A stretch of DNA of 42,775 bases, taken from an uncultured beta proteobacterium. Its GTDB lineage: Bacteria > Pseudomonadota > Gammaproteobacteria > Burkholderiales > Burkholderiaceae_C. The stretch is from contig CAIQYP010000336.1 in assembly GCA_903876045.1 (NCBI GenBank), forward strand, positions 1 through 42,775, read 5' to 3'. Both the position numbers and the translations under genes were made by a program. This document shows positions 1-42,775 of the stretch, one piece after another (the first letter of the stretch is position 1; the number at the start of each line of letters is the position of its first letter). Below the pieces are notes generated by a model. That model did no database searches. It was not told the DNA's origin and saw only the letters and a list, made by a program, of their open reading frames with translations.

Positions 1-36
1 GCAGCCGAGTCTTTAGCAAATACACAGGAGAAACGC

Positions 37-513
37 ATGCAAAAGCTATTGCATATCAACGCAGACAAGTGCACCGGATGTCTGCAGTGCGAAATGGCCT
101 GTTCTTACGAGAACTACGGCACATTCGCTACTGCCAAATCCCGTATCAAGGTTTTCAATTTCCATGAAACCGGCAAGAAGGTTCCCTACACCTGCACACA
201 GTGCGATGAGGCCTGGTGCCTGCATGCCTGCCCGGTGGAAGCCATCACGGTCGACAAGGCCACCGGCGCCAAGGTGGTGAACGAAGCCACTTGTGTTGGC
301 TGCAAGGTTTGCACCATTGCCTGCCCCTTCGGCACCATCAACTATGTGGAAGAAACCGGCAAGGTTCAGAAGTGCGACCTTTGCGGCGGCGATCCGGCTT
401 GCGCTGATGCCTGCCCCACTTCCGCCATTACCTTTATCGACGCCAACTGGACCGGCCTGGGCAAGATGGAGCAATGGGCCAACAAGCTCGGCAACCAGCC
501 TTCAGCTACTTAA
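37..513 (+). CDS. aorA: Four-cluster ferredoxin subunit of aldehyde oxidoreductase (AorA-like)
   Basis: A 158-residue polyferredoxin with sixteen cysteines in four groups: CTGCLQCEMAC near residues 12-22, a CxxC...CxxxCP block near 53-65, CVGCKVCTIACP near 87-97, and CDLC...CADACP near 114-127. This is the count needed for four [4Fe-4S] clusters. It should carry electrons between the tungsten subunit encoded 12 bp downstream and the FAD/NAD subunit further on. No signal peptide is seen, so it is cytoplasmic. The start is supported by an AGGAG Shine-Dalgarno at 26-30. Known: in Aromatoleum-type AORs an equivalent small Fe-S subunit (AorA) partners AorB and AorC. The symbol is given by analogy with that system, from context and cysteine pattern. 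Confidence 0.85.
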   Translation: MQKLLHINADKCTGCLQCEMACSYENYGTFATAKSRIKVFNFHETGKKVPYTCTQCDEAWCLHACPVEAITVDKATGAKVVNEATCVGCKVCTIACPFGTINYVEETGKVQKCDLCGGDPACADACPTSAITFIDANWTGLGKMEQWANKLGNQPSAT

Positions 514-525
514 GGAGTACCAAAC

Positions 526-2373
526 ATGTCTTGGGCAGGAAAAATTCTTCGCGTTGATTTGACCGCAGGTACCGTCAAGTCCGAACCCCTCAATATGGAA
601 TGGGCCCGCGCCTACATCGGCTCGCGCGGCCTGGGCACCAAATACCTCTGCGAAGAGGTGGATGCCACCGTTGACCCCCTATCACCCGCCAACAAAATCA
701 TCTGGGCTACCGGCCCTTTGACTGGCACCATGGCCTCCACCGGTGGCCGTTACACCGTCATCACCAAGAGCCCGTTGACCGGCGCCATTGCCTGCTCCAA
801 TTCGGGCGGCTACTGGGGCGCCGAGTTCAAGATGGCTGGCTGGGATATGGTGATTTTTGAAGGCGCAAGCGCCAAGCCCGTTTACCTGTATGTAAACGAC
901 GACGTGGCCGAGTTGCGCGATGCGTCCCACCTCTGGGGCAAGAGCGTTTGGGAAACTGAAGGCATGCTCAAGAAGAGCCTGCAAGATCCGCAGACCCGCG
1001 TGTCGAGCATCGGCAAGGCTGGCGAAAATGGCGTGCTGTTTGCCGCTGTGGTGAACGACTTGCACCGTGCGGCTGGCCGCTCGGGTGTGGGCACCGTCAT
1101 GGGTAGCAAAAACCTGAAAGCCATTGCAGTGCGCGGCACCAAGGGCGTGGGCAACATCAAGAACCCCGCAGCCTTCATGGCGGCCGTCAAGGACAAGAAA
1201 AAAATCCTGGCAGAGAACGGCGTTACCGGTCAGGGCCTGCCCGCCTACGGTACCCAGGTGCTGATGAACGTGATCAATGAAGTGGGCGCGCTGCCCACCC
1301 GTAACCACCGCGACAGCCAGTTTGAAGGTGCCAAGGACATTTCTGCCGAAGCCATGGCGACACCACGCGCTACCGACGGCAAGAAGCACCTGGTGACCAA
1401 TCAGGCCTGCTTTGGTTGCACCATCGCTTGCGGACGCATCAGCAAGATGGATCAGGGCCACTTCACCGTGGCCACCAAGCCGCAATACTGGGGCGCCAAC
1501 GGCGGTCTGGAATACGAAGCGGCCTGGGCACTGGGTGCTGCCAATGGCGTGAAGGATCTGGAAGCGCTGCAATACGCCAACCTGATCTGCAACGAAGAAG
1601 GCATTGACCCCATCAGCTTCGGCGCCACCATTGGTGCCGTGATGGAACTGTATGAAATGGGCGTGCTGACCAAGGAACAGATTGGCATCGATGCCAAGTT
1701 CGGTTCGGCCGAGGCACTGGCTTTCCTGGTGGATGAAACCGTGAACGGCCGTGGCTTCGGCAAGGAAATCGGCCAGGGCTCCAAGCGCCTGACCGCCAAG
1801 TATGGCCACCCGGATCTGTCGATGAGCAGCAAGGGCCAGGAATTCCCGGCCTACGATGGTCGCGCTATTCAAGGTATCGGTTTGGCTTACGCCACATCCA
1901 ACCGTGGTGGCTGCCATTTGCGCGGCTACACCATCGCCTCTGAAGTGCTGGGCATTCCGGTCAAGACCGATCCGCTGGAGCATGAAGGCAAGCCCGAGCT
2001 GGTCAAGGCATTCCAGGACGCGACGGCTGCATTCGACTCCTCGGGTCTGTGCATCTTCACGACCTTTGCCTGGGGTCTGGCCGATCTGGCGCCGCAGTTG
2101 CAAGGTGCCTGCGGTGACGAGTTCGACACCGAAGCCCTGGCACACATCGGCGAGCGCATCTGGAACATGGAACGCGAGTTCAACAACCGTGCCGGATTCA
2201 CTGCCAAGGACGACAGCCTGCCCAAGCGCCTGTTGACCGAAGCTGTGAACAGCGGCCCGGCCAAGGGCAAGGTCAATATGCTGGCCGAAATGCTGCCCAA
2301 GTACTATGCTGCTCGCGGCTGGGATGCTGAAGGTCGCCCGACTGCCGAAACGCACGCACGTCTCGGACTGTAA
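526..2373 (+). CDS. aorB: Tungsten-dependent aldehyde:ferredoxin oxidoreductase, catalytic subunit
   Basis: A 615-residue member of the AOR family, which oxidises aldehydes to acids with a tungsten bis-pterin cofactor and one [4Fe-4S] cluster. The N-terminus has the family's GKILRVDLT strand and a YIGSRGLG loop. The cluster ligands are visible as NQACFGCTIAC (CxxCxxxC, residues about 295-302) plus a fourth cysteine in SSGLCIFTTF near residue 509. The length is normal for the family, and there is no signal peptide. It follows aorA by 12 bp with an AAGGAG Shine-Dalgarno. The presence of tupBCA tungstate-uptake genes in the same window supports tungsten rather than molybdenum. The substrate cannot be read from the sequence; a broad aldehyde-detoxifying or aromatic-aldehyde role is inferred. 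Confidence 0.93.
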   Translation: MSWAGKILRVDLTAGTVKSEPLNMEWARAYIGSRGLGTKYLCEEVDATVDPLSPANKIIWATGPLTGTMASTGGRYTVITKSPLTGAIACSNSGGYWGAEFKMAGWDMVIFEGASAKPVYLYVNDDVAELRDASHLWGKSVWETEGMLKKSLQDPQTRVSSIGKAGENGVLFAAVVNDLHRAAGRSGVGTVMGSKNLKAIAVRGTKGVGNIKNPAAFMAAVKDKKKILAENGVTGQGLPAYGTQVLMNVINEVGALPTRNHRDSQFEGAKDISAEAMATPRATDGKKHLVTNQACFGCTIACGRISKMDQGHFTVATKPQYWGANGGLEYEAAWALGAANGVKDLEALQYANLICNEEGIDPISFGATIGAVMELYEMGVLTKEQIGIDAKFGSAEALAFLVDETVNGRGFGKEIGQGSKRLTAKYGHPDLSMSSKGQEFPAYDGRAIQGIGLAYATSNRGGCHLRGYTIASEVLGIPVKTDPLEHEGKPELVKAFQDATAAFDSSGLCIFTTFAWGLADLAPQLQGACGDEFDTEALAHIGERIWNMEREFNNRAGFTAKDDSLPKRLLTEAVNSGPAKGKVNMLAEMLPKYYAARGWDAEGRPTAETHARLGL

Positions 2374-2417
2374 GCACAGGGGCTGCCCTTAAAAGCGGCC
2401 GCATGTATCGGTCTATG

Positions 2418-2452
2418 GAAGGCGGTCATTGATGGGCCGCCTTTCTTTTTTT
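2418..2452 (+). terminator. Intrinsic-terminator-like hairpin between aorB and aorC
   Basis: Seven perfectly paired bases (AAGGCGG at 2419-2425 with CCGCCTT at 2437-2443) enclose an 11-nt loop and run into a T-rich tract (2442-2452). It sits inside what is otherwise one operon, 15 bp before the aorC start, so it probably acts as a partial terminator that sets a higher level of aorAB than of aorC and downstream genes. The long loop suggests moderate strength. Confidence 0.6.
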
Positions 2453-2466
2453 CTGGAGTACACAAC

Positions 2467-3819
2467 ATGACCCACCACCTGATTCTTGGCGCCGGCCCGG
2501 CCGGCGTGATTGCTGCGGAAACCATTCGCAAAATGGCTCCGCAGGACCGTATCACCATTGTGGGTGACGAGCCCGAGCCGTCTTACTCGCGCATGGCGAT
2601 TCCGTATCTGCTGATCGGCAATGTGGATGAGCGCGGTACCTATTTGCGCAAGAGCCCCACACATTTTTCTGATCTGAATATTCAGTTGGTGCAGGCCAAG
2701 GTCACTGCAGTCAATGCGGCGGCCAAAACCGTGTCACTGGACGATGGCCAAAACCTGACGTTTGACACCTTGCTGATCGCCACCGGCTCGCACCCGATTC
2801 GCCCGCCCATTCCAGGCATCGATTCCGAAGGTGTGCACACCTGCTGGACGCTGGAAGACGCACGCAAAATTGCGGCCCTGGCCACCAAGGGCGCTCGCGT
2901 GCTGCAACTGGGTGCCGGTTTTATCGGTTGCATCATCATGGAATCGCTAGCCGCCCGCGGTGTGCAATTGAGCGTAGTGGAAATGGGCGACCGCATGGTG
3001 CCGCGCATGATGGGTCCGACCGCTGGCGGCATGATCCGCGACTGGTGCGAGGCCAAAGGTGTGCAAGTATTTACGGGCACCAAGGTCGAGTCGATTTCAC
3101 GCCCGGAGCCGGGCATTGGGGGCCGCATACTGGGCGCGTTGGGCGTCTCAGGAAAAGCCGACAAACCGCTGCATGTAAAACTCTCCAACGGTAAAACGGT
3201 AGAGGCTGATTTGGTCATCAGCGCGGCCGGTGTGCGCCCCGCGATTGGCTACCTGGAGAAATCTGGTGTGACTTGCTTGCTGGGCGTGCTGACCGATGAG
3301 CATCTGCAAACCAACGTGCCCGGCATTTATGCTGCGGGCGATTGCGCCGAAGCCTTGGACAAGGTCAGTGGCAAGATGATCGTCAGTGCCATTCAGCCCA
3401 ATGCCGCTGAACAGGCGCGCATTGCCGGCGCCAATATGGTCAGTCATGCACGCGGCCAGGTTGCGCGCGCTGAGCTCAAGGGCGTCACGCAAATCAATGT
3501 GCTCGACACCCTGGGCCTCATCTCCACCAGCTTTGGTGACTGGCAGGGCGCCCCTGGTGGCGACCATGTGGAACTGACCGACACAGCAAATGGCCGCCAC
3601 CTCAGTCTGCAATTCAAGGGTGATGTGCTGGTGGGTTGCAACTCGGTAGGCTGGACCGAGCATGTGGGCGTGATGCGTGGCCTGGTTGAAGGCCAAGTCA
3701 AACTTGGTGCCTGGAAGGAAGTGCTCATGAAGGACCCAACCCAACTGGTTGAGGCTTACCTGGGAGCGGCGCAAGGGCAACAGGAATGGTCGGGCGCCAA
3801 TGATGCGCGCCGGCGTTAG
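2467..3819 (+). CDS. aorC: FAD/NAD-dependent oxidoreductase subunit (AorC-like)
   Basis: A 450-residue two-dinucleotide-binding flavoprotein. An FAD-binding LGAGPAGVIAAE motif is at the extreme N-terminus (residues 6-17). A second Rossmann glycine motif, LGAGFIGCII, near residue 155 is for NAD(P). The family's AAGDCAEA motif near residues 290-300 contacts the flavin. It should pass electrons between AorA and NAD+, letting the AOR work with NAD. Known: Aromatoleum AOR has an FAD subunit of this type (AorC). A GGAG Shine-Dalgarno lies before the start (CTGGAGTACACAACATG). A hairpin terminator separates it from aorB, and the MoaD-like gene follows after 10 bp. Confidence 0.83.
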   Translation: MTHHLILGAGPAGVIAAETIRKMAPQDRITIVGDEPEPSYSRMAIPYLLIGNVDERGTYLRKSPTHFSDLNIQLVQAKVTAVNAAAKTVSLDDGQNLTFDTLLIATGSHPIRPPIPGIDSEGVHTCWTLEDARKIAALATKGARVLQLGAGFIGCIIMESLAARGVQLSVVEMGDRMVPRMMGPTAGGMIRDWCEAKGVQVFTGTKVESISRPEPGIGGRILGALGVSGKADKPLHVKLSNGKTVEADLVISAAGVRPAIGYLEKSGVTCLLGVLTDEHLQTNVPGIYAAGDCAEALDKVSGKMIVSAIQPNAAEQARIAGANMVSHARGQVARAELKGVTQINVLDTLGLISTSFGDWQGAPGGDHVELTDTANGRHLSLQFKGDVLVGCNSVGWTEHVGVMRGLVEGQVKLGAWKEVLMKDPTQLVEAYLGAAQGQQEWSGANDARRR

Positions 3820-3829
3820 CATTCAGCAG

Positions 3830-4084
3830 ATGAATATCACCTTCAAGCTATTCGCGTCACTGACCGACTTTCTTCCGCAGCAGCATCGCACCGCCAACCA
3901 GGTCAGCCTGGAGGTGGTGCCGGGCGCCACCATTCTGCAGGTCATAGAACCTTTTGGCTTGCCTGAAAAGATGGTGCATCTGGTGCTGATCAACGGGCGT
4001 TATATCGCGCCTGAAGACCGTGCCACCCTGGCTTTGCAACCCGATGATGTGTTGGCGATCTGGCCACCCATCGCCGGTGGCTAG
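3830..4084 (+). CDS. MoaD/ThiS-type sulfur carrier protein
   Basis: An 84-residue beta-grasp protein beginning MNITFKLFASL and ending in the diagnostic PPIAGG di-glycine, the residue pair that is adenylated and thiocarboxylated in MoaD-type sulfur carriers. It is probably dedicated to making or sulfurating the tungsten-pterin cofactor of the neighbouring AOR. Dedicated MoaD-like genes are common beside AOR genes. A start at 3749 would overlap aorC by 71 bp and add 27 residues without a family match. The internal ATG at 3830 fits the usual length of about 80 residues, although its Shine-Dalgarno is weak. It may be translated by coupling to aorC. Confidence 0.8.
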   Translation: MNITFKLFASLTDFLPQQHRTANQVSLEVVPGATILQVIEPFGLPEKMVHLVLINGRYIAPEDRATLALQPDDVLAIWPPIAGG

Positions 4085-4117
4085 CGTCATTACTAAATCA
4101 ACCGTGCACCTCTTTCA

Positions 4118-4417
4118 ATGCAATCTGTTTACGAAGAGCGCTTTGAGCGCGATATGGGCTGCACCGAGGCCGACTGGCTGCGCTGGTTACCCGACGCCAT
4201 AGGCGAACACCACTGGAAGCGTCAGGAGTGCACAGTCGGTGTGCGCATTGGCGATGGAGCGTTGGGCTTGAAGTGGCAGGTGGCTGAACCGCGCATCATT
4301 GCGCAGGTGCAGATGCCCCGCCTTACGGTGAATTTTCGATTCGCTGGCGTGGACGAGGCCGCGCGTTATGACTTTATGAAGCGATTCGATTTGTATATGC
4401 AGCGTGGCGGAGGCTAG
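4118..4417 (+). CDS. Small conserved-looking protein at the end of the AOR operon, function unknown
   Basis: A 99-residue soluble protein that I do not recognise. It has no signal peptide, membrane segment or cysteine motif (two isolated Cys). It is rich in aromatic and charged residues (WLRWLP, HHWKRQE, DEAARYDFMKRFDLYMQ). It lies 33 bp after the MoaD-like gene on the same strand, so it is probably the last gene of the AOR operon and may have a maturation or accessory role by association. Its stop codon overlaps the stop of the convergent PilZ gene by 4 bp. No function is claimed. Confidence 0.6.
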   Translation: MQSVYEERFERDMGCTEADWLRWLPDAIGEHHWKRQECTVGVRIGDGALGLKWQVAEPRIIAQVQMPRLTVNFRFAGVDEAARYDFMKRFDLYMQRGGG

Positions 4418-4758
4418 CGCTTGGGCAGCACGGCAAAGAGCATCATCGGGCTCATTAACTCCACACCCATCAGAAACTTGCCGGGATGCTCGGTTGCGCC
4501 TGGAGTGCGCAGATCAGTCAGACTGCACCAGGCGACACGGCCAAAAACTTCAAGTTTGACGTGGGGGTCGGAATACTCAATCGAGACCCGTTCGGAGGTT
4601 GCAACCTGTTGGTTTATCGAGAAACTAATACCCGAGTTGGATATGTCACGCAAGCTTTCTATTACTATCCGGTGACCCTGAACTACCAATGAAATTGAGC
4701 CTCGGGGAACCTCACCCAAAGGTATTCGTGGTAGTAACCGTTTTTCTTGAATATTCAT
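4414..4758 (-). CDS. PilZ-domain protein (c-di-GMP receptor)
   Basis: A 114-residue single-domain PilZ protein. Both c-di-GMP contact motifs are visible: RLLPR near residues 7-11 (RxxxR) and DISNSG near residues 37-42 (D/NxSxxG). It should bind cyclic di-GMP and alter a partner, commonly in motility, pili or secretion. Chosen start: the ATG at 4756-4758, whose product begins just before the RxxxR motif. A longer reading frame up to 4995 would add 79 unrelated residues and run into the divergent regulator gene. The upstream Shine-Dalgarno is weak. The gene is convergent with the AOR operon and divergent from the Crp-like gene. Confidence 0.8.
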   Translation of the reverse strand: MNIQEKRLLPRIPLGEVPRGSISLVVQGHRIVIESLRDISNSGISFSINQQVATSERVSIEYSDPHVKLEVFGRVAWCSLTDLRTPGATEHPGKFLMGVELMSPMMLFAVLPKR

Positions 4759-4916
4759 ACTGTTTTGTGCGTTGAGCGTTTGCAATGCCAGGTGCGTTTT
4801 TTGCGTTAAGCTAGTAGACGGAGGCGGGTACAAGGCATGAGAATACCCGCAGGATCGAGTGGATTGCCATTCATCTGGGAAAGAATTTTTAATATAAATC
4901 TGGAGGTATTGTAAAA
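4759..4916. promoter_or_regulatory. Divergent promoter region, PilZ gene / Crp-like gene
   Basis: 158 bp of relatively AT-rich DNA between two divergently transcribed genes, so it should hold promoters for both. A clear GGAGG ribosome-binding site at 4902-4906 precedes the GTG start of the Crp-like gene. The TTTTTAATATAAAT stretch at about 4886-4899 is too close to serve as a -10 with a normal leader. No confident promoter hexamer pair was assigned. Confidence 0.5.
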
Positions 4917-5594
4917 GTGGCAACACTCTCCACGCCAGAACTATTGCGACGGGTGCCGTTATTTGAGCACCTGTCGGATACCCAGGCCATTTCACTGATG
5001 GGAGCGCTGGAGAAGAGGCGCTTCAAACGTTCAGAGCCTCTGGTGATTGCCGGTGCAAAGTCGAATATGTTGTTCGTAATTTTGTCAGGCAAGGCCAGCG
5101 TGATTGTGACCAATCCCAGCGGGAAAGAACTGGTGCTGGCCACGCTGGGAGTAGGCGATTGCATTGGTGAAATGAGCCTGCTGGACAACCAGCCCCATTC
5201 AGCAAGCGTAGTGGCTGATAGTCAGATCGATGCCTTGGCCTTGAGCCGCGAAGGCTTTAACAGTTGCATCCTGAGCAACGCCCACATGGCCGTCTCGGTC
5301 ATGCGCGGCCTGGTGATGCGCCTGCGCAAGGCAAATCAAAAAATTGCTTCCCTGGCGCTTCTAAGCGTGTTCGGCCGCGTTGCGCGCTATTTGCTCGACA
5401 TGGTGGAGGACGATGAGGCCGACCGATTGATCGTGAAGAAGAAGATTTCCCACGCCGCGATCGCCCGTGAAGTGGGGGCCTCGCGCGAAATGGTCAGCAA
5501 GGCCCTGAAGGAATTTGAAGCCCAGGGCTTTATCCGCAAGCTCGACGATGGCACTTTGGAAATAACCGAGCGGCGAACCAAAGCCCGTCTATGA
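4917..5594 (+). CDS. Crp/Fnr-family transcriptional regulator
   Basis: A 225-residue regulator: cNMP-binding beta-barrel (about 10-125), long dimer helix, and C-terminal winged helix-turn-helix (HAAIAREVGASREMVSKALK near 179-198). The phosphate-binding cassette reads IGEMSLLDNQPHSAS. The arginine that contacts cAMP in Crp is histidine here, and there are no N-terminal cysteines for an Fnr-type iron-sulfur cluster, so the ligand is unknown. It starts at GTG 4917 with GGAGG ten bases upstream. Its stop overlaps the ATG of the lytic transglycosylase (ATGA), so the two are translationally coupled. Targets cannot be read from the sequence. Confidence 0.88.
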   Translation: MATLSTPELLRRVPLFEHLSDTQAISLMGALEKRRFKRSEPLVIAGAKSNMLFVILSGKASVIVTNPSGKELVLATLGVGDCIGEMSLLDNQPHSASVVADSQIDALALSREGFNSCILSNAHMAVSVMRGLVMRLRKANQKIASLALLSVFGRVARYLLDMVEDDEADRLIVKKKISHAAIAREVGASREMVSKALKEFEAQGFIRKLDDGTLEITERRTKARL

Positions 5595-6196
5595 AACCCG
5601 CATTGTTGGCCTGTTTACTGTGCGGCTTGTTCGCGCATCAGGCGAATGCGCAGGTTTATACCGGCATCAGCGCCGAGGGCTCGGTTGTGCTGTCCAGCAA
5701 TGAAGACGACACCGCGAATACTTTGCTGATTGAAGCCGAAAAAGTTGCCGTTGTCCCGCCCACGGTCTTGCCCGAAGAGCCCAAATTTCTTAGCGAAGTT
5801 CCCGCAGGTTTCCTGCCCTTCATTCAAGAGGCTAGCGCCACCTATCAAATTCCATCGGCATTAATACACGCGGTTATTCTGGTGGAGTCCAACTACAACC
5901 CGCGCGCCTACTCACCCAAGGGTGCTCAGGGCCTGATGCAATTGATGCCAGCAACCGCCAAGCGGTTTGGCAATAGCAACAGTTGGGACCCAAGGCAGAA
6001 CATACTTACCGGTAGCAAGTACTTACGTTGGTTGCTCGACTACTTTGGCGATGACCTGGAACTAACCATTGCCGCCTACAACGCGGGCGAGGGTGCTGTG
6101 ATGCAGGCCGGCCGCAAAATCCCTAAATTCTCGGAGACCGAAAGGTACGTGCCCCGGGTGATGTCCATCTACAACAAGAACAAGCGTCTGACCTGA
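5591..6196 (+). CDS. Secreted lytic transglycosylase (SLT domain)
   Basis: A 201-residue exported murein-cleaving enzyme. Residues 1-20 form a signal peptide ending ANA before QVYTG. The SLT fold spans about 78-195: the catalytic glutamate is in HAVILVESNYNP, followed by the conserved GAQGLMQLMPATA and AAYNAGEGAV motifs. It would cut peptidoglycan with formation of 1,6-anhydroMurNAc. Small enzymes of this type often open the wall for envelope-spanning machines, so a link to the neighbouring type II secretion system is possible but inferred. It is coupled to the Crp-like gene by a 4-bp overlap and is convergent with the secretion operon, 25 bp from its last gene. Confidence 0.88.
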   Translation: MKPALLACLLCGLFAHQANAQVYTGISAEGSVVLSSNEDDTANTLLIEAEKVAVVPPTVLPEEPKFLSEVPAGFLPFIQEASATYQIPSALIHAVILVESNYNPRAYSPKGAQGLMQLMPATAKRFGNSNSWDPRQNILTGSKYLRWLLDYFGDDLELTIAAYNAGEGAVMQAGRKIPKFSETERYVPRVMSIYNKNKRLT

Positions 6197-6221
6197 TTGC
6201 GGGAATTTCGCCAGGCTCGTC

Positions 6222-6884
6222 TTAACGCTTAAGCGGCGCAGGCTGTCCAAAACCTGGCGCTTGGCGGGGAAATCCTGGACCCGTTTGTGGCGCCGGTGTC
6301 CTTCCAGGTGTAGTGCCAGGGGACCCGCCAGGCGATGCTCCGGGGTTTGCGCCAGGTGCTCCACCGGGCCCCGTGTAACCCGCGCCTGCTGCTAGCAGTG
6401 GGTTGGCAGCCGGTAGGGGAGAGCGGAAGATCCAGTCCGCATAGTGCTCCTTGTCCACGAAATCCTTGTCGCGTAATGCGAAGCCATAGACCTTGAACGG
6501 TGTATCCGTGGACAGGCTGTATACGCCCACCAACTGGCCATTGTCCAGTCGCACCTCGCCCCATGCGGTATTGCCTGTCATCGGGTCTGCATAGAGCTTG
6601 CGCAGGTGGTGGGCCGGTTTGTCCGGGGCTCGCTCATCGTTGACCAGTTCGTCCAGCGTCATGGGAAAACGGCGGGCCGCAGGCGGTGACTGTATGTAGT
6701 AGCGGCTGATGGCCAGGCGGAACTGGTTGCCCACAAATAGCAGTTCCTCTTCCTTCTGGCGCTGGCGGGTCTGGGTCCAGACCTCGGATGTGGCACCTAG
6801 CCCGATGCCGATGATGGAGAGGCCAATCAGCAGGGCGATATAGATAAAGCCTTGCTCACGCCGGGCGCGCTCACCACTCCGCAT
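6222..6884 (-). CDS. Atypical pseudopilin with Gly/Pro-rich tail
   Basis: A 220-residue protein whose N-terminus (REQGFIYIALLIGLS) matches the prepilin cleavage and transmembrane pattern, but the usual Glu at mature position 5 is Ala. Known: only the tip pseudopilin GspK normally lacks that Glu. A globular region (about 40-150) is followed by about 65 residues rich in Gly, Pro and Ala, of a low-complexity type unusual for pseudopilins. It is the last gene of the secretion operon and overlaps the previous pseudopilin gene by 14 bp. The ATG at 6882-6884 was preferred to a GTG at 6915-6917, which would overlap by 47 bp. It may be a minor tip pseudopilin. Confidence 0.75.
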   Translation of the reverse strand: MRSGERARREQGFIYIALLIGLSIIGIGLGATSEVWTQTRQRQKEEELLFVGNQFRLAISRYYIQSPPAARRFPMTLDELVNDERAPDKPAHHLRKLYADPMTGNTAWGEVRLDNGQLVGVYSLSTDTPFKVYGFALRDKDFVDKEHYADWIFRSPLPAANPLLAAGAGYTGPGGAPGANPGASPGGSPGTTPGRTPAPQTGPGFPRQAPGFGQPAPLKR

Positions 6885-7254
6885 AGGGGACACCGTCCGA
6901 GCCTGCGCCTTCCGCACCGCTGGTGATGTTGTAGACGCCGCCCTCTTGCCCGTCCGCAGGAGGTACCAGGACCCATCTGTCGGAACTCTCGGCGATCGGG
7001 TCCCATGGCAGGGTGCGAAGGTAATGCTTTTCTACCAGCTCGCTCAGCTGCTGCGGGTACTTACCGGTGTCGGCATGAAACTTGTCCAGTGCATCACGCG
7101 TGCCAACCAGATTGGCTTTGAGCACCGTCTCTTTGCTCTTGTCGATTGATCGGAAGTAACGCGGAGCAGCCAACGTCAGCAACAGGCTGATGATGGTCAT
7201 AACCACAATCAGTTCAATCAGGGTGAAGCCCAGGTTTTTGCGCCGCATCACCAA
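6871..7254 (-). CDS. Minor pseudopilin, GspG/PulG-like
   Basis: A 127-residue type II secretion pseudopilin. It has a short basic leader MVMRRKNLG followed by FTLIELIVVMTIISLLL, so the prepilin peptidase should cut after Gly9, leaving Phe1 and Glu5. The C-terminal region keeps the GspG-like DTGKYPQQLSEL and DPIAES...W elements. It overlaps the preceding gene by 7 bp, within a chain of overlapping genes, so it is co-expressed and translationally coupled. It would assemble into the periplasmic pseudopilus. Confidence 0.88.
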   Translation of the reverse strand: MVMRRKNLGFTLIELIVVMTIISLLLTLAAPRYFRSIDKSKETVLKANLVGTRDALDKFHADTGKYPQQLSELVEKHYLRTLPWDPIAESSDRWVLVPPADGQEGGVYNITSGAEGAGSDGVPYAEW

Positions 7255-7739
7255 TCCTTGTAGGGGGAGCCATTGAGCCCGATGCCCGGCGAAAGCGAAT
7301 AGACATCAAAGACATCTGCACCGGGTTGCGGGGCCGTGGCCGGGCTGGCGTAGCTTCTCAGCCCCCAGATTGGAGCACCGCCTTCCAGCGCCTGGTTAAG
7401 CGGGTCGCGGGGGACTTTGCGAAGAAAGTAAAGCTTCTTGTCTTTGTTCGGGCTTTTGGCGTCGACCACACCCTCCACCAAAATATCCAGGGTAGGCGGA
7501 TAACCCGTGCCCTTGGTTTCTTCCACGATGCGCCCTTCGTCCACAGCCTGTTTGTAATTGTCCAGCGCCGTGCGGATCTGACGCAGCGCTTCACGCAGTT
7601 CACGCTCGTTGCTGCGGCGCTCGGCAAGTTCCAGCATCGGAAATGCAATGGTCGACATCAGTGCCACGATGGTCACCGTCACCAGCATTTCTATCAGCGT
7701 GAACCCGCGCGGGCGCACAGAGAAGCGCGCAGCAATCAT
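7248..7739 (-). CDS. Pseudopilin, GspG/PulG-like
   Basis: A 163-residue pseudopilin with leader MIAARFSVRPRG and a mature N-terminus FTLIEMLVTVTIVALMS (Phe1, Glu5 present). A long helix rich in Arg/Glu (ERRSNERELREALRQIRTAL) follows, then a globular tail with GYPPTLDILVEG and PRDPLN. Its ATG overlaps the stop of the secretin gene (ATGA, 7736-7739). Three pseudopilins in a row at this end plus GspG at the front give the system four in total. Confidence 0.88.
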   Translation of the reverse strand: MIAARFSVRPRGFTLIEMLVTVTIVALMSTIAFPMLELAERRSNERELREALRQIRTALDNYKQAVDEGRIVEETKGTGYPPTLDILVEGVVDAKSPNKDKKLYFLRKVPRDPLNQALEGGAPIWGLRSYASPATAPQPGADVFDVYSLSPGIGLNGSPYKDW

Positions 7740-10150
7740 GGTGCAGCTTTGACGTCCAGTTCAACGGCAGGCGTATCCGGCAATGACACGCTGCTGCTGT
7801 CGGTGTTTTGCACATTGACCGAGCTCAGGCTGATTTGGGTTGTCCCGTCCCCTGCCAACACTTCAAACTGCAACTGCGCCAAAGCACCACCCGCAGCGGG
7901 TAAAGCCTCACCACGGCCTGCGGCCAACTCCAGGCGCACCGAGCCGGGGCTGTCGCCATCCCCTGTAAAGCGCGCCCCGGCCGCATTGTTGCGGGCACTG
8001 TCGGCCTCATTGACGGCAATCAGTTTCAGTCGGCTGCTGTCATAGCTCAAGCTGGTCTGCAGCATCGAAGCGGCGGTCACCGGCGGGAAAGCAAGGGACA
8101 CCGAAATCTTCTCACCGACCTTGGCACTGGCCGGTGCCGCCAGTGTCATGGGACGCAGTGGTGCCGCCGCAATGGCTGGCCGAGCTGCTGTCGGGGCGGC
8201 AGGCGCTGCTTGAGCCGCTCCGCGCGGGGCGAGTTTGCCGGCAGCGGCCGCTGCCGGGGTGGGTGCCGATACAGCTGCTGCTGAAGCTGCCGCAGGCGCA
8301 GACGAACTAGCAGATGGTGCTGTCGACACACTGCCCGCACTGCTTGCCGGTGTGCCGGCATTCGTCGGTTGTAACTTGGCATTGCCCAACTGGCGGGTGC
8401 CAAAGCGCATGTTGTTTTCAGTGCCGGACCACATCTCCAGCAAGTCGCTGTCCACCTGCCGGTTGTTGCGCACGATGTGCGGCGTGATCGACATGATGAT
8501 TTCTTTTTTGTTCTTCACGTCAGTCTGCTTGCCAAACAGGCGACCCAGAATCGGAATGTCGCCCAGGCCGGGCACGCGCGTAGCATCGCTGGTGTCGGCA
8601 TCCTGGATCAGGCCACCGATGACCTCGGTCTGGCCGTCCTTCAGACGCAGCACCGTGTTCACGCTACGGGTGCCGATGGTGTAGGCAATCGTGCCGGTCT
8701 TGGCAGCGTCAGAGTTGGGGGCGCTGGCCGAACTCACTTCCAGGGTCAAGCGAATGGCCACTTCACCGTCGGCATACACGGTGGGCTCGGCTTCGATTTT
8801 GATACCCACTTCCACGTATTGCACGCTGGTGTTATAGACCGAAGTGCCACCGGTAACGGACGGTGTGGCCGCCGATGAGATCACCGGCAGGCGGTCACCC
8901 ACCAGGAACTTGGCCTTTTCCTTGCTGCGCACCCGAATGCGCGGTGTTGCCAGCGTATTGACGTCAGAGTCTGTTTTCTTGGCCGTGATCGTCACGCCCG
9001 AGGCGGACAGAAAATCGTTGCGCCCCAAGGCCGTCAACTGATCCACGGTCATACTGGTAATGCTGGTGCCGAAGCTGGTGGGCAAGTCAATGCCCAGCGC
9101 CAGTGCGCGGTCGCGCGAGATTTCCATCACGTCCACTTCCAGCATCACTTCCGGCTCCGGCTGGTCCATGGCAACGATCAGTTTCTCGATCATGCGGATC
9201 ACTTGCGGTGTGTCGCGCACCACCAGCGAGTTGGTTTTTTCATCAACAAACATGTCCTTGGTCTTGGTCATGGTTTTAACCATGGCCATGACGTTCTTGG
9301 GATCTGCGTTGGTGATGGCAAAGCGGCGAATCTTCAGCTCCGCATATTCGCGCGACTTGGTTTCCGTGTCCGCGTAAATCAGGATCGAGTTCTCACCCAT
9401 GATGCGCTTGGCCGTCTGGGTTTGCATCAGGATCAGGTCGATGGCTTCTTCCACCGGCGTGTCGCGCACAAAGATCGTGACCTTCAAGTCGGCCTTTACG
9501 TCTTTGTCAAACAGCACGTTCAAGCCCGTGGTCTTGGCAATGGCCTCCATCACCATGCGCAAGTTCGCATCGCGGAACTGCAGCGTCACCGGCTTCTTGC
9601 CCTTCAGGTTCAGACTGATGCCATTGAGCGTACTGTTTTGCGATGTGGCTTCCATGATTTGACTGCGCAATGCCACAGCCCGAGGATGCGTCGGGTTCTC
9701 CACCAGCACGCGGCCAATCGCGGTGCTGGCCTGCTCCAGGTCGCCCTTGCCATACATTAATGCGGCCTCATCCACGCGTGCTTCCTGGCGGCGCTCGATG
9801 TTTATCTCGTTGATTGCCTGGCGCGCTGCCACATGGCCACGATCCAGCTTCAGCACACGGCTATAGCGCTGCAGGGCGGCATCCCAGTGTTGTTCGCTCT
9901 TCTCTTTGGTGGCGTCCTGCATGAGGGCGGAGGTCAACCGGTCGCGTTGTAGCAGCCAATCCTTCTTGAAGGCTGCATTGCCGGGGTCAGCCAGTTTGGC
10001 CTCTTCCAACTTGGCGATGCCTTCTTCCAACTTGCCCTCTTCAATGAGCGAATAACCTTCTTTGTGCATGCGGTCGGCCGCACAACCCGCCAAGGCTAAA
10101 GCCAGCAGGATTGCCAGCGTGTTACGTTGCGGAAAATAGTTTTTTTTCAC
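7736..10150 (-). CDS. gspD: Type II secretion secretin, lipoprotein with TPR head and C-terminal cohesin-like domain
   Basis: An 804-residue outer-membrane secretin. A lipobox (LALAGC, Cys23) indicates a lipoprotein. TPR-like helices with alternating EEGKLEEGIAKLEEA elements cover about 30-170. Secretin short N-domains lie around 180-400, and the beta-barrel core about 400-590 carries the signature VPGLGDIPILGRLFG. An Ala/Ser/Pro linker (about 615-670) leads to a final 130-residue beta domain starting LAAPASAKVGEKISVSL and ending ISLSSVNVQ, the pattern of cohesin-type modules. The layout resembles MshL/PilQ-type secretins more than classical GspD. It overlaps both neighbours by 4 bp. The cohesin-like tail is unusual and may sit at the pore to bind cargo or cell-surface partners. 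Confidence 0.9.
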   Translation of the reverse strand: MKKNYFPQRNTLAILLALALAGCAADRMHKEGYSLIEEGKLEEGIAKLEEAKLADPGNAAFKKDWLLQRDRLTSALMQDATKEKSEQHWDAALQRYSRVLKLDRGHVAARQAINEINIERRQEARVDEAALMYGKGDLEQASTAIGRVLVENPTHPRAVALRSQIMEATSQNSTLNGISLNLKGKKPVTLQFRDANLRMVMEAIAKTTGLNVLFDKDVKADLKVTIFVRDTPVEEAIDLILMQTQTAKRIMGENSILIYADTETKSREYAELKIRRFAITNADPKNVMAMVKTMTKTKDMFVDEKTNSLVVRDTPQVIRMIEKLIVAMDQPEPEVMLEVDVMEISRDRALALGIDLPTSFGTSITSMTVDQLTALGRNDFLSASGVTITAKKTDSDVNTLATPRIRVRSKEKAKFLVGDRLPVISSAATPSVTGGTSVYNTSVQYVEVGIKIEAEPTVYADGEVAIRLTLEVSSASAPNSDAAKTGTIAYTIGTRSVNTVLRLKDGQTEVIGGLIQDADTSDATRVPGLGDIPILGRLFGKQTDVKNKKEIIMSITPHIVRNNRQVDSDLLEMWSGTENNMRFGTRQLGNAKLQPTNAGTPASSAGSVSTAPSASSSAPAAASAAAVSAPTPAAAAAGKLAPRGAAQAAPAAPTAARPAIAAAPLRPMTLAAPASAKVGEKISVSLAFPPVTAASMLQTSLSYDSSRLKLIAVNEADSARNNAAGARFTGDGDSPGSVRLELAAGRGEALPAAGGALAQLQFEVLAGDGTTQISLSSVNVQNTDSSSVSLPDTPAVELDVKAAP

Positions 10151-10686
10151 TGGGCGCTCCCGGTGGGTAAAGATTGCGACGTGCCCAAGGGCAGATAAAT
10201 AAAAGTCACTTTGCTGGCCTCAATGCGATCAATGCGATACGTGTTTTCAAGAACGTCACCCTGGGCCGCCGTTATGACACGGTTGCCTCGCGTGAGGATC
10301 ACCAGATTGGTGTCGCCCTGCTCAAAGCGACCCATAAATACGTAGGGCAACGGCGGTGCGGAGGGCGGCGGCGGTGGTGGAGGAGGTGGGGGCGGTGGAG
10401 GCGGCGGAGGTGGCGGCGGCGGTATCACCCACGTGCTCCTCGCAAACAATGCGCCCGTTCCCTTTTTGGTCAGACGGCCACGTTCATCCACGGCGTTGAG
10501 CTTTTGGTCCAGACTTTGGGCTGCTGCGCTCAGTGTCGTCGGCGTGGTGTCCCGCACCTTTGGGGCCTTGCCAGCCTTGCTTGGCTCAGACACCGGAACA
10601 TCGCTCTCCTGGGGCGCGAACCAGAATAACCCGCCCGTCACCAAAGCACCGGCCACGATCAAAAGTTTGGTTTGTCCCGGCGTCAT
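10147..10686 (-). CDS. PilP/GspC-like inner-membrane linker with a 20-proline run
   Basis: A 179-residue protein: an N-terminal transmembrane anchor (LLIVAGALVTGGLFWFAP), a periplasmic linker, a run of about 20 consecutive prolines encoded at 10363-10422, and a small C-terminal beta domain (YVFMGRF...RGNRVITAAQGD) typical of PilP/GspC HR domains that dock on the secretin. The role would be to couple the inner-membrane PilM/N/O-like platform to the secretin encoded next. The proline run should form a rigid polyproline II spacer, and its translation will need EF-P. It overlaps both neighbours by 4 bp. Confidence 0.75.
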   Translation of the reverse strand: MTPGQTKLLIVAGALVTGGLFWFAPQESDVPVSEPSKAGKAPKVRDTTPTTLSAAAQSLDQKLNAVDERGRLTKKGTGALFARSTWVIPPPPPPPPPPPPPPPPPPPPSAPPLPYVFMGRFEQGDTNLVILTRGNRVITAAQGDVLENTYRIDRIEASKVTFIYLPLGTSQSLPTGSAQ

Positions 10687-11240
10687 GGTTGTGTATCCAC
10701 AAAAACTACGAACACCAATTTAGCCTCAACCGCGGCATCGTCAACCTTGTCGCGCTTGAAAGCTGCGTTCTCCAAAGCCAGAGTCGTGTTGTCCTTCAAC
10801 ACCATGTCCATGAAGGTGAGCACCTGCTTGAAAGTGCCCTTCACCGGAAGCGTAATGCGGTAACGCGCCAGGCGCTCCGAGCCGGTTTGCAGCCAGGCGT
10901 ATTCACCCGTCTCCAGCATCAACTCCTGCTTGTCGGCCGCGCGGTAAATGCGTTTGAGCGCATCCGGCACCCTATCGCCGGCCGGAAAGCTCTTGTAAAA
11001 CACCGTCAGTTGTTCTTCGTGATTCAGCGCCGAACTGATGGGCAAACTGCTCTTGGATTGCACTTGCTGCTGCAGCGAGCCCAGCTTTTTATGAGAAGTA
11101 ACCAATTCCTTCTCGCCGGCCCGAATCAGGGTGAACCAGCCCAGCACGGCGACCAGCGCCATCACCAGACCCAGGGTGCCCACGCCACCGAGTTGCGCCA
11201 GCCGGTATTGCAATTGGCGTTGAAGAGCCACAGCGTTCAT
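10683..11240 (-). CDS. PilO/MshJ-like inner-membrane assembly protein
   Basis: A 185-residue bitopic protein with a cytoplasmic N-terminus, a transmembrane helix at about 20-40 (VGTLGLVMALVAVLGWFTLI), a short coiled region (KELVTSHKKLGSLQQQVQ), then a ferredoxin-like periplasmic domain ending in LVFVVFVDTQP. Position between PilN-like and PilP-like genes and this topology fit PilO (GspM analogue). It overlaps each neighbour by 4 bp (ATGA junctions). Confidence 0.72.
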   Translation of the reverse strand: MNAVALQRQLQYRLAQLGGVGTLGLVMALVAVLGWFTLIRAGEKELVTSHKKLGSLQQQVQSKSSLPISSALNHEEQLTVFYKSFPAGDRVPDALKRIYRAADKQELMLETGEYAWLQTGSERLARYRITLPVKGTFKQVLTFMDMVLKDNTTLALENAAFKRDKVDDAAVEAKLVFVVFVDTQP

Positions 11241-11770
11241 TCGGTGGTCCTCCAGATTGCTGCCACCCGAAACCGTACTGGTTTTTCAGGCACCGCCTTG
11301 TTGATGGTGTGCGACTGCAGCGCCACTTCGGAGAAGTCGGGGCTGCTTTGCAGATCCGAAACAAATTTCAGCATGAACTCCATGCTTCTGGCCTCCGCAA
11401 CCAGCACCACATGGCCCTTCAGCGGATCGGGCTCTATCGAAATAAAAGCCACGTTGCCGTTCTTGCTCGCTTCACCCAGCGCCACAAAAAAGCGCTGCCA
11501 GGGCAGGCTCAACTGCACCGAGACACCGCGCGCCTGCTGCCAGGCTTTAGCCAGTTCGGCGGGCTTCAGCGTGGAGGTCGGAGCCGGTGCACCGAGCTTG
11601 GTCACCTCGACCTGCATGAGTTCGCGCTGGGCGCTTAATTTGGGGTACAGCACCCATTGCCCGTAGGCGGCTACAGCCGCCAGCGCAGCGGCGCCCAGCA
11701 GCAACATGAAGCCGCGTAGCCAGAACAGATAGCCGGGCCTGGCAACCAGGTTGAAGTAAAAGCTTTTCAT
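11237..11770 (-). CDS. PilN-like inner-membrane assembly protein
   Basis: A 177-residue bitopic protein. The N-terminus (MKSFYFNLVARPGYLFWLRG) resembles the INLL/FNL peptide by which PilN docks on PilM. A transmembrane helix follows at about 20-42, then a coiled stretch and a periplasmic domain. It is placed directly after the PilM-like gene with a 4-bp overlap, the order seen in pilMNOP clusters. It would form the inner-membrane alignment complex for the pseudopilus and be the analogue of the GspL periplasmic part. Confidence 0.7.
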   Translation of the reverse strand: MKSFYFNLVARPGYLFWLRGFMLLLGAAALAAVAAYGQWVLYPKLSAQRELMQVEVTKLGAPAPTSTLKPAELAKAWQQARGVSVQLSLPWQRFFVALGEASKNGNVAFISIEPDPLKGHVVLVAEARSMEFMLKFVSDLQSSPDFSEVALQSHTINKAVPEKPVRFRVAAIWRTTE

Positions 11771-12585
11771 GGGCGCACTCCCAAGAGCGCAAACGCATAC
11801 TTGGCGCCAGCCGCGTTGTCCCTTGTTCTCAAAGGCACAAATTCCACGCCCATCAGATTACCAAACGGCAGATGTTCAAAAGCCGGTGCATGCAGAAAAA
11901 TGGGCACCGGTTTCTCGGCCTTCAGGCTGGTGGACGACAACTGAATTTCCTGGCGAATGCGGGCAAGCAACTCTTCCGGGCTGTTCAAGTTCGCGTGCAC
12001 CGAATAAATCCACTTCCAGGAGTCATTGGCCCAACTCGCCAAGGTCAGGCGCCCGTCTTCCAAATTGATCATCCAGCCCGTACTACCCAACTTCTTGCGA
12101 TGGGTTTGCAGCACGGCAGAAAAAGCGGTCTGTATGGACTTCACCTTGGGACGCTTCTGCTCAAAATTACTCTGCAATACAGCAAACAGTGTTTTGGGAA
12201 TGGCAATGGAAATTCGCGACTGCCCAGGCCGGCCCTCGCTCAAGGCAAAGTGCCAATCCGCGCTCGTGTTGGCACCATACACATCATCAAAATTAAGCAT
12301 CGCCATGGACATGTCTTCGTCCGCATTGCGCAACGCCGCACTCCAGGGAAAGCAGGCGTACCGGGCCAGCTTGTCCGACAGCACCACATGCAACTGTTGC
12401 GCTTTGGTTTGTGTCACCAACTCGTTTACCACGCGGGTCAGGCCCTGCCAGTTGTCTGCAGCCTGCACCGTGGCCTCGCGCTGGCGCACTTCGACCGCGC
12501 GTCGGCCCAGGCCCGTCGCCTTGACGGCCTGGATCCGGTCCGGTGCGATGTACAGCGACAGTGTGTCAGGCGATAAAAGTGACAC
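11767..12585 (-). CDS. PilM/GspL-like cytoplasmic actin-fold protein (divergent)
   Basis: A 272-residue soluble protein without signal or membrane segments. It lies between gspE and the PilN-like gene, the usual place of PilM or the GspL cytoplasmic domain. The sequence is divergent: the opening LSLYIAPDRIQAVKATGLG resembles the first beta hairpin of MshI/PilM proteins, but the ATP-binding motifs are not clear, so it may have lost nucleotide binding. It overlaps gspE by 20 bp and the PilN-like gene by 4 bp. Function is inferred mainly from position. Confidence 0.65.
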   Translation of the reverse strand: MSLLSPDTLSLYIAPDRIQAVKATGLGRRAVEVRQREATVQAADNWQGLTRVVNELVTQTKAQQLHVVLSDKLARYACFPWSAALRNADEDMSMAMLNFDDVYGANTSADWHFALSEGRPGQSRISIAIPKTLFAVLQSNFEQKRPKVKSIQTAFSAVLQTHRKKLGSTGWMINLEDGRLTLASWANDSWKWIYSVHANLNSPEELLARIRQEIQLSSTSLKAEKPVPIFLHAPAFEHLPFGNLMGVEFVPLRTRDNAAGAKYAFALLGVRP

Positions 12586-14263
12586 GATTGATCTCGCTTA
12601 AAGTAGTTTCACCTTTGCGTACCAGCGCCAGGGCTGATGCACGCAACAACATGGTTCCATTGGCTTGCGCCGCTTGTTTCAATTGCCGTATCGGCGCGCG
12701 CGCAATAATCAATTCCCGGATTTCATCGTTCAGGTTGAGAATCTCGGCAATCGCCTTACGGCCCTTGAAGCCGCTGCCACGGCAGTGGCCGCAGCCCTTG
12801 CCGGAGCGGAAAGTCCAGCCCTTGACAACCTCTTCGGTAAGGCCGGACGCATGCAGCAACTCGGGCGAAGGATGGTCCTCCGCCTCGCAGTGCTTGCAGT
12901 TCACACGCAACAGGCGCTGCGCCAGCACACCATTCAGCGCCGACACCAGGCTGTACATGTCAACGCCCATGTGCATGAAACGCCCGATCACGTCGAACAC
13001 ATTGTTGGCGTGCACCGTGGTAAACACCAAGTGCCCCGTCAACGCCGACTGGATGGCGATCTGGGCCGTCTCCGAGTCGCGAATTTCACCCACCATGATC
13101 TTGTCCGGGTCGTGCCGCAAGATCGAGCGCAGGCCCCGCGCAAAGGTCAAGCCCTTTTTCTCATTCACTGGAATTTGCAGCACACCGGGCAACTGGTATT
13201 CCACCGGGTCTTCAATCGTCACAATTTTTTCAGAGCCGGTGTTGATCTCCGAGATCGCTGCATACAACGTGGTGGTCTTGCCGCTACCGGTGGGGCCCGT
13301 GACCAGCATCATGCCGTAGGGCTCGGAGGCCAGGCGGCGAAGCACCACCGCCACTTCTTCATCAAAGCCCAGGGTGGTGAGCTGCAAGCCCTTCATCTGG
13401 TCGGAGAGCGACTGCTTGTCCAGAATCCGCAACACCGCGTCTTCACCGTGGATGCTGGGGATGATGGACACGCGCAAGTCAATCAGCCGCCCCTGCAGGC
13501 TCACGCGGAAGCGCCCGTCCTGCGGCACCCGACGCTCGGAAATGTCCAACTCCGACATCACCTTGATACGCGAAATCGTTTGCTCGGCCAAGTCCGAAGT
13601 GGATACCGAGCCCACCGTGCTCAGCACCCCGTCCACCCGGTATTTGATGACCATGCCGGAGCCTTCGGACTCCAGATGAATATCGCTGGCGCCTGCGCGT
13701 AGTGCATCAAAAACAGTGGAGTTGACGAACTTGATAACCGGGCTGGCATCTTCGCTGATAGCCCGAAAACTCAGCTCCTCGACAGACCCGTCGGCCGTGG
13801 TGCTGCCGCTGTCGCGCGCCTCTTGCGACTCCAGCGACTCCATGGCACGCAGGCCTTTTTCCTGGCGTGTCAGGAAGGCAGAAATATCGCTCCGGTGGGC
13901 CAGGCACTTGATGTATTCAAAGTCCAGATTGGCATCGACCCACTGCCGCAGCTTTTGGTCGAATGGGTCGGACACCACCAGCAGCAACTCGCCACCTTCT
14001 TCGCGCAGCAGCAGGCACTCGTGGCGCAGCATGTCGCGGAACTGCATGATGTCCAGTGCCGCCGTCATGTTGTTGATGGCAGCCATGGTGACCACCGGCA
14101 AGCCCACGCGCAGCCCCAGCGCATGCAAAAACTGGGCATTGTCGAGCGCCAGAATTTGCTGCAGTGGCTCCACCATCGGCAGGTTTTCCACAGTCGCTTT
14201 ATCCTGGGCCTGACGCATCAGGCCCATGAACTCGGACGGGGATGCGCTGACTTTTTCGTTCAT
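12566..14263 (-). CDS. gspE: Type II secretion ATPase GspE
   Basis: A 565-residue hexameric ATPase that powers pseudopilus assembly. An N-terminal GspE/PilB domain (about 1-150) leads into the motor domain: Walker A GPTGSGKTTTLY near 318-329, aspartate box ITIEDPVEYQ, Walker B IMVGEIRDSETA, His box TTVHANN. The zinc-binding cysteine quartet CKHC...CGHC near 445-490, typical of GspE, is present. Overlaps with gspF (4 bp) and the PilM-like gene (20 bp) suggest coupled translation. Confidence 0.95.
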   Translation of the reverse strand: MNEKVSASPSEFMGLMRQAQDKATVENLPMVEPLQQILALDNAQFLHALGLRVGLPVVTMAAINNMTAALDIMQFRDMLRHECLLLREEGGELLLVVSDPFDQKLRQWVDANLDFEYIKCLAHRSDISAFLTRQEKGLRAMESLESQEARDSGSTTADGSVEELSFRAISEDASPVIKFVNSTVFDALRAGASDIHLESEGSGMVIKYRVDGVLSTVGSVSTSDLAEQTISRIKVMSELDISERRVPQDGRFRVSLQGRLIDLRVSIIPSIHGEDAVLRILDKQSLSDQMKGLQLTTLGFDEEVAVVLRRLASEPYGMMLVTGPTGSGKTTTLYAAISEINTGSEKIVTIEDPVEYQLPGVLQIPVNEKKGLTFARGLRSILRHDPDKIMVGEIRDSETAQIAIQSALTGHLVFTTVHANNVFDVIGRFMHMGVDMYSLVSALNGVLAQRLLRVNCKHCEAEDHPSPELLHASGLTEEVVKGWTFRSGKGCGHCRGSGFKGRKAIAEILNLNDEIRELIIARAPIRQLKQAAQANGTMLLRASALALVRKGETTLSEINRVTFIA

Positions 14264-15453
14264 CGGATACTTCCTGCCAGTTCAAAGATCGGGAAATACA
14301 TAACGACCACAATGAAGCCAATGACCAAGCCAATGAAAGCCATCAGCAACGGCTCAAACAACTTCACGAACCAGTCAATCCACTGACTGATTTCGTTGTC
14401 ATAAAACATCGCGATACGCTCCATCATTTCGCCCATTTGTCCGGTGCGTTCCCCTACACGTAGCATACGTGCGGACACTGCAGTGGTCAGGCCGGTCTTC
14501 TCCATGGCTTGCGAAATGGGGGTGCCTTCCCGGATCGATTGGGTCGCAATACCGAGTTGCGTGCTGAGTGCGCCGGGCAGCAAATCGGACACCAACTCCA
14601 GCGAAGCCACGGCGGGCATACCACCGCGCAACAGCATGCCCAACGACCGGTAGAAACGCGCCAGTTGATAGATGCGAATGCGCTCCCCCAGTGCCGGAAT
14701 TTTTTGCAAGGCCTGCACAATGCGGACCGGTGTCTCGGGTCTGGAGATCCAGAAGCCCAGCAGCACAATCGCCACACCAATGGCAATCAAAAGCATCAGG
14801 CCGTAGTCATGCGCAAAGTGGCCCCACTGAATGAGCAGCCTCGACATCCACGGCACCTCGCCCCCAAGGTCCTCAAAAATCTTGGCAAACTTCGGCACCA
14901 CATAGCCCAGCAAAAACGCAATTACCAAGGTGCCCGCCACCATCAGCAGCACCGGGTAGATGCTGGCGCTGACAATTTTCTTTTTGACCGTGTCCAGCTG
15001 GTTTTGATAGGTCACATATTTTTCCAGCGCCTCGGGCAGGCCGCCGGTGCGCTCGCTCGCGCGCACCGTGGCGACGAAGAGGGGCGGAAAAGTATCAGGG
15101 AACTGTGCCAGCGCGTTCGACAACGAGTTGCCGCGAAACAGGTCTGCCACCAGCTTGCTCAAAATGTCTTTGCGCTCGGTTCGGGTTTCTTTTTCGTTCA
15201 GCGTCTCAATCGACTCCACCAGCGCCAAACCAGCGTTCAACAAGGTCAACAACTCCTGGCTGAACTGCCCCACCGGAAAATCGCCCTTGCTCTTGCGCAA
15301 CGAAGGCATGCCCATCGCTGCGCCACCCGTGATGGACAGCACGCGCAGCCCCCGCTCTGCAGCAGTCTGCAGCGCCAACTCCTTGCTGGCCGCGTCTAGC
15401 GTAATCGTGCTGACAGCGGCTGACCGGTCAATCGAACGGATGGTGAACTGCAT
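14260..15453 (-). CDS. gspF: Type II secretion inner-membrane platform protein GspF
   Basis: A 397-residue polytopic protein with two GspF repeats: the first begins FSQELLTLLNAGLALVESIE near 80-100, the second FYRSLGMLLRGGMPAVASLE near 270-290. Three hydrophobic segments (about 165-190, 215-235 and the C-terminal ALLMAFIGLVIGFIVVVMYF) match the family topology. It is the platform on which GspE drives pseudopilin extraction. It lies 36 bp after gspG and overlaps gspE by 4 bp. Confidence 0.94.
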   Translation of the reverse strand: MQFTIRSIDRSAAVSTITLDAASKELALQTAAERGLRVLSITGGAAMGMPSLRKSKGDFPVGQFSQELLTLLNAGLALVESIETLNEKETRTERKDILSKLVADLFRGNSLSNALAQFPDTFPPLFVATVRASERTGGLPEALEKYVTYQNQLDTVKKKIVSASIYPVLLMVAGTLVIAFLLGYVVPKFAKIFEDLGGEVPWMSRLLIQWGHFAHDYGLMLLIAIGVAIVLLGFWISRPETPVRIVQALQKIPALGERIRIYQLARFYRSLGMLLRGGMPAVASLELVSDLLPGALSTQLGIATQSIREGTPISQAMEKTGLTTAVSARMLRVGERTGQMGEMMERIAMFYDNEISQWIDWFVKLFEPLLMAFIGLVIGFIVVVMYFPIFELAGSIR

Positions 15454-15489
15454 AAGTTGCGGTGTGGCCTTTGAGGTTTAGACCCGCGC

Positions 15490-15912
15490 TTATTCCCAGT
15501 TGCCGATGTCTGCGTCTTCACCCGTGCCGCCTGGCACCGTGTCTTTCCCGAAAGAAATAATGTCGTATTCGCCATGCGTGCCCGGACGCTTGTAGGTGTA
15601 GGCGGTGCCCCAGGGATCCGTGGGAATGCCCTTTTTCAGGTAGGGACCATCCCAGCGCGTTTCATCCGCCGGCTTGGCATTCAGTGCTGCCAAACCTTGC
15701 TCTGTCGTGGGGTAGTGGCCGGTGTCCAGGCGGTACTGGTCCAGCGCCTTGCCAAAAGATTCAATCTGCGCGCGCGCCACCTTCACTTCAGACTTGCCCA
15801 CCTGCTTGAAATACATGGGCGCTACATAGCCCACCAGCAGGCCGATGATGACCATCACCACCAGCAATTCCAGCAGCGTAAAGCCGCGACTTTTTTGATT
15901 GATGGTTTTCAT
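15490..15912 (-). CDS. gspG: Major pseudopilin GspG
   Basis: A 140-residue pseudopilin with leader MKTINQKSRG and mature N-terminus FTLLELLVVMVIIGLLVGYV (Phe1, Glu5). The C-terminal domain has the GspG hallmarks YPTTEQGLAAL, WDGPYLKKGIPTDPWG and a calcium-loop-like GTGEDADIGNW ending. It should be cut and methylated by a prepilin peptidase (not in this window) and form the bulk of the pseudopilus. Only 4 bp separate its start from the stop of the SCO copper chaperone gene, so it is the second gene of that operon. Confidence 0.95.
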   Translation of the reverse strand: MKTINQKSRGFTLLELLVVMVIIGLLVGYVAPMYFKQVGKSEVKVARAQIESFGKALDQYRLDTGHYPTTEQGLAALNAKPADETRWDGPYLKKGIPTDPWGTAYTYKRPGTHGEYDIISFGKDTVPGGTGEDADIGNWE

Positions 15913-15916
15913 GACA

Positions 15917-16591
15917 TCAGCCCTTTACCTGGTCGCGATATTCCTTCACCACCTGCTCTGCGCTGGGGAAGCCCTCTAGCTGCACCCAGCTCTTTTTGCC
16001 ACCACCGTTGACGAACATCAGCGGCACATGGTTCATCTTGTCGCCACGGTAAGCACCAAAGGCCTTTTGAATCGCCACGCTATTGGCCAGCGTGCCGGTG
16101 TAGTGCTGCCACTGCGCCTTAGCGTCAAATTTTTTGCTATAGGCCAGCAAGCGCTCCGGAGTGTCGTATTCGGGGTCAATGGACACCGACAGAATTCGCA
16201 CATTCGCCAGGTCGGCCCCCAGCACATCCTGCGTGCGCGACAAAATTTGGCTCGTGACCGGGCACACCGTAGTGCAAGAGGTATATATAAAAGCCAGGAT
16301 GGTGGGTTTTTTGCCATCCAGCTCTTTAGCCAGAGTGGTCTTGCTGCCATCCTGCTTGACCATGGGTGTGGCGGCCAGGGCCACATCCACCATAGTGCGT
16401 CTGACAGCTGCGTTCATGTCGGGGTGGGCATGGTGGGCATGGGGGTCATCGCCCGACATATCCATCTTCGACATGTCATGCCCGGCATGCTCGTCTTGCG
16501 CCAGCGCGCCCAATGAAAAGCCCATTCCCAGTGCCAGCAATGAAGGTGCAGTCAGACAAACGGCACGTTGTAACAATGTTGCAAATTTCAT
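15917..16591 (-). CDS. SCO1/SenC-type copper chaperone, first gene of the secretion operon
   Basis: A 224-residue exported thioredoxin-fold protein. The signal peptide spans about 1-31 (LLALGMGFSLGALAQ). The mature N-terminus is very rich in His and Met (DEHAGHDMSKMDMSGDDPHA...), suited to copper binding. The SCO copper site is intact: the CxxxC pair in SCTTVCPVTSQ and the distal His in DKMNHVPLMF. Known: SCO proteins deliver copper to CuA of cytochrome oxidase or reduce its cysteines. Here no oxidase gene is near. The divergent neighbour is a multicopper oxidase, so delivery to MofA is inferred. Start at 16591 is supported by GGGAAGA upstream; a frame to 16666 lacks that and delays the signal peptide. 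Confidence 0.88.
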   Translation of the reverse strand: MKFATLLQRAVCLTAPSLLALGMGFSLGALAQDEHAGHDMSKMDMSGDDPHAHHAHPDMNAAVRRTMVDVALAATPMVKQDGSKTTLAKELDGKKPTILAFIYTSCTTVCPVTSQILSRTQDVLGADLANVRILSVSIDPEYDTPERLLAYSKKFDAKAQWQHYTGTLANSVAIQKAFGAYRGDKMNHVPLMFVNGGGKKSWVQLEGFPSAEQVVKEYRDQVKG

Positions 16592-17066
16592 GTTCTTCCC
16601 ACTATTAATTTTCGATATTCCGCAGTGCGCAATGGTACGCGAATCAGACGACGACTCCATTCTCAACCCTCATAAAGCTCAAAAAACCGGCTAGTTAACG
16701 CTTCCACAATTCAAATGCAGCGCATTAGCTATTGCGCCTATTGCGTGCCCCGCAAATAGGCCAAATTCTGGAAATTGCCCACTTGTTTGAATGAGTGTTC
16801 GCAGCACCCCCGTCCGACACTGAAGCTTGCAACTAACTTACAACGCAGGGGTCAATAAAGTCCGAAAAAGCGTGAATAGTTGGCACTTTTACCGATTTAG
16901 TCACATTTGCACCCCTCCTCATATTTGTAATTATTTGCAAAATATGTGCGTTGATCGAATTTTCGGGAAGTCGATCAAGCCATCTCTGCTGAAGTGATGT
17001 CCAGATTGGCACAGATGCAAATTAGTCGCTATGCACACCTCAATTTTTGTTCGGGGAGTTATCAAT
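16592..17066. promoter_or_regulatory. Divergent regulatory region, copper chaperone-T2SS operon / mofA
   Basis: 475 bp, clearly more AT-rich than the flanking genes, with no convincing coding frame. It must hold the promoters of the minus-strand sco-gsp operon and of mofA. A candidate sigma70 promoter for mofA is TTGGCA at 17006-17011 and TATGCA at 17030-17035, 18 bp apart, giving a leader of about 25 nt. A perfect dyad (16951-16978) lies upstream of it. A GGGGAG ribosome-binding site is at 17053-17058. Confidence 0.6.
16951..16978. promoter_or_regulatory. Inverted repeat upstream of mofA (candidate operator)
   Basis: TTGATCGA at 16951-16958 and its exact complement TCGATCAA at 16971-16978 are separated by 12 bp, so dyad centres are about two helical turns apart. 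It lies 28-55 bp upstream of the candidate -35 of mofA, the place for an activator. The half-sites contain TTGAT/ATCAA, but the spacing is not that of a Crp/Fnr site (TTGAT-N4-ATCAA). Confidence 0.4.
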
Positions 17067-20000
17067 ATGAAGCTAAACACCATGAAAAAGACCCACCGCG
17101 GTTCATTTAAGCTCAGTCCGGTCACATCAGCTTTGCTGTTGGTGCTGGCTGCCCAGGTCCCTGCCAACCTGGCGTACGCCAACGCTGGCTTCGGTACCGT
17201 CACCGATCTAAACGGCGCAACGGTCAATGTGCCGACGTACTACGCGGCCAGCCCGCAAGGTATTCGTCCTGCCTTCGATCCGGTCACGCATGCCTTGAGC
17301 ACCACCGGCCTGACGGTCGATACCGGTACCCCGCTGCGCAAGTTCGTGGACAAACTCGGCGGCGTCTATAACGGGCTGGAAACCTACAACCCTCTGACAC
17401 CGACCGACCTGTCTGGCGGTATTCCTGTTGCATTGCCCGAAAAATGGGTGAATCTCGCCGGCGTGCAAACCACGGATGACTACTATGAAATCGCGGTCGT
17501 CGAATATACCCAACAACTGCATAGCGACTTGGCCAAGCCGACCCGCCTGCGCGGCTATGTGCAGATCGAAACTGCAAGTATGTATGCCGCCGCATTGGCT
17601 GGAAAACCTCTTTTTGACATTACCGGAGCTGTTCCCAGCGAGCACATTCCAGCGTTCTATCCTGACGGTACCCCCATCTACAAGATGGTGAAGAATGCAG
17701 CAGGCGATATGGTTCCCGATGTAACTCAGCAAGTATATTTTGTGCACAAGCCGCACTACCTTGGCCCGTCAATCGTCGCACAAAGTGGCACGCCGACGCG
17801 TATCAAGTTCACCAACTATCTGCCCTACACGGATAAGGCTGGCGTAACCCATGGCTCCCCAGCCGGTGGTGAGTATTACCTCCCGATTGATGAAACGATT
17901 GCTGGCGGCGGCCCGGTCACGATGCAATTGTTCAATCCGAACGGCACTCCTCAGCTTGATGCGGCAGGCAACCCAATTTCTGGTCCGGTGCTCAGTACGT
18001 CTGGCCCAAACAAAGGTAAGCCCGTCAAGTTCTCCCAGAACCGTGTGGCCATCCACTGGCACGGCGGTGATTCCCCTTGGACCAACGACGGTACACCTCA
18101 CGAATGGTTTACACCGGCTGGGGATGTCTCTTACTCCATGACGGATGCAGACCATCCTAATGGCATTGGCGTTGGCGATTCTTACCAGAACGTGCCCGAC
18201 ATGGCCGATCCGGGCCAGGGTTCGCAGACTCTGTATTACCCGATGAACCTGAGTGGTCGTCTGATGATGTACCACGACCACGTCTCCGGTCTGACCAAAA
18301 TCAACGCCTATGCTGGTGAAGCGTCGGGCCTGATCGTTTACGACATGACAGAGTTGGGCATGGTTGCCCAAGCTTTGAACACAGGTCTTGTCGGAGCCAA
18401 TGGACTCAATATGCCCACCGGCACGCTTCCGTCGGCCATCCCTCTCCTTGACACGGTCGGTATCCCCCTCGTCATCCAAGACAAGGTTTTCGTGCCCAAG
18501 AACATCGGCCCCAATGCAGTGGCCTCTGACGGCGTGACACCCGCATCCCAGGATGCCAAGTGGGACTTGACCCACTGGGGTCAACCGGGCGACTTCTATT
18601 TCCCTCACGTCTATGAAACCAACCAGGATCCAAACTCCATCGACGGTACCAATCCGGTGGGTCGCTGGGACTGGGGCCCCTGGTTCTGGCCAGTGTTCCC
18701 CGCGCAGTATTCGCTGCCAACAGGTAACTATGGTGATGTCACCGCTACACCAGAAGCCTTCCTCGACACCCCGACGGTCAATGGCCAGCCCTATCCGTTC
18801 ATGGAAGTGGAGCCCAAGACCTATCGCTTCCGTATTTTGAGCATCGGTAACGACCGCACGTTCAATCTCGGCTTCTACCAGGCGACGGACGTCAATGGCA
18901 AGATTTGCGACGCATCTAACCCCGCCGCAACTGCGCCTGCCGCGCCTATCACTGCGGGCGGTATTGGCGCACCAGTTTCTTGTACCGAAGTCCGCTTGGT
19001 TCCGGCACAACCTACCGCTGGTTTCCCCGCAACATGGCCTACCGATGGTCGCGCGGGTGGCGTGCCTGATCCCGCAACCGCTGGTCCGGATATCGTTCAG
19101 ATCGGTAACGAAGGTGGCTTGCTGCCTGCTCCAGCAATCTGGAAATCGCAACCGGTTAACTACGAACAAAACGTCCGCAGCATCACCGTCTTCAACGTGC
19201 TGGACCATGACCTGACACTGATGGGTGGTGAGCGCGCAGACATCTTGGTCGACTTCACCAAGTACGCCGGGCAAACACTGATTATGTATAACGACGCACC
19301 CGCGCCGTTCCCAGGTAACGACCCCCGTAGCGACTATTACACTGGCATGGGTGACAACACCGCCGCCGGTGGTGCCTACGATGTGATGCCTGGCTATGGT
19401 CCGAATACCCGTACCGTGATGCAGTTCAAAGTGGCTGCGACCAAGGGCGCTACTGGTGGACCATTGGATGTCGCTGCATTGAGCACTGCGCTGCCGGTCG
19501 CCTATGCCGCGACACAGCCCAAGAATCTGGTTCCGGAATCGGTCTACAACCAGGCCTTTGGAACTAACCAAACTGATACCTACGCACCTATCGGTACCGG
19601 TTCCGGCGCTGCACCTTATTGGGTGTTTGGCGGCGGCGCGTTTACGCTGACGGGTATCAACATGACCACGCCTGGTTCGTTGTATCCCGCCGGTACGACG
19701 GCTACCATCGACCCGCCGCTGTGCACTCCGCTTGGCACAGCAACCTGCGCCCAGGCCACCGTCACCCCGACGATCGGCGCTGGTGGTCGCCTCTCCTTTG
19801 CGGCCGGCGCATTCAATCCCGGTGCTGGTTACACCACGGTTCCGAACGTGACCTTCTCGGGTTTTGGCGCAGACGGTACGCGTGCTACCGCGATGATTTC
19901 GGCCAATGGCTCCAAGGTTATCAACAAGGCCATTCAGGAATTGTTTGATCCGGTCTTTGGCCGCATGAATGCGACCCTGGCCGCTGAACTGCCGTTCTCC

Positions 20001-22004
20001 ACCGCGACCATCGCCACCACGGTTCCATTGGCTTATATCGATACGCCGATCGAATACCTGGACGGTATCCATGACGACGAAACCCAGATCTGGAAGATCA
20101 CCCACAACGGTGTTGACTCGCACCCGGTGCACTTCCACCTGGTCAACGTACAGGTGATCAACCGCGTGGGCTGGGATGGCACCATCCGACCACCAGCAGC
20201 CAACGAAGTGGGCTGGAAAGAAACGCTGCGCATGAACCCGTTGGAAGACGTGTACGTCGCAGTCAAGGCCAACCGCCCCGTGTTGCCATTCGGTGTGCCC
20301 GCCAGCCACCGTCTGCTCGATCCTTCGCAAGCCGTCGGTTCGACCATGTACTTCACCAATATTGATCCGACGACGGGTAACGCACCGACTACACAGACTG
20401 TGCTGCAGAACGGTGTCAATACCGTGATCAATACAGGTCAGTATTCCAACCAGATGACGGACTTCGACAACGAATACGTCTGGCATTGCCACATCCTCGG
20501 TCACGAAGAGCAGGACTTCATGCGTCCGTTTATCTTCCACCCGAACGTGGTGGTACCTGATGCACCGGCTACTGTGACTGTTGCCGGCGGCAAGGTCACT
20601 TGGCTTGACACGACACCCGTCGGTGGTGTGGACGCTCAAGGCATCCCGACCGCAGGCGCCAATGCCGCTTACCCGGTGAAAACGAGCAGCCCGAAGAACG
20701 AAATCGGCTACAAGATTTACGTCAACGCGGTTCTCGATGCCAACGGATATGTATCAGCTGCAGCGGTTCCTGATGCGGTGACACGTGCCAACGAGACGAG
20801 CGTTGCTGCACCTGCTAATGCAACCACTGCCAACACGGTGGTCGTTGCCTACAACGCAGCGGGTAATTCGAAAGCGGGTACGAATGCCACCACCTTCACA
20901 CAAGGTGCAAACGTGGCAGTAACGCCACCGGCAAGCGCACCTGGCACACAGGCAGGCACGGCATCTATTAACGCACTGGGAACTGGGGTCACGTTTGCCG
21001 TGGCACCTGCCACTCCGTTCGTAGTGGGCGCCTCTGTTACCGGTGGCGGCTTCCCGCTTGGCACCGTTATCAGCGCGCTTGTAGGTACAACCGGGTTCAC
21101 TACCTCCGCGCCAGCAGTGGCCGTGGTGGGTGCTGTGGCTGGTACGACTGGCCCTGGTGCAACTGCCGCTAGCCTGACGATCAGCTTGGCCGCAGCGGCA
21201 GCATTGCCAACACCGACTGCATCTGCAGCGCCTGGAGGTCTGACGCAGACGATGACTTCGACTGGCACGGTGGTCCTGTCATGGACGGCTGTTCCTGGTG
21301 CGACGAGCTACTCGGTGAGCGTTACTGAGACTCCCAGTGGTGCAGCATCGTTAGCGCCGGTCGTTACTCCTGTCACTGCCGTGACGACAACCCCGCTGAC
21401 CGCAACGATCGATGCGACGGGCAAGACTGCGCTGGTGACCACCGGCTTGGTTACTGGTCTGTTCGTGGGTGAGACAGTATCGGGTGGCGGCTTCCCGGTC
21501 GGCACCACCATTGCCACGATCGACACCGTTGCCAACAGCTTCACGCTGAATGCGCAAAGCACAACGCCTGGTCTAGCTGCTCAAGCACTGACCGCTTCGG
21601 GCATAGCGCCGACCTTCACTACGGGTGTTTTGAATGCGAACTCGACCTACGCCTTTGCAGTCACGGCAACTACGTTGAGCGGCACCACGGTGGCGGCGAC
21701 ATCCGGTTTGACCAACTCGCAGACATTGCCACCGGTTGCATTTAGCGGTACTCCAGACGCAGCGGCAGGGTACATCACGATGAACTGGGCCAACAATGCT
21801 CTGAACAAGAACAATGTGGCCAGCTTGTTGTTGACATGGACGGGTGGAGCGGGTGGTACAGCGAAATTTGCGCCAACCACAACGGGTGCCACCATTATGG
21901 GACTGACCAGCGGAACTCCATACACCTTCACCTTGCAAGCGGTGAGCAATTTGGCTGCGTTCAACTCGACTACGGTTACTGCGGGCCCGATCGCCGCGCC
22001 GTAA
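17067..22004 (+). CDS. mofA: MofA-type giant multicopper oxidase (putative Mn(II)/metal oxidase)
   Basis: A 1645-residue exported multicopper oxidase. Signal peptide about 1-38, predicted cut AYA|NAGFG. All copper motifs are intact: HWHG (H330, H332), HDH (H403, H405), HPVHFH (H1019, H1022, H1024) and HCHILGH (H1140, C1141, H1142, H1146), i.e. ten His and the type 1 Cys. By comparison with CotA the axial type 1 position is Phe1151, with Met1152 next. The cupredoxin domains hold long insertions. After about residue 1165 come FN3-like modules and two copies of a GGGFPxGT turn repeat. Known: Leptothrix discophora MofA is a multicopper oxidase of about 1660 residues linked to Mn(II) oxidation and followed by mofB (FKBP) and mofC (heme protein), matching this locus. 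ATG 17067 is chosen because GGGGAG precedes it. The metal substrate is inferred. Confidence 0.9.
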   Translation: MKLNTMKKTHRGSFKLSPVTSALLLVLAAQVPANLAYANAGFGTVTDLNGATVNVPTYYAASPQGIRPAFDPVTHALSTTGLTVDTGTPLRKFVDKLGGVYNGLETYNPLTPTDLSGGIPVALPEKWVNLAGVQTTDDYYEIAVVEYTQQLHSDLAKPTRLRGYVQIETASMYAAALAGKPLFDITGAVPSEHIPAFYPDGTPIYKMVKNAAGDMVPDVTQQVYFVHKPHYLGPSIVAQSGTPTRIKFTNYLPYTDKAGVTHGSPAGGEYYLPIDETIAGGGPVTMQLFNPNGTPQLDAAGNPISGPVLSTSGPNKGKPVKFSQNRVAIHWHGGDSPWTNDGTPHEWFTPAGDVSYSMTDADHPNGIGVGDSYQNVPDMADPGQGSQTLYYPMNLSGRLMMYHDHVSGLTKINAYAGEASGLIVYDMTELGMVAQALNTGLVGANGLNMPTGTLPSAIPLLDTVGIPLVIQDKVFVPKNIGPNAVASDGVTPASQDAKWDLTHWGQPGDFYFPHVYETNQDPNSIDGTNPVGRWDWGPWFWPVFPAQYSLPTGNYGDVTATPEAFLDTPTVNGQPYPFMEVEPKTYRFRILSIGNDRTFNLGFYQATDVNGKICDASNPAATAPAAPITAGGIGAPVSCTEVRLVPAQPTAGFPATWPTDGRAGGVPDPATAGPDIVQIGNEGGLLPAPAIWKSQPVNYEQNVRSITVFNVLDHDLTLMGGERADILVDFTKYAGQTLIMYNDAPAPFPGNDPRSDYYTGMGDNTAAGGAYDVMPGYGPNTRTVMQFKVAATKGATGGPLDVAALSTALPVAYAATQPKNLVPESVYNQAFGTNQTDTYAPIGTGSGAAPYWVFGGGAFTLTGINMTTPGSLYPAGTTATIDPPLCTPLGTATCAQATVTPTIGAGGRLSFAAGAFNPGAGYTTVPNVTFSGFGADGTRATAMISANGSKVINKAIQELFDPVFGRMNATLAAELPFSTATIATTVPLAYIDTPIEYLDGIHDDETQIWKITHNGVDSHPVHFHLVNVQVINRVGWDGTIRPPAANEVGWKETLRMNPLEDVYVAVKANRPVLPFGVPASHRLLDPSQAVGSTMYFTNIDPTTGNAPTTQTVLQNGVNTVINTGQYSNQMTDFDNEYVWHCHILGHEEQDFMRPFIFHPNVVVPDAPATVTVAGGKVTWLDTTPVGGVDAQGIPTAGANAAYPVKTSSPKNEIGYKIYVNAVLDANGYVSAAAVPDAVTRANETSVAAPANATTANTVVVAYNAAGNSKAGTNATTFTQGANVAVTPPASAPGTQAGTASINALGTGVTFAVAPATPFVVGASVTGGGFPLGTVISALVGTTGFTTSAPAVAVVGAVAGTTGPGATAASLTISLAAAAALPTPTASAAPGGLTQTMTSTGTVVLSWTAVPGATSYSVSVTETPSGAASLAPVVTPVTAVTTTPLTATIDATGKTALVTTGLVTGLFVGETVSGGGFPVGTTIATIDTVANSFTLNAQSTTPGLAAQALTASGIAPTFTTGVLNANSTYAFAVTATTLSGTTVAATSGLTNSQTLPPVAFSGTPDAAAGYITMNWANNALNKNNVASLLLTWTGGAGGTAKFAPTTTGATIMGLTSGTPYTFTLQAVSNLAAFNSTTVTAGPIAAP

Positions 22005-22011
22005 GCCAAAC

Positions 22012-22039
22012 TGCCGTTGCCAGGAAACTGGCAACGGCA
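22012..22039 (+). terminator. Hairpin with GAAA tetraloop between mofA and its paralogue
   Basis: A perfect 12-bp stem (22012-22023 with 22028-22039) closed by a GAAA (GNRA) tetraloop, 8 bp after the mofA stop. It is not followed directly by a T tract (the next T run is at 22053-22057), so it may be a leaky terminator or an mRNA-stabilising or processing hairpin rather than a full stop. Confidence 0.55.
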
Positions 22040-22145
22040 AATGGAGTAAATAGTTTTTAAGATTGCTGGTCTTCGCTAACATTTGACAGCGTAACTAGCA
22101 AACAAGTTTGGAAAATTGGTCCACCTTTTTAGGGAGTCAGACATC

Positions 22146-25100
22146 GTGAAGAAACCCCAACACAATTCATTCAAGTTCAGCCCAGTTGCGATTGCTGTCG
22201 CAGTAGTGCTGACATCGCAGTTCGCTGCCAACGTCGCAGTTGCAGGAGCCGGTTTCGGCTCTGCGGCGACCCTTGGCGGTGTGGCTGCACAACCGCAAAC
22301 TTATTACGCGAATAGCCCATCGGGTCCTATTCCCGTGCTGACTACAGCAGCGCCTACGGGAACAGTTAGGGCGGACGGTAGCGGCCTGAAAAACGTTGCC
22401 ACCTCCGGCACATTGATGCGCAAGTTTGTTGATAAGTTGCCAGGCTTCGGTGCGGCAAATGCCAACCTTCTCGGTCAATACATACCACTCGCCGTTGCGG
22501 AGAAGTGGGTCAATCCGATGGGCGTTGCCACAACGGATGACTACTACGAAATCGCCGCTGTCGAGTTCAGTGAAAAAATGCACAGCGACCTGCCGAAGGC
22601 CACGAAATTGCGCGGTTATGTGCAGCTCGAAACTGCTGGCAACGCTGCGACCAGCAAGCACATTGCGTTGACTTATCCCAATGGCACTGCCATCACGGAT
22701 ACGGCTAGAGTTACGGCTGCCAATCCAACCGGCCAGGTTTACGCTTACGATAATCCGCACCACCTCGGCCCGGTTATCACCGCGTCCTCAGGCACGGCGG
22801 TACGGGTCAAATTCACCAACTATCTGCCAATCGGCGGCAAGTTATTTTTGCCAGTTGATCCCACCATTCCCGGCGCTGGTTTAGGCCCGGATAACACCAC
22901 TACTTATGGTGAGAACCGCGCCGGTATGCATCTGGTCGGTGGCCAGGCACCGTGGGTTAGCGCTGGTTCCCCGCATCAGTGGATAGCACCTGCAGGTGAT
23001 GCAGCCTATACCACGAGCGTGAATGCAAATGGTCTTGGCCAATACGGTATGGGCAAGGGTGCTAGCGCCCAGACCTTGCCTGACATGACCGATCCAGGTG
23101 CTGGTTCGACCTATCTGTATTTCCCGAACGACATGTCGGCGCGCTTCACATTTATTCAAGACCGCACCTCTGGCATGACGCGCCTGAACGCCTATGCCGG
23201 TCTGGAAGCCGGCTATGTTGTGACCGACCCAGTCGAGCTTGCCCTGATTAACGGTGGCACGTTGTCCGGTGGCGCACTGCCGGCAGCCGTGACGGTTGCT
23301 GCGGGAACAATCCCGAACTCCTTTGCCACTATCCCGCTGATCATTGAAGACAAGACCTTCGTGCCGGCCAACGTTGCGCAGCAAGATGCCAACTGGGATG
23401 CCGTCAAATGGGGCGCTCCTGGCGACCTGTGGTTCCCGCACGTGTACGAGACAAACCAGAGCCAGACTCTTCAAGGCGGCGTGAACACGGTGGGTCGTTG
23501 GGACTATGGCCCCTGGTTCTGGCCGATCTTCCCCGTTTCCTCCAGCAAGAACGCATTGCCCGCGTTGAGCTTCGTTCCTGAAGCCTACATGGACACGCCA
23601 GTTATCAATGGCACCGCCTACCCTACGGTTAACGTAGAAGCCAAGGCCTATCGTTTCCGCATTCTCAATGCCTCTAACGACCGCTACGTCAATCTGGGCT
23701 TGTACCTGGCTGACACGGCTAACAAGGCACCTCAGCTTGACCAGAATGGCAACCCGATCGTCAATGCTGCGGGCGTGCAACAGTTCTTCACCGATGCATT
23801 GGGACAGGGCAACACCGAAGTCAAGATGGTGCCTGCAGCGCCGATCAATGCTGCCGGCAACCCACCCGGATGGGATGTGGTCAACAACGTTCAGTTGCCG
23901 CTGCCACAATTTGGCACGACATTCCCCTGGAATATCAATGCCGAGCCCTCGGGCCCGACCCGCGCCTGGCCTGTTGATGGCCGTGCCGGTGGCTCGCCTG
24001 ACCCGACAATGTCCGGCCCCGACTTTGTGGTGATCGGTAATGACGGTGGTTTGCTGCCACAAGGCGTGGATATTCCTCCCCAGCCCGTCACCTATGAACA
24101 GAATCGTCGTTCCATTACGGTTACCAACATCTATGGCTACGGCCTGCTGCTTGGCCCATCAGAGCGTGCCGATACGATCGTCGACTTCACCAACTACGCT
24201 GACAAGACACTGATCTTGTACAACGACGCACCAGCGCCCACACCGTTCAACGATCCACGTAACGACTACTACACCGGCGATCCGGACCAGAGCGGCCAGG
24301 GTGGTGCTTACTCCACTTTGCCAGGCTATGGCCCGAACACCCGCACCATGATGCAGGTCGTGGTCGGCGCTAAGGGTGCTATCACCAACGGTGGCGGCCC
24401 GCTCAATGCCGCCGCACTGGCAGCGGCATTGCCCGCAGCCTACGGCGCGTCGCAACCCGCACCGCTGGTGCCAGAGGTGGCCTATAACGCCTCCTTCGGT
24501 ACTGCCGATGCAGATAACTATGGCCGTGTCGCTTCCGGTTCCGCAGCGCAACCAAACCTGACCTTTGCCAGAAGTTCAAATACGCTCGCATTGATTCCCG
24601 GACCGATGAACCTGGTCACTTCTGGCGGACCCAATACGGGTTCGGGCACGGGTTATTTCTCCGTACCCAATGTTGTCATCACCCCAACCAATGGTCTCGG
24701 TAGTGGCGCAGCGGCGACTGCAACGATCAATGCCACCACGGGTCAAGTAACCGGCGTCACACTCACCAGCGCAGGTACGGGCTACACGGCTCTGCCGAAC
24801 GTCACCTTCGTATCGACCGCTACTGTGGCAGGTGCCGTCGTGGCTGATGGCGGAACAGGTTACGTGACTGGCGACCAAGTGGTCTTTAGTGGTGGCGGTG
24901 GCACGGGTGCTGCTGCGACGGTGATCGCGTCCACTGGATCACCCATTTTGACAGCCCCGATTGTGAACAACATCGGTTCCGGCTACACCACAAACCCCAG
25001 TGTTTCCATCACGGGCGGTAGTGGCAGCGGCGCCACGGCTGTGGCGACGATCGTCACCTCCGGTATTTCCGCCACGGTGACCCCGTTGAGCGGCTCCGGC

Positions 25101-28100
25101 TATACCTCTGCTACGACCGCCATCGTGAGCCCGCCACAAACGGCTGGCACGCAAGCGGTTGTCACGCCAACGGTTGCCTTCCCCATATCCGGCGTGTTCA
25201 CCATCGCCGCAGGTGCGGGTGGCTCTGGCTATGACCTGATAAACAATACGACAGTCGTCAACTTCTCTGCGCCACAAATCCAGGGCGGTGTGCCGCCGAC
25301 TGCGACCGCGACCCTCAACCCGGCTGACGGGTCTATCTCGGGCATCACCATGCTGACGGCGGGTTCCGGCTATACGTCCGCGCCCACCATTACCGTCACT
25401 GACGCTGGTGCCAATCAGATTGATCCTGCAACCGGCCTGCCGGTTCAAGGCGCCAACTTGGCCACCGTAACAACGACGCTTGCAGCCACTGGCTCCATTG
25501 GCAGCATTGCCGTCACACCTGGCACAGGTTACACCCTGCCACCGACCATCACGTTTACCACCGGCACCGGTGCAGTCGTGAATCCTGGGCTGGTTAACCC
25601 GGTTGGTACATTGCCTGGCAATACCGGTACGCTGGCTACCCTGACTATGAGCAATGCCGGTACGGGCTACACCACGCCACCGACGATCACGATCACGGAT
25701 CCCGTGAACCTGGCCAATACCAGCGCCAAGGCAAGCTTCGGTCCGTTGGCTGTTTCTAGCGGCACAATCACCGGTGTAACCTTCACCAGCCATGGCTCGG
25801 GCTACACCTCGGCGCCGGCTCTTAGCATTGGCAATAACCTTGCTGGCCTACCAAGTGCCGGTACCGGCGCATTGTTGACGGCAAACATCCTCGCTTCTGG
25901 CACGGGTGCACAGGCTACCGTGGTAGCAAGTACGGCTGCCTCGATTCCTGTGGTGACCAAGGCCGAGCAGGAACTGTATGACGACTATGGTCGCTATAAC
26001 TCGACAGGTGGTGTTGAGCTGCCCTACACGCTGGTTGGTATTCAGACGACGATTCCTTTGAACTACATCGATGCACCGACCGAAGTCATCGGCGAAAACG
26101 AAGTGCAGATCTGGAAATTGGTGGACAACGGTTTCTGGTCCAATTCCATTCATTTCAGCATGGCCGATGTGCAGTTGGTCAACCGCGTGGGTTGGGATGG
26201 CACCGTCAAGCCACCAGCAAGCAACGAAGTGGGCTGGAAAGACACGGTTCGACTGAACCCGCTGGAAGACGCCATCGTTGCAATCAAGGCCAAGACGCCC
26301 AAAGTTCCGTTTGGTCAGCCCAGAAGCACGCGTCTGCAGGATCCGACCTCGATAGTTGGAACCATCAGCCCACCGGCCGCGCCGGCAGCGCTCACGCCTG
26401 GCGTGCGCTACGCTTCCGGCCTAGGCTTCACCGCCGATCCGAACGTGGTCACACAAGCGGGTCTGAATGCTCAAGTGCCAGTGGGACCGATTGCTGTGGG
26501 TACGCAGTTCCTTACAGCGACAGCCAATACGGCAGTCCTGCCAGGCAGCCCGACAGGCAACTTCGACAACGAATTCACCTGGGGTTCAGCGATCCTCGGC
26601 CATGCTGAGAACGACTTCACCCGCCCGATGGTGTTCAACCCGAATGTTGTCACACCGGCACCCAGCACACTGTCCGATCCGCTTGGAACCGGCACTTTGA
26701 ACTGGACCGATCCGACACCGGCATCGACCCCGCTGACAACGCTGGCCAACCCGCAAAATGAAATCGGCTTCAACCTGCTGCAAGCGCCGACGGCCTATAT
26801 CGCCGGAGTGAATGGGGCTGGCGGCTACCGCGTGAATGGCGCATTTGCGCCATACCTCGCCAAGCCTGCCAACGTGACGCAATACATTGAGCCCGCAGCC
26901 AATGTGAAGCCAAACGCTGCCGCCTACTTCGCATACGAGGTGTCAGGATGGAACGCCGCTGGTTCTTCGATCTCCAATATTGCGATCGAAGCACCGCCGG
27001 ATAATCCGACCGCTCTGGTGTTGACGCCTGTATGGGCACCACAAGTTACGCCCACCGCAACGGACGTTCAGCTCACAGCGACTTGGCAAGACAACGCAGT
27101 CAACGAGACCAACTACATCGTGACCCGAACCGGCCCGAGCATCGCAGCGCCCGTCGCTGGCAAGGTGACCGGAGCTGTGGTGACCACTACGCTGCCAGCT
27201 AACCTTGCTGCGGGATCGACCACGACAACTTTTGTTGACCCAAGTCTCCTGGTTGAAGGCAGCTATTACGAATACGATGTGGTAGCCCGCAACGCGTTCG
27301 GTGATTCGAAGGTGTTGTCCGGCACGGTGCAAGCGCCAAACTACATGCCGCTGGCTCCGACCAACCTCGCTGCTGGATTTACCATCGTCAGTCCTTGCCC
27401 GGTTGACGCCGTGACCAAGGTGGCAGTGCCATCGCAATGCCGGCCAGATTTTGTCAATCTGACCTGGACAGACAACGCCATCAACGAAGCCAACTACATC
27501 GTGACCCGTACGGGCGGCAATGTAGCCTTCCCGCAGGTGACTTTGCCCGCCAACAGCGTGTCCTATCAGGATACGACGGCTGCTGAAGGTGTCGCTTACA
27601 CGTATACCGTGGCGGCAGTCAATGCTTCTGGCTCCGCCACTGCCTCGTTGGCTGTGACCGAGCCGGTCGTAGAACCGACGATCCCGAGCAACGTTGTCAT
27701 TACGCCCTCGACGGCGCTGGATGCCAACGGCACGTTCGTGGATACGGCAACGCTGACCTGGAGCGACAACGCCTACACCGAAACCGGTTACCAGGTCTAT
27801 CGTGATGGTGTCGCAATTGGAGCCGTGCAAGCCGGTAGCGCCCTCAACAATCCGATGGGCACGGGAACCGCTGGCTGGAAGTCCAGCCCGGTGCTGAGCT
27901 ACGTGGATACGGGCCTGGTCGATGGCACATCGCACACTTGGTCGGTTCAGGCGATCGGCGTGACGGGCCTGACGAAGATGTCGGCATCCACTGCGCTGAC
28001 CAAGTTGCCTGGTGTTGTTGTCAACCCACCAACAGGTCTGGTGATCACGCCTAACCGCGCTGGTTCCTCGATTGGCCTGCAATGGACCGATATGTCGAAC

Positions 28101-29339
28101 AACGAGACCGACTTCCTGGTTGAAGAACAAGTCTCGACGGACGGTGGTTTGACGTTCCGCAGCGTTGCAAACACGGGTACGCTCAATGGCTGGACGGCAT
28201 TGCCGCGGATCGGTCGTAGCGCGGCGCAGACCGCAGCGTTCGGTCCTGGTAACCTGGTGAACTACAACCGAGGCAACGTGCCGACGACGGCTGGTTACGT
28301 GTACAACTTCCGGATTAGTGCGCGGGATATGCTCCCCGGTATCACCAGCGATTCGCATCCGTACCTGACAGGTCAGGCTAGTCTGAATCTGCCACCGGTA
28401 CCTGTGGCACCGGTTCTGGTCTCGCCTCCTGTGGTGACCTTCAACACTGCCACGCTGACTGACCGTGTGCGTCTGACCTGGAACAAGATCACTCCGGTGG
28501 CTGGCACGACGATGAGCTATCTGGTGTTTGCCGGTGGTGTGCAAATTGGGGTAGTTGCGCAACCATTCAACGCCGCAGCAACCACCGTTACCTTCAACTA
28601 CAACCTGACGGCGGCGCAGATTGCTGCTGGCGTTAGCTTCACGGTTGAGTCAAGGCAGACGGCGATCCGCGTAGCCGGTCAAACGCTCTTTGGTACAAGC
28701 GTGAGCGTGCCGTCCAATACGGTGACGCTAGGGGCTGCTCCGGCTGCTCCAGCAGCACCAGCGACATTCGCTGCGGTTACCAACGCAACGACAGGCGCAG
28801 TGACTGCTACCTGGGCTGCGGTAACGCCGCCAGCAGGCAGCACGGTCTCTTACGTGGTGCAGAGCGTATTGGTAGGCGGTGCTGGTACAACCCGTCGTCA
28901 AACCCCGGCAACGTCCGGTGGTGCGCTGACGATTGTTCCCGCCGGTAACAGCTACACCGTCTCGGTTGCAGCGATATTCACCAATGCACAGGGTGTGGCA
29001 GTCGAGGGTCCGATGTCAGCTGCGGTCACGGTTAACACCTGGCCTGCTCAGTCAACGGCTCTGACCAATGTGCTCTCCGCAACGGCACGGACCTTTAACG
29101 TGGGCTTCAACAATACGTCGACCAACATCACCGGCTTCACTATCCAACGTGGCGTCTCTGCTACGGCGGGTGGAGCGGTGACCTGGACGACTATTGCGGT
29201 GACTCCGACGAAGGTGGGTAACGTCTACTCGTTCAGCAACCTGGCTCCGGCTGCTGGCTTCTACCGCTTCCGTATCCAAGCCACGAGCGTGGCCGGTACA
29301 ACGGCGGTGGCGACTACGCCGACAGTGAATACGCCTTAA
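22146..29339 (+). CDS. Giant MofA paralogue with degenerate copper sites, GxGY repeats and FN3 array
   Basis: A 2397-residue exported protein homologous to the upstream MofA over its whole oxidase region (for example KWVNPMGVATTDDYYEIAAV and WFPHVYETNQ blocks) but with copper sites dismantled. HWHG is HLVG (H262 kept), HDH is QDR (338-340), HxxHxH is NSIHFS (only H1336 kept), HCHILGH is GSAILGH (1480-1486; Cys lost, H1486 kept). Three of eleven core ligands remain. Where MofA has one GxGY repeat, this protein has about ten (residues about 829-1262). The C-terminal 900 residues form about seven FN3-like domains (repeated LTWTDNAxNExxYxVxR pattern). Signal peptide cut AVA|GAGFG. GTG start at 22146 with AGGGAG upstream, matching the mofA N-terminus. 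No stop or frameshift over 7.2 kb, so it is probably a functional non-enzyme. Confidence 0.9.
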   Translation: MKKPQHNSFKFSPVAIAVAVVLTSQFAANVAVAGAGFGSAATLGGVAAQPQTYYANSPSGPIPVLTTAAPTGTVRADGSGLKNVATSGTLMRKFVDKLPGFGAANANLLGQYIPLAVAEKWVNPMGVATTDDYYEIAAVEFSEKMHSDLPKATKLRGYVQLETAGNAATSKHIALTYPNGTAITDTARVTAANPTGQVYAYDNPHHLGPVITASSGTAVRVKFTNYLPIGGKLFLPVDPTIPGAGLGPDNTTTYGENRAGMHLVGGQAPWVSAGSPHQWIAPAGDAAYTTSVNANGLGQYGMGKGASAQTLPDMTDPGAGSTYLYFPNDMSARFTFIQDRTSGMTRLNAYAGLEAGYVVTDPVELALINGGTLSGGALPAAVTVAAGTIPNSFATIPLIIEDKTFVPANVAQQDANWDAVKWGAPGDLWFPHVYETNQSQTLQGGVNTVGRWDYGPWFWPIFPVSSSKNALPALSFVPEAYMDTPVINGTAYPTVNVEAKAYRFRILNASNDRYVNLGLYLADTANKAPQLDQNGNPIVNAAGVQQFFTDALGQGNTEVKMVPAAPINAAGNPPGWDVVNNVQLPLPQFGTTFPWNINAEPSGPTRAWPVDGRAGGSPDPTMSGPDFVVIGNDGGLLPQGVDIPPQPVTYEQNRRSITVTNIYGYGLLLGPSERADTIVDFTNYADKTLILYNDAPAPTPFNDPRNDYYTGDPDQSGQGGAYSTLPGYGPNTRTMMQVVVGAKGAITNGGGPLNAAALAAALPAAYGASQPAPLVPEVAYNASFGTADADNYGRVASGSAAQPNLTFARSSNTLALIPGPMNLVTSGGPNTGSGTGYFSVPNVVITPTNGLGSGAAATATINATTGQVTGVTLTSAGTGYTALPNVTFVSTATVAGAVVADGGTGYVTGDQVVFSGGGGTGAAATVIASTGSPILTAPIVNNIGSGYTTNPSVSITGGSGSGATAVATIVTSGISATVTPLSGSGYTSATTAIVSPPQTAGTQAVVTPTVAFPISGVFTIAAGAGGSGYDLINNTTVVNFSAPQIQGGVPPTATATLNPADGSISGITMLTAGSGYTSAPTITVTDAGANQIDPATGLPVQGANLATVTTTLAATGSIGSIAVTPGTGYTLPPTITFTTGTGAVVNPGLVNPVGTLPGNTGTLATLTMSNAGTGYTTPPTITITDPVNLANTSAKASFGPLAVSSGTITGVTFTSHGSGYTSAPALSIGNNLAGLPSAGTGALLTANILASGTGAQATVVASTAASIPVVTKAEQELYDDYGRYNSTGGVELPYTLVGIQTTIPLNYIDAPTEVIGENEVQIWKLVDNGFWSNSIHFSMADVQLVNRVGWDGTVKPPASNEVGWKDTVRLNPLEDAIVAIKAKTPKVPFGQPRSTRLQDPTSIVGTISPPAAPAALTPGVRYASGLGFTADPNVVTQAGLNAQVPVGPIAVGTQFLTATANTAVLPGSPTGNFDNEFTWGSAILGHAENDFTRPMVFNPNVVTPAPSTLSDPLGTGTLNWTDPTPASTPLTTLANPQNEIGFNLLQAPTAYIAGVNGAGGYRVNGAFAPYLAKPANVTQYIEPAANVKPNAAAYFAYEVSGWNAAGSSISNIAIEAPPDNPTALVLTPVWAPQVTPTATDVQLTATWQDNAVNETNYIVTRTGPSIAAPVAGKVTGAVVTTTLPANLAAGSTTTTFVDPSLLVEGSYYEYDVVARNAFGDSKVLSGTVQAPNYMPLAPTNLAAGFTIVSPCPVDAVTKVAVPSQCRPDFVNLTWTDNAINEANYIVTRTGGNVAFPQVTLPANSVSYQDTTAAEGVAYTYTVAAVNASGSATASLAVTEPVVEPTIPSNVVITPSTALDANGTFVDTATLTWSDNAYTETGYQVYRDGVAIGAVQAGSALNNPMGTGTAGWKSSPVLSYVDTGLVDGTSHTWSVQAIGVTGLTKMSASTALTKLPGVVVNPPTGLVITPNRAGSSIGLQWTDMSNNETDFLVEEQVSTDGGLTFRSVANTGTLNGWTALPRIGRSAAQTAAFGPGNLVNYNRGNVPTTAGYVYNFRISARDMLPGITSDSHPYLTGQASLNLPPVPVAPVLVSPPVVTFNTATLTDRVRLTWNKITPVAGTTMSYLVFAGGVQIGVVAQPFNAAATTVTFNYNLTAAQIAAGVSFTVESRQTAIRVAGQTLFGTSVSVPSNTVTLGAAPAAPAAPATFAAVTNATTGAVTATWAAVTPPAGSTVSYVVQSVLVGGAGTTRRQTPATSGGALTIVPAGNSYTVSVAAIFTNAQGVAVEGPMSAAVTVNTWPAQSTALTNVLSATARTFNVGFNNTSTNITGFTIQRGVSATAGGAVTWTTIAVTPTKVGNVYSFSNLAPAAGFYRFRIQATSVAGTTAVATTPTVNTP
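24630..25930 (+). repeat. Array of about ten GxGY beta repeats inside the MofA paralogue
   Basis: Coding repeats with the core G(S/T)GYTxxPxVxF/I appear about ten times (first GTGYFSVPNVVI near 24645, then GTGYTALPNVTF, GTGYVTGDQVVF, GSGYTTNPSVSI, GSGYTSATTAIV, GSGYDLINNTTV, GSGYTSAPTITV, GTGYTLPPTITF, GTGYTTPPTITI, and last GSGYTSAPALSI near 25797). Spacing is 26-55 residues. Most are followed by a small-residue-rich ATATI-type strand. The MofA counterpart has one clear copy (GAGYTTVPNVTF near 19821), so the array looks like an in-frame expansion. A beta-solenoid-like or adhesive fold is inferred. Confidence 0.75.
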
Positions 29340-29355
29340 ACGAAGTAGCGTAATA

Positions 29356-29396
29356 ATCGCCGGTGTCAGCCAACGCTGGCACCGGCGATTTTTTTT
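29356..29396 (+). terminator. Strong intrinsic terminator after the MofA paralogue
   Basis: A 15-bp stem (29356-29370 with 29375-29389, one G-T pair), a 4-nt CAAC loop and an immediate run of eight T (29389-29396). This is the most convincing intrinsic terminator in the window. It lies 17 bp after the stop codon and separates the two oxidase-like genes from mofB, which therefore probably has its own promoter or depends on read-through. Confidence 0.9.
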
Positions 29397-29441
29397 GAGT
29401 GCTTGATTTTTTTAGTTTTGGTTTACTAGGGAAGAACAGAT

Positions 29442-30131
29442 ATGTTGAAAAAGAGTTTTATTTCTGCTTGCGGCGTGGCACTAGTTACGGTGTCGGCCTT
29501 TGCGGCAGACAGCGTTGCGATCAAGTCAGATAAAGACAAACTGAGCTATAGCATCGGTGCCTCCATAGGCAAGAATTTTAAAAATGAAGGCACTGAAGTC
29601 GATGTGAATGTGCTGATGGAAGGTCTAAAGAATTCCCTGACCGGTGACAAATTGCTGGTGCCGGAAAAAGACATGCATCAGATCATGAACGACTACCAGA
29701 CGCAGTTGCGCCAGAAGATGGCAGCGAAACGGCAGCAAGCGGTTCAGGACAACAAAAAACTAGGCGATGCGTTTGTAGCTGACTTCAAAAAGCAGCCCGG
29801 TGTGGTTAGCGCACCCAGCGGCATCCTCTACCAGGTTATCAAAGCTGGTACGGGCAGAATACCGGCCGAGTCAGACATTGTTGAAGTCAACTACCGTGGC
29901 ACGTTGATCAACGGCACCGAGTTTGATGCCACCGAGCCCGGCCACCCCGCTGGCCTTAAAGTGGCCGCACTTATTCCCGGTTGGAAACAGGCGTTAACCA
30001 CGATGCCCATTGGCTCCAAGTGGCACCTTGTCATTCCGGCGGTGCTGGCTTACGGTGAACGCGGCGTTGGCACTGACATTGGCCCCAATGAAACCCTGGT
30101 ATTTGACTTGGAGTTGTTGGGGATCAAGTAA
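29442..30131 (+). CDS. mofB: Periplasmic FKBP-type peptidyl-prolyl isomerase (MofB)
   Basis: A 229-residue FkpA/Mip-type foldase. Signal peptide residues 1-21 (ending AFA before ADS). The N-terminal helical dimerisation domain (about 25-110) contains LSYSIGASIGKNFKNEG and a long Gln/Lys-rich helix. The C-terminal FKBP domain (about 125-229) shows VEVNYRGTLINGTEFDAT, a central Trp (IPGWKQAL) and AYGERGVGTDIGPNETLVFDLELL. It should help fold prolyl-rich exported proteins. The two giant beta-rich proteins upstream are obvious clients, and an FKBP gene occupies the same place (mofB) in Leptothrix. AGGGAA lies upstream of the start. Confidence 0.9.
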   Translation: MLKKSFISACGVALVTVSAFAADSVAIKSDKDKLSYSIGASIGKNFKNEGTEVDVNVLMEGLKNSLTGDKLLVPEKDMHQIMNDYQTQLRQKMAAKRQQAVQDNKKLGDAFVADFKKQPGVVSAPSGILYQVIKAGTGRIPAESDIVEVNYRGTLINGTEFDATEPGHPAGLKVAALIPGWKQALTTMPIGSKWHLVIPAVLAYGERGVGTDIGPNETLVFDLELLGIK

Positions 30132-30152
30132 TCCGGTTGGGCATGCAGGCAT

Positions 30153-30187
30153 GATCCGTCTGCGTCGATTTTTCGGGGCGGCGGATC
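30153..30187 (+). other. Hairpin between mofB and mofC
   Basis: GATCCGTC (30153-30160) pairs with GGCGGATC (30180-30187, one T-G pair) around a 19-nt loop that contains the T run. There is no T tract after the stem, so an intrinsic terminator is not supported. A 14-bp perfect palindrome (ATCTAGC/GCTAGAT, 30193-30206) follows immediately, 34 bp before the preferred mofC start, and could be a protein-binding site. Confidence 0.35.
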
Positions 30188-30239
30188 AAAATATCTAGCG
30201 CTAGATTGCTTTAATACATTTCCAGGGATGAATCAAAAA

Positions 30240-32084
30240 ATGGCGGATCTCACGGACCACCGCAAAACCCAATGGCTATTTTCGGGTTTATGCATGAGGT
30301 GCTTCTTTGGTTTGGCGCTCGGTTTTTTGTTGTCCGCACAGGCGGCTGCTCAAAGCCTATCGCCAGCGAGTCCGGCTGCATTGGAGATGGGGCGGCTAAT
30401 CTACACGGAGGGAATGATTTCGCCGGGTGTTGCCTTAACGGGCACCCGTTTTGGCAACTCCACCACCTCGGGTGCGGAGGCTGCCTGTATCAATTGCCAT
30501 CGCCGCAGTGGCATGGGCCAGGTTGAGGGTAACGCTCAAATACCGCCAATCAACGGCACCTATTTGTTTGCGGAGCAAAACGAAAAGCGCATTGCGACTA
30601 TGGATCCGCATGTCAGCAAGCAATTTAACCAGGCGCATGCCCCCTATACCGACACGACCCTCTCCGCCGCAATCCGTGGGGGAATGAATAACCGCGGTCA
30701 AGTGATGAGTTTGGCCATGCCACGGTACAACCTGGATGACTCGCAGGTCAAGGCGGTCACGGCGTATTTGAAACAAATATCAGCGCAGTGGTCACCGGGT
30801 GTTACATCAAACACTATTCGCTTTGCAACAGTCATCACGCCTGATGTGGAGCCCGAGCGTCGCAAGGTGTTTATGCAAATGATGCAGACTATTTTTCGGC
30901 AGAAAAATGGCAGCACCAAGATTTCCAAGTTTAATCAGACGCGCCATCACATGATCTCCGCGGCAGAGCTGATTTTGGGTACTGAACGCAATTGGGGTCT
31001 CGATGTTTGGGAATTGACGGGCCCTTCGGAAACGTGGGCCGCGCAGCTGGAGGAAAAATACAAGGCTCAGCCGGTATTTGCATTGGTGTCAGGGTTGGGG
31101 ACCTCCACCTGGAAGCCGGTTCATGATTTCTGTGACCACAACGGTGTGCCATGCTGGTTTCCCAGCATTGAATCGCCAGAAAAGAACCGGTCGTTCTATT
31201 CGCTCTATTTTTCTGGTGGTGTGAAGCTTGAGGCCGATGTGCTTGCGCAACATTTGCGCCGTGCCGAGACTTTGCCGAAGCGTGTGGTTCAGGTTTATAG
31301 GGATGGCTTTGTTACCGATGCTGCTGTAAAGGGACTTGGTCAGGCATTAGCCGGTAGTCCTATCCAATTGGAGGCCCGCATTCTGGATGCTGGCCTGCCA
31401 CCTGAAGAGGCGTTGCGCAAAGCAATTGCAGGTATTGGCCCTGCAGATGTGGCCGTGTTCTGGTTGCGCCAAGATGACATTGTTGCCCTCGAAAAACTAA
31501 AGCCTGTGCCGGGCAAAGCCTATTTTTCGTCGGTGTTGGGCAAGTCCGAGCAGATGCCGCTGCCTGCGGCGTGGAGGGTAAATTCGTCCCTGATATATCT
31601 CCATGAATTGCCAGAAAAACGTGTTAGAAATATCGAATATTTCGATATTTGGCTTAGCATAAACAAGATTGCTTTGGTCGATCAAACGATGCAGACAGAA
31701 GTGTTCTTTGCCATGAATTTCCTTACAGACACGTTGGCTGAGATGCTAGACAATATGTACCGCGATTATCTGGTTGAGAGAGCGGAAAACATGTTGAGTA
31801 TTCGTGAAGGCATCAAGACCGAGCAAGAAGCGCGGGACCGCGTGATGCTGGGTCGCCCGGAGGACATCATGATGAAACATGGTCATCCCAATGTGGATGA
31901 GTCGATGCGAATATCCCCGGTTACTGGACATGACAGCCTGGTCAAGAGCAGTGGTACAACGCTTTACCCCAGGCTTAGCTTGGGGTCAGACCAACGGTTT
32001 GCATCAAAAGGTGGTTACATAGTCCGCTTTGCTGGATCAGGTGGTGTTCAAATAGTTGCGCAGTCTGACTTTATTGTTCCTTAG
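30240..32084 (+). CDS. mofC: MofC-like cytochrome c fused to a periplasmic-binding-protein-like domain
   Basis: About 614 residues, exported (hydrophobic segment FFGLALGFLLSAQAAAQ within the first 40). One c-type heme site, CINCHRRSGMG (CxxCH near residues 83-87), with a plausible distal Met in MSLAMPRYNLDDSQVKAVTAYL closing a class I cytochrome domain at about 165. The remaining 440 residues alternate alpha/beta (FALVSGLGTSTWKPVHDFC, RVVQVYRDGFVTDAAVKGLGQAL) like ABC-type ligand-binding proteins. Known: Leptothrix mofC encodes a heme-binding-motif protein. It may take electrons from the oxidase or sense a ligand. ATG 30240 has AGGGA at good distance; an ATG at 30228 lies directly on that site. 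Confidence 0.83.
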   Translation: MADLTDHRKTQWLFSGLCMRCFFGLALGFLLSAQAAAQSLSPASPAALEMGRLIYTEGMISPGVALTGTRFGNSTTSGAEAACINCHRRSGMGQVEGNAQIPPINGTYLFAEQNEKRIATMDPHVSKQFNQAHAPYTDTTLSAAIRGGMNNRGQVMSLAMPRYNLDDSQVKAVTAYLKQISAQWSPGVTSNTIRFATVITPDVEPERRKVFMQMMQTIFRQKNGSTKISKFNQTRHHMISAAELILGTERNWGLDVWELTGPSETWAAQLEEKYKAQPVFALVSGLGTSTWKPVHDFCDHNGVPCWFPSIESPEKNRSFYSLYFSGGVKLEADVLAQHLRRAETLPKRVVQVYRDGFVTDAAVKGLGQALAGSPIQLEARILDAGLPPEEALRKAIAGIGPADVAVFWLRQDDIVALEKLKPVPGKAYFSSVLGKSEQMPLPAAWRVNSSLIYLHELPEKRVRNIEYFDIWLSINKIALVDQTMQTEVFFAMNFLTDTLAEMLDNMYRDYLVERAENMLSIREGIKTEQEARDRVMLGRPEDIMMKHGHPNVDESMRISPVTGHDSLVKSSGTTLYPRLSLGSDQRFASKGGYIVRFAGSGGVQIVAQSDFIVP

Positions 32085-32162
32085 TTATTTTTTCAGAAGA
32101 CTGCGGCCGCGTTTTCATGCAACAACTTCGTGCAAGACTTTTTTGTTGAAAGGAAGGTATAT

Positions 32163-32540
32163 ATGAAAAACAGGGAAAACTTGAAACATTTACTGCTTGC
32201 TTTGGGTTTGGCGCTGGGCGTCGCGTCCATTCCAGTTGGCACGGCATACGCGCAGGACGCTGAAGCAGGCGTTGATTCGGTTGAATTGGGCAACACCGCT
32301 GACACGCCCGATCAAAATCCCGCAGCGGCGGATGCTGGAGTTGCCGGGGCAGACGCTACGGCGGATGCAGCGCAAGCACAACCACCCAAGGACCCGCGCG
32401 AAGCCTATAAAGACCTGGTGCTTAAGCAGGCGGCTGACGATGCGGGTCCTACATCTGCTGTGTCGCGTCGCTACAAAAAGGTGGATAAAGCTGCCTATAA
32501 CGAGTTGATTCAGAGCGGCGCTTTGCAGCCTGCACAGTAG
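32163..32540 (+). CDS. Small exported Ala/Asp-rich protein, function unknown
   Basis: A 125-residue protein with a clear signal peptide (LLLALGLALGVASIPVGTAYA, cut before QDAEAG), then a disordered acidic Ala/Asp/Gln-rich stretch and a basic C-terminal part (VSRRYKKVDKAAYNEL). AAGGAAGG precedes the ATG at 32163. I recognise no family. It follows mofC by 78 bp on the same strand and may belong to the same expression unit, so an accessory role in the metal-oxidation locus is possible. Confidence 0.65.
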   Translation: MKNRENLKHLLLALGLALGVASIPVGTAYAQDAEAGVDSVELGNTADTPDQNPAAADAGVAGADATADAAQAQPPKDPREAYKDLVLKQAADDAGPTSAVSRRYKKVDKAAYNELIQSGALQPAQ

Positions 32541-32560
32541 TCTTCCGGTAAGTCTCGTGT

Positions 32561-32582
32561 CGCCACAGTGAAGCCTGTGGCG
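32561..32582 (+). terminator. Perfect 8-bp hairpin downstream of the small exported protein gene
   Basis: CGCCACAG (32561-32568) and CTGTGGCG (32575-32582) enclose a 6-nt loop, 20 bp after the stop. It lacks an adjacent T tract (the first T run is at about 32613-32619), so it may be a weak or Rho-assisted end of the mof transcript, or an mRNA 3' stabiliser. Confidence 0.4.
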
Positions 32583-32694
32583 CACTGAACTGGTGCGAAG
32601 GCGTTGCCAGTTATTTTTTCGTAATTGAGTTGCGTTAGTATTGCCGCATGCACTGATATATGTTTTTTCAGTTGCGCACGGAGATCGATTCCAC

Positions 32695-33603
32695 ATGGAT
32701 GACGCGACCATTGTATTTGTTGACCTAGTTGGCAGCACGGCTATTTATCAGTCCCTGGGGAATGCCAAAGGGGCTGAGTTGGTCTCGGGCGTGACGGAAT
32801 GGATCGGGTCTGCATGCAAGGCGGCCGGTGGCCAAGTCATCCGTTATCTGGGTGACGGAGTGCTGATGGCCTTTCATCTGGGCGCCCCGGCCGTAGCGTG
32901 CGCCATTGAAATACTGAGGCTGCAAGGTGAGCACAACGCCTCATTACCCGAAAGCCTGCAGGCCCAGTTAAAGGTTGGCATGGCACGTGGACAAATCGTT
33001 GAGGCCCCGACGGGCTGGATCGGCGAGGCCATCAACGTGGCTACCAGCTTGTGCGATCGCTGTATGCCGGATCAAATATTGGCGACGGGTCTGGCGATTG
33101 ACCAAATTTCCTTAAATAGTTTTGCGCGCTTTAGAAACCTGGGCCGCATGTTCATGCCGGGAAAGTCGCAACCGATCGACGTGTTCCAAATTGAATGGCG
33201 GTCGGATGCGAATTCAGGCTTTCAGACGGTGCGTGGCGAGTTGGATTCCGCAGGCTTTGATGACAGCAAACCGATGGGTGGCATTCGTCTGGCTTGTTTG
33301 GATAAGCAAGTCACCTTTGACCGTTCGGAGTTGCCCATCATCGTGGGCCGTCACGAAAACGCCCATTTTTCTATTTTTGATCCGCACGTTTCCCGCATGC
33401 ACGTCAAGATCTATGAGCAGGGTGAAACGTTGGTGCTGGTAGACACCAGCCGACACGGCACCTCTGTGCGTTTCTCAACGGGTAAAACGGTGTTGACTTT
33501 GCATAATCAGGAGTGCGTGTTGCACGATTCCTGTGAGATCGCGCTGGGCAAAGCGTTTAACCTCAGTAACGTGCCACAAATCACCCTGAGCTTTGTGAAC
33601 TGA
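32695..33603 (+). CDS. Class III nucleotide cyclase with C-terminal FHA domain
   Basis: A 302-residue soluble protein. Residues 1-170 are a class III adenylate/guanylate cyclase domain: metal-binding Asp in IVFVDLVGST and second Asp in YLGDGVLMAF, with the later ATGLAID region. Residues about 205-300 form a forkhead-associated (phosphothreonine-binding) domain with the canonical GRHENAHFSIFDPHVSRMH. It should make a cyclic nucleotide under control of a phosphoprotein. A Crp-family regulator lies at 4917 but no direct link is shown. ATG 32695 starts right at the cyclase fold; a frame from 32641 adds 18 unrelated residues. Confidence 0.85.
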   Translation: MDDATIVFVDLVGSTAIYQSLGNAKGAELVSGVTEWIGSACKAAGGQVIRYLGDGVLMAFHLGAPAVACAIEILRLQGEHNASLPESLQAQLKVGMARGQIVEAPTGWIGEAINVATSLCDRCMPDQILATGLAIDQISLNSFARFRNLGRMFMPGKSQPIDVFQIEWRSDANSGFQTVRGELDSAGFDDSKPMGGIRLACLDKQVTFDRSELPIIVGRHENAHFSIFDPHVSRMHVKIYEQGETLVLVDTSRHGTSVRFSTGKTVLTLHNQECVLHDSCEIALGKAFNLSNVPQITLSFVN

Positions 33604-33612
33604 GCGTGGGGG

Positions 33613-34740
33613 CTAGTCAATTTTAGCTTTGCGCGGAAAGTCCCACCAGGGGAGCACCCGGCGCAAGGATTGCACCACGCCGCTTTGCCACGGTGTGTAG
33701 CCGGGTAAGGCGGACAACCGGGCTTGCCAGGCCGGGCTTTTCAGCAGGAGCATCAGGGCCACGATGGCCGGGTCGTCAAGGGCCGACTTCAGGCAAACCA
33801 GGTGGTAGCTCTCTTGCAGCAGGGGCACAAAATCCAACCCATGCGCGCGCGCCGCCACCTCAATGCCCAGACCCACGTCGGCACTGCCTGATGCAATCGC
33901 GTGGGCCACGGCGGTGTGCGATGGCTCGGTGTGCTCGTAGCCCGGAAACTGCTCGGGCAGCAGCCCGTTTTGCCCGAGCAACTCGTCCAGTACCACGCGC
34001 GTGCCGGTGCCCAGTGGGCGGTTGATGAAGCGAGCCGACTGGCTCTGCACGTCCTGCAACGTGCGCAAATCCAGCGGGTTGCCAGCGGCCACCATCAAGC
34101 CCTGCGTGCGCGTGGCAAAGCCGATGATTTTGTGCAGGCCGGGCTTGAGCAGGGGTTTGTAGATTTTCTCAGCCACCGAGCCTTGCACCGGGTTTTGCAA
34201 AGTGTGAAAGCCGGCCATGACGCAGCGGCCTTCGTTGAGTGCGCGAATCGCATCCACGCTGCCGCTAAAGCGTATGTCCAGATGCAGGCGCGCGTGGCTG
34301 TGCGCTGCCAACCAATCGTCATTTGCCAAAGCAAACTCGCGCAGCGCGCCCAGTGCATGGTCATGGCTGGCGTAGAGCATCACCACGTGGGCCAATGGGT
34401 CAAAGGCCACTGCAAAGGCGCGCTCCAACTCGCTGCGCAGCGCCTCGATCTGCGGGGCCAGGCGCGCTTGTGCCTGCCCTTCGGCCCACATGAGTTTGGA
34501 GCCGAACTCGGTGAGGCGGGCCGCCTGGCCTTTTTCCCAGATCAGTAATTCGTTGCCCAACTCTTGCTCCCAGCGCTTGAGTTCGCCCCAGACGTGGCGG
34601 TAGCTCAGACCCAGCGCCCGCGCGGCAGCCGATATGGAGCCGTGGGTCGATACGGCTTGCAGTAAATCGATCAGCGGGTTACGAACCAGTGCCGGGCTGC
34701 TTTGACGCGAAAGGGTGTAGTGGAACTGGAGCCTATGCAC
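33613..34740 (-). CDS. ModE-type HTH regulator with substrate-binding domain, divergent from tupBCA
   Basis: A 375-residue regulator. N-terminal ModE/LysR-like winged helix: LLQAVSTHGSISAAARALGLSYRHVWGELKRW (about 26-57, HTH). The C-terminal two-thirds is a PBP-like domain of the type found in molybdate-responsive regulators (RFINRPLGTGTRVVLDELL and SGSADVGLGIEVAA are characteristic). It probably senses tungstate or molybdate directly and controls the tungstate transporter genes, which start 50 bp away on the other strand. Confidence 0.87.
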   Translation of the reverse strand: MHRLQFHYTLSRQSSPALVRNPLIDLLQAVSTHGSISAAARALGLSYRHVWGELKRWEQELGNELLIWEKGQAARLTEFGSKLMWAEGQAQARLAPQIEALRSELERAFAVAFDPLAHVVMLYASHDHALGALREFALANDDWLAAHSHARLHLDIRFSGSVDAIRALNEGRCVMAGFHTLQNPVQGSVAEKIYKPLLKPGLHKIIGFATRTQGLMVAAGNPLDLRTLQDVQSQSARFINRPLGTGTRVVLDELLGQNGLLPEQFPGYEHTEPSHTAVAHAIASGSADVGLGIEVAARAHGLDFVPLLQESYHLVCLKSALDDPAIVALMLLLKSPAWQARLSALPGYTPWQSGVVQSLRRVLPWWDFPRKAKID

Positions 34741-34790
34741 GGGATTTCATATGGTTGGTTATTGGAGCTGCGACTACGATACCTGAAGTT
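34741..34790. promoter_or_regulatory. Short divergent promoter region, regulator / tupB
   Basis: Only 50 bp separate the start of the ModE-like regulator from the tupB start, so both promoters must overlap each other or the coding ends. I found no clear inverted repeat or strong Shine-Dalgarno (only TGAAG before the tupB ATG). Confidence 0.4.
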
Positions 34791-35531
34791 ATGACGAGTT
34801 TTACCGATAGCGCCGCAACGGCGCTGAACCTTATTCTTTCCCTGGACTCCAACCTGATGGCGATCGTGGCCCGCTCGCTGTGGGTGAGCGCCTGGGCCAC
34901 GATGTTTGCCTGTGTGCTGGGCCTGCTGTTGGGTGCCGTGCTGGGTGTTGCCCGCTTTGCCGGGCGCAATGCCGTGCTGGCCGTGCTGAACACATTTTTG
35001 GCCGTGCCTTCGGTGGTGGTGGGGCTGGTGGTTTACCTGCTGCTGTCGCGCACCGGGCCGCTGGGCTTTTTGGGCTGGCTGTTTTCCTTCAAGGCCATGG
35101 TGCTGGCGCAGACCTTTTTGGTGTTGCCGGTGGTGACCGCGTTGACCCGGCAGGTGGTGGAAGATGCGGAAGGCCAGCATGGCGAACAACTGCAGTCGCT
35201 GGGCGCGCGCGCACTGCTGCGTAGCGTGCTGCTGGCATGGGATGAGCGTTATGCGCTGCTGACGGTGGTGTTGGCTGCATTTGGGCGTGCCGTTTCAGAA
35301 GTGGGTGCGGTGATGATTGTGGGTGGCAACATCGACGGCTTTACCCGCGTGATGACCACGGCGATTGCACTGGAAACCAGCAAGGGCGATTTGCCACTGG
35401 CGCTGGGTCTGGGCCTGGTATTGCTGCTGGTGGTGCTGCTGCTCAACGTGTTGGTTGCGGCTTTGCGCTACTGGCGCGAGCATGAAGAGGGCGCCTCCAG
35501 CGCCATGCCTCAGCTTGGGGTAAGCGTATGA
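34791..35531 (+). CDS. tupB: Tungstate ABC transporter permease TupB
   Basis: A 246-residue inner-membrane permease with about five hydrophobic segments (first near residues 28-50, FACVLGLLLGAVLGVARF) and the ABC permease EAA-type loop that contacts the ATPase (EQLQSLGARALLRSVLLAW). The AFGRAVSEVGAVMIVGGNIDGFTRVMTTAI segment is typical of TupB/WtpB. The ATG at 34791 is chosen over an in-frame ATG at 34689, which would reach into the divergent regulator gene. Its stop overlaps the tupC ATG by 4 bp. Confidence 0.9.
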   Translation: MTSFTDSAATALNLILSLDSNLMAIVARSLWVSAWATMFACVLGLLLGAVLGVARFAGRNAVLAVLNTFLAVPSVVVGLVVYLLLSRTGPLGFLGWLFSFKAMVLAQTFLVLPVVTALTRQVVEDAEGQHGEQLQSLGARALLRSVLLAWDERYALLTVVLAAFGRAVSEVGAVMIVGGNIDGFTRVMTTAIALETSKGDLPLALGLGLVLLLVVLLLNVLVAALRYWREHEEGASSAMPQLGVSV

Positions 35532-36280
35532 GTGGCAGCAACTCGCCCATTGATCGCGTTGTGGCCCCTGTTTTTGCGCTGAAGCAGGCAGCCGTGCGCT
35601 TTGGTTACGGCGCACGTGCGTTGCATGCGCTCAGCGATGTCAATTTGCAGATTGCCCGGGGTGAGCGGGTCGCCTTTATCGGTGCCAATGGCTGTGGCAA
35701 GAGCACCTTGCTGCGCTTGCTGCACGGCTTGCTGCTACCCAGCAGCGGCCAGACCTTGCGCGACCAGAGCCTGTGCCATGCCATGGTTTTTCAGCGGCCG
35801 TTTTTGATGCGCACTTCGGTGCAGAACAATGTGGCGCTGGGCTTGTGGCTGCGTGGCCAGGGTTGGGCAGAATCCAAGCGGCTGGCGGTGCAGGCGCTGC
35901 ATTCGGTGGGGCTGGCAGAGCACGCTTTGCGTGCGGCACGCAAGCTCTCGGGCGGGCAGCAGCAGCGCGTGGCGCTGGCGCGTGCCTGGGCCATGCAGCC
36001 GCGTGTGCTGCTGCTGGACGAGCCTACCTCCAGCCTGGACCCGCATGCCAAGCGCGAGGTGGAGGCATTGATTCACCAGATTGCCGAGCGCGACCCGGAT
36101 ATGACCCTGGTCTTCGCCAGCCACAACCTGGGGCAGGTCAAGCGCCTGGCTACCCGCGTCATCTACCTGGAGCAGGGGCGCGTGCTGGCCGATTTGCCGG
36201 TGCAGGAGTTTTTTGGTTCAGACGTTTTGGCGCAGCGACACCCGCAGGCGCATTTATTTGTTAAAGGAGAATTGGTATGA
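35528..36280 (+). CDS. tupC: Tungstate ABC transporter ATPase TupC
   Basis: A 250-residue ABC ATPase with Walker A GANGCGKSTLL (about 55-65), Q-loop AMVFQRPFLM, signature LSGGQQQRVALARA (about 140-153), Walker B VLLLDEPTSSLD and switch His in FASHNL. It energises import through TupB. It overlaps tupB and tupA by 4 bp each, so the three proteins are translationally coupled. Confidence 0.93.
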   Translation: MSGSNSPIDRVVAPVFALKQAAVRFGYGARALHALSDVNLQIARGERVAFIGANGCGKSTLLRLLHGLLLPSSGQTLRDQSLCHAMVFQRPFLMRTSVQNNVALGLWLRGQGWAESKRLAVQALHSVGLAEHALRAARKLSGGQQQRVALARAWAMQPRVLLLDEPTSSLDPHAKREVEALIHQIAERDPDMTLVFASHNLGQVKRLATRVIYLEQGRVLADLPVQEFFGSDVLAQRHPQAHLFVKGELV

Positions 36281-37083
36281 AATCGATCAAGATGGCCGTT
36301 GTGGCGCTGCTGTGCAGTGCCGGTTTTGTAGCGGGCGCACAGGCGCAAAGTATTGTGATGGCGTCCACCACATCGACCGAACAGTCGGGCCTGTTCCCCT
36401 ATCTGTTGCCTGAGTTCAAGAAGGCGACCGGCGTGGATGTAAAAGTGGTGGCGGTAGGCACTGGCCAGGCTATCGACATGGGCCGCCGGGGAGACGCCGA
36501 TGTGCTGTTTGTGCATGACCAGGTGGCTGAAGAAAAAGTGGTGGCGGAGGGCTTTGCCGTCAAACGCTTCCCGGTGATGTACAACGATTTTGTGCTGATT
36601 GGCCCGGCGGCTGATCCGTCCAAATTGAAGGGCAACAACATCGCCGATGCGCTTAAAAAGGTGGCCGCCACCAATGCCGGCTTCATCTCGCGTGGCGACA
36701 AGAGTGGCACGCACGCCGCCGAGTTGCGTTTCTGGAAGACGTTGGGCGAGGGCGCAGCCAAGGGCAGCGGCTACAAAGAATGCGGCTGTGGCATGGGCCC
36801 GGCGCTCAACATGGCGGCCAGCACGGGTGCCTATGTGTTGGCAGACCGCGCTACCTGGCTGAACTTCAAGAACCGCGCTGATCTGACGGTGCTGGTGGAA
36901 GGTGACAAGGCCTTGTTCAACCAATACGGCGTGATGGTGGTGAACCCGGCCAAGCATCCGCATGTGAATGTGGCGGATGCCCAGAAGTTTGTTGACTGGG
37001 TGACTTCGCCTGCAGGGCAGGGCGTTATTGCGGGCTACAAGATCGAGGGCCAGCAACTGTTCTTCCCGAACGCGGGCAAGTAG
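36277..37083 (+). CDS. tupA: Tungstate-binding periplasmic protein TupA
   Basis: A 268-residue exported binding protein. Signal peptide 1-24 (ending AQAQ). The mature start SIVMASTTSTEQSGLF carries the STTST/TTTS motif by which TupA proteins, unlike ModA, bind tungstate tightly. Later family motifs are GRRGDADVLFVHDQ, VMYNDFVLIGPA, FISRGDKSGTHAAE and VNPAKHP. It should give high-affinity tungstate uptake, supplying the tungsten AOR encoded at the left of the window. It overlaps tupC by 4 bp. Confidence 0.94.
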   Translation: MKSIKMAVVALLCSAGFVAGAQAQSIVMASTTSTEQSGLFPYLLPEFKKATGVDVKVVAVGTGQAIDMGRRGDADVLFVHDQVAEEKVVAEGFAVKRFPVMYNDFVLIGPAADPSKLKGNNIADALKKVAATNAGFISRGDKSGTHAAELRFWKTLGEGAAKGSGYKECGCGMGPALNMAASTGAYVLADRATWLNFKNRADLTVLVEGDKALFNQYGVMVVNPAKHPHVNVADAQKFVDWVTSPAGQGVIAGYKIEGQQLFFPNAGK

Positions 37084-37095
37084 CCCGCCCGGCGA

Positions 37096-37758
37096 CTAGC
37101 CCGCTGGCGCTGCGCGCAGCGCCCGCACCGGCTGCAGCAGCACGACCAGTGCCCCCGCGCCACCTTGCATGGGCGGGGCCTGGACAAAGGCCACCACCTC
37201 AGCCTTTTGCACCAGCCAGCGGTGCACCTTGTCTTTGAGCACCGGGGCCTTGCCGGGTGAACCCAGGCCCTTGCCGGTGACCACACGCACGCAGCGAATG
37301 CCCTGGCTGTGCGACTCACGGATGAAGGTCGTCAGTGCTTCACGCGCCTCGTTACTGCGCAGGCCATGCAGATCGACCTGACGCTGGATCGACCATTTGC
37401 CACGACGCAGCTTTTGCGTCACATCCGGCCCTACGCCAGAGCGCCGAAAGCTCAGGTGATCATCCGTTTCCAGCAGGCTGCTGATGTCGACCTCGTCGCT
37501 GAGTGCTTCCTGCAAGGCTGCCTCGTCGTCGAGTTTCTGCTGCTTCGGGATGGGGGGTGGAGGGGCGGGTTTGAGGTCGGCCAGCTCGGATTGCGGCAGG
37601 CGCGCCACCTTGCCCACTGCGGCTTGAAACAGATTGCGCCGCGCCGCCAGTTGTTTGGCTTCCAATGCGCGCTTTGCAGCCGCTGCCGCTGCGCGCTGGG
37701 CTTGCGCGTCGATTTCTTTCTTGACCGACTTCAGGTCGGCGAGCGAGGTAATTTTCAC
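37096..37758 (-). CDS. Smr-domain protein (SmrA/YdaL-like)
   Basis: A 220-residue protein. A long Ala/Lys-rich N-terminal helix (about 1-60) and a charged linker lead to a C-terminal Smr domain (about 125-210) with DLHGL and [18 protein letters not shown], the nuclease-type motifs of the MutS2 C-terminal family. Known members act on RNA or branched DNA; the role here is unclear. Its start overlaps the stop of radC by 4 bp, so the two are co-transcribed. It is convergent with tupA, 12 bp away. Confidence 0.88.
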
Positions 37759-38465
37759 AGCAGGCCCTGCTCCGCCATAGACAGCGCCTGACCTGGCCCC
37801 ACGATGATGTGGTCCAGCACCCGCACATCGATCAGGCCAAGTGCTGCGCGCAGCGTTTGCGTGAGCGCCACATCTGCAGGCGACGGCTGCACCGATCCGC
37901 TGGGGTGGTTGTGCGCCAGCACCACGGCGGCGGCATGGTGGTGCAGGGCTTTCAAGACCACCTCGCGCGGGTAGACGCTGGTTTGGCTCAGGGTGCCTTG
38001 AAACAGTTCTTCCGCTTCAATCAACTTGTTCTGCGCGTCCAGAAAACAAACCATAAACACTTCATGCTTGCGATGCGCCAGGTTCAGTTGCAGGAATTGT
38101 TTGACCGCTGCCGGATCGGCCAGCACGGTGCGCTCTTGCAGGCGCTGGGCTACGGCGCGCCGGGCCAGTTCCAGCACGGCCAGTATTTCAGCGCGTTTGG
38201 CAGGGCCTAGGCCCTTGACCTTTTTCAGGTCATCGGGTGTGGCATTCAGCAATCCGGCAATGCCGCCAAACCCCGACCTGGGGCCGTCCACCAAGCGGTT
38301 GCCCTGGATTTGCAGCAATTCGTCGGCCATTTGCAGCACGCCTTTGCCGGCAATGCCGGTGCGCAACAGCAGCGCCAGCAGTTCAGCATCGCTGAGGGCA
38401 GAGGGGCCACGCGCAAGCAACTTTTCGCGCGGGCGGGCTTCTGCAGGAAGGTCTTTAACGGACAT
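37755..38465 (-). CDS. radC: RadC family protein (JAB/MPN domain)
   Basis: A 236-residue RadC/UPF0758 protein. An N-terminal helix-hairpin-helix region ([25 protein letters not shown]) precedes the JAB1-like metal site, with metal ligands in [19 protein letters not shown] (H-x-H...D). The biochemical role is unresolved. A group II intron sits about 20 bp upstream on the same strand, so radC expression depends on transcription through the intron or on an intron-internal promoter. Confidence 0.92.
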
Positions 38466-38522
38466 GGCGGGCGGCTTTCTAGGAAGGTAGGGACACCATC
38501 TTTCGATGATATCCCCCCCTAA

Positions 38523-38556
38523 GAACCGTGCTTGCGATTTTCATCGCACACGGCTC
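38523..38556 (-). ncRNA. Group II intron domain V
   Basis: The 34-nt catalytic hairpin of a group II intron: GAGCCGTGTGCGAT on one side, GAAA tetraloop, and ATCGCAAGCACGGTTC on the other, with the internal bulge expected for domain V. The strand is that of the maturase gene and radC. Confidence 0.88.
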
Positions 38557-38571
38557 ACGCACGACCTCAAG

Positions 38572-40329
38572 TTACACAGAGTCATCAGGTTGCATAACCT
38601 TCGACTGCTTCACAAGATTAAAGTCTCCCGTACTGGAGACCGGCTTGATAACCTTCAAACCTAGGATGTGGACTTGCCGGTGACAGATTGGGTGTAACAG
38701 CACCCGATTGGAGAGAGCATCACTCCCTCCTAGCTGTCGATAGACGATATGGTGGTCGTCCATGTTTTCATCAGCTATGTCAATTTCTTGCTCACAGAGA
38801 GCGCATCTACCGTCTTGGTCGAACCACAGAGAGGCCCTTTGAGCGCTCCAAATGGTTTCACCCATTCGTTGCACTCGTAGTTTCTCCCCATAGGTAACCC
38901 AGTCGAGGTGGAACGGGTTGTAATCCCCCTTCACTTTGACGTGACGAACTATTTTCATGTCCGTCAAGGAATACAGCGGAAGCGGTATTCTTTCGTCACC
39001 CCCGAACGGGTCATCTTGCAACCCCGCGAACAGACGGCGTGAGCCGCACTGTTTCCAGTAATGGGCATACACCCACTTTCCAGTCTTGCGGGGGTGCCTG
39101 CGCAAACCCCAGCGCGTCAATCTCCAATAAATCAGATGATCAACCTTGCTAAAGGTCTGCTTTGCGACGGTCCCTTTGTGGTACTGAGCCCAGCCTTTGA
39201 GGGCCGGATTCAGGCGCTTTATCAGCATTTCTGTTGGAATCGATATCGACGTTGCGATGATCTCCCTCACCTTGTCATAAAACGTTTTGACGTTTTTATG
39301 GCTCGGTTTGATGAGTAGCTTGCCCCCGTATTTACGGAAGTTCCACCCCAGAAAATCAAACCCTTGATCGATCTGCACAATGCGCGTCTTTTCATCGGAT
39401 AGAGTCAGTCCCCGCTTGCGCAGGAATTCGACAATCCAAGGTCGGACCGTGCTTTCCAGCAACTCTTTCGAGTTCCCCGTCACCACAAAGTCATCTGCAT
39501 ACCGGATCAAGTTCACTTTCCCTTTCTTTGCCAGTTTGGTTCCCAGTTCTTCCCGAAGGAATTGCATGAGTCCCGTTTCCAACCCGTTGAGGGTAATGTT
39601 CGCAAGCGTCGGCGAGATGATGCCGCCTTGAGGCGTGCCATCATCCGTGCGCTGGAGGTGACCCGCGTCAACCACTCCAGATTTCAACCATTTGTTGAGC
39701 ATCCCCTTGTCCATGTGGACGTGGTTCAACAGCCATTCGTGGTTGATGTTGTCAAAGAACCCAGAGATATCTGCATCTAGTACCCATGTGGCCGAGACCT
39801 TTTTGGATAGAGATACAAATAGCTGACTCCGTGCGTCATGTGTTGATCGCCCTTTCCTAAAGCCGTAGCTATTCGGATCAGACGCACATTCCACTGCCGG
39901 TTCCAGCGCAAGCAAATACAGCGCTTGCATGGCTCTGTCGCGCATGGTCGGTATGCCCAGAGGGCGTTCTTTTCCATTGCTTTTCGGGATATAGACTCGT
40001 TTTAGGGGGCGAGCCCGATACCCTTTGGGGTTCAGACAACCTATTGCATTCCATTTCTTTGTTGGCGTGTCCCAAAGTGCGTCATCGATGCCACTCGTTC
40101 GCTTTCCTTGGTTCGTTTCAGTTACTTTCCTGACGGCCAATGCCTTGGCTTGCCAGGATCGAGTCAAACTTCGTGTGAGCCTTGCGACCCGTCGGAAATC
40201 TTTCTCAGTCATCGCCTGCGCGATGCACATCTGCGTCTTTCCAACAAACAAGTAGACTTTCTTCCAATCAATGGAATGCCAGTTTTGTTGTTCGTCGAGC
40301 GGCGCAGCATCGTTGCCGATGTTTTCCAT
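38572..40329 (-). CDS. ltrA: Group II intron reverse transcriptase/maturase with HNH endonuclease
   Basis: A 585-residue intron-encoded protein. RT domain (about 30-360): RVYIPKSNGKERPLGIPTMRDR, DADISGFFDNI, GTPQGGIISPTLANI and the catalytic IRYADDFVV. Maturase X domain follows (about 375-460, LNPALKGWAQYHKG). C-terminal HNH nuclease: CALC...DHHIVYRQLGG...HPICHRQVH. All parts are uninterrupted, so splicing and target-primed retrohoming look possible. ATG at 40327-40329 is chosen because a purine-rich AGAGGGGAAAGT ribosome-binding site precedes it; a longer frame to 40476 runs back into ribozyme sequence. Confidence 0.92.
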   Translation of the reverse strand: MENIGNDAAPLDEQQNWHSIDWKKVYLFVGKTQMCIAQAMTEKDFRRVARLTRSLTRSWQAKALAVRKVTETNQGKRTSGIDDALWDTPTKKWNAIGCLNPKGYRARPLKRVYIPKSNGKERPLGIPTMRDRAMQALYLLALEPAVECASDPNSYGFRKGRSTHDARSQLFVSLSKKVSATWVLDADISGFFDNINHEWLLNHVHMDKGMLNKWLKSGVVDAGHLQRTDDGTPQGGIISPTLANITLNGLETGLMQFLREELGTKLAKKGKVNLIRYADDFVVTGNSKELLESTVRPWIVEFLRKRGLTLSDEKTRIVQIDQGFDFLGWNFRKYGGKLLIKPSHKNVKTFYDKVREIIATSISIPTEMLIKRLNPALKGWAQYHKGTVAKQTFSKVDHLIYWRLTRWGLRRHPRKTGKWVYAHYWKQCGSRRLFAGLQDDPFGGDERIPLPLYSLTDMKIVRHVKVKGDYNPFHLDWVTYGEKLRVQRMGETIWSAQRASLWFDQDGRCALCEQEIDIADENMDDHHIVYRQLGGSDALSNRVLLHPICHRQVHILGLKVIKPVSSTGDFNLVKQSKVMQPDDSV

Positions 40330-40979
40330 ACTTTCCCCTCTTAAGGAGAACCCATGGGTGCCCCCTTGCGGGGTGCAACCGCAAGGGTTCATTGATAAAC
40401 GCGGCGGCTTCACGCTGTCGCACCCTGAGCAAGTCAGCCAGCTTTCACTGTGGGGCAAAGCCCCTATGTCATTCATTACAAATGGCCATTCGCTTTTTGC
40501 TCAATCCTCTGCCCCCTCCACCATGGCCATCGATTACTCTTTGGTTGCCCAAGCCATGTGGCATGGGCGATGAGTGGGGTTTACCTCGTTTCTCCGTGCG
40601 CCCATCTGGCTGGCGGGCCAGACAATGGGGTTAGGGACTCTCTTTCCGCCAGAAGTCATTTGGGGAACGATGTGAAGTCATTGACCGACACATCCCGACT
40701 TCATGCCTTTTGGCCGCAGCTCTTCCCTTGCGGGAAAGACAAGCGTTAGCTGCTTACTGGTAATGACGGTTCAGACGAGAGTTCACGTTACATTTCCCAT
40801 ACCCTTTACCTCGGCAACCTTCCCATTTCTTGTTCATGGGATTGGGGCTGACTCACGTCGGCCTTACGTACTTGCGTACAGGTTGTTTAACCGTAGCTCC
40901 GCACGCCCGAATTACTCCAGACGCACGTACAGTCGAGGTCACGCTGTTCCAAGCGTGGTTTGTGGAAAACAAGACGCAC
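40330..40979 (-). ncRNA. Group II intron domains I-III (5' ribozyme part)
   Basis: 650 bp without a credible gene, between the maturase start and the 5' splice motif GTGCG (plus-strand CGCAC at 40975-40979). Size and position match domains I-III and the start of domain IV. The small plus-strand reading frames here are accidental. I did not identify EBS1/EBS2 with confidence. Confidence 0.65.
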
Positions 40980-41005
40980 AGAATGGCGTCGATTTTGATA
41001 CCCTA

Positions 41006-41056
41006 ACAAAACATGTAATGTTTTGTAAAGACAAAGAAGTTGTCTTATTTTGACAA
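41006..41056. promoter_or_regulatory. Cluster of AT-rich palindromes between the intron and fkpB
   Basis: A perfect dyad ACAAAACAT-GTA-ATGTTTTGT (41006-41026) is followed by GACAA/TTGTC/GACAA half-sites at 41030-41034, 41040-41044 and 41052-41056. These form two alternative inverted repeats sharing the middle half-site. Spacing near one helical turn suggests a protein-binding operator for the original radC/fkpB divergent promoter, now separated from radC by the intron. Confidence 0.4.
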
Positions 41057-41090
41057 CAGAAATGCCTGCCTTTTGAGCATGTTTTCTTGA

Positions 41091-41112
41091 AATCGACCTT
41101 TGCAGGTCGATT
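41091..41112. other. Perfect 9-bp hairpin upstream of the fkpB promoter
   Basis: AATCGACCT (41091-41099), loop TTGC, AGGTCGATT (41104-41112). There is no T tract on either side, so it is not a typical intrinsic terminator. It lies just before the candidate fkpB -35. Confidence 0.4.
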
Positions 41113-41124
41113 GTTCAACGGAAT

Positions 41125-41151
41125 TTGCATTCCATCGGACTGTCTTAAAAT
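41125..41151 (+). promoter_or_regulatory. Candidate sigma70 promoter of fkpB-ispH
   Basis: TTGCAT (41125-41130) and TAAAAT (41146-41151) with a short 15-bp spacer; shifting to TTTGCA gives 16 bp. Transcription would begin near 41156-41158, exactly at the first hairpin of the structured leader. The same TAAAATAG -10 context occurs before serS. Confidence 0.5.
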
Positions 41152-41155
41152 AGGC

Positions 41156-41264
41156 GTTTCTCATTAAGAGAAACTGGCCGCTCCCCGAGGGAAACGACTA
41201 TCGTTGACATGCCGCCGAATGGCGACGTAGGACGACTTCGAGTCGCACCAATAGAGGCCAGTTT
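41156..41264 (+). ncRNA. Candidate structured 5' leader RNA of fkpB-ispH
   Basis: A first hairpin GTTTCTC-ATTAA-GAGAAAC (41156-41174) is followed by a 9-bp long-range closing helix AAACTGGCC (41171-41179) with GGCCAGTTT (41256-41264). Four small hairpins are enclosed: TCCC/GGGA (41182-41192), AACGA/TCGTT (41193-41205), CGCC/GGCG (41213-41224) and CGACT/AGTCG (41233-41245). The closing helix shares AAAC with the first hairpin, so they compete. Its 3' strand ends 12 nt before the fkpB ATG, next to the Shine-Dalgarno (about 41268-41271). This is riboswitch-like geometry. I do not recognise a known class. Confidence 0.5.
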
Positions 41265-41276
41265 ATCGGGACTTTT

Positions 41277-41729
41277 ATGACCACAGTGCTTCCCCGTGTT
41301 CACGCGGGCTCTTTCCTCACCTTGCATTACCGCCTTGGCGGCCCTGCGGGAGACATCATCAACACCTTCACCGGCAAGCCCGCCACGCTGAGTCTGGGCA
41401 CCGGCGAGTTATCGCCCGCCATGGAGGCCTGCCTGATGGATCTGGAGGAGGGCACACGCACCACGTTTGATTTGCCAGCGGGTGCCGCCTTCGGGCCACG
41501 TAACCCCGACATGCAGCAATGGCTGGCGCACAAGGTGCTGACCGATATGGGCGACCCGCAAGAGACCTACAACGTGGGTGATGTGGTGGAGTTCCCCACG
41601 CCTGACGGCAAAGGCAAGTTCGCCGGTGTGGTGCAACAGGTGAAGGACGCCTCGGTGCTGTTTGACTTCAACCACCCGCTGGCCGGTCACCCGGTGACCT
41701 TTGAAGTGCAACTGATTGGGGTGCTATGA
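41277..41729 (+). CDS. fkpB: FKBP-type prolyl isomerase FkpB/SlpA
   Basis: A 150-residue cytoplasmic SlyD/SlpA-type FKBP. Shortened FKBP elements (SFLTLHYRL, FTGKPATLSLGTGELSPAMEACLMDLEEG) surround the inserted-flap domain (AFGPRNPDMQQWL...GDVVEFPTPDGK) and end with FDFNHPLAGHPVTFEVQLIGV, the hallmark DxNHPLAG of this family. Known: fkpB is usually next to ispH, as here, overlapping by 4 bp. The leader upstream is long and structured. Confidence 0.92.
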   Translation: MTTVLPRVHAGSFLTLHYRLGGPAGDIINTFTGKPATLSLGTGELSPAMEACLMDLEEGTRTTFDLPAGAAFGPRNPDMQQWLAHKVLTDMGDPQETYNVGDVVEFPTPDGKGKFAGVVQQVKDASVLFDFNHPLAGHPVTFEVQLIGVL

Positions 41730-42709
41730 CGCAGGAAATAGTGGATGCTGGGTTGGAGAAGGGCTTTGGGGTTGAAGTCTTGTTGGCCGAGCCACGCGGC
41801 TTTTGCGCCGGGGTCGACCGGGCCATTGAGATTGTCGAAAAAGCCCTGGCCAAGTTCGGCGCCCCCATTTACGTGCGCCACGAAATCGTGCACAACACCT
41901 ATGTGGTGAACGACCTGAAGCAAAAGGGTGCGATCTTTATTGAAGAACTGGATGATGTGCCCGCTGGTGCCACGCTGATCTTCTCGGCCCACGGTGTCAG
42001 CAAAGCAACGCACCTGGAGGCGGCGGCACGCGGCTTCCAGATCTTTGATGCCACCTGCCCGCTGGTGACCAAGGTGCATGTCGAGGTAAGCAAGCTGCAC
42101 AAAGAAGGCTATGAGTTCATCATGATCGGCCACAAAGGTCACCCCGAGGTGGAGGGCACCATGGGACAACTCGACAGTGGCATTCACCTGGTGGAAGATG
42201 TGGCAGACGTGGCACGCGTCAACCCCAAGCAGACTGATAAATTGGCGGTGGTGACACAGACCACCTTGAGCGTGGACGATGCGGCTGAAATTTCTGCAGC
42301 AGTGAAGGCGCGCTTTCCGAAGGTGCGCGAACCCAAGCAGCAGGACATTTGTTACGCCACGCAAAACCGCCAGGACGCCGTCAAACTGATGAGCCCGCAG
42401 GTGGACGTGGTGATCGTGGTGGGCAGCCCCACCAGTTCCAACAGCACCCGCCTGCGTGAAGTGGCGCGCAAACTGGGCACACAAAGCTATATGGTGGACA
42501 GCGCCGATGAGTTGCAGGCAGCCTGGTTTGAGGGCTGCCAGCGCGTTGGCCTGACCGCCGGAGCCTCAGCCCCTGAAGTGCTGGTGAAGGCGGTGATAGA
42601 CCGCATCAAGGCCATGGGCGCCGTGTCAGTGCGCAAGATGGACGGCATTGAAGAGACGGTCAAGTTTCCGCTGCCCAAGGGGTTGCGGCTTGATTCGGCG
42701 ATTGAGTAG
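41726..42709 (+). CDS. ispH: 4-Hydroxy-3-methylbut-2-enyl diphosphate reductase IspH (LytB)
   Basis: A 327-residue [4Fe-4S] enzyme for the last step of the MEP isoprenoid pathway, making IPP and DMAPP. Three conserved cluster cysteines are visible in RGFCAGVDRAIEI, DATCPLVTKVH and DICYATQNRQ. Substrate-binding residues lie in IVHNTYVV, IGHKGHPEVEGT and GSPTSSNSTRL. It starts inside the fkpB stop (ATGA), so it is translationally coupled. Length is normal for the family. Confidence 0.96.
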   Translation: MTQEIVDAGLEKGFGVEVLLAEPRGFCAGVDRAIEIVEKALAKFGAPIYVRHEIVHNTYVVNDLKQKGAIFIEELDDVPAGATLIFSAHGVSKATHLEAAARGFQIFDATCPLVTKVHVEVSKLHKEGYEFIMIGHKGHPEVEGTMGQLDSGIHLVEDVADVARVNPKQTDKLAVVTQTTLSVDDAAEISAAVKARFPKVREPKQQDICYATQNRQDAVKLMSPQVDVVIVVGSPTSSNSTRLREVARKLGTQSYMVDSADELQAAWFEGCQRVGLTAGASAPEVLVKAVIDRIKAMGAVSVRKMDGIEETVKFPLPKGLRLDSAIE

Positions 42710-42733
42710 CCCTCAGTAGCCCTCAGTAGCCCT
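42703..42733. repeat. Short tandem repeat after ispH
   Basis: The 10-bp unit AGTAGCCCTC occurs almost three times in a row, starting inside the last codons of ispH. It is a simple duplication with no evident coding or regulatory role. Confidence 0.6.
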
Positions 42734-42758
42734 GATTCCCCCCACCTAAAATAGAACC

Positions 42759-42775
42759 ATGCTGGACATCACACA
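42759..42775 (+). CDS. serS: Start of seryl-tRNA synthetase gene (cut by window end)
   Basis: Only five codons are present (MLDIT), matching the start common in Burkholderiales SerS (MLDI...). The identification rests on this short match and position, so it is tentative. A TAAAAT -10 element at 42747-42752 lies only 6 bp from the ATG and there is no Shine-Dalgarno, which would place the transcription start at or next to the start codon. Confidence 0.5.

Follow-up and report, generated by a model that had tools for sequence, protein, structure and literature searches.

A copper-less MofA paralogue conserved beside mofA: a candidate non-catalytic partner of the multicopper oxidase

The copper enzyme MofA is believed to carry out extracellular oxidation of manganese or iron. 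In a 42,775-nucleotide stretch of DNA from an uncultured beta proteobacterium (hereafter the window), mofA (17031–22004, + strand) encodes an intact multicopper oxidase with all 11 copper ligands, and directly downstream lies a second MofA-like gene (22146–29339, + strand) that has lost most of them. What does such a gene do beside an active relative? We addressed this question by reading-frame translation, BLASTP, Pfam, alignment, dN/dS and tree analyses of the paralogue and its relatives.

The GTG at 22146 opens a single frame of 2,397 amino acids plus stop, unbroken over 7.2 kb as the first-pass annotation had reported, and GGGAG, a ribosome-binding-like sequence, lies 9 bases 5′ of it. The encoded protein consists of an N terminus that is signal-peptide-like by eye, a multicopper-oxidase core, a long insert and a fibronectin III-type C-terminal part. 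A fibronectin type III domain (PF00041; residues 1755–1837; 27408–27656, + strand; 25.6 bits, cut-off 25) is the only Pfam domain above cut-off. Cu-oxidase_2 scores 15.4 bits in the window paralogue, under its gathering cut-off of 20.4, and three of five copper-less members match it at E up to 0.1. The core insert (24573–25895, + strand, bounds approximate) carries seven GxGYxxxP-type repeats; counts range from 1 to 7 in nine copper-less frames, compared with 0 or 1 in the six MofA partners counted, and the repeats enlarge the core insert of some copper-less copies and scarcely that of MofA partners. BLASTP aligns the paralogue to MofA (1,657 aa) with 42% identity over 991 columns and 37% over 432 columns, and identity over 884 core columns is 52%. 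Near-identity therefore holds for short stretches, and the earlier description of long near-identical blocks otherwise overstates the likeness.

The surrounding genes place the pair in a mof-type cluster. With mofA adjacent, and a mofB-like FKBP-type prolyl isomerase gene (29442–30131, + strand) and a mofC-like gene (30228–32084, + strand; cytochrome c domain, with a periplasmic-binding match below threshold) near, the paralogue sits where a component of the mof operon would. Upstream in the window, on the other strand, are a SCO1/SenC-type copper chaperone gene divergent from mofA (15917–16666, − strand) and a type II secretion-like cluster (7248–15453, − strand; T2SSF, T2SSE, secretin, pseudopilin-like). 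Its PilO match, which is sub-threshold, and its MshEN domain make a related type IV-pilus-like machine possible. Directly after the paralogue stop lies a terminator-like hairpin (29355–29390, + strand; 16 pairs then T), a pattern match only, which could separate mofA and the paralogue from mofB and mofC; it has the longest stem listed among the hairpin-type sites, of which 16 were found versus 17.0 expected in shuffles. A promoter scan returned nothing useful (one weak opposite-strand site versus 8.2 expected). In the excerpted text of two reports, published mof clusters have the order mofA–mofB–mofC, with SCO1 in several genomes, and OmpB carries a fibronectin III domain (PMC5566968, PMC8218464). 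The mof operon of Rubrivivax sp. A210 includes an unidentified exported protein (PMC8218464). The window pair thus lies in the same kind of cluster as MofA of Leptothrix discophora and OmpB of Geobacter sulfurreducens, which are outer-surface multicopper oxidases, and operon and motif likeness suggest that the window MofA belongs to the MofA/OmpB family. The paralogue, by contrast, is without most copper ligands and two second-shell acids, forms its own clade and often has a larger insert. Elsewhere in the window are an aldehyde:ferredoxin oxidoreductase gene (526–2373), a LysR/PBP-type regulator with an ABC transporter and solute-binding protein (33613–37083), which looks like a molybdate or tungstate uptake system, its substrate being a guess, and a group II intron reverse transcriptase/maturase with an HNH domain between radC and lytB (38572–40476).

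The four copper motifs of MofA are altered in the paralogue: HWHGG to HLVGG at motif 1 (22929–22943, + strand), HDH to QDR at motif 2 (23157–23165, + strand), SHPVHFH to SNSIHFS at motif 3 (26139–26159, + strand) and HCHILGH to GSAILGH at motif 4 (26583–26603, + strand). All four changes had been read exactly in the first-pass annotation (HWHG to HLVG at motif 1), and our alignment bears out its count of seven of ten ligand histidines and the type 1 Cys lost.

Orthologues with the same loss, each beside mofA, were recovered when MofA homologues without copper motifs were sought, as had been proposed. A scan of genome contigs, covering the best 80 of 179 relatives taken as 79 loci, yielded four further copper-less proteins (L039, L040, L041 (= L026) and L042), and whole-genome searches added another four (L186, L187, L188 and L189), all belonging to a second genus in the same family. 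A tenth, L193, comprises the first 101 residues only, a contig end cutting the rest. The nine complete cores come from seven genomes. Five belong to two genera in one family: the genome of the window (a 4.9-Mb draft in 578 contigs, 94% complete), G012 of the same genus (L041), and G1225, G1168 and G924 of the second genus, which hold two copper-less copies each, L039 (= L190) being one of those in G1225. The others are a Nitrosomonadales groundwater genome (L042) and an uncultured, unplaced proteobacterium (L040). Every complete core is contained within a single open frame; from stop to stop, the nine frames span 1,658 to 2,514 residues. The whole-genome searches, at E up to 1e-60 and with the window genome counted in each, gave matches in 2 of 399 genomes for the order, 4 of 369 for the class, 5 of 399 for the family, 10 of 103 for the genus and 3 of 5 for the genus of G1225; copper-less copies were present in G000, G012, G1225, G1168 and G924, and in the other matched genomes all visible copper motifs were intact, several loci being partly visible (G040 by motif 1 alone). 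At 75 of the 79 MofA-like loci (from the best 80 of 179 relatives), the DNA stretch covered had no copper-less signature, which indicates that the pair is rare and that a MofA-like protein in general needs no such neighbour.

Besides copper-less and complete intact proteins, the 104 aligned rows comprised partial rows, L063 (C-terminal half unaligned), L100:3054-7034 (motif 1 missing), L105 and L111. The proteins used for the tree and ligand counts (35: nine copper-less with a complete core and 26 intact) and for dN/dS (18) were drawn from these rows and the whole-genome finds, and three partial MofA rows were excluded from the tree. The window genome holds two more MofA-like genes, on contigs C504 and C250, both intact; in the tree, the C504 gene clusters with the MofA-like gene of Comamonadaceae record L050, from which the host is guessed to belong to Burkholderiales. 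The MofA-like proteins of Plantactinospora (L105:9731-13417 and L111:9653-13438) have His to Gln changes at three ligand positions (HDQ, TQ..HFH, HCQ), a partial loss that differs from the copper-less clade pattern.

Relative to the 26 intact proteins, eight of the 11 ligand columns have lost their ligand throughout the nine copper-less copies, none of which has the complete set of ten His and one Cys that a functional multicopper oxidase requires for its four coppers. At five columns the change is always to the same residue (Q338, R340, N1333, S1481 and A1482). In what follows, alignment to CotA was computed, and the type 1, 2 and 3 copper labels are those that we take to apply to these positions. 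In motif 1, Val or Ile replaces the type 3 His; motif 2 reads QDR in all nine; in motif 3 the type 1 His is always Asn, with Asp, Ser or Asn in place of the final His; and motif 4 begins with Gly or Asn, followed in every copy by Ser for Cys and Ala for His. The final His of motif 4 is the sole ligand present throughout. The first type 2 His is present in eight copies (Arg in one) and the second in seven (Arg in two), and the pair is broken in three of the nine. The earlier view that the retained histidines are the two type 2 ligands plus one type 1 His is therefore correct for the window protein but does not describe a fixed feature, and the same broken pairs weaken the proposal that the retained type 2 His bind a mineral or metal. 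From these alignments it is almost certain that the oxidase centre has been lost.

This loss is concentrated on the ligands. In the 26 intact proteins, 141 columns are invariant, 11 of them ligand and 130 other; loss in all nine copper-less proteins affects 8 of the 11 versus 6 of the 130 (Fisher p = 1.4e-7, which expresses concentration of loss on ligands, the nine proteins being related and not nine independent losses). All nine retain 117 of the 130 non-ligand columns. The claim that loss is confined to ligands nevertheless fails at the six other columns, two of which, MofA D353 and E1159, align with CotA D116 and E498, a CotA D116E mutant chain confirming the D116 position. These equivalents are acids beside the trinuclear site, and both are lost in the copper-less proteins. 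According to the available portion of a CotA study, E498 mutants are severely impaired, equivalents of D116 matter in CueO and Fet3p, and the authors doubt proton transfer by D116 and propose a structural role for it (PMC2944330). With both acids gone, parts of the catalytic machinery beyond the ligands have thus been given up and the scaffold kept.

At 26 columns in all, the nine copper-less proteins are fixed for a residue that all 26 intact relatives lack; those outside the ligands include W1331, D1327, E354, H206, Y663 and Y665. Together with Q338, R340, N1333, S1481 and A1482, these are candidate residues of an interface or a new site. Such fixation would be expected had Gln, Arg, Asn, Ser and other residues remodelled the emptied pockets to bind another ligand or metal, giving the protein a different activity. 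We consider this quite unlikely, since the fixed residues could equally fill a pocket or form an interface and the type 2 His pair is not conserved. Copper ligands supplied elsewhere in the fold would have spoken for an enzyme, but the window protein has no obvious substitute for the type 1 copper site: its core contains no Cys and 10 His, compared with 5 Cys and 25 His in MofA. In the eight remaining copper-less cores, there are 0 to 4 Cys each. Among columns with His in at least six of the nine copies, only 206 and 794 have none in all 26 intact relatives.

The oxidase fold is retained. An AlphaFold2 model of the L042 orthologue core (1,057 aa, 35 sequences; mean pLDDT 72.1, pTM 0.78) has the three-domain cupredoxin fold, and its best Foldseek match is CotA laccase (E 1.4e-33; TM 0.81 by target length, 0.40 by query length). 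By homology to this core, the fold of the window protein is predicted to be CotA-like; the model of window residues 781–1546 (third domain plus insert) has a mean pLDDT of 34.8 and is uninformative. A profile of copper-less proteins and intact relatives matches CotA at 1e-63 versus 2e-11 for SufI (2uxt), placing the family nearer CotA.

All ten copper-less loci adjoin mofA, six being whole and four cut by contig ends. The copper motifs are visible in the adjoining mofA at eight loci; at L041 and L040, these are motifs 3 and 4 only. L187 has an apparent C-terminal part of mofA at its contig start, L193 has mofA followed by the cut copper-less gene, the contig of L039 ends within the copper-less gene, and L042 has the reversed order, with the copper-less gene first. 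Among the nine loci with complete cores, window included, mofC is a neighbour at seven and mofB, SCO1 and GspF at six each, absences of mofC or mofB reflecting either contig-end cuts or a gene missing from the stretch covered. G1225, G1168 and G924 apparently hold two mofA/copper-less pairs each, of differing sequence and some cut (L189, L190 = L039, L188, L187, L186, L193). The two pairs seem to lie in one region, a guess from contig ends, with mofB apparently between them in G1225 and G924. At L042 a second FKBP-type isomerase gene (20554–21183) lies between mofB and mofC, and L040 has a similar-looking ORF (10951–11517). A HisKA_3-type histidine kinase gene lies between the SCO1 and pseudopilin/GspF genes at L189 (2114–3016), with a similar-looking ORF in L186.

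The sources being metagenome-assembled or many-contig drafts, the copper-less gene might be a decaying duplicate or an assembly artefact. However, the loss and the adjacency are common to seven genomes, the frames remain open over 1,658 to 2,514 residues, and the copper-less proteins are under purifying selection: pairwise NG86 dN/dS over 885 core columns of 18 proteins is 0.10–0.22 for 36 pairs of copper-less proteins and 0.06–0.26 for 36 pairs of MofA partners (two of the nine proteins partial), values that are rough, dS being near saturation in many pairs, yet far below 1. Neither a broken frame nor a dN/dS near 1, the marks of a pseudogene, was found in the copper-less proteins. We regard this explanation as highly improbable, and the same evidence rules out decay or a chimaera. 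It also supports, with the loss common to orthologues and the mofA adjacency, the earlier proposal of a retained non-enzymatic role, perhaps beside MofA as its partner.

In the tree (LG+G4+F, 35 proteins), the nine copper-less proteins form a clade with support of 100, as do the seven complete MofA partners (100), and the two clades group together with support of 99 against the 19 other MofA-like proteins chosen. The copper-less clade is sister to the MofA partners, so that the paralogue falls outside the MofA-partner clade, and L042 is the first branch in both. L189 is placed with the window and L039 among the MofAs (97) and with L187, L186, L188 and L041 among the copper-less proteins (98), and the two histories are thus not wholly parallel. 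For the six whole pairs, mean core distances are 0.265 versus 0.262 and the distances correlate with r of 0.81, a value equalled or exceeded in 4 of the 720 orderings, counting the true one. These data fit a single duplication after which the two genes travelled together, by inheritance or by transfer. They do not prove contact between MofA and the paralogue, and adjacency and matching distances would also be expected if the two genes had separate functions and were passed on in one module.

One such separate function would be that of a surface matrix or adhesin: without forming a complex with MofA, the protein would build a structural layer or a mineral-binding wall, and the two genes would share an operon since each product is needed at an oxide-coated surface. 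The fibronectin-type C-terminal part, the repeat-rich insert of variable length and the signal-peptide-like N terminus are in keeping with such a role, but MofA has a C-terminal part of the same kind, nearly all invariant columns lie in the cupredoxin core and not in the tail, and all ten loci adjoin a mofA of one clade; on balance we find it unlikely. Removal of the catalytic residues and co-location with mofA would also suit a regulator or decoy, whether dominant-negative or copper-sensing, by which MofA activity is limited. In our judgement, the lasting pairing, the size and the MofA-like evolutionary rate are a better fit to a structural subunit, and we hold regulation or a decoy function to be very unlikely.

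The explanation that we favour, with slightly better than even confidence, is that an old mofA duplication gave rise to a dedicated, copper-free subunit of oxidase fold that serves the MofA system as a non-catalytic scaffold. On this proposal, mofA would have been duplicated long ago inside the mof operon, and the duplicate would have become unable to hold four coppers or reduce oxygen. MofA and the paralogue would be made from one transcript and both exported, probably via the neighbouring type II secretion-like system. At the cell surface, their homologous cupredoxin and fibronectin-type domains would bring the two together. There MofA would oxidise Mn(II) or Fe(II), and the copper-less subunit may hold MofA in place, stabilise it or carry the growing oxide. 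More tentatively, the extracellular metal oxidase of these bacteria could be an obligate heteromer of active MofA and copper-free paralogue, in which the rebuilt pockets would act as an interface or a ligand site and so determine the place and manner of oxide formation.

Copper-free proteins with an oxidase fold are already known. SufI/FtsP of Escherichia coli has the multicopper-oxidase fold, binds no copper and retains 2 of 12 canonical copper residues, and in the excerpted report its authors favour a scaffold function (PMC2661564). The paralogue family, copper-free as predicted from its residues, is similar in this respect and may by analogy have a scaffold role, although SufI/FtsP is a cell-division protein. 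The insect protein MCORP is related to multicopper oxidases, lacks many copper-coordinating residues and is essential according to the title of the paper (PMC4203857), but it has no paired bacterial metal oxidase. The copper-less family differs from both in being encoded beside its active relative. The Bacillus Mnx complex, to which the pair had been likened, is comparable in principle as a manganese-oxidising multicopper oxidase with other subunits but not in kind: as described in the available part of the report, MnxE and MnxF are non-multicopper-oxidase subunits of about 12 kDa that bind copper and have no similarity to characterised proteins (PMC5622069), whereas the candidate subunit here is a paralogue of the enzyme itself. 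Within the partial texts of the open-licence PMC literature, we found no description of a copper-less MofA paralogue or of a copper-free oxidase-fold protein paired with a metal-oxidising multicopper oxidase.

These findings bear on the MofA system more widely. In the portion available of a 2024 genome study, mofA is among the top expressed genes of Leptothrix ochracea and its role is called unclear; multicopper oxidases were found there by copper-binding motifs, an approach that would pass over the copper-less paralogue (PMC11412304). Annotation by copper motif or Pfam overlooks this protein; if the oxidase were a heteromer, the overlooked partner could be part of why the function of MofA has proved elusive. 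The paralogue also provides a bacterial example of a pseudo-enzyme maintained next to its active counterpart across separate lineages, namely two genera in a single family and one Nitrosomonadales genome, a spread that reflects either common descent or transfer of the pair. As a conserved copper-free sister encoded beside mofA, it represents a concrete candidate for a missing component of the MofA system.
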